This document shows positions 1 through 64,000 of a DNA stretch of 64,000 nucleotides, one piece after another. This DNA is from Strongyloides papillosus (Eukaryota; Nematoda; Chromadorea; Rhabditida; Strongyloididae): positions 1,225,095 to 1,289,094 of the forward strand of contig SRSI01000038.1 in assembly GCA_005656395.1 (NCBI GenBank). Reading direction: 5' to 3'. Within the stretch, counting starts at the first letter, position 1, and every line of letters begins with the position of its first letter. The notes below the pieces were generated by a model that was not told where the DNA came from, did no database searches, and worked only from the letters and a program-made list of their open reading frames with translations. Position numbers and translations under genes: made by a program.

Positions 1-509
1 AGCTTATAGTTATCAAGATATTTTGCTTCAACTATTTCAAGAAATCCTTTTACATTCATAATTAAGTACCTAGAAAAATATAATTTAACACCTTTTTATA
101 ACATAAATTAAAATAGTTGTAATATTAATACAGTTTAATTCAATTATAACTATCTTTCTTTTTAGTTTATCGATAAATGGTAGCCAATTATTTAATAACT
201 ACCTTTTGATATAAGCTATTTATTATATGTGGCGAAAAATTATATATAATCTTTCTTTAATTTACTTGGTAAAAGAGTACCTGTGACAATCATTTTTCTT
301 TAGATCAAATTCCAATAAGCATATAAATTAAATATTATTTTATTTAATAAGAGAGGTATTTTCCCATGTATAAAAATTAATTAATGTATTTGATAATGTC
401 CATTATATGAAAAAGATTATTATTTGGAAATGTTCGCGGCAATAATTTTGGTTGGAATAACGTTTTGCCTTTTTGACAGAAAATATTGAAGAAAAGCCTT
501 GCCACCCAA
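1..509. other. A+T-rich intergenic sequence
   Basis: No open frame, repeat or RNA gene that I can support. The last ten or so bases, reading GCCACCCAA, lie directly before tRNA-Ile and resemble the 5' flank of the tRNA-Leu gene at 61981. Confidence 0.6.
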
Positions 510-583
510 GCCGCCATAGCTCAGTCGGTTAGAGCGTGGGTCTAATAAGCCCAAGGTCGCAGGTTCGACCCCTGCTGGCGGCA
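510..583 (+). tRNA. tRNA-Ile (anticodon AAT)
   Basis: Full cloverleaf of 74 nt. The 7-bp acceptor stem pairs GCCGCCA with TGGCGGC, the discriminator is A, the D arm contains the A-box sequence TAGCTCAGTCGG, and the T arm contains GGTTCGACC. The anticodon stem pairs TGGGT with GCCCA around the loop CTAATAA, giving AAT, which decodes ATT/ATC. There is no intron. A TTTT run nine bases downstream would serve as the Pol III terminator. Confidence 0.96.
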
Positions 584-1558
584 TATCTTTTGCCTTTCTT
601 AGCGTTTTTTATAAATTATAATGTATTTGTTTTTGTAAATTATCTTTGCTAATTTTTAGAAATAAATAAAATTCAACAAGAGTAATTTTTTTCATTATTT
701 TATTTCTACTGTTATCAAAATATTTATCAATTATGCTTAGACATAACAAAAAAAATATAAATAATTATTATAATGCATAATTTTACTAAAAAGTTGTAAG
801 TAGTGAATTAATAATTATCTATTTTTTAATTTTTAATGATAATGTTTTTATTTTACAATAAAACAGATAAAATTTCATGTTTAAATTTTCCCGAATTTTG
901 CTTGACTGGAAAATCGTTCTAGGAAATATAAAAATTACAAAAGAAATAATTGTGAAAAAAATAAATTTTATTGTTTTTTTCAGTAAATTAAACTCAATAC
1001 ACGGTAGATATATATTTTTTAGATATACGTAAGATAACCCTGACTATTATACATTGGGAAAAGTTAAAATTAAAAAATTTTTGTCAAACTAAAGAAATTT
1101 TAAAGTTTCTTTAGTACAACATTCATGTAAAAAATATTCCTTGCAAATCCTCCAAATTGTAGGAAAAATTTTCTGCCAATTTTATAGTGTTAAATAAAAA
1201 GAAATTCCTTTATTTTAAATATTTTATAAGAAAAAATCTTGTGATACTCAGTCATTGAATATAAAATTTCAATTATTTAATAAAAAAATATCTTAAAAAT
1301 GATGATAACCAATTATTAAGTAACATCATACATATGTATTAAACTCTTTCTACAAATTAACCGTAGAAACATTATAAATCACTATGAAAAAAAGCTAACT
1401 AACTTTAAGAATTAGTTTATTTCTTTTTAGTTGCTCTAAATTTTACCATATATATTATTTTTTTAACATTTGAAATGATTAAAAATACATGGTAGAAATA
1501 AATTAAATTGTTTTAATAACTTGTACTGATTTATATGAAGAATAAAAGCAAAACAATT
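584..1558. other. A+T-rich intergenic sequence
   Basis: No gene or recognisable repeat seen. Open frames here are short and of A+T-driven composition. Confidence 0.5.
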
Positions 1559-1640
1559 CGCAGCCAGCAGGATTCGTACCTGCGCGGGCAAAGCCCAAGT
1601 GATTTCTAATCACTCTCCTTAACCGCTCGGACATAGCTGC
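1559..1640 (-). tRNA. tRNA-Ser (anticodon AGA)
   Basis: Class II tRNA of 82 nt read on the minus strand. The acceptor pairs GCAGCTA with TGGCTGC (one G-T pair) and the discriminator is G, as usual for serine. The anticodon stem AGTGA/TCACT encloses TTAGAAA, giving AGA. A long variable arm (GGGC-TTT-GCCC) confirms the serine class. The T loop reads TACGAAT where TTCGAAT is usual, a single change in the B box that may weaken transcription slightly. Confidence 0.94.
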
Positions 1641-2234
1641 ACAACCGAGTACAATCTAATGAGCCACCGAATAAAAATATTTAGTAATGATTTTTGAAAT
1701 CTTGTTGTATATTATGCCACAAATGAATACCATACATTATTCAAAAAAAATGTAGGGTTTTGCAAAAGATCTGTCAGCTTTAATAATTACCAGCAATCTG
1801 TAAAAATATTACGAATTATTTTGGGTACCTACCATTTTTGTCTAAACATTCAGGCAAAACATACATATAAAAAAGAACTATTTTTGAAATAGTGATTATT
1901 TTTTATCTAAAAAAAATATTTCAAAATGAGAATTAATTGTTTTTTTGTTATAAAAATAATCAAATATATATTCTTTAAGACATATTAAATAAAATAATTT
2001 TAAAAAAATTAGTTAAAAATTTATTTTTTTTCAAATTTTGTGTTTTCCTGTCGATTTCCTATATAGAGTATATTATGAAGGCAGTGCTAAACAAGTGGTG
2101 CATTGCACTATCTTTATCAGAAAATAAAAAAAAAATAGTGTAATTTATTTAAAAATTACATAAAATGCATTTCTTTTAACTATCGTTAACACTTTCGTGT
2201 AGAGTAAAATGTTCCATTATTTTAGAAATCATTC

Positions 2235-2425
2235 TAAAAAAACTTTTACATATGTACGTTATGCCTGAACGTTCATCTAAGGGTCATTTTAAAAAAAACG
2301 TTTTGCCTGAATGTTCATCTAGAAATCTTTTTTAAACGTATGTTTCGCCTAAACGTTCGGGCGGAATATTCAAGCAAAACGTCCATTATAAAGTGACCTG
2401 TAGGTGAAGGTTCAGGCAAAACTAC
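2235..2425. repeat. Cluster of palindromic GCCTGAACGTTCAGGC-type repeats (first block)
   Basis: Several imperfect copies of a palindrome of the form TTTTGCCTGAACGTTCAGGCAAAA occur about 40-60 bp apart, each a potential hairpin. A lone related unit (TCTAAACATTCAGGCAAAAC) sits near 1840. The block is shared with the second copy of the duplication near 48690-48860. Function unknown; such arrays often mark subterminal regions of DNA transposons. Confidence 0.7.
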
Positions 2426-2449
2426 AGTTTTCCGTTATTTTGTAAGTTT

Positions 2450-3720
2450 TTCATAGTCATTTCAATTGTTTTATTTTTCGCTTCTCCACAAAGAATCTTG
2501 CAATTTTTCAAATACTAAGTGAGAAGAAAATTTTTAAACGAAGCAAAATATTATATTGTCGCATAAAATTTGACATTTTTCACAAGAATATATGTATTTG
2601 GCATTTTAAAGCAATAGTGAAGTAAATTTTATGACAATTATGTTATCACTTGTGAATTTGTATATAAAGTCTAAATTTTTTTATTGTATCATATATTTCC
2701 ATTTTTTTACTTTCTAAAATAAAGAGTAAGTTAATTAGTATCTGTATGTCTTTTTACTATTTTATAGTACGTTTAATGAAAGTATAAGATAAAATCGCTA
2801 CACTTTTTTTAAAGTAATCATCACCAACAACTTATTTTTTTATGCATTACTTATTTAATCTTGATATATTTTTTATAATATTATGCTTATCTTAGAGTAT
2901 AACTAGTTTTTTATTTTATAAAATAATTTACTAGAAGTAAAGATTCCGTGTGATGTTGTTGACATTTTAATGAAGATCATTATTTTAACCAATCTGCTAA
3001 CAAAGATAAGTTTAAAAATTTTATAAAAAAATAACAAAAAGCAAAAATTATTATTTAACTACACAAGATATTAACAATTAAAGATATTATTTTAGTATTT
3101 AGTTTTATTATAAAAATAAAGGTCATTCTTTACAATGTACAAAAACGCGGCACCTACCCTATTTGCCTGAACGTTCGGGCAAAACATTTTTTATAAAGTA
3201 CCTTTTGGTAAACGTTCAGGCAGAACGTTTTTTATAAAATACTCTTTTTGCCTGAACGTTCAGGCAAAATTACAGTCTGCCAAAAACGCGCATAATTTTA
3301 TAACTTTTCATAGGTTTGATTTTTAACAAAGATCTTTTTTAAAGACTTTGTAAAAAAAATTTCGAGCTTCTTTTGAGTATAGTTTTACAAAAAAATGTAA
3401 TTTCTAACAACTTTATCTATTAAAGCATATTAAAAAAGATACTATGATATGTTAATAAATGTTTTTTGTAAGGACATTTACAATCTTACTTAAAAATAAC
3501 ATTTAATCTAATATTTTGGAATGCATTGCAAAAAATATCTTAAAATTAAAGAAAAAAAACAATATAGCAGAAAAATAAGAGATAATTTTAACAACTTTTC
3601 AATTATTGTTTTAATTTTTATGTACGAAGTAGTTGAGATGAAATTAGTCACAAATAAAAAAATTTAAATTTTATTAAATAGGAAAGATTTATTACATTTC
3701 ACATGAAAACCTTCATATTT
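2450..3720 (-). mobile_element. Degenerate member of a TA-flanked mariner-type MITE family
   Basis: The left part (around 2530, a GCAAAATATTATATTGTCGC-like stretch) and the right part (around 3640-3710, with TTATTACATTTCACATGAAAA) align with the two ends of the elements at 19262-20209 and 25518-26685. The terminal CACACAAAAA sequence is not recognisable in this copy, so the limits are approximate. No coding sequence is evident; the 66-codon frame at 3703 is A+T-driven. Confidence 0.5.
3160..3285. repeat. Palindromic GCCTGAACGTTCAGGC repeats (second block, three units)
   Basis: Three units about 42 bp apart, separated by a TTTTTTATAAA-type spacer. In the duplicate at 49585-49620 only one unit remains, so the number of units changed after the duplication. 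Each unit is a near-perfect inverted repeat able to form a hairpin. Confidence 0.8.
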
Positions 3721-4082
3721 TTTTCTGTAAAATTTTTTAAAAATATACATATACTAAAATATTTAACAAAAGTAGAACTATTATTTTTTAAATATTACAT
3801 TAAATTAATGTCAATTATAACACAAAAAATATTTATATTTGCAATTAGTCTCACAATCTACTCTAACATAACTTTAATGCATCAAATGCGTAAAAAAATA
3901 TAGAAAAAATTGTATAAGAAAATAAATTTTTAATAATTTATCACTATATTTAAAATAAATATAAATTGCATTAAAAATTACTAAACAATTGGAAATTATT
4001 ATAAAAAGGTAATATAGGTTGAGATAATATGATGTAAAAATTTTAATAATATTTTATCTAGAAGTAAAAATATCCCACCGTG

Positions 4083-4084
4083 GC

Positions 4085-4153
<69 letters not shown>

Positions 4154-4156
4154 GCG
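4083..4156 (+). tRNA. tRNA-Asn (anticodon GTT), copy 1
   Basis: 74 nt. The acceptor GCCTCCG pairs with CGGGGGC (one T-G pair) and the discriminator is G. The anticodon arm contains CTGTTAA, giving GTT. The T loop reads TTCAAGC. An identical gene lies in the second copy of the duplication at 50425. A TTTT run follows within ten bases of the 3' end. Confidence 0.96.
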
Positions 4157-4273
4157 TCCATTTTTGCTTTTAATCACAATTCTTACATGAAATTATTTTA
4201 AAATGTTTTTATTAATTTTATTAAAAACTGTCAAAAATGTATTTTATAAAAAAAAGCAGAGACCGGGAACTCC

Positions 4274-4298
4274 GGTTCCATGGTGTAGCGGTTAGCAC
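4274..4298 (+). pseudogene. Truncated tRNA-Gln gene (first 25 nt only)
   Basis: Identical to the first 25 nt of the intact tRNA-Gln at 50616 (GGTTCCATGG ... TTAGCAC). It is then replaced by the left end of the transposon beginning CACTCAAAGTCA. The anticodon arm, T arm and 3' acceptor strand are missing, so no tRNA can be made. The intact duplicate shows the sequence of the site before the break. Confidence 0.93.
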
Positions 4299-4372
4299 CA
4301 CTCAAAGTCAAAGTGTCACCTGTAGGTGACAATCTCGACATTGTCACCTACAGGTGACAATGTTTCCAATAC
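4299..4372. repeat. Left terminal inverted repeat and subterminal palindromes
   Basis: CACTCAAAGTCA followed by two palindromic units, GTCACCTGTAGGTGAC and GTCACCTACAGGTGAC, each flanked by ACAAT/ATTGT. It pairs with the right end at 12181-12368. These are probable transposase-binding sites. Confidence 0.85.
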
Positions 4373-4947
4373 GTAATTTTCAACGAATAACGTTAAAAAC
4401 AAATAATTTCCGTGGAGAATCATCACCATAAGCATTTTTTAGCATATTAAAAGCAGTTGGTAAAATAAAATATTCAAAATTTTACAAATTCTTGAAAATT
4501 TATCGTTCTTAAGAATGTAATAATATTGTCAATCTTCTTTTAAATAGTAAATTTGAATTATATACAGTACATAGTTAACTAAAAGTTAATAAAGTTCCAT
4601 TATTCTATGTTTTTTCAATTTTTGTGCTTTATTATGTTATCCTTTATTAATAAACATGTGCTGTATTAATATTTCTTTAAAAATTTTAATAGTATGGAAG
4701 GTTTTGAAGATATAAATATTCTACAAACAAAAACAATGATATTTTGTTCTCAGAATTCATAAAGATATTGTTATTTTAGTGCATTACCTATTATTATGAT
4801 AAATTTACTATGTGAAATGCTTTGTTGCATCATAATATTTTTATTTTAAAGGTATAAATGTTACAAAATATTAATTTTTATAAACTATTTTAGAAGTATA
4901 AATATTATTTGATATATTCTCTAAGATATTACTTTCAGATATTGAGA

Positions 4948-7065
4948 TTACATTTCTGATGGAGTATTAAAAGATTCAGATATAATTATAGAATGTTTCT
5001 TTAACATTATTGATAACTCGTTTCTTACAAAAATTTTTCTCATTACAGTTAAAGCTGGAACTTTGTGATTTTTTGAAGATAAATAAAATCTTTTGCATGG
5101 TACATGAGCAGCTTCAAATCTATCTGTCCCCAGACCACAAAATGATCCTTCGTTTGCATTTAAAATTCGGTTGTAATGTAACAGATAATGCATTTTCTTA
5201 GTAAATCCTAATCTATTTTCTCCAAGTTTAATTGATGTTTCGACAACTTCATTACATTTTGCTATTAACTGTTGCTTTTGATATTCTGTCAAAATTTCTT
5301 TTTTACCACATAGTTCGAGTACATCTAAATTTGACTTAATACATTTTCTATAGAAAACTAAAGATTCACTTTGATATCTATGTAATAGATCCTCTATTAA
5401 TAAAACTAAACAGTATCCAACTTCGACATTTCCATATCCTGAATGAAAATGTATACATTTTCGTGAAGTTTCAGGAGTTAATGATAGTTTAGTACTTATT
5501 AAATTTGACCCCAGAACATTTCTTACATCTTGTACAACATTACTACCTCTTCTAATATGATGTTGTAAAAGTAATGCAGATAGTGAAAAAGTTGTTACTT
5601 CTGGAATATTTAATTTACATAGATTTTGAAATATAATATATGTATTGGAAGGTAAAATTCCTTCACAAATGTCGTGAAAATAATCTGAATAGATTTGAGG
5701 AGTTATTTCAGTAAACAAAGGATTTAATGTTGCTTCATCTCTAAATTCTCCATTTTCCTCAACTTTTTGAACAGTATCCAATTCTTTGTATCTACATGGT
5801 GCTACTAAACATATACGGCATGATGGTATGGTACCACGATCACTATTAGCGGCATTAACATTGAAAAAATTATCAAGAAAACAATGGTCTCCTATGATTT
5901 GAACAATTTCAAATCTAATTTGTCTTTCATTACACGTTATAAAATTCTCAGCATTAAATCTTTCAAATAGTTTTCGAAAAAATTCATAATAACGACCCCT
6001 GCCAGAGTTTCCTCCAAACCTTTTTAAACCATATGTTGGAAGTAACGACAATGTATACACAGATGACAATTTTGACATAGATTCAAATGATACTTTTGGT
6101 CTTATAGCTACGTGAAGGAATTCGCTGAAACCATCACTAAAGTTATTCATAACTAATTCATCTGCATAAATTTGTAATTTCATAGTTCCATTACAACTAT
6201 TGACTAATTCTGGAAAATTATCAACCAACTTTTTTAAAATATAAGTAAAGTTAAAATGTACACCCATGTATTTTTTATTCTCGGAAATATTTATTCTTTG
6301 ATCTGCATTGGTTCTAACGTCATGAACATCTTCAAATATTTCTTCATTATCCATAAACGGTGAACAAAATTCCAATTCATTTCTAGCACGTGATTTAACA
6401 ATTTTAAGAAGGTCTTCAAGGATATTAGCGACAGCATTATCTTTATAAATCAACACTATCTCTTTCTGAGCTTTGAGAAAAAGTTCCAGGTTCTTAAATG
6501 TACTAAAATCACCTTTAAAAAATTCACTGAAGTTTTTCAAAACTGATTCAATAACTCTTTTCTGTTGGCCAGTCCAATTTGAATCGTCATCGAAGTTAAA
6601 ACTTAAATTTTCTAAAGCTATCGTCTCATTTGTTCCTTCATCTGAATCATTTAAGAAAACTTGATCATCATATACATCATTTTCATTAAAATCGTCTATT
6701 ATTCCATCCATATTTTCTATTTGTTGTTCATCATTTAATGTTCCTTCGGCTTCTGAAGTTTCTGCTGTAGTTGGTGCTATTTCTTCTACTATGCTCGAAG
6801 AAGTGTCTATAATTCTGAAACATCCTTCACGATTCATGTGTTTTAAAAAGTTTGAAGCCGAAATTTCATTTATTCTAATATTATGAAAACCGTTTTGCTT
6901 TTTTCTAATGCAATTTGAGCATTTAATTTTCCAATTTGCTTCCACAGGACGACCATGCATACTCTGAAGATGATTTTTTAGTTCAGTCATATTGTAATTT
7001 TCTTCAATCATGTATCCAGCATCAATACAAAGAGGACACATATATCTAGCAGTATTTCTATGCAT
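4948..7065 (-). CDS. Transposase-like protein with N-terminal zinc fingers (705 aa)
   Basis: Probably the transposase that cuts and joins the ends of the 4299-12368 element. The N terminus has two zinc-finger-like clusters: CPLC at residues 10-13 with a His pair near 31-37, and CSNC at 49-52 with H75 and C82. An acidic linker (about 95-160) follows. The catalytic-looking core has an Asp-Glu pair at 302-303, a GDH at 392-394 and HDICEG at 464-468. A C-terminal block contains MHYLLHYNRI and RFEAAH. This order (D..., GDN-like, HD-xFEG-like, HYxRI, RFExxH) is what I know from animal EnSpm-like and KDZ-like transposases with DDE-type chemistry. Assignment to EnSpm, Dada or a relative is inference. 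The frame is uninterrupted; ATG at 7065 is the first in frame and precedes the first finger. It is transcribed away from the plus-strand gene at 8666. Confidence 0.75.
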   Translation of the reverse strand: MHRNTARYMCPLCIDAGYMIEENYNMTELKNHLQSMHGRPVEANWKIKCSNCIRKKQNGFHNIRINEISASNFLKHMNREGCFRIIDTSSSIVEEIAPTTAETSEAEGTLNDEQQIENMDGIIDDFNENDVYDDQVFLNDSDEGTNETIALENLSFNFDDDSNWTGQQKRVIESVLKNFSEFFKGDFSTFKNLELFLKAQKEIVLIYKDNAVANILEDLLKIVKSRARNELEFCSPFMDNEEIFEDVHDVRTNADQRINISENKKYMGVHFNFTYILKKLVDNFPELVNSCNGTMKLQIYADELVMNNFSDGFSEFLHVAIRPKVSFESMSKLSSVYTLSLLPTYGLKRFGGNSGRGRYYEFFRKLFERFNAENFITCNERQIRFEIVQIIGDHCFLDNFFNVNAANSDRGTIPSCRICLVAPCRYKELDTVQKVEENGEFRDEATLNPLFTEITPQIYSDYFHDICEGILPSNTYIIFQNLCKLNIPEVTTFSLSALLLQHHIRRGSNVVQDVRNVLGSNLISTKLSLTPETSRKCIHFHSGYGNVEVGYCLVLLIEDLLHRYQSESLVFYRKCIKSNLDVLELCGKKEILTEYQKQQLIAKCNEVVETSIKLGENRLGFTKKMHYLLHYNRILNANEGSFCGLGTDRFEAAHVPCKRFYLSSKNHKVPALTVMRKIFVRNELSIMLKKHSIIISESFNTPSEM

Positions 7066-8665
7066 TGTATTTTATCTAAATCAGAAGAGTATACTAAATA
7101 CAAGAAAAATTTAATAAAAAACGATAATTATTAAACATTTAATAGTAAAAATTCTGACAAAAATAACTTTGGATCTACAGAAAATGACATTTTTGTTTTA
7201 TAAAACACATTATGGTAAATACTATATATAAAAAAAAGTTTTATGAGTAAAAATATTGTTATTTATTCAAGATTGAGATTAAATTAATCAAAATAAATTT
7301 ATTTTTAAATAAAAAAATGGTATTCAGTAATGAATGTAAAAAAGAAATAATTCAAAAAATGATTGAATGTTATTTGAAAATATGGTATTTATTTAAATTT
7401 GTTTTTTGACTTCTTCCTTTCTGATCCGAATCATGTTTGCATTATGTGTGCCGTAATTCGATTAATTTTGCAATTTCAACAGTTTCATTTTAACTTTTTA
7501 AAATGTTTTTAAAAGAATTTATAAACTATCATAGTTAAGTGATAACTTTAAAATTATACCAATATAATCAATGTTTAGCAATGATCAACATTTGCAATAG
7601 TTATAATTGCACAAAATTGGTAAAGAACATGAATGTATTACCTGGATGCCAACTATTAATTCTTTTCAATTCTTTTTATATTTTAGAATTGAAACATCTA
7701 TGAAAATATTTGTATAATTTAGAAGTTATTACTATATAGAATTTAGTTAATCATTGTCCATGTTTTAATTATAAAATAATTTTCTGTCACAAAAGTTTTA
7801 TTACTTGAAAATCAAATAAATTATTTTTTCAAGCAAATGTTTTCTTTTTAATGTTTCAAAACTGATTTTGAATTTACAAATAACATTTTTAACAAGCTGA
7901 ATTTAATTGCTTCAAGAAATGAAACTAGAATTTTTGTAAAAACACTAATAAAATAATTATAGAAAATATAACTTTTAATCAAACATAACAATATAAAATG
8001 TATATCTCGTGTAATCAAATACAATTATAGATAATGTATATTTATATTTAATAAAATAAATTACTTTATTAGATGATTTAAAAAGTACAATTTACTATGT
8101 ATAGACTGTTTTAACTTTTTATGCTTAAAAAGTAGAAAAAATGTAAAAGATCAATTACTTTACTTTTAATATACATATAGAAAGTTATCTTTATTTGGAA
8201 ATTGATTTTTTACGAGACAATGCTTTATAAGAAAAAAGGGTAAATGGATGCTTTGTTATTAATACTACATACATCAAGATATAGTCACATAATTGGACTT
8301 AGTCTGACAAAATGCGGGAAAAATCAAACTACGTCTACATGCGATAAGCATCTTTTATACTTTTATATACTGTCTTAGCACGTACCTGTCAAAGATTAGC
8401 TGTATTATGATACTTTAATTGCATTTTATTGTATTATGTTGCATTATAATAAACTTTTATTAGTCTATCTGTATTCTTTATTAAATTAAATTTGATAAAA
8501 TAGTAAATTTAAATGATTTGTGATATTATTTGATCAAAGAATGTGAGAAGCTTAATAATATATTAATAAATTTGATGTTTTTATTGTATTGTTGTATATT
8601 TTTTAATTTTACTGTTTTGATTTTTAAATAAATAAAGTTTATTATTGTAGTATTGTTGTTTAATC
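7066..8665. other. Intergenic region between divergent transposon genes
   Basis: 1.6 kb without a long open frame separates the minus-strand transposase gene from the plus-strand gene starting at 8666, so it should hold both promoters. A stretch near 8350-8400 with TTTTATACTTTTATATACTG could hold a TATA element. AATAAA at about 8629 is only a few dozen bases before the start codon. No repeat with other parts of the window was recognised. Confidence 0.45.
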
Positions 8666-9598
8666 ATGTCTGATGCTTCTGCACTTGTTAATGATAATCA
8701 AAGATATTGTTCAACAGAAATTGAAGTAAATTTCCAATCGGCAATTGATAAAAGTAAAGGAAGACATAAAAATGTCGATGAAGTTTTAAGAAAACTTTCA
8801 AATGGGCCTTTAGATAATGAAGAAAAAAAGGTTTTGCAATATTTTGCAAATCAATTGTATCAATTGATTTTCATTGATAATAAGAGATGGTCACAAAAAA
8901 GAAATATTAGCAGTGACTTCATAGTTGCTTTAGAGCATAAACTTGGTGAAAACTCCAAGAATATTATTCTTAAGTCCAAGCTAACATCATCTCTATCATC
9001 AGAGCAATGTAGAATAAATAAAAGAGATGCAAATACTTCATCTGATAATTCTGCTAACCTTGTTCAGAATTTAAAGAGCAGCACCATTAATGAAGATCAA
9101 TTAAGAAGCTTCTTGAGTGATAGAATGATGCCTGATTTTATAAATCAGTATTTAAAGGTAGTAGATATCGAGAAGGTAGAAGAAATCTTGTCCAGATTTC
9201 AATCAACTGGACCAGCTCTTCCAGGGCAACCAAATGATGCATTTGGCATTTTATTAGAAAATTTGAGAGTATGTTATTCTTTTTTCTTATTAAATTAAAT
9301 AATATGCTTTAAGATACAGCCAAGATATATATGGCAATCTAATCCGGTATCAGAAAAAATATGCTTTGTTTTTTCAACTGGTTCAATGAGTGTATTTGCC
9401 GGTACAATCTTCATATATCAGGCAGACAGAGTTGAAGATATTGTAAGAATTGGATTATCACTGGCTCTTCAAATTGGTATGCCATGTGAAGAGAATTTGA
9501 AAATTCTCTTAAGTTATTTTGCTTTCAAGATGGATATTCCTCCATCCAAATTTTTTGGAAAGAAGGCTTCGTATTCATCACGTTTTGGAAGATTCTGA
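8666..9598 (+). CDS. Spliced transposon gene of unknown function (296 aa, two exons)
   Basis: Exon 1 is 8666-9268 and exon 2 is 9314-9598. The 45-nt intron starts GTATGT and ends TTTAAG. Exon 1 is exactly 201 codons and exon 2 continues in frame for 94 codons plus stop, which strongly supports the join. I do not recognise the protein. The N half is polar and charged, with Ser/Asn-rich stretches. Residues around 145-185 look helical (MMPDFINQYLKVVDIEKVEE). The C-terminal exon has hydrophobic stretches (VFAGTIFIY, IVRIGLSLALQIGM) and a basic tail. No signal peptide is evident. It lies inside the 8-kb transposon, downstream of and divergent from the transposase, so a transposition accessory role is possible but not shown. 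Confidence 0.72.
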
Positions 9599-10822
9599 TT
9601 TCAATGGAGATTTTTATTTAATTTAAATTTTTAAAATTTTTATTTAATTTTATATTTTGTTATCATATTTCTATTTTGTAAATTGTAATATATTTTAATT
9701 TTTGTTCTTTTTTTTGATAGTTTTTAAAATTCCAATTTTATTGTATATAGTCTGTTTAATAATAAAAAAATTACACTAGGGTAGATTTATTCTATTCTTA
9801 TTATAGAATAGAAACTTAATATTGTTGTATTTTTAACGAAATATTTTGATCAGTTTTCGTTAATTATTTATATTTAAAAAAACAACATTTATTTATCCTA
9901 ATTCATATAAATGGATATTATAAGTGTTATAATATAGTTATTATATGTGCAAAACTTAATTAATTGATGGCGTTTATCTTTTATATAGCAGAAATTTAGA
10001 AAAAAAACCAGATTAATAAATTGAGGTCAAATTTATTAAATAAAAAAAACTATAATTAAGGGGCTCTTTATATACACAAACAATGTAGCATAAAAGACAT
10101 AAGATGATAATACTATAAAGGTTATAAAGATTAAGTATGGTACCATTGGATTGTCATGATATCTCAATTTCATTCTACATCTTCTTATACTTTATCATTC
10201 ATAAAAATCACAATACGAAAAACGACAAAAACTATTCAACATTATCATATTAGCAATTTAATAAAGCATTTAATAGTTACGTTAAAAGTTAGAATTTAGA
10301 TCTGAGATTACAAGCACATATAAAACATGATACAAAAAATGAGAATTAAAATCATCTCATATTTATGCTATATACTTTTTTAATAATGATTTTTGAAAAA
10401 TTCTCATATCTTTTACTTTATTTTTTATTCATATGTATTTTAATTGGTAACTGTTTTTTAATTCTATGAATAGTACTATTTTCCTTCTGTGTTCATTCTT
10501 TTTTTTATCAAAAATGTTTATCTAATAGTTAAATTATTTTATGAGTCGTTCTAAAATTACAAAACATTCTTAATTTAAATAAAAATATAATATTTTAAAA
10601 AAGAATTAATTAAAAAAAGTCATTTGTTCTCTTGTTTACGTATTTATCTTTTGTAAATAAAAAAAATAGTTATTTGCTACATGAAACATGTTAAGAAAAG
10701 TATTTTATTATTATTTTATAAAAGATTTATTTTAATAGTTTAGTTATTGGAGTTAATTAAATTGTGTTATGGTAAATGAACGAAAATATTTTTGTTATTT
10801 TATGATCAACAAAATGTATTCA
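9599..10822. other. Intergenic sequence within the 8-kb transposon
   Basis: No open frame I can support. A small perfect hairpin (CTATTCT-TATT-AGAATAG) lies near 9790-9815, about 200 bp past the stop of the preceding gene. The remainder is A+T-rich. Confidence 0.45.
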
Positions 10823-10829
10823 TATATAA
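10823..10829 (+). promoter_or_regulatory. TATA box candidate for the gene at 10916
   Basis: CATATATAAG about 90 bp before the ATG at 10916, with a pyrimidine/A-rich leader (CACTTCATAACATTC) about 30 bp downstream that could hold the cap site. Position only; no experimental support. Confidence 0.4.
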
Positions 10830-10915
10830 GAATGAATAAAAGAAATTTCACTTCATAACATTCAATTTAAAATTTCTTTTTACTTTCTTAATATCAAATT
10901 CATCTTTGGTATAAA

Positions 10916-11402
10916 ATGGGAAGCTTTATATCTCGTACTTATTGGTGAAAAAATAAATATCAATAATGTAAAATACTGAAATAAATAATGTAGCAAATAT
11001 TTCAAGTGAAAATATTAAACAAATGCTTAATGATTACACGTTTTCCACAATAATTAACTTTTTTGGAATCATCGGAATTATATTTTTACTTATTATTGGT
11101 TATTGTTGCTGTCTTAAATACAATCACATTGTTAAAAGTTATTTCAGATCAAATGGAAATAATACAAATGACAAGATACTTCAAAGTTAGTTTAAATAAT
11201 ATTTATTAAGGCATTATAACTATTAAGAACATTGTGTCATAGTATCAAATTCTATATATGTAAATAATTTTGAACAATTTAGTTTTAAAAAATGTTTTTC
11301 ATAATAGAAAACTTGATATCGTCTATTTAGCATCATTCATAATATTTTCTATTTTCAGTACCCAGAATACATATTGTCAATTCCGAAATTACAAGATTCT
11401 AG
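10916..11402 (+). CDS. Probable small membrane protein, three exons (about 84 aa), transposon-borne
   Basis: Proposed exons are 10916-10934, 10994-11185 and 11359-11402, adding to 255 nt in a single open frame. The last 3' splice site is strong (TTTTCTATTTTCAG); the first donor (GTACTT) is weak. The predicted N terminus, MGSFIS, fits an N-myristoylation signal. A strongly hydrophobic stretch (FFGIIGIIFLLIIGYCCC) is one transmembrane segment ending in a cysteine triplet, a common palmitoylation context, followed by a short basic tail. AATAAA lies at about 11520. If exon 1 is wrong, the ATG at 11033 could start a shorter form. A second acceptor (TTTGTTTCAG, 11707) would join in frame to a different 3' exon. 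I recognise no family. The arrangement resembles small acylated single-pass proteins of several viruses, but that is architecture only. Confidence 0.42.
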
Positions 11403-11707
11403 TAAATAACTATATAAAAAAATGAGATATCAACATATAAATCTTTTCTCTAATTCCATTGATAAAACCATAATCAAATATAATTAAATTTTATGTATTA
11501 AATTTCTTCTTATTTACCAAATAAAATACAATAAACAGTTTCTATTGAACTTATAATTTTCATATAACGATACACTCAAATAAACGTAATTCCAAATTCT
11601 TTATAGAATAACATTAAGGAAGAGTATATAAAACAAAATATTTCAAAATATTTTCACTTGTTAAGTTTTATGTATAATTTGGTTGTATTTTTAAATATTT
11701 GTTTCAG

Positions 11708-12046
11708 ATATGTTTATGTACCAAATGGAGCACCAAGATTCATCTGATATTATTGTGAAGGATAAGTTTTTGTAGTATTTTTAATTTTATGTTATTGTGT
11801 TGGTTCATTTTAGGGTGATTGTTAAGGATGATGTAAATTCCAGGAGGATATGAATTGATAGATTACCATGGAGTAAATGGCTGAAAATGCAGGAACTAGG
11901 ACTTCATACATTGGATCTCTACAAGTTTGTTAACATTATAAGGTAAAGAAATTCAGTTATTTTAATTTCTTCATTATAGTTTTAAATGGTTAAAAATCAA
12001 GACTTCACGAGCATTAGAACTTCAAAAAAATGGAAGGCAAGGATAA
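11708..12046 (+). pseudogene. Decayed or alternative exons near the right end of the transposon
   Basis: After a good acceptor (TTTGTTTCAG) at 11707, a 22-codon frame runs to TAG. A second acceptor (CATTTTAG, 11813) opens a frame that contains one TGA and then PWSKWLKMQELGLHTLDLYK up to a donor at 11943. A 37-nt GT-AG intron leads in frame to FKWLKIKTSRALELQ and a stop at 12046. Matching splice sites and codon-like composition suggest a once-functional multi-exon gene on the plus strand, now broken by the internal stop. Alternatively these could be terminal exons of the gene at 10916. No family recognised. Confidence 0.35.
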
Positions 12047-12180
12047 ATATGGGTAATTCTTAATTATTTGTTTATCTAATTGCTTTTTTTGCTGTTTGTT
12101 TTTGTTATTTATAAATAAAATTCACAAATTTTAACGTTTAGTCTCATAAAGAATAATTTTGGAGATGATAGTAAAATTCT

Positions 12181-13863
<1,683 letters not shown>

Positions 13864-13936
13864 TGCCACATGCTGGGATTGAACCAGCGACCTTCGGTTT
13901 ACAAGACCGACGCTACTACCACTGAGCCAATGTGGC
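13864..13936 (-). tRNA. tRNA-Thr (anticodon TGT)
   Basis: 73 nt on the minus strand. The acceptor pairs GCCACAT with ATGTGGC and the discriminator is A. The anticodon stem TCGGT/ACCGA encloses CTTGTAA, giving TGT. The T arm is GCTGG-TTCAATC-CCAGC. No intron. Confidence 0.95.
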
Positions 13937-14878
13937 TGTGAGTAGAAAGTCTTTTATTCAATATTTGATAACAAACAGCAAAACATTCTTTTAACCAAAA
14001 AAGCCCAAACATTTCCAAAAAATTTGTCTTTTTTATCTTAATAGACAATTTCAAATATATTAATTAATTTTTATACTTTGGAAAATAGTGATAATATTTA
14101 AAAAAATACTATTTAAGTTAGATTCTTGTTGGAATTTAATCTTATAAAAAGTAATCGTTACAGGTGTAGTAAATAATTAACTGAATTAATTATTAGAGTT
14201 TATTTAAAAGGTGGTAGATAATTATATTTGTTCTTTATTAAGATCATCTTACTGTCTATTTTACTAAAAATATAAATGAATAATGTCATAATTTTAAAAG
14301 TTTGTTAAGAAGACGGTATGATATTAAAAACTTGATAATTAAATAAATATGTATTAACTAACTATAAGTACATTATTTTATTATTCATCGTTATGGTAAT
14401 TTTAATAATTGTACGTTTAAAAAACAGAAAAAACTTTTTGTGTTGGTCTATCAACTAAATTAAAAATGAATTATGTAAACTTTTTTACGGCACTTTTTAA
14501 ATAGCTTAAATCAAAAGAGATTGCTTATTAAATAAAATCTTTATTTATATTTAAGTTATATTAAAATTTACAGCATTTTTATATTCTCAAAAACTAAAAA
14601 TTAATCACGATTTTATAGTTAGTAATACACATATTTTTAGAACATTGTTAAAATATATTTTCAAAAAAAATCTTTTGAAAATTCACAAAATAATGATTTT
14701 ATTGTACTTTAAGTGTCGTTTACAAAAGCATTGTTGTTATTTATTTTATACTTTTTTTTAAATATAAGTAAAAATTATTTTTTCAAAATAATGTTTTTGT
14801 TGCATATTTTAGAAAATTGTTGGAATAGTGTTTTGCATTTTAAAAATAAAATCTGAAAGAAATAGTCTACTACTTCAT
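13937..14878. other. A+T-rich intergenic sequence
   Basis: No gene or repeat I can support. Confidence 0.5.
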
Positions 14879-14959
14879 GGCGAAGTGGCCGAGTGGTTAA
14901 GGCGTTGGTTTTAGGCACCAATATCTTCAGATGCGTGGGTTCGAATCCCATCTTCGTCA
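14879..14959 (+). tRNA. tRNA-Leu (anticodon TAG)
   Basis: Class II tRNA of 81 nt. The acceptor GGCGAAG pairs with CTTCGTC with one G-T pair, and the discriminator is A. The anticodon stem TTGGT/ACCAA encloses TTTAGGC, giving TAG. The variable arm (ATATCTTCAGATG) is long as expected. TTTTT terminator right after the gene. Confidence 0.94.
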
Positions 14960-15175
14960 TATTTTTCTCTATTAATTCTTTGTTAGAAATAATAAAAATA
15001 ATATGGTGAATATAAATTATTGGCTAAAGGATGCAAAATCTTGTATTTCTATGGAACTACGATCCACTTTTTCAAGTAACATTGGTTATTATTATTGCTA
15101 GGATATAAATAAAGAAATCCTATCTCTGATTCTTCATTAGTAGACTTTTTTACAGCAAGACACTTTTGTTATTAG

Positions 15176-15272
15176 TGAGAATAAAATTGAATATTCGCTA
15201 TATGCTAATTATCTTTAATTATTATATTATTTATATTGTACTCCAGTATATAATATTATCTTTAATAAAATT
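15176..15272 (+). repeat. 5' terminal repeat of the 15.2-kb Gypsy element
   Basis: Begins TGAGAATAAAATTG and ends ...TTTAATAAAATT, matching 19136-19232 except one T/C difference. Contains AATAAA near its end. Confidence 0.75.
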
Positions 15273-15318
15273 GTATTTTTAAATTTTTGTTTATTGTGTT
15301 TTTGAATATAAAAATTTA

Positions 15319-17607
15319 ATGGAAGAATACAAGTTATTGGTCAAGTACAACCTGAAACCAGTCTTAGTTCAAGCTTGTAGGGATCTGGAACTTCAAGTGT
15401 CAGGGACAAAGGAGGAGTTAGCCAGAAGAATTGTTGAAAGTGGTGAAGATAGCACCAAGCTTGCTTATTTGGTTAGAAGAATTGAGCAAATAGATCCGGA
15501 AGATCTTGAGTTTTCTTATAGAGAGCCAAAAGAAGAAGTAAATGGTACCAAAAGTGAGGTAGTAGAAGATGTTAAGAAAGAATCTACTAGAAATTCATTG
15601 GAACTGATGAAATCAGTTAAGATAATGGAGGAAGGATGCAACGTGGAGGTCTTTATAAAAAGGTTTCAGTTAGCCTTAGCAGCAGCTGGGTTATCTCCGC
15701 AATGTAGTGAAGCGACCAGTTGGTTATTAATAAAAGTCAGTGATGACATTCAATTTAGACTTCAAGAATATTTTGTGAATATTGAGGAAGTCTCTAGTAC
15801 GATCTTGTGTGGGAAGTTACGCAATTGGTATTCAACAAATATGACAAAGACTGAAGCAGAATGTGAACTAATGGCTTTCAAGTTAGACCAAAAAAATGTA
15901 GAGGAGTCACTCAAGAAACTGAAGAATCTTGTTTCTGCGCAAAATGTTCATCTTTCAAGAAAAGATAAAGATGATAGAATCCGCTATGAGATATTGAGAC
16001 AGTTGAGAGAGATTCCAAATCTTAAGAATTTAGGATTAATCGGCAGAAATTTTTCGTTAGATGAGTTGGAAGCTGAGTTAAAAATTGAATGCAAATTAAG
16101 AAATTTGCATATAAGTAAGAATAATGATGAAAAGAAAAATGTTGATAAAAAGAAAATCAAAAAGTGTTTCGGATGCCAGCAATTTGGGCATATAAAGCCA
16201 GATTGCCCGAATATAAAGAAAGAGGAAAGAATAAGTAATATAATTGAAGAAATGGATGATAGCAATGAGTATACAATTAATGCTAGCATCATGGTAAATG
16301 GTTTGGTTAAAGCAGTGAAAGTGTTTCCTGATTCTGGATCTAAAATCAGTTGTATAAACCCTAAGTTAGTTAAGGAAATGGGTTTAACGTTATCAGAAAA
16401 GAAGAGGAAAGGTGCTTTAGCAAATGGATCACCAATTAATGTGAATACCATAATGGAACCAATTGAGTTGACATTGAACGGGAAGAAAATAAAAATGAAA
16501 GATGTTTGGGTATTAGAGATTAAGCATGATCTACTCATTGGTACAAGAACGTTATGTGAATGTGATTTTGTCATTAAATGGACTAAACCTATAGATGATG
16601 ATAAAAAAATGATGACGCTATGTGGTGAAGAACAGGAAGTTGAATTGAAATGTGAAATAATGGAAAAATTTCCAGATGTATGGTCGAAGTCTGATTTTGA
16701 TTTGGGATTATGCAAGTTCAATTCACCAGACATTGATCTTAGTAGTGAGGAAATACCAGAACATAAAAGGTATGATCCACCGTTAGCTATGAGAAATGAA
16801 TTAGCAAATCAAGTTCAAATGATGTTAAGTACAGGAATTATTAAGAATTCTTATAAGGTAAAGTTTGTGGCTAATTCTATACCTGTAAGAAAAAAAGATG
16901 GGTCGGTCAGATTTTGCCAAGATTTAAGAGTACTAAATAAGATTGTGATAAAAGATAGATATCAAACTATGTCTGTTAGAAGTATTTTCAGAGATATGGA
17001 AAAGTTTGAATTCGCATCGAGCATTGATATTACGAAGGCATATTGGCAGATACCATTGTCAGAAAAGAATAAAGAATTAGTTGGTTTCAGATTAGGCAAT
17101 GAGACGTATGCTTTTCAAACGTTAATGTTTGGACTGTGTAATGCACCATCATATTTTCAACGAACGATGGATGAAATTCTGAGAGGTGTTACGGGTGTGA
17201 TGATTTATTTAGATGACATATTGATACTGACTAAAGAGGGTGAGAATCATAAAAATAAAGTGATGGAAGTAATGGCACTCTTGAATGCTGCTAACATCAA
17301 GATTAACATTAAAAAGTCGTTTTTTTATAGAAAAGAGATTGATTTTTTAGGGTTTACTATTAAACCGGAGGGTATAACGCTACGAGAAAAATTTGTTAAA
17401 GCTTTAGAAAAATACAAAAATCCGGATACGATAGCATCTTTAAGAAAGCTACGGGGATTGTTTTGTTTTGTACAACCTTTGATTCCAGGAGCTCAGTTGA
17501 TGACTAAGGAAATGAATGAATATATTGGAAATACATCAAAAATTGAAGGAAAGAAGAAGGTCGTCCTACCTGATCCAGTAAAAAAAAGAAGTGGAAATGA
17601 TTTTTGA
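15319..17607 (+). CDS. Gag-protease-reverse transcriptase polyprotein (762 aa)
   Basis: Residues 1-50 look like a SAP-type helix-extended-helix (LQVSGTKEELARRIVESG). A Gag region follows, then one CCHC zinc knuckle (CFGCQQFGHIKPDC, about residues 283-296). A retropepsin active site, DSG, is near 338. The RT has RFCQDLRVLNK, FASSIDITKAYWQIPL and catalytic YLDD near 630. Gag binds RNA, the protease cleaves the polyprotein and RT makes cDNA. The frame ends just past RT because of a frameshift at a run of eight A at 17580-17587; RNase H continues in another frame. ATG at 15319 is 47 nt after the terminal repeat. Confidence 0.88.
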   Translation: MEEYKLLVKYNLKPVLVQACRDLELQVSGTKEELARRIVESGEDSTKLAYLVRRIEQIDPEDLEFSYREPKEEVNGTKSEVVEDVKKESTRNSLELMKSVKIMEEGCNVEVFIKRFQLALAAAGLSPQCSEATSWLLIKVSDDIQFRLQEYFVNIEEVSSTILCGKLRNWYSTNMTKTEAECELMAFKLDQKNVEESLKKLKNLVSAQNVHLSRKDKDDRIRYEILRQLREIPNLKNLGLIGRNFSLDELEAELKIECKLRNLHISKNNDEKKNVDKKKIKKCFGCQQFGHIKPDCPNIKKEERISNIIEEMDDSNEYTINASIMVNGLVKAVKVFPDSGSKISCINPKLVKEMGLTLSEKKRKGALANGSPINVNTIMEPIELTLNGKKIKMKDVWVLEIKHDLLIGTRTLCECDFVIKWTKPIDDDKKMMTLCGEEQEVELKCEIMEKFPDVWSKSDFDLGLCKFNSPDIDLSSEEIPEHKRYDPPLAMRNELANQVQMMLSTGIIKNSYKVKFVANSIPVRKKDGSVRFCQDLRVLNKIVIKDRYQTMSVRSIFRDMEKFEFASSIDITKAYWQIPLSEKNKELVGFRLGNETYAFQTLMFGLCNAPSYFQRTMDEILRGVTGVMIYLDDILILTKEGENHKNKVMEVMALLNAANIKINIKKSFFYRKEIDFLGFTIKPEGITLREKFVKALEKYKNPDTIASLRKLRGLFCFVQPLIPGAQLMTKEMNEYIGNTSKIEGKKKVVLPDPVKKRSGNDF

Positions 17608-17757
17608 GGCGGTAAAAAAATGTACTGGGGTAGAATTTGTTAAACCGAATAGAGGATTTTTTTTATATACTGATGCTTCAAATAAAGGTGTAGGATCAAT
17701 TTTGTGTCAAAGTAATGCTGAACAAAATGTTGGAAAAAGAGGTATAAATAAAAAAGT
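17580..17757 (+). pseudogene. RNase H segment out of frame with its neighbours
   Basis: Reading one base off after the A8 run gives an open frame containing FLYTDASNKGVGSILCQS, the first catalytic Asp block of a Gypsy RNase H. It ends at TAG near 17762, next to an A6 run at 17750-17755 where the frame must shift again to reach the 17758-19092 frame. Two shifts in A homopolymers mean mutation, slippage or sequencing error. Confidence 0.75.
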
Positions 17758-19092
17758 ATGGTAGCAGTTGGATATTTTAGCGCTACGTGGAATGGTTATC
17801 AACGTCCTGCTCCAGCAGTCTTGTATGAAATGAAAGGGATAAGTTATTCTTTAAATCATTTTAGAGAAATAATCTGGGGAAGGCCTGTAACTGTATTAAC
17901 GGATCATAAAAATCTGATATTGCTATGTGAGGAATCTACAGATAGTCGATATGATAAGTATTTATTTAATATAATGTCGTATGGTCCTAGAATTATATGG
18001 TTGGCAGGAATTGAAAATGAAGAAGCTGATTCATTATCACGCATTTGCACTATATCAATAAATTGTAAAGAAGATATTGCTAAAATAGCACATGAAATTT
18101 TTGAAGAATATCATACAAAAAGAGTACACTCGTGTCTTTCAAAAATATGGTTGATGTGTCAAGATAAGTTAATTGGAGAAGGAAGAACAAAGCGCGAAAT
18201 TAAAGCTATATGTAAAAAATTGAGAGAATTAATAAGTAATTGTCGAATATGCTTGGAGGAAAATACATTGCGTAGATGTAAGCCAAAATTCGCCGATGTA
18301 GAACAACCATTTGATAAAATTTATATTGATATGACTGAAATAGATGGGAAAAAGATTGTAGCAGCAATTGATGCATTTCCAAATTTACTTATTGTTCAAA
18401 TTATTAAATCTGGGACTGGTGAGGAAGTAAAACAGTTTTTGATTACTAAGATAGAATGTCATTACGGTTTACCAAAAGCTATGCATTCAGATAATGCAAA
18501 AATATTTACTGGTGGTGTTGTGAAAGAGTATTGTGAAGAAAAAAATATACTTCAAAGTTTCAGTGAAAAATACTCTCATTGCACAAATCAGAAAATAGAA
18601 AGAGCTTTTTCAACTCTCCAACTCGCCATGAGAAAGGTTAGAAAAGAAAGTAATAATGCTTGCTGGATAAAGAAGTTACCAATAATAGTCCATAATATAA
18701 ATTCAATGAAATTTAAGGATGAAAATTATGGGCCATTGGATTTGATATTTACATATCATGTTAGAGCAGACATTGACAACAAAAATAATGTATCATTAAG
18801 ACAAAAACCAGGTACTGAAAGTTACCACCAAGTTCAAAGAAAGATTAATAAGTTAAGAACAAAACAAGTAGTCATAAAAAATACGATAAAAAAAGGGAAA
18901 TTGGATAACCAAAACGCGATGGGTAAAGTAATTGAAATAAAAAATTCTGAAAGTGACTATCTCTCTATGATAGCACAAACTAATATGGATAGAAGATGTA
19001 GTCAAATAGCTCCTCTGGATAAAGTAAGAGAAGTAACCGATTCGGGGATAACTGGACCCTTAAAGGTTAGTGGAGGGGGAGAGAAAAATTGA
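17758..19092 (+). CDS. RNase H C-terminal part and integrase (444 aa)
   Basis: Begins within RNase H (LYEMKGI supplies the catalytic Glu, followed by VLTDHKNLI). Integrase follows: a degenerate zinc-binding region ending CRICLEE, then the DDE core with Asp in FDKIYIDMTE, Asp in SDNAKIF and Glu in QKIERAF, exactly 35 residues after the second Asp. The C terminus is basic. Integrase inserts the cDNA into chromosomes. The annotated start is only the first ATG after the frameshift; the true product would be a Gag-Pol fusion. Confidence 0.85.
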   Translation: MVAVGYFSATWNGYQRPAPAVLYEMKGISYSLNHFREIIWGRPVTVLTDHKNLILLCEESTDSRYDKYLFNIMSYGPRIIWLAGIENEEADSLSRICTISINCKEDIAKIAHEIFEEYHTKRVHSCLSKIWLMCQDKLIGEGRTKREIKAICKKLRELISNCRICLEENTLRRCKPKFADVEQPFDKIYIDMTEIDGKKIVAAIDAFPNLLIVQIIKSGTGEEVKQFLITKIECHYGLPKAMHSDNAKIFTGGVVKEYCEEKNILQSFSEKYSHCTNQKIERAFSTLQLAMRKVRKESNNACWIKKLPIIVHNINSMKFKDENYGPLDLIFTYHVRADIDNKNNVSLRQKPGTESYHQVQRKINKLRTKQVVIKNTIKKGKLDNQNAMGKVIEIKNSESDYLSMIAQTNMDRRCSQIAPLDKVREVTDSGITGPLKVSGGGEKN

Positions 19093-19124
19093 AGATGATG
19101 TTATATGGATAGAAAATTAAAGAT

Positions 19125-19135
19125 AAGGGGGAAAG
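19125..19135 (+). promoter_or_regulatory. Polypurine tract of the 15.2-kb Gypsy element
   Basis: AAGGGGGAAAG directly before the 3' terminal repeat (TGAGAATA), the expected primer position for plus-strand DNA synthesis. Confidence 0.7.
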
Positions 19136-19232
19136 TGAGAATAAAATTGAATATTCGCTATATGCTAATTATCTTTAATTATTATATTATTTATATTGTA
19201 CCCCAGTATATAATATTATCTTTAATAAAATT
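19136..19232 (+). repeat. 3' terminal repeat of the 15.2-kb Gypsy element
   Basis: 97 bp, one mismatch to 15176-15272. Sequence after it (TATAACTC) does not match the bases before the 5' repeat. Confidence 0.75.
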
Positions 19233-19261
19233 TATAACTCTATGTTTTTATTAAATAACTA

Positions 19262-20209
19262 CACACAAAAAAAATGGGACACACATTTGCGTAAAATGTA
19301 ATAAATTTGTCCCACCTAATAAAATTTGAATTTTCTTGATTTGCGATAATTTTAACGCAATTATTTTGTACAAAAAATTAAGACAATAATTAAAATTAGT
19401 TTTTATTTTATATTTTATTGTATTTATTTTAAAACTTAAATTATTTTTTACAATACATTTTAAAGTACAATAGTAGAATTTAACTTTTTATAAGATTAAA
19501 AAATGCTTTTATAAAGAGTATTTTTCGATATATGATAGTATTTTTTAGATATTCGTTAAATGTTTGAATAACTATAAATAAGATTTTTATAAAAAGTTAT
19601 ATTCATCTGATGATTCAACTTTTTTATACTGTTTTTCAAGATCATCTTTAAAAGTCAAACCGATTAAAAGTTTTAAAACATTATACGTTTTGTTCATAGT
19701 AAAAAAATTTTTAAATATTTTAATTTAAATAAGAAAAATAGCAAGAACTAAGATAATGTTTTCAATAAACATTACTTTGTATGGTTAGATAATTATTACT
19801 CTTTCTTATTGTTGTTGTTAAATTTCTAAATTTTTAAATTTATTGGTGTTAACGGGTTGTTTAAAAGAATGATTTTTGTTGAAACGTTAACAACTTTACA
19901 CGAAATTGACTTCTGATAACTCACTTCATAATATATTATAAAAACAAATTAGATTCTAAAATAGGTGTAATATTTTTAAAATTTCTAAGATTAAATAAAT
20001 GTTTCATTACTTCAAAATATTAAAAGTATATATTTTTGTTAAAAAACGACCAAATTTATGCGAAAATCTAATATTTTGCCTCATTTAAAACATTTTTGTT
20101 GTCGCCTGATATTTTTAAAATTTGAATAAATTTTGACATTTCAAAGTGGTGGAACATTTTATTGCATTTTATGTAATAATGTCAAAATTTGTCCCATTTT
20201 TTTTGTGTG
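19262..20209. mobile_element. 948-bp TA-flanked MITE (mariner/Tc1-type), type copy of the family
   Basis: Terminal inverted repeat CACACAAAAAAAATGGGACA, with its complement at the right end, each flanked by TA, the hallmark of Tc1/mariner target duplications. No transposase coding sequence. Related copies lie at 25518-26685 (inverted relative to this one) and, degraded, at about 2450-3720 and in its duplicate. Confidence 0.85.
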
Positions 20210-20211
20210 TA

Positions 20212-21291
20212 ATAGAATTAAGTATTTTTACGTTAAATATTAGTAAAATGATTATTCTTTATCAAAAACTATAAAACTATACTTTACTTATATTGTCAAT
20301 AATAAATTTTTAACAAATTCCAAACACCTTTAACATTTTTACTAATTATTATTAATTTTTATTGCAACACATAGGTCAAATCATAATTAATTTCAAGACC
20401 AATCTCAAAGCAAAAGTCATTTTTTATTATACAATATATTGCTTCAAAATTTGTCTACTCTACTTTTAAAAAAAACCATTTTACATAATTTTTAAATATA
20501 AATTTAGCACGTTTGTTTCAAATGAATAAATTGATAATACCTCTTGATAGTAGAAGAAAAAATTTATCTGGAGTGTATATAAGTCATGAAGAAAATGTGA
20601 GAAAATATGTATTGTTCTTTGCGAATTGTTTTATAAAATCAGACATTAATCTTGAAGTAATTTTGTTGGATTTTATAATAATTAATGTATGTTTTAAATA
20701 AAAGATAAAAAAAAAGTAGTTTGTGGTTATATCCCCACAAATAAAACATGTAAAAACGAACTAATATCAAATAAATTATTGCATATAAGTTAATTAAAAA
20801 ATTATTACTAATAAACTGTTATTAAAAAGTGATGTTTTTTATAAAAAATTACTAATGATAAAGTCTCTGGGAATGTAAAAAATCTTTGAGTCTGTGAAAG
20901 ATAGGAGATCCTAAATCTTAATAAAAGTACTAAAAGAAGAATAAAAATAGATACTCTTATCATTTATGACATAAAGAAGGGGTATTAAATAGTAGGTAAT
21001 TCATAAATGGAACTAAAAGTTCCAAAAATGAAAAATTTCAAAATTTAATTTTTAAAGTGTCGTATCCTTTAACGAACACCTTTGGGGTTCGTTTAAAACC
21101 CAATCGCTCTAAGACCCGATAAAAATTAATTATTAGTTATCTTTTCTCATTATATAAGATAGATATAACTTTTGTTTTTGTTAATTTTGTGAAATAAAAG
21201 GACTTTGTCTAACCTTTAGTTTTATACGGTAATTTTTCAGACAGTATTTATACAATAACAAAAGATGATGGCAAGCATACAGCTTGTAATC
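20212..21291. other. A+T-rich intergenic sequence
   Basis: Holds a 62-codon frame at 20513 that I cannot support as a gene. A short inverted repeat around AACGAACACC-TTTG-GGGTTCGTT occurs near 21075. Confidence 0.4.
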
Positions 21292-22824
21292 ATACCCGAC
21301 TTAACGTCAAATGGTGTTTTTAGTATAGCCTCGGCGTACCGTCAGTGAGGTGTTAGTGGTACACTGAAGTGATATTTAGACTACCGAAAGCTAACAGTCC
21401 ATGATATTATCAAATTTTCACTGACCATTGAGCGGGGTAAGCCAACAAAAAATAATGTTGCCAACACCTAATTTGCAACAAATTTAAAATAATTACACGT
21501 ACAAAATCTAATTAATTTATTAAAAAATAAAACCAACAAAACGTATACTAATGAAATTAAACAAAAAAGCCCGCCCTTGTGTTTCCGATACTGGTAAATT
21601 ATTCTGTCCAAGGTTCCATGTAACGCAAGTTGATAGTAAGTAAGATTCTCAGGACATGAGTGATGAAAACTAAAAATTAATATTACTGCAATCTTAGACA
21701 GAATAACTAACCGTAATAAAAAAAATGCCGGATATCTTGAAAAATAACCTATTAAAAATAAAAGATCATATTATAAAAATTAAAGATGATAACTAACCAT
21801 TTGTAATTATTAGACTTCTAAACAGCGTTACATGGACCAAAGATTTAGAGATCATCTAAAAATATATAATAACAAATAATTTTTGCATTTAAAAACTAAC
21901 CATTAGATGTAATGAAACTGGATACAACACAAATTCTAAAAAAATTGAATTACAATAACTTCTGTATTCTAAAATTAACCATTGGAGATAATGAAGCCGG
22001 ATATAAAAGTAATTCTACAAAAAATGAATTAATAAGTCATATAAAATAAAAATAATAACCCACCTTTGCTGAAAAAACTGTGGAAAATTGGGCTAAAATG
22101 AATATATAAAAATATACGTTTGTGGGTAAACGTACCTGTTAACAATGGAAATAATGCGCCAAATTGTACATGTTGTGTATATGTGTATGATGATGAATAT
22201 TAAAAATGGAGCTAGATTGACATAAAAAAAGCCCGGGATACATGATAATTATTGATATTATAAATCACTTTGACTTTTTGCTTGGCTACTATTTTCAGAT
22301 GGCAATGAATCTGTCCGCTGATCAGGCATTGGAAAGTCACTGTAATTGTGATAATTGTTAATATTTTCGGTACTGGAATTAACTTTTTCTCTGCCATGCC
22401 TCCAATGATTTGTCCTTCCATTTATTGCTTCAAATGTAGCCACAGAACACATTTTTCTTTCGTCTTTGACACGGATACATAACAATCTACAATACATCGA
22501 GGCTTCCAAAATAAAAGCAATTATTTTGTACAATTAATCTCATTTTTAAATGCCCTTGTTCTGTCCTCTGGTAGAAGCTCGTGTCAATAGATGATGGAAC
22601 TTAAGATAATTTGTATTTCTTTTGATATCATAATCTAGTTAAAAGCAGTCAAAATGTCATTTTCTTACTGACACAAAAAATGTAGACTGAAGACTGTTAA
22701 CACTCATCCTGCCTTTTGTTAACACTCTTAAATTCCCATTGTTTTATTGTTAATGGCATGCAATCCGCTAGTTAACCGCACGCACCTAAAGACTATCTTA
22801 CCCCAACGCCGTGTAGCCGGGTAT
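21292..22824. mobile_element. Possible DNA element of unknown type (GC-richer island)
   Basis: The region is visibly richer in G+C than its surroundings. ATACCCG at 21292 and CGGGTAT ending at 22824 face each other. Further in, GGGGTAAG (about 21433) faces CTTACCCC (about 22800). These could be parts of a degraded terminal inverted repeat. No transposase is recognisable and no target duplication is clear, so this is tentative. Confidence 0.25.
22258..22533 (-). CDS. Hypothetical ORF (91 aa) in the GC-richer island
   Basis: Open frame from ATG at 22533. The central part (VKDERKMCSVATFEAINGR) has unbiased composition, unlike the Lys/Asn/Ile-driven random frames around it, and the C-terminal third is Ser/Asn/Gln-rich. 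No signal peptide, membrane segment or known motif. It could be an exon or fragment of an element-borne gene. An overlapping frame at 22212-22421 covers the same bases. Confidence 0.25.
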   Translation of the reverse strand: MYKIIAFILEASMYCRLLCIRVKDERKMCSVATFEAINGRTNHWRHGREKVNSSTENINNYHNYSDFPMPDQRTDSLPSENSSQAKSQSDL

Positions 22825-22829
22825 ACATA

Positions 22830-23086
22830 CGAAACATATCTATAATTATTAAAAAAGCATACTTTTTACAAATAAACAGATTAGTCTTCTCTAAAAATAA
22901 AATGAACTCGATGATAAGATCATATCTTTGTTTACGAAGAAAAGCTATTACAAAAATTAACTAAAATTTAAAGATTTAGTAAAACTCCTATTTCGTCTAA
23001 ACAGTATTATATTTTAAATACCAAATGTGTTCACCATAAAATGATAAAATAAAAATATGTAGTGTGGAAAACATTATTATCCACCT
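22830..23086. other. A+T-rich spacer
   Basis: No feature seen. Confidence 0.4.
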
Positions 23087-23282
23087 TGTTATAAGAAATC
23101 CTCCAACACAAAACGTCCACATCCCATTCTCCTACTCTAGCTAACAAAACCAGTATAAAACACAAGCCTCCAGAAGAACAAGTCAGTCTAGCTAAATAAT
23201 ATCTAACATGTTGTAATCTTGTTATATCTCTCTCTTAAACAAATTCTTCCTCATAATAATTCTTGTATCTATTCGTATTACA
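23087..23282 (+). mobile_element. Possible solo LTR
   Basis: A 196-bp stretch begins TGTTATAAG and ends GTATTACA. It is less A-rich than its surroundings, contains AGTATAAAACAC (TATA-like) followed about 30 bp on by AAGTCAGTCTAGC (initiator-like), then a pyrimidine-rich tail. This is the usual look of an LTR, but no target duplication is visible and no partner was found. Confidence 0.3.
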
Positions 23283-23424
23283 AATGATAGTAAATTTTAT
23301 ATTTCAAAAAATTTTTGTTAAAATGTCAAAAATGAAGACATATTTAGAGCAAACTAAATATTTTAGATTATTTATTCACAATAAAAGTTTACTTATTGTA
23401 AAAAATTGAAAAAGTAAATATTAT

Positions 23425-23899
23425 CACATAGATGACCAATGACGAGATATCTCGTCATGTTCAGAATTTTTCCGTAAAAGACCAGGCGACAAGATATCTC
23501 CTCATCCTTATATTTTTACGTAGATGACCAATGACGAGATATCTCGTCATGTTCATATTTTTACGTTAGGGACCGGATGACGAGATATCTCGCATTTCTA
23601 AATTTTCAGCCTATGGCGGTTATAACGCAATGAAAAGTGGTAACATTTAGAAGAACTTGAATGTTTTACTAGGTATCATACTTTAAAAAAGTTTTAGTCT
23701 GTAAAAATTTTTAATAAATAAATATTGTACTAAAAAATCATGTAATATTAAAGTATCTGTCAAAATAATTTTTTTATTATATACAACAATGTTTTTTTAC
23801 AGATTTTTAACTCCCCCGTTACTAACTATTAACTACTAAAAAATTATAAGTAATTAAAAAATGTTGGACGCAAAAAAAAAATACTTGGTCATCTATGTG
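23425..23899. mobile_element. 475-bp MITE with CAC ends and 4-bp TTAT duplication (CMC/Chapaev-like)
   Basis: Ends CACATAGATGACCAA and its complement TTGGTCATCTATGTG, each flanked by TTAT. CAC termini with a 4-bp duplication are what I know of Chapaev-type CMC elements. The left third holds four palindromes around GACGAGATATCTCGTC about 45 bp apart. No coding sequence. Confidence 0.8.
23440..23600. repeat. Four GACGAGATATCTCGTC palindromes
   Basis: Perfect or near-perfect 14-16-bp palindromes embedded in a repeated context (GATGACCAATGACGAG ... TATTTTTACG). Restricted to the left side of the MITE at 23425-23899; no equivalent on the right side. Confidence 0.85.
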
Positions 23900-24102
23900 T
23901 TATGATATAAAATGTTTATTTAAACTTATTTTATTAAAAATAGTTTTATTAACAAAAATTACTAAAATAGTACAAATTTATTTAAACAACTAGTAATTTT
24001 ATAATCATTTTAAAAAATACATTAGTTTAATTTTTGATAAAAATAAATAATCGAAAAATATAAAAAAGTAAAAATTTTATATTCATACGTTCTATTTTTA
24101 CA

Positions 24103-24417
24103 ATGAAAAGTATTACCTTTGGTATTGTACTTATCTTGTTTACTAATTTATTAACAACTGAATCCTTTGCAATAAAAGGAGATATAACTATTAACAATAA
24201 AGAAAACGCTGATAGTTTACCGATTATTTTAAATGATGAAGATGTCAATGATATTCAAAAAAGACAAAATAGAGCACGAAGATTACGACGACAAAGAAGA
24301 AGAAGAAATCAACAAGTAAGGAGTATTGTTACAAATGTAGCTAATCTTCAAACGCAATTAAATAATCTTCAATCGGCTTTAAATTCAAGGTTAGCAAGTG
24401 TAGCAACAATGGGATGA
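24103..24417 (+). CDS. Small secreted basic protein (104 aa), family unknown
   Basis: Starts with a clear signal peptide: MK, then a hydrophobic core (ITFGIVLILFTNLL) and a probable cleavage after residue 23 (ESFA). An acidic, propeptide-like stretch (about 24-48) follows, then an Arg-rich block (RRLRRQRRRRNQQ) with several dibasic sites. A C-terminal helix has Leu/Val/Ile at heptad spacing (IVTNVANLQTQLNNLQSALN), a short coiled coil or amphipathic helix. The likely product is a secreted peptide, or a protein released by proprotein cleavage near the KRQ/RR sites. Composition and ordered parts argue against a chance frame. I do not recognise the family. There is no sign of an intron; AATAAA-like signals occur downstream around 24600. 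Confidence 0.6.
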   Translation: MKSITFGIVLILFTNLLTTESFAIKGDITINNKENADSLPIILNDEDVNDIQKRQNRARRLRRQRRRRNQQVRSIVTNVANLQTQLNNLQSALNSRLASVATMG

Positions 24418-25517
24418 GGTTAAGTCAACCTGAGCACTTTATCTGAATAATTTTACAGTGAGGTAAAGTTTTCTTTAGAAACTGCAATACATTAAGCAAA
24501 TTAATTTTTCATTAAATGGATTTAAATGAAAAAATTACAAATTGACAAGATAATTTTTAAAAAATATTGGTATATATAACTGAACATTGTTATAAGTTTA
24601 TTAAAATAAAATTTTAAAATAACTTTTTTATAGTTCGAGTATTTTAAACCATTTTCTTTAAAACAATAAACGTACGAAAATAATTTACAATAAATAATGA
24701 CGAATATTTTATTCAATATGTGTTACTGTACATTGTATTTATAAAAATCTTTAATTATTTTTAAATATTAAGAAGAATATTATTAAATACAGGAAATATG
24801 TAAGAGTTAAAATAAAGATAATATTTAAGATAAATGCTTTGTGTTAAGTTATCCTTTTTTATCATGACATTGAAACACTTATTCACTAACACAACACAAA
24901 GTAATTAGGCTTTTAGCGTTAATCAGCACATTTTAAACTTTTTATTAACCATATTACAATTAGATTATTTGAAACTACTAGATTATCGTAAAAGTTCTGT
25001 CGTTCTTTTCAATATCATTTTATTTCATCAAAAAAATATGACTAAAATTGATATAAGATTAAGCTATTAAAATAATTATGTAAATCCCGTCAGTGGGTTA
25101 ATGAAAACTTTATTTAAAGGAAAATTAGTGAATAAATAAAAACAGTGACAAAGTGAGATAAAAGAATGAGAAAAAACATCATTTTAGCACGTATTTATAT
25201 TATAATTTTCTTTTTAGGAACCTAGTTCCTTAATAAATTAGATAGTAAAACTTTTTAACTTTTAAATTTTCATAATCACAATTTGTTATACTATCTATAC
25301 TACATTTTCTTTTTACTAAAAATAGATTTATTCAGAAGCCATTTTTGACACTAACAATAAGGTGTCCTGAATAGAAAAGAAGATATAATAGAAATCATCA
25401 TAAAATTCATTAGTTAATTTTAATCGATCAAAATTTTTTGTAATCAAATTTTATATTATGTTGTATTGTACTAATATTTTGTAAATTTTTAGAGGGTTGA
25501 AAATAAGCTCCAACTTA
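24418..25517. other. A+T-rich intergenic sequence
   Basis: 3' flank of the secreted-protein gene; no further gene, RNA or repeat recognised. Confidence 0.45.
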
Positions 25518-26685
25518 CACACAAACAAATACGAATTTTGACAAATCTATCTATAATGCAAAAAAAAATCCCACCATTTTAAAAAATTTAATATTATTCA
25601 AATTTAAAAAATATCAAGCGGTAGCAAAAATTTTTAAATAACGCAAAATATTAGATTGTCGCTTACTTTTTGCCGTTATTTTACAAAGATATGAATGTTT
25701 AACTTTTTAAATTAATGTAACTTTTTTAATTTTAATATTTTTTATGACATTATGACCATTTAGATCTTAACTTGTTTTTTTATTTTATAAAATATGATAT
25801 TAAAAGTCAATTTGGTGTAAAATTACTGATGTTTTAATAAAGATCATTATTCTAAACAATCTACTAACAATAAAAAGTTAAAAAACCTCATTAAAATAAT
25901 AGTGAAAAGCAATAATTATTTACTCACACAAAATATTAATATTTAAAAATATTATCTTAGTATTCTTCTTATTTTAAATTAAAATATGTAAAAGTTATTT
26001 TTTTTACTATAAATAAAAATCTATATTATTTTATAACTTTGTTGGCAAGTCATGTAAACACGCCTATATTCATAAGATCCTTTTAAATAGATGGACTTAT
26101 GAGTAAGAGTTCAGTTCTCTCTAACACAACACCAGGAAGATGTCGTAGTCACATAATATATTTGTTTCCTTATATTATTCTTATGTTATATTATTTCTAT
26201 ACCAATAAACTATTTATATTTATATATGTGTTATTCATTTAATAGAATTCAAAACACGTAACAACTTTTAATAAGTTCGATTTTTAAAGATGATCTTTAA
26301 GAGACATTATGAAAGAAATTTAGAGTATCAAATGTGAAAATTTTATAAAATACAATTTATAATAATTCAAAATATTAAAAAATACTAAAAAAATATATTG
26401 TAATATGTTAAAAATGTATTTTTTAAAAGTTTTTTTAATTTTACATAGAATTAAATTTTAACCATGTACTTTAAAATGGATTGTAGAAAGCAACTTTTAT
26501 TCTAAAATAAAAAAAGTATACTAGAAAAATAGGAAGTTATTTTAATAATTCTCTAATTATTGTTTTAATTTTTCATGTACAAAATAATTGTGATAAAATT
26601 AGTCGCAAATAAAGAAAATTTGAATTTTATTTGGTGGGACAAATTTATTACATTTTATGCAAACTTTTGTCTTTTTTTTTCTGTG
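25518..26685. mobile_element. TA-flanked MITE, second clear copy, broken by a solo LTR
   Basis: Starts CACACAAACAAATACG after TA and ends near ...TTTTTTCTGTG before TA. Its left end aligns with the reverse complement of the right end of 19262-20209 (shared blocks around GCAAAATATTAGATTGTCGC), and its right end aligns with that element's left end (GGTGGGACAAATTTATTACA). It is more diverged than that copy and contains the solo LTR at 26040-26263. Confidence 0.7.
26040..26263 (+). mobile_element. Solo LTR (224 bp) with 4-bp ACTT duplication
   Basis: Begins TGTTGGCAAG and ends CACGTAACA, flanked on both sides by ACTT. Related MITE copies read straight through this point, which confirms an insertion. 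Inside are a possible initiator (AGTTCAGTTCTC) and AATAAA near the 3' part. No internal coding region remains, as after LTR-LTR recombination. The parent family is not identifiable here. Confidence 0.75.
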
Positions 26686-26687
26686 TA

Positions 26688-27036
26688 TGTGTTTAAAATT
26701 TTTTCAGTAGTTTTTCCTTGCCTTCTTTGCAATGTACAATCAAAATTTAAAAAAATCACTCCAAATGTTAAATTTCTAAAGATTGACAATGACGTTTTTC
26801 ATAAATATGTTACGTTGTATCGGATGGAATTAGTTCAATAGAGACACAAATATAAAAGGGTAAGTTTTATTATCATCAACCTTAAAATATTACAAACATC
26901 TCAACTATCAAATTACAAATAAGAAAGAGAGTATTTATGTGAATTTTTCTGGGGCGTGTCTAAATCATTTTTCTTCTTAAGACTCTTTCCATTACGGCTA
27001 GCGTAAAAGTATTATTAAGATGCGAAGATACTCCAT
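26688..27036. other. A+T-rich spacer before tRNA-Trp
   Basis: No feature seen. Confidence 0.4.
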
Positions 27037-27108
27037 GAATCCGTGGCGCAACGGTAGCGCGTCCGACTCCAGATCGGAAGGCTGCGTGTTCAAATCACGT
27101 CGGGTTCA
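27037..27108 (+). tRNA. tRNA-Trp (anticodon CCA)
   Basis: 72 nt. The acceptor GAATCCG pairs with CGGGTTC (one T-G pair) and the discriminator is A. The anticodon stem TCCGA/TCGGA encloses CTCCAGA, giving CCA. The T loop is TTCAAAT. No intron. Confidence 0.95.
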
Positions 27109-27356
27109 TTATTCTAACTGTTAATGGGAAAATAAGTTATACTTATCTTTGATTACTAAGAATCTCTATTTTTAACCTAATTAAGTGCGATAGTAAAAAT
27201 ATTTTTACAAAAATACTTATTTGTACAACCAAAATAAGGGAAATTTTAATATTTAAAAATTTATATTATGCAATAACAATAAATAAAAAAATATTTTCAA
27301 AGCAATTTTAAATATCTATAACAAAAAGAAATAAGGAAAAAAAATTTGTCTCTCAC

Positions 27357-29400
27357 ATAACTCTCTTCAAATTTCACCGATTTTTATGGGTAAATAGCCA
27401 AAAGATGTGTTTTTTTCTAACTAGAGGGGCTGAATTAGTTTCAACAATTTTTGACCAAATTATTTTTAAAAAACACCCTTTTTTGACCCCTTTTTTAGTA
27501 TGGTTTTGCTTAGAGAATAACTTTCTTCAAAGTTAATAAAATAATTTGATTAGTATGTCATTTAAATGGTACACTTCCAGAATAGTTCGGAAACATAATA
27601 ATATTAAGGTTGAATAATAATTGGTTGAGTTATGGTCCAAAGAGTGATGACTATTTTGAAAAAAAGATTTAAAATTAAAACAGCTATAAATTAGTCATAA
27701 CTTGGTGAAATGAAATAAAATAGTGTTTGTTATATATGTCTAAGTATAACTTAAAAAATAAGAGTCTAACGAAGTTTATAGCTTAACAACGAAAGGAGTT
27801 ATGTTAATTTTTATGCCAACATTTTAGCTTTTTTCTCATTTTTTTTACAAAAATCAATTTTGTCTTCAGCATAACTTTCCTGAAACTTGATTTATTTTTA
27901 TGACCAAGTAGTCATTTAATGTATTTTTTTCCAACTTAGTAGGGAAAATAGGTTTCAAAACTTTTGGCCAAAAAATTGGCCAAGTTATTTTTGAAAAACA
28001 CTACTTTTTTGGACAATTTTTTGCATAGTTTTGTGCAGAAAATAACTTTCTTCAAAGTTAATAAAATAAATTGTTTTTTTAATCATTAAACAGATTTAAA
28101 TCTGGAATCCTGGGGAAACACAATACGATAGAAATATATGGAAAACTGATTAAATTATGGACCCAAGAATAATCACCATTTTTTGAATAAAAACAAAAAT
28201 TTTTTATTGCTATATTCTAAATGAAAAGTTGTTTAAAATAAATAAATCTAAAGTATCATATAGATCTACGCCTAACTTAAAAAATAAAACAACAACGAAT
28301 TATATTCATTAACAATAAAGAGAGTTATACTTATTTAGGTGTCAATTATTTCACTTTTTCTTCATCTTTTTCACAAAAATTAATTTTGTGATTAACATAA
28401 CTTTCTTCAATCTTGGTCAATTTTTATGATTAAATAGTCATAAAAAGTATTTTCTTCTAACTTAGTGAGGAAAACGGTCTTTGAAAATATTGGTTCATAA
28501 TAGGCCATGTTGTTTTTAAAAAACACCATCTTTTTGTCACTTTTTTGTGTAGTTATGTCTTTCAAAAAAACTTTTGTGAAAGTAAGTGAAATGCTATAAC
28601 TTATGACTTTTTTGTAAGGTACGAGTCAGGATTAAAGGGGAAACACAGCAGCATTAAGATTGGTAAAAAATCGCCCAAGTTATGGTTCAATAAGTGATGA
28701 CTACTTTTTCGGTAAAAAATAAAGAGTTAAATAGCTATTACCTAATGAAAACTTCATAAAATTAAGTAGGCATGCTTTTTTTTTATATAAATTAAAGTCG
28801 AACTCTAAAAATGAAACTATTGCGAAGTTTACAGTTTATAACTAAAACGATTTATACCAATTTTAGTGTAATTTTTCATGCTTTTTTCTATTTTTTTTTT
28901 TGCAAAAATCTATTTTGTTCCAGACATAACTCTTTTTAAACTAGATAATCTACTATGATTAAATAGTTATCAGATGTATTTTTTTCTAATTTAAATGGAA
29001 AAATAAGTCACAAAAATTTTAGTCCACAATTGACTAAGTTATGTTAAAAAATATTACTTTTTGGTATATTTTTTCTCTTTCAAATAACTTTTGTAAAAAG
29101 AATTAAAATTTTATGTTTCATGATTTGTTTAAAATGTACGAGTATGAAATTGAGAGGGAAACTCGGTATTAAAAAGATTAATTAAAGATAAATCAAATTA
29201 TGGACTAAAAAGTGATGATCACTTTTTTAGTAAAAATTAAAATTTTCTCATGTTTTAACCTTATCAAAGTTGTTTAAAGCAAATAAAACTAAATTTTTTA
29301 CATATATCAAAGACTGGCATAAAATATGAAAAATATAACGAAGTTTGTAGATTAAAAACGAAAGAAGTTATTTTTAGGTATTAATTTTTTGATATTTCTT
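27357..29400 (+). repeat. Four tandem ~520-bp units in the small Helitron
   Basis: Recurring landmarks such as CATAACTCTCTTCAAA, then TTTTTATG...TAAATAGTCA, begin near 27357, 27870, 28398 and 28924 (spacing 513, 528, 526). Units are diverged from each other. The same unit occurs about three times, inverted, at 58800-60170 in the autonomous Helitron. Confidence 0.8.
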
Positions 29401-29790
29401 TCCTTTATATATTTGTAAAATTAACGTAAATATGTAGTTAATAAAGCAATAATATTAAATTGTTTATAGCAATTCAAAGATATGATGAAAAGTCACTTAA
29501 ATTGTTACTTGAAAATATTCGAATATACATTTTTATTCACCTTTTAGATAATAAATGAGATTCTTTTTCTTGGGTAGATTTTTTTTAACTTAACAGTTCC
29601 AATAAATGTAAACGTCATGAAATGATTCTCAAACTCAGAAATGTTTCATATTTTATAACAATGTATTTTCTGTAATCTTATATCTTCAGAAATGTATAAT
29701 TTAATGAAACAATTTTTTTATACACGTATTTTGATTAACAATTTAGTATAAAAATGCTTTAGTAAAAATTTTGCTCTACGGACCAGCTAT

Positions 29791-29818
29791 GACCTGCCGA
29801 AGGCGGGTCTAAGGCTGG
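29791..29818 (+). terminator. Helitron 3' hairpin and CTGG terminus
   Basis: Stem GACCTGCC/GGCGGGTC (one T-G pair) with loop GAA, then TAAGGCTGG. It corresponds to the transposition terminator of rolling-circle elements. It matches the complementary strand of 51551-51578. Confidence 0.88.
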
Positions 29819-30773
29819 TATTAATAAAGCAATAATTCAATTTAAATAGTCTCTTAAAATTTATTATATATCATTTTTTATGTTTACTTTTTATAGCAAT
29901 TTTTAAAGTTTATATAACGTTTTCTAAAATAAATATACTTGTAAATTTTGTTCTTAAATGGTATGTTTAAAAAATTTAGAGAAAAGTATTCTATGTTGGA
30001 TATATTGGTTTGAGATATATTTACTCTACCTGGAAACATCAAAATAGATAAAAGAGACGTATTTTATATGATTAATTTCAACACAAATCGTATAAAAATG
30101 GCCACCTAGAATATAACTTATTACAATTTATTAATGTAACTGACTTCTCACACAAGATGAATTAGTGTCTTTTGAAACGGTAATTGCATGGTGGTGACTA
30201 CCGTAAAAACAGCAATTTTGATATTTTATGATAAAAATTTGGTTATGCATAGTGAGAACATTTTTTTTGCATTTACTGTTATAATTTAATTGTTAGCTGG
30301 TACATGTTATTTTTGAACATGAGGACATAGTGAAATAAATACACATAAAGAAATTTACACAAAAAAATGTCCTCAGTTTTAATTTTTCGCCTCAAATTTT
30401 AATTTTTCGTCCCGAATATATAATTTTTCATCCTAAACGCAAAATTCGACAGTTATGTTTATTATTGTCGCTTATAATATTTTTTGTAATATTTATTTGG
30501 AATTATGATTTTTTTAAAAATATATTGAAATAATTTATAAATGGAATTTGATAAAAGATAGATATCTAACAAGTAGCAGCTCGTTTCGCTCGTCCCACTT
30601 CGGCAAGCTATTTGCCTTCTTTTCAATTATAGAAAAATCTATCAAAAAAAAACTAAAAAATCTTTTGTTCTATAATAATGCTGTTGTAAACTATCAATTA
30701 ACATACTATGTTCATCATGTTTTATAATATTGATGACTAGTATTAAAATATTACTTAAGTTTTTGAATGTTAA
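29819..30773. other. Intergenic sequence with a small GC patch
   Basis: Mostly A+T-rich. Bases 30566-30625 are a GC-rich patch with AGCTCGTTTCGCTCGTCC and CACTTCGGCAAGC. CACAAAAAAATGTCC near 30360 resembles one end of the TA-flanked MITE family but has no partner. Confidence 0.4.
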
Positions 30774-31125
30774 TCCCTTCACGTTCGGATGACGCATATA
30801 TGCGTCATAAACAAAAATGTTAATGCATAGTGGTAATTTATACTGAGGGGGGATAATTTTGGAATAAAGTTATTTCGAGTGATATAAAATACATATATTA
30901 AAACAGAGGGGAAGAAAGAAATAAATTAAAAGATAATAAAAAAAATAGATATAAATACATTAACAATTGTACTTTTTGTTTATTTTTATTTCATAAATAT
31001 TAATTTTCATTAAAGAAATATATTACAATCTGTTGTCAACTTTTACTCTATGTGAAAGTGCTCTTTCTATTTTACACACAGACGAGTGCGTAATACAAAG
31101 AGAAAAATCTTTGGGCGCGAAAGAG
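30774..31125. mobile_element. 352-bp MITE flanked by TTAA (piggyBac-type)
   Basis: TTAA at both sides. Ends are imperfect inverted repeats (TCCCTTCACGTTCGG and, reversed, CTCTTTCGCGCCC). Just inside the left end is the palindrome ATGACGCATATATGCGTCAT. TTAA duplications and CCCTTT-like ends are typical of piggyBac. No coding sequence. Confidence 0.65.
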
Positions 31126-31547
31126 TTAAAAAGTGTAACTATTTATTAAAAATTGTTTTACTATATATTTTCATGATTTTAAAACAGTATGATACTTGAA
31201 TAACTTTTCTTAAATTTTTAATATTGGAACAGTAAAATAAAAAGAGTACTTAAATTAAACTTCTAATTAGTATAAAATAATGACTTTATGTTATCAAATA
31301 TGATAGAAATTTAAAGTATAGATTAGTTTTCATTTTCGTTATTTTTTTAAACATTAATAACATTTGAGAATTAGTATAAAAAGCATATGTATTAAGATAT
31401 ATAAAAGATTTAATATCAAAAATAGTTTTCCAATCTCTCTTCCTTCTATATAAAATGTCAGAGGTCTCTATACGAACACCTGTGATTATGGTATTATAGA
31501 ACGTCCCTCCAATTAATTATCTTAATATATTTTTATGTTGTCATTAT

Positions 31548-31837
31548 ACCGGGTGGCCGGCGAATTTCTTCCATTTTGATGACATAAAATTCGTAAATAT
31601 TATTCAATAATTATAAATCTTGAAAAACAATATTTTTATACTAATAATTATAGTAATTGAAGAGTAATTGATAATTGAACTATAAATAATAAATAAATAA
31701 AATAAATATATCAGTAAATAAATAAACTTTTTATTTTATTCTAAGATAAATTTGTTTTAAAATTACCAATTATTCCCGAATAGAAAATAGGTAAACAAAT
31801 TGTCATCAAAATGGAAGAAATTCGCCGGCCACCCGGT
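31548..31837. mobile_element. 290-bp MITE with perfect 37-bp inverted repeats
   Basis: Left end ACCGGGTGGCCGGCGAATTT... at 31548-31584 is exactly complementary to 31801-31837. Both sides are flanked by ATTAT, read as a 5-bp duplication. The centre is A+T-rich and non-coding. The superfamily is uncertain; the perfect repeats imply recent mobility. Confidence 0.85.
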
Positions 31838-31842
31838 ATTAT

Positions 31843-32360
31843 ATTCTATAATAAATTCCTGCTAACTTTAAATATAGGAATCATCTAGAATATGTAAACT
31901 TAAAATGTATAGAACTAAATTAAAGATAATGTTTATCTAAATATTTTAGATATTTTATGTGTTATTGAAGAAAATAAAATTTTTTTAATTCTATCTGATA
32001 ATAAATAAAAATTTATAATCTGTTTAAGAAAAAATATTGCAAAAAAAGCAGAAATATTTTACAATCTGGGATAAAATGATGAGATCGTAATTTACATATC
32101 CAAAATTGAATAAAATTTATGCAATTTTATTTTGGGGACTAAAAATTATAACGTAAGGATTTTTTTTTCGTGAAAATTTCTCTGTGTTGGGCAGATGTTC
32201 AAAATATAACAATATGTCAAAATTTGAATTGGAAATTGAGAAAAGAATATTTAAATGAAGAATAATAATTTAAATAGTTAGTTTTTACAAAAGTTAATTG
32301 CTTAGATAAGTAAATTCTTAAATTATGGTTTATGAAGCAGCAGATTTTTCCGTTCCCCAT
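31843..32360. other. A+T-rich intergenic sequence
   Basis: No feature seen upstream of tRNA-Ser(CGA). Confidence 0.45.
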
Positions 32361-32442
32361 GCCTTGATGCCAGAGTGGTTAATGGGACAGATTCGAAATC
32401 TGTTGGGCTTTGCCCGCGTAGGTTCAAATCCTACTCAAGGCG
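32361..32442 (+). tRNA. tRNA-Ser (anticodon CGA)
   Basis: 82 nt, class II. The acceptor GCCTTGA pairs with TCAAGGC and the discriminator is G. The anticodon stem ACAGA/TCTGT encloses TTCGAAA, giving CGA. The long variable arm is GGGC-TTT-GCCC and the T loop is TTCAAAT. Confidence 0.95.
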
Positions 32443-32591
32443 ATATATTACTACTGTTAAAGTAATAATGTAGTTATTTCAAATCAGTTTCCAGTATTTT
32501 TTGTACTTGTTACTTTATGGACAAGATTAACGATTTCTATGTAAAATTTAACCTTAAATTAAAAAAAATTAATAATGACAAATTTATATTA

Positions 32592-33860
32592 GGTTGTTCC
32601 ATAAGTTCCCGTGATTTTTTTCAAACGTTTATTTTACAGCACTTTTTAATTTTTTCGTATGCGTTATGTATATCATTCGAAAGCTCTTTTTCCGCTCTAC
32701 AAAACTCTGGTAATCCCGTTTTCATATCTTTTAATTTTGATTTAATTTTATATCTTTAAAATGTAATTCCCAGGAGACAAAAAATAGCACTTTCAACAAC
32801 TGGTGTTATTTGCTTTTAATCGTGGCCAAAGAGTGTCTAAAGACATTCGTGAAATTTATTCTGTGTATGGAGAAGATGCTATGGGCTGGAGTACTGCAAA
32901 ATATTGGTACAGAAAGTTCAGAAATGACAATTTCGACCTTCCAGACTCTCCACGAATAGATCGGCTATGTATCTTTGACGAGGACCGTTTGATAGATCTT
33001 TTGAGGACAGACAACTGTCAAACATGCAGAGAGCTGGCCGAAGAAATGAGCAGCGTTGTTAGAGTAATCTCCCGTCTTCTTACATCAATGGGTTCTGAGC
33101 AAAAATTTCGAGTTTGATTGTTCCATAGTCTTACTGAAAAAAACAAAAAAAAGAGGTTTTTTATTGCTCCTTAAAATCTCGCTCGGCATCAAGCGACACG
33201 TAGCTACGAGAATCGATTCCTGTAAAGAATCGTCACCGGGGATGATAAATGATTTCTCTACGTCAACACGAGCCAAAAGAAGCAGTAGATGTGAACAAGA
33301 GATGCGTCTAATTCTAGAGTGAAGCAAGTAATCTGTGTGTTTTGAGATTAAAATGCGTGATTCATTGAGAAGTAATTGAGAATAACCAAACAGTTGGTAA
33401 AGATCTTAATTTGGATCAATTTTATCGCGTAAATTAGACTATTCAACAAAAAAAGATCGGATCAATGAAGTTAAGTTATCCTACTCTTCGACAACGCTCG
33501 GACTCATACAGCAAAAGTTTGCAAAATCGCCCTCCAGGAGTTCAATTTGGAAGTTTTTTAGCATCCTCCGTATTCACCAGACCTTGCCCCAACGGATTAT
33601 CACCTACTCCGTTCATTGGCAAACTATATGAGGGACTTAACATTTGAAAACTAAGAGGCATTATATACCTGGCTGAACGAATTTTTTGAGTCAAGACCCA
33701 TAGATTTCTGGCGTGAAGGTATCAACAAATTAGTGGAAAGATGGGAAAAGATTGTAAATAATGACGAGGAATATATAATTGATTAATTTACTTTTGATTT
33801 TTTAGAAAAAAGTGTTTTTAAAATAAATTTTTAAAAATCACGGGAATTTATGGAACAACC
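32592..33860 (+). mobile_element. Dead mariner element (1269 bp)
   Basis: Inverted repeats GGTTGTTCCATAA...CCCGTGATTTTT at both ends, flanked by TA, as in classic mariners. Contains a broken transposase on the plus strand. Full mariners are about 1.3 kb, so the element is full length but inactivated by frameshifts and stops. Confidence 0.93.
32803..33785 (+). pseudogene. Mariner transposase pseudogene
   Basis: 32803-33117 gives the DNA-binding half, with LFAFNRGQRVSKDIREIYSV and DSPRIDRLCIFDEDRL, close to the helix-turn-helix region of mariner transposases. Beyond it the frame shifts. TEKNKKKRFFI, then IVTGDDK and FLYVN (first catalytic Asp) appear in another frame around 33130-33270. After a further break, YSPDLAPTDYHLLRS and ESRPIDFWREGINKLVERW appear at about 33570-33785, ending at TAA. 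The region between the first and last catalytic residues is damaged. Several frameshifts and stops rule out function. Confidence 0.9.
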
Positions 33861-34010
33861 TAGTACTAATAGTTAATAAGTATAAAAGTATATAGAAAAA
33901 AGAAATATTAAATAAAAGTCACTATAAACCACTATATGTTATTTATGCTATTTAACTCTTTTAGTCTCAAACTTTTAAGAAACATAACTTAGTAACTTTT
34001 AATGATAGTG

Positions 34011-34187
34011 TGTAACGCCCCCAGAAGGCGTTATCAAGAAAACTCTATAAATACCAAACATAAATTCATTTTTAATGTATATGTAAAAGATAAGATACAT
34101 TGTGAACACCTATTAATAAAAAGTTATTTTATATATTTATACTTTACTATATCACCCGAGGATAGCACCTCGTTAAAAAAGCTTATA
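34011..34187 (+). repeat. 5' LTR of the 12.2-kb element
   Basis: 177 bp, TGTAACGCCCCC ... AAAGCTTATA, identical in length and, as far as I can read, in sequence to 46020-46196. It ends in TA rather than the usual CA and is followed directly by the primer site. Confidence 0.93.
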
Positions 34188-34202
34188 TGGAGGTTCCACC
34201 GA
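34188..34202 (+). promoter_or_regulatory. Primer binding site for tRNA-Gln
   Basis: TGGAGGTTCCACCGA is complementary to the 3' end of the tRNA-Gln encoded at 50616 (TCGGTGGAACCT plus CCA), 15 of 15 positions, starting at the first base after the LTR. Confidence 0.93.
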
Positions 34203-34662
34203 ACCATGTCGCAGCCTTGCACGATTCATCGATGCAAGTGATTCAAAAAAAAATGGATGACAATTAAATTGAACATAAACAGGTTAGTTCTATACAATCA
34301 TTTTTTGTTGAATGCAACAAAAAATGACATACTAATACTATAATAATGGTTGTTAACGAAATTGTATAGAAATATGCAATTATAAACAACCTTACTACAT
34401 TACAATTATTTTTTAGAAAAAATTTTAACAATTTGATCTATTATAATGCGCCTATTTACAATCGTAAAAAACACAATTACGAATGGCCTTAATACTTAGA
34501 CAATTATTTTTAATTCAATGAAACTTGTTTTACATTGATAATTACATTTTTAGACATATTCAACCTCTTTTCGGATGAAAAAAATATAGAGGATAAATAA
34601 GCGACATTCATACAAAAATTATCATTTTCTATTGTGCATTTCTGCATCATAACCGTTCACTC

Positions 34663-36951
34663 ATGTCTCTTCGTAGTAGCAGCACGCCGGTAAAGGCAAA
34701 CAATCGTTTGGGTAATGATTCAAACGATTTGGTACCTGGAGTACCACTCTTCAATGCTTTTAAACAAGCCGAGCTAGGCCTCTCCAAGGATGCCCAGCAC
34801 CCCTTTCTTGCTCATTCACGAGCCGAGCTAGGCCTCTCCAAGGATGCCCGGCACCCATTTCTTGCTCATTCACGAGCCGAGCTAGGCCTCTCCAAGGATG
34901 CCCAGCACCCTCTTTTTGCTCACTTACGAGCCGAGCCAGGCCTCTCCGAGGAAGCCAGGCAAACCTTAATGTCCTCAATGACATCTCCAGAGGCAAGTGC
35001 GCCACCATATGGAGATAGTCTCGAAGGCACCAATGTTTTTGCTTCTTCTAATAAAGGTAGCAAAATAAGATCTAGTTTCAATAACTTGATCAATAAGATT
35101 ACCAATCCGGTAACGTCTAAATCTGCAATGGAATCTACAATTCCGTTGAATAGAACTAAAAGACAAGTCGATCTTGACAATGTTGTCAAATTAATACTTG
35201 ATGAACTTAAAAGTGATCAAGTTGAAACCTTAAAATATAGTCCCAGTGACTATGATGGTTTACTTCAAAGACAGAAGGCCAGAATGACCAAACTATTACA
35301 AGATTTGGGTTCTGATGCCATCGTCGATTTACCAGATGTACGTGCACAAGTTAGTGACAATCTGGGTTCAACAAGAAGCTATAATGCTTTATTTGATATG
35401 GTCCTCCGTGCGAAATCGCATGGGGCTTTTTATCAGTTTAAGGGTAAGTCTCTTACTAGCTTTACACTTTTTATAAGTGATTGCATGACGGCTATAAGAC
35501 AATTAGCCATCACTGATGACGAAATCCCTATGCTTGATCGCATAGCAGGACGTCACATTGACTATCTTATACCAAGAGATAGTAAAATAGCACATGCTCG
35601 ACACATAGCTGTCGAGAGAAAGTCCGATGCCACTAAAGGACATAAACAATATGATTTCACATTGTCTGAAATCTTAAACGACATCAAGATGGTACTTGAA
35701 AGTCAAGGCATGAATCGCCTAGAGCAATTTAATGCTCTTCCACCAATGGAGAATGCTATGGATGTTTCCACATTCGCCAAGAAATTTAATGATTATCTTC
35801 GTAGAAGATTTGCTACTAATCAGCCTTCAGAGTTCCTGAAGGACAAACCTGATCTGAGACGTGAACAATTTTACTTGTTCACAAGAGGATTGCATCCAAT
35901 CCTCCGGGAAAATAATTCCACAAAAAACCTTTATGAATTGCAATATGATGAATTCATAGCCACATACGTAGACACACAGCTACGTTTCCAATCTAAATTA
36001 AATAAAGCTTCACAGAAAGTTAATAATAATCATAACAATAGTTATAAGCATAATAACAAGCACATAAATAAACATAATAATGTGTCAAACAATAAACAAT
36101 CGAATTTGAAATTTGATAGTACAAAGAAACCATTTGTAAAAAATAGCTCTAGCGGTTATATTAAAAATAATCACCAGTCATCATCTGGTACACATAATAA
36201 TAAGGGACATCAATCCCGATATACTGCGTCGAAACCGGCTAATAAGCCTGTAACTTCATATAATACTACTAGTTCTGGTATGAACTATAAACCTAATAAT
36301 AACCAATCATCTGGTTATAGTAAAAATAGAATAAAAACTAAACCTCAAAAACATGGTAAGGTTCATACAATTGAACCTACGCATGATGAATGCCACAATG
36401 ATGGCGAAATGAATGTAATAATGCATTCTATTAAAGAGATCAAAAATATGACCAACGACTTTAAACTTAATACATTAACAATCTGTATGTTAATGATATG
36501 TATGCTTATACCATTAGGCGGTTGTCAACCCCTTGATATTTGTCGATTTGCACCTTCTGAATTTCCTAGATTGTATCGTCAGAACAACTATGACGCTAAA
36601 AAGGCAAAACAAGTTACATTGGTATCTGTTGATACCAGATGTGTAGCTTTAGACGTGTTTGCTAGTGGCTATCGCCTTGGCAACGTCTTTGTAGACCCCG
36701 ACAGTAATGTCGAACATTACTTTGATAAAAAGGCTCCAACATTTTCTTGTGCTGGAAGCCACCTTGTCCATTTATCAGGACGCAATGAAACCTTCGCTGA
36801 AGAAGTTTCAACAGGTACACATAATGCTGATACCTCTTTAAAGAACATACGAGCTAAGCATGCTATGTATGAAGCTGGATGTGATAAACTTAGTTCTGTT
36901 TCACAGACAGTACCTATGGATCCTCATCCTACACACAAAAATTTTGTGTGA
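34663..36951 (+). CDS. Gag polyprotein with C-terminal membrane segment, cut by an insertion (762 aa)
   Basis: Residues 36-107 are four 18-residue repeats (AELGLSKDAQHPFLAHSR and variants) encoded by 54-bp tandem DNA. A helical Gag-like region (about 165-450) ends in an Asn/His/Lys-rich, probably RNA-binding stretch (450-580); no CCHC knuckle is visible. At about 603-620 a hydrophobic segment (LTICMLMICMLIPLGGC) is followed by a Cys-containing domain of about 130 residues. This would be a signal anchor, which is unusual inside Gag-Pol. The frame originally continued into the region from 38704; the last codons (HKNFV) come from the inserted element at 36932. ATG at 34663 follows a 460-nt leader. 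Confidence 0.8.
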   Translation: MSLRSSSTPVKANNRLGNDSNDLVPGVPLFNAFKQAELGLSKDAQHPFLAHSRAELGLSKDARHPFLAHSRAELGLSKDAQHPLFAHLRAEPGLSEEARQTLMSSMTSPEASAPPYGDSLEGTNVFASSNKGSKIRSSFNNLINKITNPVTSKSAMESTIPLNRTKRQVDLDNVVKLILDELKSDQVETLKYSPSDYDGLLQRQKARMTKLLQDLGSDAIVDLPDVRAQVSDNLGSTRSYNALFDMVLRAKSHGAFYQFKGKSLTSFTLFISDCMTAIRQLAITDDEIPMLDRIAGRHIDYLIPRDSKIAHARHIAVERKSDATKGHKQYDFTLSEILNDIKMVLESQGMNRLEQFNALPPMENAMDVSTFAKKFNDYLRRRFATNQPSEFLKDKPDLRREQFYLFTRGLHPILRENNSTKNLYELQYDEFIATYVDTQLRFQSKLNKASQKVNNNHNNSYKHNNKHINKHNNVSNNKQSNLKFDSTKKPFVKNSSSGYIKNNHQSSSGTHNNKGHQSRYTASKPANKPVTSYNTTSSGMNYKPNNNQSSGYSKNRIKTKPQKHGKVHTIEPTHDECHNDGEMNVIMHSIKEIKNMTNDFKLNTLTICMLMICMLIPLGGCQPLDICRFAPSEFPRLYRQNNYDAKKAKQVTLVSVDTRCVALDVFASGYRLGNVFVDPDSNVEHYFDKKAPTFSCAGSHLVHLSGRNETFAEEVSTGTHNADTSLKNIRAKHAMYEAGCDKLSSVSQTVPMDPHPTHKNFV
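34768..34983 (+). repeat. 54-bp tandem repeats in gag (4 units)
   Basis: Units starting GCCGAGCTAGGCCTCTCC at 34768, 34822 and 34876, with a diverged unit at 34930. Unit length is a multiple of three, so reading frame is kept. The first three are nearly identical, implying recent expansion. Confidence 0.9.
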
Positions 36952-37247
36952 CACAATTTTTAGTAAAATATATGACGTTTCCAAATTTAATAAAAATTTG
37001 TTTTATTCAAAAAAAATCTCTTGATTTTATGGTAATTCTACTTTTGTTTAAAAATTTTGAATAGTCAATGTTATTATAAGAAACAAGAGACGTTATAGTG
37101 ACAAAAACATATATAAAATTCTTAATAGTGACATGTTATATTTTTACATTTAAACCGATCTTAATGAACACAAAAAACAAAGTGTGATTTGTTTTTAAAA
37201 CAATGATATAATTTTCAACCTATGTCACTATTAGTAGAAACAAAATA

Positions 37248-38007
37248 CAGTCAACTCTCTCTATTAGAAACACCTCTATAAGAAACTTTCTTCTATAAGA
37301 AACCATAGTATATGGTTTCAAAACTGAAATTAAATTTTCATACATTTTTTGTTTTCTATAAGAAACAAAAAAAACCGTTGTTAGAAACTCTCTTCCTATA
37401 AGAAACCATGTAGATGATATTCTTAACATAAAATTGCTTTTTTATTTGTTGAAAAAGATGTTGAAAATCAAAAATCGTTTCCATTTCAATAGAAATATCT
37501 ATTATTTACACACTTTAGTCACATAATAGTTGATGATATAAAAACAAATAATTTAACAGGATGTAATGTAGATCAAGACATATGCTTAGAAGATGAACCA
37601 ATATATAATGATCCAGAAATTATTGCTCCATCAATTGATGAAGTTAAAAAAATTTTAATATACTAAAGCAATATTCAATATTACATGATAAATCTTCTTT
37701 AAAAGAACCATTTGAAAAATTTCAAGATAAAACATATCTCATGAAACAATCATTACCTTCTAACTTTGTTACCTAAATAAAGTCAAATTAGGATGAAAAT
37801 TATATTGAATCATTTTCAATTGCTTAATCTGGGGGATTATTTTTATTATAAACATTTAATGCACAGAATTTTAGTTTTTTTAGTGTTATTACTACATATA
37901 AGAGCTTTTAATATAGCAAATCTCTATAAGAAATCTTTTGTACATTCTCTATAAGAGACTACTAAATTTCTCGATCCCAGTATGTTTCCTATAGAGGGAG
38001 TTGACTG
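37248..38007 (+). mobile_element. 760-bp pogo/Tigger-type element nested in the insertion
   Basis: Inverted ends CAGTCAACTCTCTCTATTAG and, reversed, CAGTCAACTCCCTCTATAGG, flanked by TA. CAGT-CRACTC ends with TA duplications are typical of Tigger/pogo elements. Repeated CTATAAGAAAC motifs lie just inside both ends. Only a C-terminal transposase scrap remains. Confidence 0.8.
37532..37666 (+). pseudogene. Pogo/Tigger transposase C-terminal relic (45 codons)
   Basis: Open frame ending at TAA 37664-37666 with an acidic stretch (QDICLEDEPIYNDPEIIAPS) and then IDEVKKIL, the acidic tail followed by a short helix seen at the C terminus of Tigger-like transposases. DNA-binding and DDE domains are absent. 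It belongs to the nested element, so it is non-functional. Confidence 0.5.
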
Positions 38008-38703
38008 TATTTATAAGTTAATGTTTTAGAATTTAAAAAAAACTTTTTGTTTAGAACATCCTCCTCAATTAGACTTGGCAGCATAATTTTATTTACAAGA
38101 TCCAGTCAAACATTGTTTTCAATTTCCTCAATGGCATTATCACCATCATCATCACCCTCCTCCATTTGTATATCTTCAGCTACCCGAATTTGAGAAGATA
38201 TAATTGTTCTATGAACTTCAATTGTTTGATGTTCTTCTAACATTTTTTGTTACAAAAATACTTTAAAATATAAATCAAATGCTAATATAAGCAAGCTAAT
38301 TATATAAATTAGAATAAAAGGCTAATTTTTATGTTATTTTAATACTTTCAAGATATTTGATTAAGATACAAAATTTATTTATGTTTGTAGAAGTTATTTA
38401 TTTATGTTTGTAAATGTTATTTTTTTATGTTTATAAATGTTATTTATTAATGTTTATTTTTTAAAATTACCAAGATTTATATATTTCTAACTTATTGTGT
38501 TAAAGAAAAATTTTTTTACATATTATTTATTAAATTTTAAAAATGTTTTATTAAATTTTGCATATTGTTATAGAAAAAAAATTTATCGCTGTTTGTGACA
38601 AAAAAATACCCATGTTTTTTTAATAGTGACTGTCACTATTGCTTGTGACATATAGATTTTTTTTGAATTTTAAAATTTTTGTCACTATTAGTTTTTGTGT
38701 GTA

Positions 38704-41700
38704 GCAAAATAGTCTCATCGACTAAGGCGCCTGTTGTGATGTTAGCAGAGCGGCCACCTATTATGTAAATTGTTTCAAACGATAAAAGTGTTTCTGCTTC
38801 GAAGATTAAGGCACCAACAGATGTTAGTGCCCTTCCAAAGGCAACAAAACCTAATAATGATGCTGCCTTAAAAGCTGCATCTGTTGATAGTTTAAAAGTA
38901 TCATCAACCACATCTGGTTATCAGAAAATTAAATCTTCATTGAAAACCTGTGAAGAAGAATTAGAAAAGACGAAGACTCTCTTAAAAGAGAGTACAAGTA
39001 CTATATCCGACCTACGATCGGAAATAGAACGAATAAAGCGAGCAAATAACATGCTTTCCGAGCAACTTCGTGATTCTGAAGATCGTCATCGGACGACTTT
39101 GCGATCAATGACTGAGGAATCGGCCAAATCTCTTTCCGAAGACATAAAAACAGTCTCTAATGCTTTGACTGATGAAAATAGAATCCGCCAGGAATGTGAA
39201 GACAACTGGAAGGATGAAATAAAACGTCTTAATAGTGAGATTGAGGATTGTAATACCAAACTCAATAAGCTAAAAACGGCAAATAACGCGTTACGTGGAG
39301 AACGTGATAAAGCTAATAAAGCTTTAAAATCTTGTAATATAGATAAGGATACTTGTCTTAAAGATTTAGATGAGTTAAAATCAGACGTTAATCGTCTTAA
39401 TATAGCACTTGAGGGTAAGGACAATAAATTATCCGAAGCTACAACATTAATAGATTCTCATGAATCCCAAATAACGGTTTATAAAAACCAGGAAGCTGCC
39501 CTAACCGAACAGTTAGCTGCAATAAATAATTGTATTTCTCAATTAGAGAATACCGAATTAGAGAATGATGACGAGCAAGAGCAGAATTCATCATCCAATG
39601 TACATGCGTTAAACGAATGTATTAATAAAGAGGCACAATGCCATCTACAATTAATTAAGACACAAAGTCTAACTGATTTAACACGTACGGAGCTTACTCG
39701 TTGTGAATCACAGATTGCTGTGATAAAATCACGAGCATCCTCATCGCCGTGTCTAAACAATATTCCCACTACTGATAACAAATCAGAGAAGGGATTGTCC
39801 ATGATTGAATGGGCTAAAATAATATATCAACTACATGTTGATGAGGCAATAACAGAAATGCCTAATTCTATTGCTAGTGCATTAACATTAATCACTACAA
39901 TTTTGGTTAAATACGGTTTTAATAAAACTGCTGAAACTTTGAGAAAACGTTATGGTTCTTCTTTTAACAATGAGATCCCATACACTCATCAATTAAGGAC
40001 GATTTCTGAAGCACGACCGCTTACAAGAACTCCTATTCGAGTATCCCGTTATGGGGTAATACAGAATATTCGTAATTCTGATTCAATGGTAAAATTACCT
40101 GTGATTTCGATTACTATCGGATCAAATAAATTCGATGCACTTGTTGATACTGGTGCTTCCTTAAATGTCATTAGTCAAGATGCATTTAATCTCATACCTA
40201 GTACACATAAAACTATGGTAAAACCATCGTTAAAAGCTGCAACAGTAGCAAATAATGACAAACTCGTTTTTAGCGGGGCTTCTAGAATTTATGTAGAAGC
40301 AAATAATATACGAGAACAACTTGAATTTCACATAGTGGACAAGTTATCATATGATATAATTATTGGTATCCCTGGATTACATCGAATTTTTGGTGATGAA
40401 CTAACTATTCGATTTAATCATAGTATGCCATCTATTACTAACGTACCCGTCAAGACGGCTTCTAAGGTACGTGTTCCTCCTAGAACAACAAAAGTAATTC
40501 ATGCCGATGTACATGCAATTCCATCCCATGAAAAAATTAATTGTTTATTTGTGAGTAACCCTCGTTGGAAGGGTAGTGATCACATTATGACCTACTATCA
40601 GACAGGTCCTGTAATTGATAATAAATTTGCCGTGATTCTTCAAAATCATGGATCAAATACTGTATTAATACCCGCTAATACTGAAATTGGTAATCTACAT
40701 TCTATTGAAGAAGTAGATGATAATACTATTCGGATCTCTGGTGATGAAATAATCCCAGAAGATGCCGCTTGGGAAGATTCCTTACCCAACTATCCAGAGA
40801 GTCATGCTCCTCTTACTAGAGAGCAACTAATGGATTCCATTTCTTGGACAAATTGTACTCTTTCTCCGAAGGCGAAAGAGGTGTTACAAGATATTATATG
40901 GAATAATCGTACCGCATTTTTCGAATATGACGGAAATGCTGGTCTTTATAATGGTGATGAGCGTCTCAATATTGAGTTAGCCACATCTGAATTACCTCAA
41001 CGTATTCGGCCTGGTCGTAGGTCGAGAGAGATTGATATTGAAATTGATAAGCAGGTCGAAGACATGCTTGAAAAGGGGATGATCGAACATAGTCGATCTC
41101 CTTACCTTTCTAGAGTCGTATTAGTACGAAAGAAAGACATGAAATGGCGTTTTGTCGTCAATTTCAGAGCCATTAATAAGCTCATAAAACAACAGTCACA
41201 TCTTATCCCACGGATAGATAGATTGACTGAAGAAGCAAGTGGTCATAAGTACTACAGCGTATTTGATTTGAAACAAGGATTTCATCAAATACCTCTTGAT
41301 GAACATAGCAGGCGTATTGCTGCTTTTGTTACACATAGAGGAATTTACCAATATAAGGTAATGCCTATGGGACTTACTGGATCACCAGATAAGTTCCAAG
41401 ATATAATGGACAAAGTCCTAAGCAACATATCCGATTGCTATATCTACTTGGATGATATTCTCACTTGTTCTCAAGATGAGGAATCTCATATCCACAATAT
41501 TAATAATATTCTGTCACGTATAGCAGAATATAACATGAAAATTACTTTAAATAAGTGTCAATTTGGGCAAAAGAATGCTCAATATTTAGGGTACATCATT
41601 GATTTTGATGGTATCCATCCTAACCCTGATAAGGTTAAGGCTATCACGGATAAACGTGAACCGAAAACAGAAAAAGAGATTAAATCTTTTCTTGGTGCTG

Positions 41701-42110
41701 TGTCTTATTTTAGAAGGCACATTAAAAATTTTTCAGCATTGGCTGAACCTTTATATAGAGTTATTAACTCATATTCTTGGACATCAGAACAAGCTGATGC
41801 GTTCCAGGCCTTAAAACAGGCACTAATAAATGCTGCAGTATTGGCTCCTCCGGACCATACGGCACCATATACCATATACACCGACGCTTCATTTCAAGGC
41901 TTAGGTGCAGCTCTTACGCAAAAGGATAAACCAATTGCCTTTGCTTCGAGATCTCTGAAACCTGCAGAGAAAAATTATCCAATAATCAAATTGGAAGCTT
42001 TGGGTCTAGTTTATGCTTTACGGCAATTTAGACCATATATTTATGGTAAACATACTAAAGTAGTTACCGATCACAAGCCCTTGTTGGCTTTACTTAAAAT
42101 AAAGAGTTGA
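38704..42110 (+). pseudogene. Coiled-coil region, protease, reverse transcriptase and RNase H (Gag-Pol continued)
   Basis: Continues the Gag frame after the insertion. There is one TAA at 38766, then the frame is open to 42110 (1056 codons from 38940). The first 260 or so residues are rich in heptads of Leu/Ile with Glu/Lys (IERIKRANNMLSEQLRDSED), a long coiled coil. Retropepsin DTG (LVDTGASLNVIS) is near 40147. RT has KWRFVVNFRAINK, YSVFDLKQGFHQIPL and YLDDIL (about 41450). RNase H has YTDASFQGLGAAL and VVTDHKPLLAL. The frame ends at AGT-TGA, where a one-base shift is needed to continue into LTGILQRYQM at 42107. With the upstream insertion and stop it cannot be made as one chain. Confidence 0.9.
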
Positions 42111-43375
42111 CTGGTATTCTTCAACGATATCAGATGGCTATAATGGAATACGATATTACAATCGTATATCTTAAAGGGGAAGATAATCATGTTGCAGATT
42201 ATCTTAGTAGAACGGAATTTAATGCCGTTCTTCTGAAGGAAGGTCTCTTTGAAGACGTATTTCCTATAATGGAGAATCCAATGAATACTCCGTATGTTAT
42301 AAGTAAATTTCATAACTTTCTTAATGAAAAAGAAACAGATGTCATTAAAGATGGTGATATCAACGTCTTTTACAGAGGTAAACGACGTGTTTTTGTTCCT
42401 AAGGTGCTAAGAGAAGAGTTGTTGAGACGATTTCATAGCCATCCTTTAATAGGACAACATTTTGGTTTCGATAAACTAGCAGATAAATTCTGTCTTATAT
42501 TCTTCTGGCCTAAGATGCTTGAAGACATGAAACGTATTTGGCAAGACTGTGAGGTATGTTGGAAAGTGAAACACCAACCCTCTAATTTAGCAGCTACCAA
42601 TACTAAAACAATCCCTAAACCTGAAGGTATTTGGGAAACTTTAAATGCTGATTATATACAGCTTGAAGATCATCTTCACGTGTTAGTGATAATAGATGAA
42701 TATAGTCGTTTTGTGTATACTGCTGTTACCAAACGACAAGATCAAAATACTACACTTCTACAATTAATGAAGTGCTTTTCCACTTTTGGATTTCCCAAAG
42801 TATTACGTACAGATGGAGGATCTGGCTTTATTGGTAATAAAGTATCAGATTACCTTAAATCTGTTAATGTTACTCATTATGTGTCATCTCCACATAATCA
42901 TACTTCGAATGCTTTCGCTGAACGATTTAATCGTACAATTCGCGAAGCTATCAGAGCACAATCGGATTTATCATATACTGATGCTGTATATGCTTTAACA
43001 TATGCTTATAATCGTACAAAGCATACTTCAACAGGTTATCCACCTTGTTATTTTATTCTCAATACTGCTGATAAATTTTCAGATGAGATTGCAATTAATT
43101 CATCCCTTAGTGGTTTGAAAGATATTATACAATTCGGTCGTACCGAATTTAGTGAATCAAAGCCTAAGAGAAAAGGAAAAGTTCTTTCTCCAGGCATGGT
43201 TGTGATGAAACGTGTGTTACATAAAAAGTTAAATCACACATCACACAAAAATCAAGATATATTTGAAGGTCCTTATAAAATAATTAAGCATTTACATGCG
43301 GACACATATATCATACAAAAATGTTCTCGTACTGGTAGACTCACTGGTAGAGAAGAAAGAATTACCACTGATTGA
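42107..43375 (+). CDS. RNase H end and integrase (422 aa)
   Basis: The first 35 residues (LQRYQMAIMEYDITIVYLKG) complete RNase H. The integrase zinc-binding domain spans HSHPLIGQHFGF to CEVCWKVK (about 110-150). The DDE core has Asp in LNADY (about 181), Asp in RTDGG (about 235) and Glu in FAERFNR, 35 residues after the second Asp. The C terminus has a β-rich end (GPYKIIKHLHADTYII). It inserts element cDNA into the genome. The listed start is the first possible codon after the frameshift, not a real initiation site. Integrase itself is undamaged. Confidence 0.9.
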   Translation: MTGILQRYQMAIMEYDITIVYLKGEDNHVADYLSRTEFNAVLLKEGLFEDVFPIMENPMNTPYVISKFHNFLNEKETDVIKDGDINVFYRGKRRVFVPKVLREELLRRFHSHPLIGQHFGFDKLADKFCLIFFWPKMLEDMKRIWQDCEVCWKVKHQPSNLAATNTKTIPKPEGIWETLNADYIQLEDHLHVLVIIDEYSRFVYTAVTKRQDQNTTLLQLMKCFSTFGFPKVLRTDGGSGFIGNKVSDYLKSVNVTHYVSSPHNHTSNAFAERFNRTIREAIRAQSDLSYTDAVYALTYAYNRTKHTSTGYPPCYFILNTADKFSDEIAINSSLSGLKDIIQFGRTEFSESKPKRKGKVLSPGMVVMKRVLHKKLNHTSHKNQDIFEGPYKIIKHLHADTYIIQKCSRTGRLTGREERITTD

Positions 43376-43636
43376 CTGAAGGTTATTCCTTCACTATCCA
43401 CTACCTATGATAATACATAATTTTTGACAAATATACTGTTCTGTGCATTATGCAAATATAACAGACACAGTCATATAAAGATGTTTTCTTGACAATACTC
43501 ACTATTATCCATTTGAGAAATGGATATACATATACGTATAAATAATATTTTAAACAAAAGAAAAAAATTAATTAAAGAGACGAGTCAATTTAATATTTAT
43601 TTTTAACAAAAATGGTACAAAGTATGTTACAAATAT
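43376..43636. other. Spacer between integrase stop and the antisense gene end
   Basis: Convergent 3' ends meet here. On the minus strand AATAAA (about 43598) lies roughly 40 nt after the stop of the antisense gene and can serve as its poly(A) signal. Confidence 0.45.
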
Positions 43637-44728
43637 TTAGGCAAATACGCTTGTCCATTGTCCCAATCTCCATACGTCGGATAACTCAGCATAAACCATC
43701 GTTGCTGGACCACCTTGACAATTTGGAGGACGGGATATAACGTAGGGATTGCTACGTCTTCCAAAAACAGTGCGAAAATCGCACTTGCACTGCTTATTGA
43801 AGCAGATGACTACCTTGATTGATGGTGGTATAGCCACCTTCTTCAGGAATTTACAGTTTGAGTATGCAACTCCTTTTAGTGCAGGAAAATGGCGCAACAT
43901 GCCTCTTTCTGCAGGGGGTGAATTCCACCATAAGAATTCCACTGTGTTGCATGCTACGAACTTCATGTTTGTACATGAAGATTTTAAATTAATTATCAAT
44001 ATTTTGGTATTGATAGAATTAAACAGAGGTTGTTGCCCCTCTGTGAACGCATTCAACTCTATGAGTTCCCAGCTTCTGCTGGATAATGTTGTTACCAGTT
44101 TCTCATGCTGGTTTGATACGTAGGCTTTTATTCTACCTACATTGGCCATTAATCTGCGGCCAGTTGGAAGATCAACTATTTCCCTGTTGATTATCTTTCC
44201 TCTCTTCATTTCCTTGTCACTCAATAAGGCAACTATTGGAACGCAAATATTCTTTACCTTTATCCCACGATGTGGGATCCCTGGCAATGCATAATTGGTC
44301 AATAAAGTAGGCACTTCACTATTGTGCATTGCTTTCACCAAATCTTCAAAGGAAAACAGCTCCTTCGGCTGTTTCTTGGTTCCTGACTTTTTTCCGTCAG
44401 TATTTTTCTTTTTCCCATCCTTGGGGAATCGATCTTCAGGAGACTTCTTGTCTCTTGGTGGCCCTTTAGAGTCATCTTCCTTTTCCTTCTCATTTTTGGA
44501 AGGATTGTTACTAGCTGACTTCTCTTCTTCCTTCTTATTGTTGGAAGATTGAGTTACAGCGTCCCCTTCGCCTGGTACTTTTGCTCCAGTTGGTAGTATA
44601 CCGGAGTCTTGTCCTTCAACAATGGTTGATGGTGCATCAGGTACTTTGGTAGTTTTTTTCTCCAAATTAGAATTAGATTCCTCGCCAGGAGGTGTTTTTA
44701 ATAAATCTTCTTCGTCATGACTGTTCAT
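43637..44728 (-). CDS. Antisense accessory gene A of the 12.2-kb retrotransposon (363 aa)
   Basis: Runs opposite to gag-pol, between integrase and the 3' LTR. I chose the ATG at 44728 (MNSHDEEDLLKTPPGEESN) because the 49 codons upstream look like an untranslated leader; the frame itself opens at 44875. Residues 1-125 are low-complexity and highly charged (Glu/Lys/Ser/Pro, e.g. KNEKEKEDDSKGPPRDKKSP), probably disordered. From about 130 to the end is a folded-looking domain with regularly spaced aliphatic residues and cysteines (TKILIINLKSSCTNMKFVAC, ALKGVAYSNCKFLKKVAIPP), faintly leucine-rich-repeat-like. No signal peptide, membrane segment or known motif. No stops or frameshifts although gag-pol has decayed, which suggests coding use. 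Function unknown. Confidence 0.7.
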   Translation of the reverse strand: MNSHDEEDLLKTPPGEESNSNLEKKTTKVPDAPSTIVEGQDSGILPTGAKVPGEGDAVTQSSNNKKEEEKSASNNPSKNEKEKEDDSKGPPRDKKSPEDRFPKDGKKKNTDGKKSGTKKQPKELFSFEDLVKAMHNSEVPTLLTNYALPGIPHRGIKVKNICVPIVALLSDKEMKRGKIINREIVDLPTGRRLMANVGRIKAYVSNQHEKLVTTLSSRSWELIELNAFTEGQQPLFNSINTKILIINLKSSCTNMKFVACNTVEFLWWNSPPAERGMLRHFPALKGVAYSNCKFLKKVAIPPSIKVVICFNKQCKCDFRTVFGRRSNPYVISRPPNCQGGPATMVYAELSDVWRLGQWTSVFA

Positions 44729-44875
44729 GATGAACAAAATGGTACTTGTTACCTCAATTTGGTGTATTTTATACTCTCTTACGACTAGACGTCTGAAAAG
44801 GGGAGGACATACACGCAATTTTGCAACAAGTGACACACTTTGCAATGAAAAAAATAAATAATATTGTATATGCAC

Positions 44876-45355
44876 CAGACATATACAAAGGAAAGTCCAA
44901 TTAAGGATAAAATAATCACTTAATCAAAAGTACGCAACAATAATTGTATCAATAAGTTATTTTAAAATAACTAAATAAAAAGTATCTTTTAAATAAAGTA
45001 CTTAGTTATACAATGTCGTGTAGACAAAGTTATCAACACTAAAGGATATGAAAATATCTAATACGTTGATATTATAATATTTACAAAATAAGTAAATATC
45101 ATTCTTAGTATCCAACGCTAGGAATATCAGGTCAAAAATAATTGACAAAACAAAAACATTACATACTTTTTATAAATAAAAAGGTACATAGTAAAAGGAT
45201 TATAAAAACATCCTTATATAAAATAAGAGAATAACACGTCATATAAGAAATGATCGTGAACAATAAAAGAGATTAACAAAAAAAGAAAGTTAAACAAAAG
45301 TATAAAACAAATTTATTAAATAAATTTTATTAACAATAAATAAAATTAAAAATTG
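44876..45355. other. Spacer between the two antisense genes
   Basis: A+T-rich. On the minus strand this is the 3' flank of gene B, with AATAAA shortly after its stop, and the promoter region of gene A. Confidence 0.45.
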
Positions 45356-45758
45356 TTAATTAAACCTCCGTAAAGGAGGTTGGAAGTGGAGGTGGTGATG
45401 GTGGTGGTGTTGGTGGTGCTCCTGGGGCACCATTCTCCTCATCATAGTTGGTGGAGCCACAGTGGGGGCAAGGGCCTTCTTGGAGGCTTTCGCCCATCTC
45501 TTAACCCTCCGATATCCAGCTGCCACTAACATTAGAACAAGGAATTCTAACAATGGACGGCAGTATCCCATAATTTGAATGGCCAATAAGGCCCAGGCAG
45601 TCATTTCTCCCTTGAATGCTCCAGAGACTCCAGCAGCAGTAGTGGTTGTTGGGGCAGGTGTTGTTGGTTGGTAGCCATGGCGGCTACACAATTCTCTATA
45701 ATTGCTAAAATAAAACAATAAATAGTCCAGACAAAAATCAAACTTACATTGCTGGCAT
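45356..45758 (-). CDS. Antisense accessory gene B, spliced single-pass membrane protein (119 aa)
   Basis: Two exons on the minus strand: 45758-45748 (MPA plus two bases) and 45704-45356. The 43-nt intron has GTAAGT at the donor and TTTTATTTTAG at the acceptor; the join restores one frame of 120 codons including stop. The N part is Pro/Thr-rich (YQPTTPAPTTTTAAG). A hydrophobic stretch (AWALLAIQIMGYCRPLLEFLVLMLVAAGY) spans the membrane once or as a hairpin, followed by a basic region (RRVKRWAKASKK) and a His-rich tail. A TATA-like sequence (TATATATATAG) lies 60 bp upstream. It is antisense to the retroelement, so its promoter is independent of the LTR. No family recognised. Confidence 0.68.
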
Positions 45759-45814
45759 TTTTCTCCTTATTACAATATTAACAAAAAATTAAAAGAATCA
45801 AAATAACCAAATAG

Positions 45815-45828
45815 CTATATATATACAT
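45815..45828 (-). promoter_or_regulatory. TATA-like element for antisense gene B
   Basis: ATGTATATATATAG on the minus strand, about 60 bp before the ATG at 45758, the only strong TATA-like match between the gene and the 3' LTR. Confidence 0.4.
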
Positions 45829-46009
45829 ATGATTTTGATGATCAACAAATTGATGGATTAAAAGAAGTCTTCAATGATCAAATACCAAAATATTACTCTC
45901 TACATTCCTTTTTTATACAATATCTAATATCAAATACCCGAACATTATTTTCAACTTCTATTACCTATTACTGAACAGAAATACATTCCCAGATCGCTAC
46001 GAAGTAGCT

Positions 46010-46019
46010 GAAAAGGGGA
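46010..46019 (+). promoter_or_regulatory. Polypurine tract of the 12.2-kb element
   Basis: GAAAAGGGGA immediately before the 3' LTR TG. Confidence 0.85.
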
Positions 46020-46196
46020 TGTAACGCCCCCAGAAGGCGTTATCAAGAAAACTCTATAAATACCAAACATAAATTCATTTTTAATGTATATGTAAAAGAT
46101 AAGATACATTGTGAACACCTATTAATAAAAAGTTATTTTATATATTTATACTTTACTATATCACCCGAGGATAGCACCTCGTTAAAAAAGCTTATA
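46020..46196 (+). repeat. 3' LTR of the 12.2-kb element
   Basis: Matches 34011-34187 base for base as read. The next bases (AATTACC) lead directly into the duplicated segment. Confidence 0.93.
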
Positions 46197-46463
46197 AATT
46201 ACCATACATTATTCAAAAAAATGTAGAATTTTGCAAAAGACCTGTCAGCTTTAATAATTACCAGTAATCTGTAAAAATATTATAAATTATTTTGGGTACC
46301 TACCATTTTTGTCTAAATATTCAGGCAAAACATACATATAAAAAAGAACTATTTTTGAAATAACAATTATTTTTTTATCTAAAAAAAATATTTCAAAATG
46401 AGAATTAATTGTTTTTTTGTTATAAAAATAATCAAATATATATTCTTTAAGACATATTAAATA

Positions 46464-46642
46464 TGTTGTAACCTTTGCTCATAGCTAAGGCTATGAGTTT
46501 AGCACCAAAATCCATTTATTTCAGTGAAGACTAAACTGTTTTATTATAAAAACATGCTATTTAAATAGATAATAATATAAATGAAATTATAATAATAACA
46601 TAATTAATTATCATATATAAATATTTATATTTAAATATTACA
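46464..46642 (-). repeat. 3' LTR of the 1950-bp element (element reads leftward)
   Basis: 179 bp. On the minus strand it begins TGTAATATTTAA, whose first bases supply the last codons and the stop of the ORF. Confidence 0.93.
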
Positions 46643-48286
46643 TCCCTCCAGTTTTGATTTGGCTTCGGCAACTAATTTATCAGACAAAGCTTGAGGTGAT
46701 AATTTTACAAAGCGAGAAGTTTTACGAGTAATACATCTTCCAGGCTCCATAATAACGTAAACAGAATTGTTGAGTTTTTGTAATACGTAGCATGGTTTCC
46801 ATTCAGCATTAATGTTGGGCTCTGATCTATAATATCCATGTAGAAAAAGTGGTATAACAGTTTCACTTTCAATAGGGGCTGTAGTATTTGATATTTCACG
46901 ATTTGTATTTTGACAGAAACATTGGGGAAGAGTATGTTTTATATTGTTTTCATCATATTTTGACACTAATTTTCTTATAGTTCTATCTGGACTTATACTA
47001 TTCACAGACCATAATTTTTGCAATTTGGATTGAAGTATAGGAGATTTTGATAATGCGTTAGTTCCCAAAATAGCATCAATCTTATTTAGCGATTTTACTA
47101 CTAACATGGGTACTAAAGTGTCTTCTACCAATAGTTCTGTTGATTCAAGAAGATGTAAGGGTTGATTCTGCACATCCCTAATTATAATACGGGGATTTTT
47201 CTTTATGATTGGTAGTGGATCCATTTGTTTCACTTTTGAGATTGTAATTAGTGAAACTTCAGCTCCTGAATCTAAGAGGCAGTTACTTTCTTTACCTTGA
47301 ATATTACATGGAACTAAATTTTCTTTACCATTTAAGACAAGACGACAAACATATGAGATTTTGTTGTCTGCATTACTATTATCTGAGGGTTTATCGCATT
47401 CGATCATATTTACTTCTTTACGAAAATCTTTTTCTATAGTTGATGGACCAGTATTCTCTTTCTTGTAGTTAAAATCACGTTGAGTTTCCTTTTTTAATGC
47501 TGCCAAAACTTTAGCCTTCAATAAGGAATTTTCTCTATTTGGTGAAAAGTAGTAGTCGAAAATTTCACCATAGCGTTGTAGTCCTTTTGCAGCAGCAAGC
47601 CAATACTTGGCAATCTCTGAATCCGATAAATAACGAAGTTCAGACAGTTCATTAATCCATCCTTGAATACGGTTGACATATTGTAATGGTGAATCTGCCT
47701 TTCTACTATTGTTGATTAATAATTGTTCCAAGATGATTTCCCTCCTTTTATTTGAAAAGTTAGGCTTGTAGTGTTCTATCCAGGCTTCAGCAAATTCTTT
47801 AAAGCTGTTGTAATCCTCAATTTTCAATGCTTTATAGGCAATGAGAGCTGATCCTGATAGATATTCCTTAAAAAGTTGATGTTGAGAAGTTGTTTCTAAA
47901 CTGCCATAACGCATTCTAAATTTGTCCAGAAATTCACGAGGATTCTTCTCATCATATTGTTGAAGAACTGGTAATTCGATTTTTTCTTTACTAAAACATC
48001 TTCCACCACCTTTCATTCGTTTCTTTAAGCATCCATATTTGTATGCGAGAGTGAAGATAAGGGGCATTTGTTCATTTAGGGTTGGACTGTCCTGTGGATT
48101 ACATGCTTTTATTTGCATCAGTAGTTTGTTCAGATCAATTTCACCTGTAGCATCACATATATCCTCCAAGAACATTCTTCGTTGTTGTGCGTCTGTATTC
48201 TCTGTTTTGATTGATTCAATCGGTGGAACCTCTATGTTGTAACCTTTGCTCATAGCTAAGGCTATGAGTTTAGCACCAAAATCCAT
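46631..48286 (-). CDS. Gag-protease with fused integrase tail, running from LTR to LTR (551 aa)
   Basis: ATG at 48286 lies inside the 5' LTR (MDFGAKLIALAMSKG); the frame crosses the primer site and the whole internal region and stops in the 3' LTR (GCNI-stop). A retrotransposon Gag domain lies at about 100-270 (REFLDKFRMRYGSLETTSQH, PLQYVNRIQGWINELSEL). A retropepsin active site is near 340 (LLDSGAEVSLIT) with ILGTNAL downstream. The end (WKPCYVLQKLNNSVYVIMEP) resembles the C-terminal region of a Pol integrase. RT, RNase H and the catalytic integrase are missing in frame, as from an internal deletion. It would package and mature particles but needs RT and integrase in trans. No stops, so probably still expressible. 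Confidence 0.88.
   Translation of the reverse strand: MDFGAKLIALAMSKGYNIEVPPIESIKTENTDAQQRRMFLEDICDATGEIDLNKLLMQIKACNPQDSPTLNEQMPLIFTLAYKYGCLKKRMKGGGRCFSKEKIELPVLQQYDEKNPREFLDKFRMRYGSLETTSQHQLFKEYLSGSALIAYKALKIEDYNSFKEFAEAWIEHYKPNFSNKRREIILEQLLINNSRKADSPLQYVNRIQGWINELSELRYLSDSEIAKYWLAAAKGLQRYGEIFDYYFSPNRENSLLKAKVLAALKKETQRDFNYKKENTGPSTIEKDFRKEVNMIECDKPSDNSNADNKISYVCRLVLNGKENLVPCNIQGKESNCLLDSGAEVSLITISKVKQMDPLPIIKKNPRIIIRDVQNQPLHLLESTELLVEDTLVPMLVVKSLNKIDAILGTNALSKSPILQSKLQKLWSVNSISPDRTIRKLVSKYDENNIKHTLPQCFCQNTNREISNTTAPIESETVIPLFLHGYYRSEPNINAEWKPCYVLQKLNNSVYVIMEPGRCITRKTSRFVKLSPQALSDKLVAEAKSKLEGCNI
48220..48234 (-). promoter_or_regulatory. tRNA-Gln primer binding site, inside the coding region
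   Basis: On the minus strand TAGAGGTTCCACCGA follows the 5' LTR directly and matches the tRNA-Gln primer (TGGAGGTTCCACCGA) at 14 of 15 positions. It encodes part of IEVPPI in the Gag ORF. Confidence 0.85.
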
Positions 48287-48413
48287 TTATTTCAGTGAAG
48301 ACTAAACTGTTTTATTATAAAAACATGCTATTTAAATAGATAATAATATAAATGAAATTATAATAATAACATAATTAATTATCATATATAAATATTTATA
48401 TTTAAATATTACA
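48235..48413 (-). repeat. 5' LTR of the 1950-bp element
   Basis: 179 bp, contains the start codon at 48286, so transcription must begin in the first 127 bp (48287-48413) of this LTR. Confidence 0.93.
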
Positions 48414-50424
48414 AAATAAAATAATTTTAAAAAAATTAATTAAAAATTTATTTTTTTTTCAAATTTTGTGTTTCCCTGTCGATTTCCTATATAGAGTATA
48501 TTATGAAGGCAGTGCTAAACAAATGGTGCATTGCACTATCTTTATCAGAAAATAAAAAAAAAATAGTGTAATTTATTTAAAAATTACATAAAATGCATTT
48601 CTTTTAACTATCGTTAACACCTTCGTGTAAAGTAAAATGTTCCATTATTTTAGAAATCATTCTAAAAAAACTTTTATATATGTACGTTATGCCTGAACGT
48701 TCATCTAAGGGTCATTTTAAAAAAAACGTTTTGCCTGAATGTTCATCTAGAAATCTTTTTTAAACGTATGTTTCGCTTAAACGTTCGGGCGGAATATTCA
48801 AGCAAAACGTCCATTATAAAGTGACCTGTAGGTGAAAATTCAGGCAAAACTACAGTTTTCCGTTATTTTGTAAGTTTTTCATAGTCATTTCAATTGTTTT
48901 ATTTTTCGCTTCTCCACAAAGAATATAACAATTTTTCAAATACTAAGTGAGAAGAAAATTTTTAAACGAAGCAAAATATTATATTGTCGCATAAAATTTG
49001 ACATTTTTCACAAGAATATATGTATTTGGCATTTTAAAGCAATAGTGAAGTAAATTTTATGACAATTATGTTATCAATTGTGAATTTGTATATAAAGTCT
49101 AAATTTTTTTATTGTGCCATATATTTCCATTTTTTTATACTTTCTAAAATAAAGAGTAAGTTAATTAGCATCTGTATGTCTTTTTACTATTTTATAGTAC
49201 GTTTAATGAAAGTATAAGATAAAATCGCTACATTTTTTTTAAAGTAATCATCACCAACAACTTATTTTTTTATGCATTACTTATTTAATCTTGATATTTT
49301 TTATAATATTATGCTTATCTTAGAGTATAACTAGTTTTTTATTTTATAAAATAATTTACTAGAAGTAAAGATTCCGTGTGATGTTGTTGACATTTTAATG
49401 AAGATCATTATTTTAACCAATCTGCTAACAAAAATAAGTTTAAAAATTTTATAAAAAAATAACAAAAAGCAAAAATTATTATTTAACTACACAAGATATT
49501 AACAATTAAAGATATTATTTTAGTATTTAGTTTTATTATAAAAATAAAGGTTATTTTTTACAATGTACAAAAACGCGGCACCTACCCTGTTTGCCTGAAC
49601 GTTCAGGCAAAATTACAGTCTGCTCAAAAACGCGCATAATTTTATAACTTTTCATAGGTTTGATTTTTAACAAAGATCTTTTTTAAAGACTTTGTAAAAA
49701 AAATTTCGAGCTTCTTTTGAGTATAGTTTTACAAAAAAATGTAATTTCTAACAACTTTATCTATTAAAGCATATTAAAAAAGATACTATGATATGTTAAT
49801 AAATGTTTTTTGTAAGGACATTTACAATCTTACTTAAAAATAACATTTAATCTAATATTTTGGAATGCATTGCAAAAATATCTTAAAATTAAAGAAAAAA
49901 ACAATATAGCAGAAAAATAAGAAATAATTTTAACAACTTTTCAATTATTGTTTTAATTTTTATGTACGAAGTAGTTGAGATGAAATTAGTCACAAATAAA
50001 AAAATTCAAATTTTATTAAATAGGAAAGATTTATTACATTTCACATGAAAACCTTAATATTTTTTTCTGTAAAATTTTCTAAAAATATACATATACTAAA
50101 ATATTTAACAAAAGTAGAACTATTATTTTTTAAATATTACATTAAATTAATGTCAATTATAACACAAAAAATATTTATATTTGCAATTAGTCTCACAATC
50201 TACTCTAACATAACTTTAATGCATCAAATGCGTAAAAAAATATAGAAAAAATTGTATAAGAAAATAAATTTTTAATAATTTATCACTATATTTAAAATAA
50301 ATATAAATTGCATTAAAAATTACTAAACAATTGGAAATTATTATAAAAAGGTAATATAGGTTGAGATAATATGATGTAAAAATTTTAATAATATTTTATC
50401 TAGAAGTAAAAATATCCCACCGTG

Positions 50425-50426
50425 GC

Positions 50427-50495
<69 letters not shown>

Positions 50496-50498
50496 GCG
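50425..50498 (+). tRNA. tRNA-Asn (anticodon GTT), copy 2
   Basis: Identical to the gene at 4083, with the same flanks, as part of the duplicated segment. 74 nt, anticodon GTT. Confidence 0.96.
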
Positions 50499-50615
50499 TC
50501 CATTTTTGCTTTTAATCACAATTCTTACATGAAATTATTTTAAAATGTTTTTATTAATTTTATTAAAAACTGTCAAAAATGTATTTTATAAAAAAAAGCA
50601 GAGACCGGGAACTCC

Positions 50616-50687
50616 GGTTCCATGGTGTAGCGGTTAGCACTCAGGACTTTGAATCCTGCGACCCGAGTTTAAATCTCGGTGGAACCT
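50616..50687 (+). tRNA. tRNA-Gln (anticodon TTG), intact
   Basis: 72 nt. The acceptor GGTTCCA pairs with TGGAACC and the discriminator is T. The anticodon stem CAGGA/TCCTG encloses CTTTGAA, giving TTG. The T arm is CCGAG-TTTAAAT-CTCGG; T loops normally read TTC at this point, so TTT is a small B-box deviation. Its 3' end is the primer for both tRNA-Gln-primed LTR elements in this window. Confidence 0.94.
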
Positions 50688-51550
50688 TACTTTAGAAGGT
50701 TATATTTGTCTTTTTCCGATTATATAATAAAAATTTATAGATTTCATAGACGTTTTTCTACTTTTGTACTGAAATTTCACTGATATTTTATGAATGAAAC
50801 TGTATTTATATTAAAATACAAAAATTTGCACTATTATTATATAAGAATATAATTTTTCTTAAAAATATATATGAAATAATTTTACTCCTTTTAAAGTTTA
50901 CAAATTTTCTACTATATATGACCATTAAGTGTACATCAAGTCAAATATAACAAAACTGAACTTTCTTGTAAATGAATTTATGAATAATAAAAATTAAGAG
51001 TTGTTAAAAGAAATTAAGATTGCATTTAAATTCAATAAATTTTTTTAACTTTAATATCTTAAAATAGTAATGTATTTATTTTATAACAGTAATATCTTAA
51101 TTTGTATATAATCATTTAGTAATGAATTTTAATAGTCTTTTAATCAAAGTACTAAAAAATTTACAATGTTAAATATAGATTTTTCTGATGACATTTTTTG
51201 GCTTATGATTGATCGCGTATAAATTGTAAATTGAAAATGTACAAAATTAAAGAAACGACAAAAGATGACATTTTCTTTGTCCTTACTAGAATTGCTAACT
51301 GTCATAATTTATATTAGAAATTTGAAAATGTTGTATAATTGCTAAATGAAAGGATTTTTTACTTGAGCAAAAGAATTGTTTCATAAGGTAACTTTTTACA
51401 AATGCTTATTTATATTGCAATTTTTACTAGAGGTGGGGCATAAAATAAAAAATATTTAACATTTACACACTTTATGTAATAAATTAAAATTATTAAAAAA
51501 ATAATGTTAAACCAAAAATTATGTTAAACAATAAATACTATTTTAATAAA
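50688..51550. other. A+T-rich intergenic sequence
   Basis: No feature seen between tRNA-Gln and the 3' end of the Helitron. Confidence 0.45.
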
Positions 51551-51578
51551 CCAGCCTTAGACCTGCCTTCGGCAGGTC
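51551..51578 (-). terminator. Helitron 3' hairpin and CTGG terminus
   Basis: Perfect 8-bp stem (GACCTGCC/GGCAGGTC) with GAA loop, nine bases from the CTGG end. Signals the end of rolling-circle transfer. Confidence 0.9.
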
Positions 51579-51849
51579 ACGTCTGGTCCGCAGAGCATAT
51601 TTTTTTATATGAGAATTTTATGAAAAGTTATTAATCGAATTATTTGTATAAAAAATTTGTTATTTAAAGAAATAATAAACACAATTAAAAAACAATCATT
51701 TATTTAAAAATGTTAAAAAAATACAATTGAAAAAAAGTCATTTAATTAAAAATGTTAAAAAATTATTCTTAATCCATTGTTTTGATTCTCCATCTGCTTT
51801 TATTGCTGCCATCATTTTGTTCATCATATTTTCATTATCTCATTAGAAT

Positions 51850-52686
51850 CTACGCATTAAATATCTCTTTATATACAATATTTTTAGCTTTATTAGATTC
51901 TGTTTTAACAAATAGACAATCAGGACTTTTTACACGTGAAAAAGCCACATACAATTGTCTATGTGAAAAAACTGGTGTTGTTAAATCTACACCAACTTTA
52001 CTTAATGTTTGCCCTTGACTCTTATTAATAGTCATAGCAAAGGCAAGTCTTACAGGAAATTGTTTCCTTGCTAGTGTAAAAGGAAATTCTCCTTCAGAAC
52101 TATATAAAACTATTCTAGGTATAAGAACAGTTTTATCTTTATTTAATCCTGACAAATGGATACATGTCAAGATTCTTTTATTAATCTTTATAATTCTCAA
52201 TCTTGTGCCATTACAAAGTCCTTCTTTTATGTTTAAGTTACGAAGAACAATAATAACAGCATTAATCTTGAGATTCAACACATGTGGTGGTAAACCGCTA
52301 GGTGTTAACTGATTCAGATTTTCAATAGGCATGTTGTAGTAATTTTCATTTGTATCCGAATCTTTCCTAATCGAATCGGCTGAAAATATTTTTTCTACAT
52401 CGCCTGGTAGAGTATTTAATACTTCATTATTAATAGACTCTACAATGACATTTGTTGGAGCAAGAATTGCATAATTAGATTTTTCTAATATGCTTTCATT
52501 TTTAGCTCCAAAGATATCGTTCACTAAATTTCCAGTTGATTGGATATTTAGTGGTATATCTACTTCGCCATCTTCATTTTTTTGAAGAGCATCATTACCA
52601 ATGTCTAAAATCCACTCGGCAAAATCTATCTCGTCCTCTTTAACCCTCATGTTTCTGGTAAGTTTCACTGTCTCAAAGTGAACGTT
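51850..52686 (-). CDS. Helitron helicase C-terminal part after the internal stop
   Basis: Same reading frame as the 57984-52687 ORF, separated only by TAG at 52687-52689. It holds the later motifs of the Pif1-type superfamily 1B helicase: KLTRNMR (motif IV region), [13 protein letters not shown], then [14 protein letters not shown] (motif V) and [15 protein letters not shown] (motif VI). Without it the helicase is incomplete. The stop may be a single inactivating mutation, or may be read through. Confidence 0.88.
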
Positions 52687-55600
52687 CTAAAGAGGGCTAT
52701 ATTTTATGGAGAACAAAACATTTTGATGCCTTGTAGAATTTGGTAGGATAGGCAATGTTTGCCTGAAATCACCACCACATATGATGACTTTTCCACCGAA
52801 TGGAAGATCATTTTTGCAAACTTTTTTTAGTTGCTGATCAAGATAATCAATTACATACTTACTAAGCATAGGTGCTTCATCAATTATTATTAATGAAGCT
52901 TTTTCAAGCATAGTAGTACGTAATTTATTAAGCTTGGATAGCCTAAAATTACTGTCAAATAAGGTAATTGGCACTGAAAACATAGAATGAACTGTTTGCC
53001 CATTTCTAAGAAGAGTAGCCGCAATACCTGTTGAAGCACAATTAAGTACTATCTTATCTTCAGCTCTAATCAAATAATATAACGTTGTGTAGACGAATGT
53101 CTTACCTGTTCCTGCAGGTCCTTCTAAAAAGAAGCAACGTTTATCTGAAAAATTATTAACAATGATATTCAATATCCTATTAATAAAGTTTTTCTGTTCT
53201 TCGTTAGCTGATTTTAAATTTTCCTCACCTAACCTTTTTAGAACATCTTTATCTTCAACATAGTCAATCTCTATAATATCGAAATTAACTTCAGGTAAAT
53301 CAGTATAGCCATTAAAGTTATTAGATTGTAGAACATTTCTAATATCAAAAATTGCTTGAGCTTCCGCTCTTTCTTCATTACCGTTGTATTTCATTAAGTA
53401 ATCTTCGATTAAGTAATTTTTAAACTTAATGAAGGTATCATAATGCCTTGTAAAAGATGGCCAATAGCAAATCATGAGACCGAAGTAATTACGAAGCATG
53501 TTAGGCATCGCGCTTTCACATGCTTCTTCAAACAATTCATTGTAATTGTCTTCGGTATCAAGTAAGCCTCTTGCTATAGCAGCATCTCTAAATGAGGGCC
53601 ATTGAAAACCATTAACAATTTTCAAATCACCTTCACATGTTGCTCCAGGTACATGGAGCAAAAGTTGGCGAAGTGAAAATAATTCGACATTCATAGGTGA
53701 TACAGTAAATATCCTTCCTATTGTACGCCTTTGGCGATGTCTTAATTTCCATTCTCTGGTTTTTAAGTCAAACCAATAATACTCCGGTATCTCATTATAA
53801 AGATACTTTCTAGCATTAATATCGTTTTTATTAAGATTATAAAATGCTAATAATGTAGACTTATAACCTTTATCTGCTTTGAAACAGTTATTGTTGCCAT
53901 TATTCATTTCATCAGCAACGGTGCAATCCTCATTTATCAGGTGAACTGCTAATCTTACAACAGTCCAATCTTTATAAAGTATTGGATACTCCATGATTCT
54001 CCAAACTGCTTCTGATGGTCCTACATATCTACCATCGATATGAAGTTTAACCTCATCTTTCGATTCAACGGTTTCGACCACATCCGCAGAAATTTTATCA
54101 CCATTTGATTTATGTGTATACTTAAATAAATACTTAGGACTTAAAACACTTTCACATATTTTTACATTAATATGTGAATTATATTTCAAGCTTAAATAAG
54201 GATTATATGTAACACAAAAATCGTTATTCACTTTATTACCAAATCTATCTGTAATATCTAATAAAGGATCAAATGATCTCTTAATATTAACTTTACCTTT
54301 AGAAGTGATGGAAGTTACTTTATGGTACTGTTCTGGGAATTTTTTAGTACAGACATTTTTTGCTTCATCCCAACAGGGTACTTTTGTTTTCGAAATATCA
54401 CATCTCGAATGTACCATTGTTTTCGTGACAATTTCAAAAAGACGTGGATTTTTTTCTTTATCAGGGAATTCTGCTTTAACACATTCATCTACCTGATCAG
54501 AAGTTAATCTGAAGTCTTCTTTTGAAACTTTTACCAATATATGAATATGTGGTAAAGATCTTTTTTGAAACTCAATGGTTGATTGTAGATAAACTACATT
54601 ACCCATAATTTTGTTTTCTTTCAAGTCATGTATTAAAGCATCTGATTTATGCTTAAACACTCTTGCAATCAAGTCATGGCGATCATTCGGTAGTTGCCCT
54701 GGATAAAGATTTTCTGTAATCTCTCTCCAATTTGGGTTTGTGGTCATTGTAATAAAGAAATCTGGTTTCCCAAATTTCCTAACAATGGCCATACCATCTT
54801 GATAGCCTAAATGCATGAATCTTCTTGAACCAATGTAACTGCTAAAAAGTTTAATTCTCTCACTTTTTTTTGCAGCTTCTTCATTATCTTCATCACCGAT
54901 AAGATAATCTTCAAGAAGATCTTCTATTTGTTTATTATTCTTCTGTTTAAGCTCTTTGTTAAGCTTAATAACATAATTTAGGCGATCTCTTTCTATTGCT
55001 GTGTAAGCATCAACAACAAATAGTTGAAATAATAACCCTTCATGATGTAAAGGATTAAATGATGGCCTCACAGCAATGAGATTTTGGTAATAAACCAATT
55101 TCGTTAGAGATCTTTGTTCATTACCTTTTTTATAAGTTGTTTTCTCTTTCCATCCAAAAGCTCCTGTTGGGAAGAACAATGGATATGTTGCAGGATCTTT
55201 TAAAGGACTGTAATGACTCAAAGTTTCTAATTTTCCTGTTTTATTACATAACAAAACATTATAATCAGGAACTTCTCCATCTTCACTTTGAAATATAACT
55301 GCTATTTCTGTTACCTCTGGCAAATTACGAACTCTATCATTCTTATTCGCTGGAGGTCTCAAAACCAATTTATACATTGGCACAGCTTTATTCTCATTTT
55401 TATGTTTTAGTTCTTGCTCACGAATATAATCACCAAAATGTTTATATGATAATGCTAACATATTAATTTTGGAAATTATATGAGTAAGATTACTAATAAC
55501 TGATATTTCATTAAATGCGTTAACATTTTTATTTCTAATATCTTCAGCAACATCAGGTCCGTAAAAATATAGTTGCCCATAGGACAAATTATCTTTATTT

Positions 55601-57984
55601 TCAGGTACAGCTGTGTTTATTACACGTTTAGCTTCAACATGCAACACAAATGTTGGAGGACCTGGTGTTTTAAAATCTCTTTGTTGACCGGTATAACTCG
55701 CAAAGGCAAATTTGTTATTAATTCGCCTACAATGCTTTTTAAAGTATATACTTTCCTCATCTTCACCTATAAACAAATCTTTTATAAATTTAGGAAAGTT
55801 ATTAAATAGTCTTTCATATTCTTTAACTCCCCCAAATTCACAGCATTGTTTATACTTAGATTCTTTTTCGTAGAACATTGCTTGGCAATGTTCACAGCCA
55901 GTAGAAAGAGGACCCAAATAATGCTCATCTGGAATAATTTCCTCATCTCTAGCCGGAAAAAGTTTTTGTTTTTTCAAACTCTTTCTGTTTCTTTGTCTTT
56001 TTTTTGTAGAACCATTAGCTACTTGAATTGAATCAAGAGCTTTTACAATAGAATCTACTTGAGAATTTTTATTAAAAGATACATCAGCACATTTTGTAAT
56101 GTTACTTGATAATCTTTTTATTCTTTTTGTTAATTTCTTTTTATTTGTTTCTTTTTTAGACTTATTTAAGTAGATTAAATTTACTAATAAATCATTAACT
56201 AAAGAAAATTTGTCACTACTCGTGTCTAATTTATCCCTTTTTGCAATATTTTTCAAACTTTTTGGTAAGTTTGTTTTGGATCTCAGTAATTGCACTCTTA
56301 ATTTATTAATTTCTGATTTTTTTTTGCAATTTCTTATTTTATTTTTAGTGTTATTTACTTGCTTTAATGTAGATTCAAGATCTACATTAAGCTCCATTGG
56401 ATCATTTAATATATTATTTTCAGATATATCAACTTCCATTGGCTCATTATCACTTATTGCAACATTTTTACTTACATTACTATCAATTATCTCATTTACT
56501 TTTGAAATATCTTTAGATTCTGGGTTAACAGTATCTTGTGATAATTTTTTTCGTAATCTATTAAGATGTACTTGCAATTTCTTTTTTTCATGAGTTTTTT
56601 TGCAGTTTTTAATTTTACTTTCAACTACAATTATTTCTTTTAATGTAGAGTCAATGTCTACATCAAAATCCATTAGAATTTGCGATGTTATTTTTTTACA
56701 AATATCAATCTCCATTGGTTCGTCTTTTTCTAAATCAAAACCATTTTTGAGATTATTATCAAATACCTCATTTAATTTTAAAGTTTCAATACAATTTTCT
56801 TTAACAGTATCTATAGATTTTTTTTCTAATCTATTTAACTGTACTTGTATTTTCTTTTTATCACTTAGTCTTTTACACTTATCATATCTAACTTTTAATA
56901 AAGATATTTCTTCATTTAAATTAGAGTCGACTTTTTTATTTTTATTATTTTTAGATAAATGTAAAGGTTCTTTTTTGACTATTTTTGATAGTCTACCCTT
57001 TACACTTTTTTTAGTTGTCGAAATATCAGAATTAACATCTGATATATTTTCAACACTAATGTTTATACCATTAAGATCAAATATTGAATTATTACAAACT
57101 TGATTAGCTTGTAAATGTTCAATCAAATCTCCTAATGTGTTAAACATTAGCATACATGAAACACCATTAGAGCAATATCTTCCATTTTGATCCATAGAAT
57201 GTGGATCAAATAAGAAGAATGCTCCATCATGGTGTATTATTGAAGAAGCCCTTTCATTAGCAATCAAGATTAAAAACTGATGTTCGTTTACTAATCTATT
57301 TAATGCTTGTGAAAGAGAAACGAAACCAAAAGAAATCTCGTTTCTTTTAACCTTCTTCCCTCTTCCTGTAAATGAATAGCACGAAGCTGTGCTAAACGTA
57401 ACTTTACGATTAAACAATATTGTTTCTCGTATAATGTTGGTTACTGATAAATAACCTCTACCATCAATTGAATAATTTGTACTGCGCAAATAATTAACGC
57501 TTCTTTCGTACAAAATATTTCCTTGATTAAGGACAGTGTTTATATCAACTCTAACCCAATTTAATGGTGATTTGATACATGCCATAATCAATGCTGCAGA
57601 TGACATTGCAACACATTGATTATTCTGTCCCAAAGCTGCTTGACACATATCGGCCCGCAAAATTTTACAAAAAGTTGCACTATTGGAATTTATTGGCACG
57701 TAATCATTTTGAATTACCATGCCTCCAGCACAACTTTTTTTATTTTTTATAGCTTTAACCAAATCATCGGCTTGACTATTATTTCTAATGGTTATCGAAT
57801 AAATGATTCCATTAGTATTAAGAATGTATGACACACAAATGTCTTCATCCAAAATAATGACATGCTTCGAATTAATGAAATCATGTCTAAAATTATGATT
57901 TACTGAATCAGTAGAATCACAAATTAAAGTTTTTGGAATGTCAATTTTATTAACTTTTTTCAATAAATTGTTGACGAATTCCAT
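52687..57984 (-). CDS. Helitron peptidase-Rep-helicase protein, N-terminal 1765 aa
   Basis: Residues about 105-300 look like a cysteine peptidase of the herpesvirus tegument (Herpes_teg_N) type: NNQCVAMSS (C124 as nucleophile) and LFDPHS (D260, H262). Residues 340-620 are Lys/Asn-rich with three diverged repeats carrying KIxNCKK and PMEVDI motifs. The Helitron-like N-terminal domain follows ([14 protein letters not shown], near 715). The HUH nuclease is near 1145 ([10 protein letters not shown]), with YLFKYTHK near 1288 holding the tyrosines that nick and join DNA. The Pif1-type helicase has GPAGTGKT (1622-1629), IIIDEAPM (about 1700) and [10 protein letters not shown] (about 1738). It nicks, unwinds and pastes the element by rolling-circle transfer. 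ATG at 57984 is the first in frame. The chain ends at a TAG in the middle of the helicase. Confidence 0.9.
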
Positions 57985-58799
57985 TTCTCCCGTTTTTTTC
58001 TATCTGAAATTAAAAAAATTAGTACAATATAATAACAACGTAAAACATTTATTTATAAGAACGATAATAATAAAAATGGTACTTTTTAGTTTCGATAGAG
58101 CCATTCTTAAATTTAAGTTTTAGTGATTAAAAAAAGACTATATGTTAAAAAAAAGTATTTTTATAAAAATAGATCAATATAGTATACTAATAAATCAATA
58201 GAAATTAATAAAGTAAACTTAACAATACTAACAAAAACAATGAATTAACAACTTAAAATAGTTTTAAAAGAATAAATAAAAAAGAATTGTTTGTAAAATA
58301 AACATGGATATAAAGTAATGTGGAGGAAACTTGAAAAAATAGTTATTTTAAATATTGACATATAAAACTTATATTTAAAGATAACAAATAAATTACAGAA
58401 ACTCTTAATTGTAGCAAAATATTATTACTAAATAACTAAATATTCTCAAATTAATAATCAAACTAACTTCTTAAAGATTAAAATAATAAAACCTTAAAAA
58501 TTTAAATATAAATTTGATCACATATATTTTGATTATTGAAAATTTCTAATTCTTTATTAATTTATATGGTAAAATTTTGAAAAAATGCCAAAAACATCAT
58601 TGACATAATATATTCTATATATTTTATATATAAAATTTTATGGATAAAATCAAAAAAATGCAACTCTTATATAAATTTTTGAAGGATATAAATTACAATA
58701 TTTATCTTATTTATTTAAATTTTATATCAGTTATACAATAAATAATTTGAATATCCATATATCATATATTTTATCATAAATATTTGAAAGAAATCATGT
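57985..58799. other. Helitron leader between repeats and ORF
   Basis: A+T-rich, non-coding, part of the Helitron; should hold its promoter. No distinct motif recognised. Confidence 0.45.
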
Positions 58800-60170
58800 A
58801 CAAAATTTGGTCGATAACTTAAGCGACTTATAGTCAATTCTTTTAATATTAAGTTTCCTTCTTATTCTTGAGTTGTATCTTTCAAATGAGTCGTGAACCA
58901 TAAAATTTCATGGACTTTGAAAAGAGTTATTTTCGGAAAAAAACTATGCAAAGATGTGTCTAAAAATGTGGTATTTTTTAAAAATAATTTGGCCTCTTGT
59001 GAACCAAAAGTTTTGAAATCCATTTTCCGCACTAAGTTGAAAAAAAATACATTAAATGACTATTTGACAGTAAAATTTAATCAAGTTTGAAAAGAGTTAT
59101 GTCTGGAACAAAATTGATTTTTACAACAAAAATAGAAAAAGGCAAGAAAAATGACACTAAAATTGGCATAAATCGTTTTCTAGATAAGCTGTAAACTTCG
59201 CAATAGTCTCATTTTCTAAGTTATACTTAAATCTATATAAGCAAGCCATAGTTCCTTTATTTTATAAAGTTTCCATTAAGTAATAGCTATTTAACTTTTT
59301 AATTTTTACCAAAAAAATAGTCATCACTTATTGATCCATATCTTAGCCAATTTCTTATCAATCCTAATGCTGCTGTGTTTGCGCACTATTCTGAAGTTGT
59401 ACCTTTTAAATGAGTCATAAACCAAAAAATTTCATTAACTTTGAAAACAGTTATTTTTGGAACAAAACTATGCAAAAATGTGTCCAAAAAAGTAATGTTT
59501 TCTAAAAATAATTTGGCCAGTTATAAATCAAAAGTTTCGGGACTTGTTTTCCCCCTTAAGTTAAAAAAAAATACATCGAATAACTATTTGACCATAAAAA
59601 TTGATCAAGTTTGAAGAGAGTTATATCTGGAACAAAATTGATTTTTACAAAAAAAATAGAAAAAAGGCAAAAAAGTTGATATTCAAATTAATATATCTTC
59701 TTTCGTAGTTGAGCTAAAAACTTCGTTAGACCCTTATTTTTTAAGTTAGACATAGAACTAAATAACAGATGCTATTGTTTTTCATTTCATCAAAGTTATG
59801 ACTAAGTTATAGCTACTTAACTTTTATGATTTTTTTTTAAAATGGTCACTACTCTTTGGACCACAACTCGGCCAATGTTTAATATAATTCCATAGTATTG
59901 TGTTTCCCCACTATTCTGGAATTAGACCTTTCAAATAATATAAAAACCATCATACTTTTTTAATTTTAAAATAACGTTTTCCCCTGTACAAAACTATGCT
60001 AAAAAAGGCCAAAAAAACAGTGTTTTTTGGAGATAATTTGGCCAATTATAGTCCAAAATATTTGAGACCTATTTTCCCCCCTAAGTTAGAAAAAAACACA
60101 TCTTTTGGCTATTTACCCATAAAAATCGGTTGAATTTGAAGAGAGTTATGAGACAGACAAATTTTTTTTC
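58800..60170 (-). repeat. About three ~520-bp repeats at the 5' side of the Helitron
   Basis: On the minus strand, CATAACTCTCTTCAAA-like landmarks occur near 60150, 59620 and 59095, spaced about 525 bp. The units match those at 27357-29400 in inverted orientation. Confidence 0.8.
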
Positions 60171-60191
60171 CTTATTTCTTTTTGGTATAGA

Positions 60192-60742
60192 TATTTTCTT
60201 CTTTGTTGAAGTGCTATAATAAAGTCTTCATTTATAATAAAATTTATTTATCAAATAAATGTTTATATATTTAATTAATTATTGTTATTTATAATTTATA
60301 TTCTGTGTAGAATTTGAAGATATTTTTGTAGAAAAAAAAAGTTGATAAATATTAAGAGTATCACCATTTTATTTTTAAATAATATAGTTAATACTAAACT
60401 TTTTTGTGTTAAATAATGCATTATGAAATACTTTAAGAATTATCTTTATGTTATTTTTGTTTTTCTAATTAACCTTATATTTTAATTGAGTGATAGAATA
60501 TTTATAAAAATAAAGTTAAATCTTAACTAAAGTTGTTTACATTTTCACAACTCTTAGAGTTGGAAACATAATAAAAGATTATCAAAATATTTTAATATGT
60601 TGTGGAAAAATAATTTCACCAAAATGTATTAATTATCAAGAATTATATTACGTAAACAAATATAGTTAAAGAGAAATAGTCATTTAAACAAATTTTTTAG
60701 CATTTTTTCTAAAAAATTTTTTTTCTGAGAAATAAGGAGTTG
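60192..60742. other. A+T-rich spacer
   Basis: No feature seen. Confidence 0.45.
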
Positions 60743-60751
60743 GCCACCAAG

Positions 60752-61972
60752 GGGGGCGTCCTACTTCTCCACAAGAAGTGACATTATAATTCAAACTACA
60801 AAATCCTTTGTTTTTTTCGTTCAAACTATTAAAAAACAATATTGGGAATGTTAATAAATAATAATCAATTACATTTTATAAAAAAATATTTAAAAATTGA
60901 AAGTTGAAATTTATATAAATATTATATTGCAATAAATTCCCATCAATAATGTCTTATTGTTAATTCAAGATTAAAGATATTTACTCAATTTTGTTTTTCA
61001 TTACATTATGAGAATAAATTCTTTTATAAAAATTTAGCAATTTGCATTAAATGATTAAAAGTATAAAAAAACTATTTTTAAACTGTTAATTATTGAAAAA
61101 AAAATATTTACTGTTTAAATTGATTTTTCATTTTCCTCCTATATACAAGTTATTCCAAATATTATCATTGTATTCTAATGTTTTATAACTGATGTGAACA
61201 TAAAACTATTTATTTATTAAAATATATCCATATATATTACAATAGTTATGATTTTTTACAAACAATATGTAACATTATAAGAAATTAAAGCTATTAGATA
61301 TATAACAATATTCTCTAATCAGTTTATTTTTTTAATTTTATTAATTGGTAATTTCTTATGACTTTATCTTTCGAATTTCTACATTTTTTAAGAGTTTGAA
61401 GAATCACAGAATGTGAAAAAATTTTTTAGTAGTTTACCATTGAATTATGAAAAAGATAAAAAATTGATGAAGAAAACTACTTTAAAGTGAAATAAAAAAT
61501 TTATTTTTGTTAATAAGAAAACTTTTGATATGCAAAATTACATTTATGAAACAAATGAATAACAATTATCACTTTATCCACTACCAAAATGATTTGGTCA
61601 AAAAAAATCCTTTCAATTTAATATATTTCAAACCATTTAATGCAAATCATAAGTCATATAAAGACAATGTCTACATAGATTATATAAAGTTTCTTTATGT
61701 TATTATAGTAAAAGAGTAATGTACCAAAAATTAATATCACATTTTCAACACTTTTTTAATAAAACTCATTAAATAATGAAATTATTTATCATATAAAATA
61801 ATATACTGATTAGATTTATCAGTTATTCATAAGAATATACTATGGTGGAGAAATAGGTATATATAGCATACTTCTCCACTACCATAATATATTAGTGGAG
61901 AACCATGTCATATATATATATGCATACTTTTCCACCTGTATAATTATGGTAGTGGAGAAGTAGGTATGCCTC
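60752..61972. mobile_element. 1221-bp non-autonomous TIR element abutting tRNA-Leu (9-bp duplications)
   Basis: GCCACCAAG occurs at 60743-60751 and again at 61973-61981; its last G is the first base of tRNA-Leu. Inside are inverted ends containing CCTACTTCTCCAC (left) and GTGGAGAAGTAGG (right), with more GTGGAGAA motifs and palindromes at 61840-61960. A 9-bp duplication suits Mutator-like elements; reading it as 8 bp would suit hAT. No transposase; the 70-codon frame at 61507 is not convincing. Confidence 0.7.
61840..61965. repeat. Subterminal GTGGAGAA/TTCTCCAC palindromes
   Basis: Alternating forward and reverse copies of GTGGAGAA with TATATA-rich spacers, able to fold into a hairpin next to tRNA-Leu. 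Likely transposase-binding sites of the element at 60752. Confidence 0.65.
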
Positions 61973-61980
61973 GCCACCAA

Positions 61981-62062
61981 GTCGCGATGGCCGAGCGGTC
62001 TAAGGCGTTGGATTTAAGACCCAATATCGTAAGATGCGTGGGTTCGAACCCCACTCGCGACA
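61981..62062 (+). tRNA. tRNA-Leu (anticodon TAA)
   Basis: 82 nt, class II. The acceptor GTCGCGA pairs with TCGCGAC and the discriminator is A. The anticodon loop TTTAAGA gives TAA; the stem TTGGA/CCCAA has one A-C mismatch next to the loop. The variable arm is ATATCGTAAGATG. A transposable element lies directly upstream, so any 5' control sequence beyond a few bases has been replaced. Confidence 0.92.
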
Positions 62063-64000
62063 GAATTTCTTTTAAAATCTATTATGAGATTTTAAAAAAA
62101 TCTTTAGTAGTTATTTTTTTAGTCATTTCTTTTGTCCATTACATAAATTTTACCAATAAAGTCGTAAATTGTTTTTTACTATTTAAAATAACTAATTTTT
62201 ACATAAATATTTAAAATTACCAAACTTGTCAAACATTAATTACTTCATTGAAAATACTAGTTTAAAAAATTCAGCTTCATTCGAATATCTAATGATGCTA
62301 GTTTTGTTGATCTGAGATAATGGACCTTTGGTTGTCCATAGTTGCCCATATTTTTTCCTTTTTTTAAATGCTATTTAGCTTGTCTATGAGTAATCATGGG
62401 CAGGCGAATTTCTGTCGTCTTTTCGTTAATTAGAATAGAAGTCGCTGTGAAATGTGTATTCGTGTGTAAGATGAACCCAATGAAATAACCAGAAATATAT
62501 TAGTACAAATAAAAAAATGCCATTTTGCATACTCATCCACAAGCGAATTCTTCTTTTCTTATTTTTTTGTCCATTAATTATACTTATTTAAAATAACATC
62601 ACTATAATTGTTTAATGATTTACCACTTTTATTTAAATCACGCTATATAATTGCTGTGTTATTATAGTAGAACTTATACGTTTCTTGATTAAAAATAATT
62701 ATTCATTAATGATGGCTTTATTTGACTATTAAAATAATGTACTTTTATGACAGTTAAATTGGTAATTCAATAATAAAATTTATTTTTATATTTTTTTTAA
62801 CACAAACTGTTATTTTTAAAATATTTATTGTTTTTAAAATTTATTTAAGTTGATCTATAAACTTCTGAAATATAAATAATTATAGAAACTTGTAAACACA
62901 TTACATCATAAAAGAATAATAAAATGATAATAAAAAATAGAACTATAACAATAACAGTATAAGATTTATAAAGGACATTTTTTACTAGTTTTTTTTATCT
63001 TGTTCTGATCTGTACTTTAAATTATTTTAAAATCTAATTGTAGATAGATCACTTATATTACAGATAGTTGACATAATGGTAAAAATTGCGTTTATTTTAG
63101 TAGTAACATTTAACAAATTTTAAATTATTTAAGATAGTGTAAAATTATAGAAAAATTTTGTTGTCTTTATTAATTAAAAAAGTGAATTATTAAAAAAAGT
63201 AAATAATAAAGAAGAATTGGATGACACATCAACTGTTATCATTTTAATATCTATATAAACCTCCATTTTTTGTATGATCTTAACATTCGTACCTATTATT
63301 ATTACGTGTTGTCATCCCAATTAATTTACCTCTTTACCGAAGGTGAGTGTTTTAATTTTAATGTGTCTTTTACTATATTTTTTATAGTCCGTCTTTATAA
63401 AGTTTTACATATAGTCAGTTATTTCATAAGTGTGTGCCAACAAATATCGTTGTTATTTTTCTAAATTAATATCAAAATTAAAGAAAGTTTTTAAATTCCA
63501 CTGAAATAAGTTCAAGTATTTCAAAATATCAGTAACGATTTTAATATCCGAAATTTGTATATGCAAAAATCCGAATATTCTTTTAAGTTAAATTTGTTTT
63601 CGATGCTGCTTTTACAAAAAAAAAATAAATTATTAGCAGTAATTTTTTTAGCAAAAAATGTAGTGACAAAGTATTGTTATTATTCTTGACAATGCTAAAT
63701 TTATAAAAATTTTGTAGAAATTTAATTTTATCAAGAATGACGTGTCTCACGCTGAAATTGATGTGGAAATTAATAATTTTTTCTAAACGTGTATGCATGA
63801 AAGTTATTCTTTTATTGTAATATTTTTTATTTTTCTTACAACAATTTGTCATTATTTTCCTAATTGTTATTTTGCCTCACCACAAAGACACATTACTGTT
63901 AACAATTTTGTTCTTATTTTTATTCATTTAAGATAACTTAATTATATTTTTTAGTGCATACTAGCCATCTAATTAAAAAGAGACAAGTAAGAGAGAGCTA
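62063..64000. other. A+T-rich sequence to the end of the window
   Basis: No tRNA, repeat partner or convincing coding sequence. Frames near 63270 and 63583 are Lys/Asn/Phe-rich chance frames. Confidence 0.45.

What the first reader, a model, noticed from the sequence alone, without database searches (positions are those of the whole stretch)
43637..45758. Two antisense genes, one spliced, inside a Gypsy-type retrotransposon
Both lie between integrase and the 3' LTR on the strand opposite to gag-pol. Gene B has a canonical 43-nt intron, impossible to use in the genomic-sense RNA, so it does not disturb reverse transcription. Gene A is intact over 363 codons while gag-pol has decayed. One encodes a charged-plus-folded protein and the other a membrane protein. 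Antisense ORFs in the 3' region of LTR elements are known in some lineages, but these products are unfamiliar. They could be regulators, envelope-like factors or a small RNA-binding pair.
Basis: partly seen in the sequence, partly recalled or inferred. Interest (0 to 1): 0.82.

Follow-up and report, generated by a model that had tools for sequence, protein, structure and literature searches.

The report
Antisense gene pair in worm retrotransposon
A jumping gene of a parasitic roundworm carries two extra genes written backwards relative to its own machinery, one of them interrupted by an intron; the larger one is kept by natural selection and appears to be exchanged between related jumping genes, a layout so far described mainly from plants and with unknown purpose.

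Summary
The window lies in a Strongyloides genome (S. papillosus or very close). Between integrase and 3' LTR of a Ty3/Gypsy element lie two genes antisense to gag-pol. Gene A (363 codons) is under purifying selection (dN/dS 0.14-0.49 in 20 of 21 pairs). Of 60 loci matching A or its more distant look-alikes, 41 have a scored integrase hit just upstream; 40 of the 41 lie antisense to it. Gene B has an intron at the same place in 7 of 7 copies (43 or 48 nt; one has lost its AG). Near-identical elements (integrase dS 0.07-0.09) carry A genes with dS about 1.2 between conserved flanks, so A behaves as an exchangeable cassette. Recent copies lacking A, B or both exist, so neither is needed in cis. 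A's C-terminal half is modelled, with modest confidence, as leucine-rich-repeat-like; B is small and probably membrane-bound. Most likely: antisense accessory proteins acting in trans, like the antisense ORFs (aORF-3R) of plant Gypsy elements; function is inferred and transcription not shown. New variant of a known kind. In this copy B's last third is out of frame and gag-pol has two lesions.

The parts
34011..34187 (+). 5' LTR (TGTAACGC...AGCTTATA), followed at 34188 by a PBS-like TGG
   Evidence: identical 177-nt direct repeat; sequence
34663..36951 (+). gag part of a gag-pol frame; its last codons lie in the insert
   Evidence: open frame; 88-97% aa identity to L017-L027; no Pfam hit
36932..38701 (.). 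insert with terminal inverted repeats flanked by TA (Tc1/mariner-like, label recalled), interrupts gag-pol
   Evidence: inverted repeat I1; gag and pol lie close together in sister copies
38940..42110 (+). protease-RT-RNase H
   Evidence: Pfam RVP, RVT_1, RT_RNaseH
42107..43375 (+). integrase, out of frame with the preceding part in this copy
   Evidence: Pfam Integrase_H2C2, rve
43605..43618 (+). short repeat on one side of gene A; a near copy at 44733-44745
   Evidence: window 2, each of 8 A-less copies 1, the three copies with a diverged A 0
43637..44728 (-). gene A: 363 codons; charged low-confidence N-terminus, LRR-like C-terminal half
44738..44845 (.). conserved block with internal polypurine CTGAAAAGGGGA (44793-44804); antisense it reads CCCCTTTTCAG, like a nematode 3' splice acceptor, 71 nt before gene A's ATG
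   Evidence: GTCTGAAAAGGGGA in 12 of 12 aligned copies
45356..45704 (-). gene B exon 2; last third out of frame relative to three other copies
45705..45747 (-). gene B intron, 43 nt
45748..45758 (-). gene B exon 1
46008..46019 (+). LTR-adjacent polypurine tract
46020..46196 (+). 3' LTR

Best explanation
The 3' region of this Strongyloides Ty3/Gypsy element carries an antisense accessory gene pair. SHOWN from sequence: both look coding, A under long-term purifying selection, B with a conserved intron; A is found in very diverged versions within otherwise near-identical elements; either gene can be lost. INFERRED: they are transcribed from a promoter inside the 3' part of the element, reading away from the 3' LTR, as mRNAs separate from the genomic RNA; the conserved TTTTCAG before A is where its mRNA is joined to a leader (trans- or cis-splicing). 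Because the intron can only be removed from antisense RNA, the genomic RNA needs no special splice or export control for it. INFERRED: the products act in trans, which is why recent copies without A or B exist. A would be a protein-binding adaptor (charged tail plus LRR-like domain) that modulates the element's own cycle or the host's silencing of it, and B a small membrane-anchored partner.
For: Selection on A: dN/dS 0.14-0.49 in 20 of 21 close pairs (the other, L022/L027, nearly identical, 1.14 with a wide interval; open pieces of two broken copies included); 0.12-0.16 in the three pairs within the distant group; third-position excess. Orientation: 60 unique A-like loci of types I-III pooled: 40 antisense to an integrase within 2.5 kb, 1 same strand at 1.7 kb, 19 with no scored integrase hit. 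Same order integrase - A - internal polypurine - small hydrophobic gene B' - LTR polypurine in three elements with about 65% identical integrase (L033-L035). Spliced B and B' share, by eye, a 15-residue N-terminal pattern (Y.ELC...G[YF]) that B has only after splicing. B' pN/pS 0.12 (one pair). Exchange: W vs L022/L024/L027 integrase dS 0.067/0.092/0.087; gag dS 0.073 and PR-RT dS 0.052 for L022; A dS 1.18 (L022) and 1.19 (L027); W vs L027 nucleotide identity: A 69%, next block 97%, A-B spacer 96%, B exon 2 97%. Loss: 8 of 12 aligned copies lack A; 7 of these 8 were recent by LTR pairs (6 identical, 1 with 177 of 180 columns) and carry 4-bp target duplications.
Confidence: 0.72

Rival explanations
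1. The antisense RNA, not protein, is what matters: it pairs with the genomic RNA and feeds or dampens small-RNA silencing; the frames are by-products.
For: Small RNAs of S. ratti are predicted to target LTR gypsy elements (passages of PMC9203780); antisense regulatory RNAs of LTR elements are discussed for plants and Drosophila (PMC7264820, parts 1-2 of 3).
Against: Protein-level constraint on A over near-saturated silent divergence; intron length change with exon frame kept.
Confidence: 0.07
2. A is a host gene trapped or domesticated rather than an element gene; the element copies are secondary.
For: Two relic loci without a gag or RT match (L028, L029) keep an open 329-codon A that is 97.0% identical with no indels, while the two flanks are 85.8% and 94.1% identical, dN/dS 0.14.
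Against: 40 of 60 A-like loci sit right after an integrase in antisense; database homologues were found only in Strongyloides.
Confidence: 0.08
3. A or B is an envelope-like entry or budding protein.
For: Position between pol and 3' LTR; B hydrophobic; an antisense ORF of a distant element ends in PPPYSV, a budding-motif-like string (motif recalled).
Against: [quoted passage not shown] B is only 119 residues; A's models resemble LRR proteins best.
Confidence: 0.08
4. The antisense genes of the more distant element groups (types II and III) are independent acquisitions, so the pair is not ancient beyond type I.
For: Profile comparison of type I with types II/III is weak: probability 22%, P 0.001 over 65 columns; 4% with type II alone. 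5 of 8 further element groups sampled (L040, L043-L046) showed no antisense ORF of 130 codons or more.
Against: Same place and antisense orientation; the C-x-C region aligns in the expected order; types II and III are related to each other (E 1e-8).
Confidence: 0.35

Closest known systems
Antisense additional ORFs (aORF-3R) of plant Ty3/Gypsy elements: Grande gene23, RIRE2, Retand TRP28 ORF, PvRetro13; also Boty of the fungus Botrytis (PMC7264820, parts 1-2 of 3; PMC11963269, passages)
   Same: [quoted passage not shown] own promoter reported for Grande.
   Different: Animal (nematode) host; two antisense genes, one with an intron; product LRR-like, no TRP28 or SMC match in Pfam; A exchanged between near-identical elements.
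CERV of C. elegans Cer1 (PMC10309623: abstract, outline and two passages)
   Same: Accessory protein of a nematode LTR element expressed from a spliced RNA; nuclear factor needed for genomic RNA export.
   Different: CERV exons 1-3 and 5 share the gag-pol reading frame, so it is sense; A/B are antisense. Sequence relation was not tested.
Antisense viral genes HBZ of HTLV-1 and ASP of HIV-1 (recalled; an HTLV antisense promoter in the 3' LTR is mentioned in PMC7264820)
   Same: Antisense genes towards the 3' side of a retroelement; HBZ is spliced (recalled).
   Different: No sequence comparison made; here both genes lie wholly between integrase and the 3' LTR.
ORF3 modules of bdelloid rotifer LTR elements (PMC5408684, passages)
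   Same: Accessory ORFs shared between unlike elements, modular exchange, some TM proteins.
   Different: No passage I saw says those ORFs are antisense; products are esterase, exonuclease, env, TM, coiled coil.

Membership tests
Ty3/Gypsy LTR retrotransposon | Two LTRs around gag and pol with order PR-RT-RNaseH-INT | tested here: met
Ty3/Gypsy LTR retrotransposon | Short target-site duplication | tested here: met
   4-bp duplication in 8 of 10 copies examined; not in the window copy nor L026
Ty3/Gypsy LTR retrotransposon | PBS and PPT | tested here: inconclusive
   polypurine tract next to 3' LTR seen; TGG after 5' LTR seen but not matched to a tRNA
aORF-3R (antisense ORF between pol and 3' LTR) | Location and antisense orientation, in many copies | tested here: met
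   40 of 60 A-like loci antisense to a neighbouring integrase, 1 same strand, 19 without scored integrase
aORF-3R (antisense ORF between pol and 3' LTR) | Protein-level conservation | tested here: met
aORF-3R (antisense ORF between pol and 3' LTR) | Antisense transcript from its own promoter | not testable with these tools
   no RNA data
Leucine-rich-repeat proteins | LRR sequence family match | tested here: not met
   no Pfam LRR family listed for 19 members at E up to 5
Leucine-rich-repeat proteins | LRR solenoid fold | tested here: inconclusive
   [not shown]
Retroviral/errantiviral envelope | Sense orientation | tested here: not met
   antisense
Retroviral/errantiviral envelope | Signal peptide, fusion peptide, TM anchor | not tested
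   only a hydropathy scan of B was made
CERV-type export factor | Exons in the gag-pol sense frame | tested here: not met
   A and B are antisense

The most novel reading that the evidence does not exclude
A is an ancient, rapidly diversified antisense anti-silencing factor: an LRR-type adaptor that recognises a host defence component (for example Argonaute or a chromatin silencer), swapped as a cassette among elements of the same genome because hosts adapt to each version, while defective copies lacking A and B are mobilised in trans.
Probability: 0.15. Interest if true: 0.85.

Novelty: new variant of a known kind. Interest (0 to 1): 0.6.

Why it matters
Antisense accessory genes of Gypsy elements are described from plants and a fungus but have no known function. 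A worm system with many young copies, natural A-minus and B-minus variants, diverged cassettes on one backbone and an intron that marks antisense RNA lets their expression and role be tested directly, and it shows how an element can carry a spliced gene without endangering its unspliced genomic RNA.

Tried and rejected
Chance open frame: rejected by selection and recurrence. Gene insertion in one copy only: rejected by recurrence. B starting at an inner ATG without intron: possible, less likely, as the N-terminal pattern shared with B' exists in B only after splicing. UniProt names on homologues (DUF4283, SPOC, Mab-21, Nop, THAP, ankyrin and others) contradict each other and the listed proteins carry no precomputed Pfam domain, so I ignored them. 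P0014, a public gene model joining B' to A, has no convincing donor in L033 (by eye); taken as a prediction artefact. F-box at A's helical start considered by eye; no such Pfam hit. PDB sequence search with A: nothing below E 0.6. The integrase search scored only 99 of 466 candidates, so neighbours are undercounted. Homology of type I with types II/III not proven. Short hydrophobic antisense ORFs in distant elements (L042, L045-L047) are tentative: AT-rich DNA yields hydrophobic frames by chance, though their GC (0.35-0.40) exceeds that of each flank measured (0.21-0.35). Of eight further element groups (L040-L047) three had an A-like antisense gene, five had not. LTRs of 177 nt date insertions only coarsely. 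Absence from print rests on searches and 99 of an open-licence library, judged by titles and abstract beginnings; two papers listed there were checked further by passages and hold no such report in them (PMC8220671, antisense ORFs mentioned only in its introduction; PMC10676819).

Full report
WHERE IT IS. The window is part of a 58.2-Mb assembly in 79 contigs. Homologues of gene A among 5.8 billion proteins are all Strongyloides: 7 hits, 4 S. papillosus and 3 S. venezuelensis; 12 of 12 hits with a profile; 8 of 8, all S. papillosus, for the type II/III profile (only 7,996 candidates scored). P0015 is 99% identical over its full length to an A-like gene of this genome, L049, so the host is S. 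papillosus or very close.

THE ELEMENT. Two identical 177-nt LTRs (34011-34187, 46020-46196) bound gag, protease-RT-RNase H and integrase on the + strand. A ~1.77-kb insert flanked by TA and inverted repeats sits in gag-pol, and the integrase part is out of frame with the RT part. Some sister copies have gag-pol in one frame of about 2,330-2,348 codons.

GENE A. The antisense frame 44728-43637 has a lysine/glutamate-rich N-terminus (residues 1-120 under pLDDT 50) and a C-terminal half with predicted structure. Genome-wide the window's A finds 22 matching stretches, the distant A of L033 28, and type II and III queries 31 and 37 (the lists overlap). Merged, that is 60 loci: 40 antisense to an integrase hit within 2.5 kb, 1 on the same strand 1.7 kb away, 19 without a scored integrase. 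dN/dS (Nei-Gojobori) is 0.14-0.49 in 20 of 21 pairs; the exception is the nearly identical pair L022/L027, 1.14, bootstrap 0-2.25. Between W and the distant A genes silent sites are saturated. Differences at codon positions 1/2/3 are 114/64/152 for W-L022.

GENE B. Spliced, W reads MPAINYRELCSRHGYQ..., with a hydrophobic stretch at about residues 39-68 and basic residues after it. The intron is at the same place in 7 of 7 copies that keep the 5' end; 6 of 7 keep GT...AG; 43 nt in 4 copies, 48 nt in 3; reading through it stops at once. In the elements with about 65% identical integrase a small gene B' at the same place begins MAPSTYTELCQSLGF, matching spliced B in the spacing of Y, E, L, C, G and a final aromatic, without an intron there (by eye). 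B' pN/pS is 0.12 in the one pair computed. For B, 5 pairs of copies give pN/pS 0.05-0.63 from few changes and one pair is identical. In W the last third of B reads in another frame than in L019, L020 and L027.

CASSETTE EXCHANGE. W against L022, L024 and L027: integrase dS 0.067, 0.092, 0.087; against L022 gag dS 0.073 and PR-RT dS 0.052. Gene A dS is 1.18 (L022) and 1.19 (L027). Along W-L027 nucleotide identity runs: integrase-A spacer 70%, A 69%, next block 97%, A-B spacer 96%, B exon 2 97%, B-LTR spacer 75%, LTR 81%. Such a patchwork needs recombination, most simply template switching between co-packaged RNAs (established for retroelements; inferred here). A wider case: at C1:1185934 a type II A gene follows integrase pieces 87-90% identical to W's.

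LOSS. Of 12 aligned copies, 4 have A (W, L022, L024, L027), 4 have full-length B (W, L019, L020, L027), 2 have both, 3 have a truncated B and no A (L017, L018, L026), 3 have neither (L021, L023, L025). A short repeat flanks A twice in W, occurs once in each of the 8 A-less copies and not in the three copies with the diverged A, as expected of a jump or deletion between repeats in a W-like ancestor. LTR pairs are identical in 8 of 10 copies examined, 177 of 180 columns in L025 and mismatched in L026 (140 of 183), and 8 of 10 have a 4-bp target duplication: young insertions exist with and without A or B, so neither is needed in cis.

INTERNAL POLYPURINE BLOCK. A block of about 108 nt beside A's start is kept in 12 of 12 aligned copies, each with GTCTGAAAAGGGGA, and is found at 21 places in the genome. 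CTGAAAAGGGGA also forms the LTR-adjacent tract in 10 of the 12. In the distant group (L033-L035, L037-L039) the internal copy keeps GTCTGAAAAGGGGA while the LTR-adjacent tract reads GTAG or GCAG before AAAAGGGGA, so there the letters that make TTTTCAG on the antisense strand are kept only inside. TTTTCAG lies 71-206 nt before the ATG in 4 of 4 type I lineages, against about 5% of shuffles each, but in 0 of 4 type II genes (L042 has TTTCAG at 39 nt, L051 TTTTAG at 34; for L049-L051 under 180 nt upstream were held). I read it as a splice acceptor for A, possibly doubling as a second plus-strand primer; both are inference.

DEPTH. Further elements carry antisense A-like genes at the same place: L041, L042, L047, L050-L052 with integrase 45-51% identical, and L049 with integrase 87-90% identical; open stretches run from 230 (fragment) to 404 codons. 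Of the eight further groups sampled (L040-L047), three have one and five (L040, L043-L046) do not. Types II and III are mutually homologous (L042-L041 E 1e-8); type I against them is suggestive only (probability 22%, P 0.001, the C-x-C region aligned in order).

KNOWN OR NEW. [quoted passage not shown] Function is unknown there too. In nematodes, Cer1's CERV is a spliced accessory protein but mostly in the gag-pol frame (PMC10309623, abstract and passages). My searches, judged by titles and abstract beginnings plus the passages named, showed no report of antisense genes in a nematode LTR element; the library is open-licence only. I therefore rate it a new variant of a known kind.

Noticed in passing
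L028:2506-3495 and L029:6088-7077: Two relic loci with no gag or RT match keep an open 329-codon A that is 97.0% identical without indels while flanks are 85.8% and 94.1% identical: possible retention for the host, or gene conversion.
   Followed up: partly
L037, L038, L039 and further places: A short antisense A of about 141 codons joins the acidic N-terminus to the last 75 residues; matches to that C-terminal stretch recur after integrase at 8 places, 7 of them in a 149-codon open frame, so a shortened A seems to have spread itself.
   Followed up: partly
L044, L045, L046 (just after integrase): In elements with 38-40% identical integrase the pol C-terminus carries repeated GRPRK-type strings that look like AT-hooks (motif recalled).
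   Followed up: no
L042 antisense about 2389-2099: Antisense ORF near the LTR with one hydrophobic stretch, no ATG at its start (spliced start possible), ending PPPYSV.
   Followed up: no
46462-48413: 181-nt identical direct repeats around an antisense 551-codon ORF with weak gag-protease matches: a short LTR-like element next to the finding.
   Followed up: no
37243-38012: Inverted repeats around ACAGTCAACTCTCTC inside the gag-pol insert: a second, pogo-like element may be nested in it (label recalled).
   Followed up: no
52687-57984: 1,765-codon antisense ORF with Helitron_like_N and PIF1 helicase matches.
   Followed up: no
15319-17607: 762-codon ORF with SAP domain, protease and RT matches and a weak zinc knuckle, another retroelement.
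   Followed up: no
L026: LTR pair of unlike sequence (5' 80%, 3' 97% to the window's): recombinant between element lineages.
   Followed up: partly
window 1-64000: ARAGORN (bacterial code) lists 11 tRNA genes in 64 kb.
   Followed up: no
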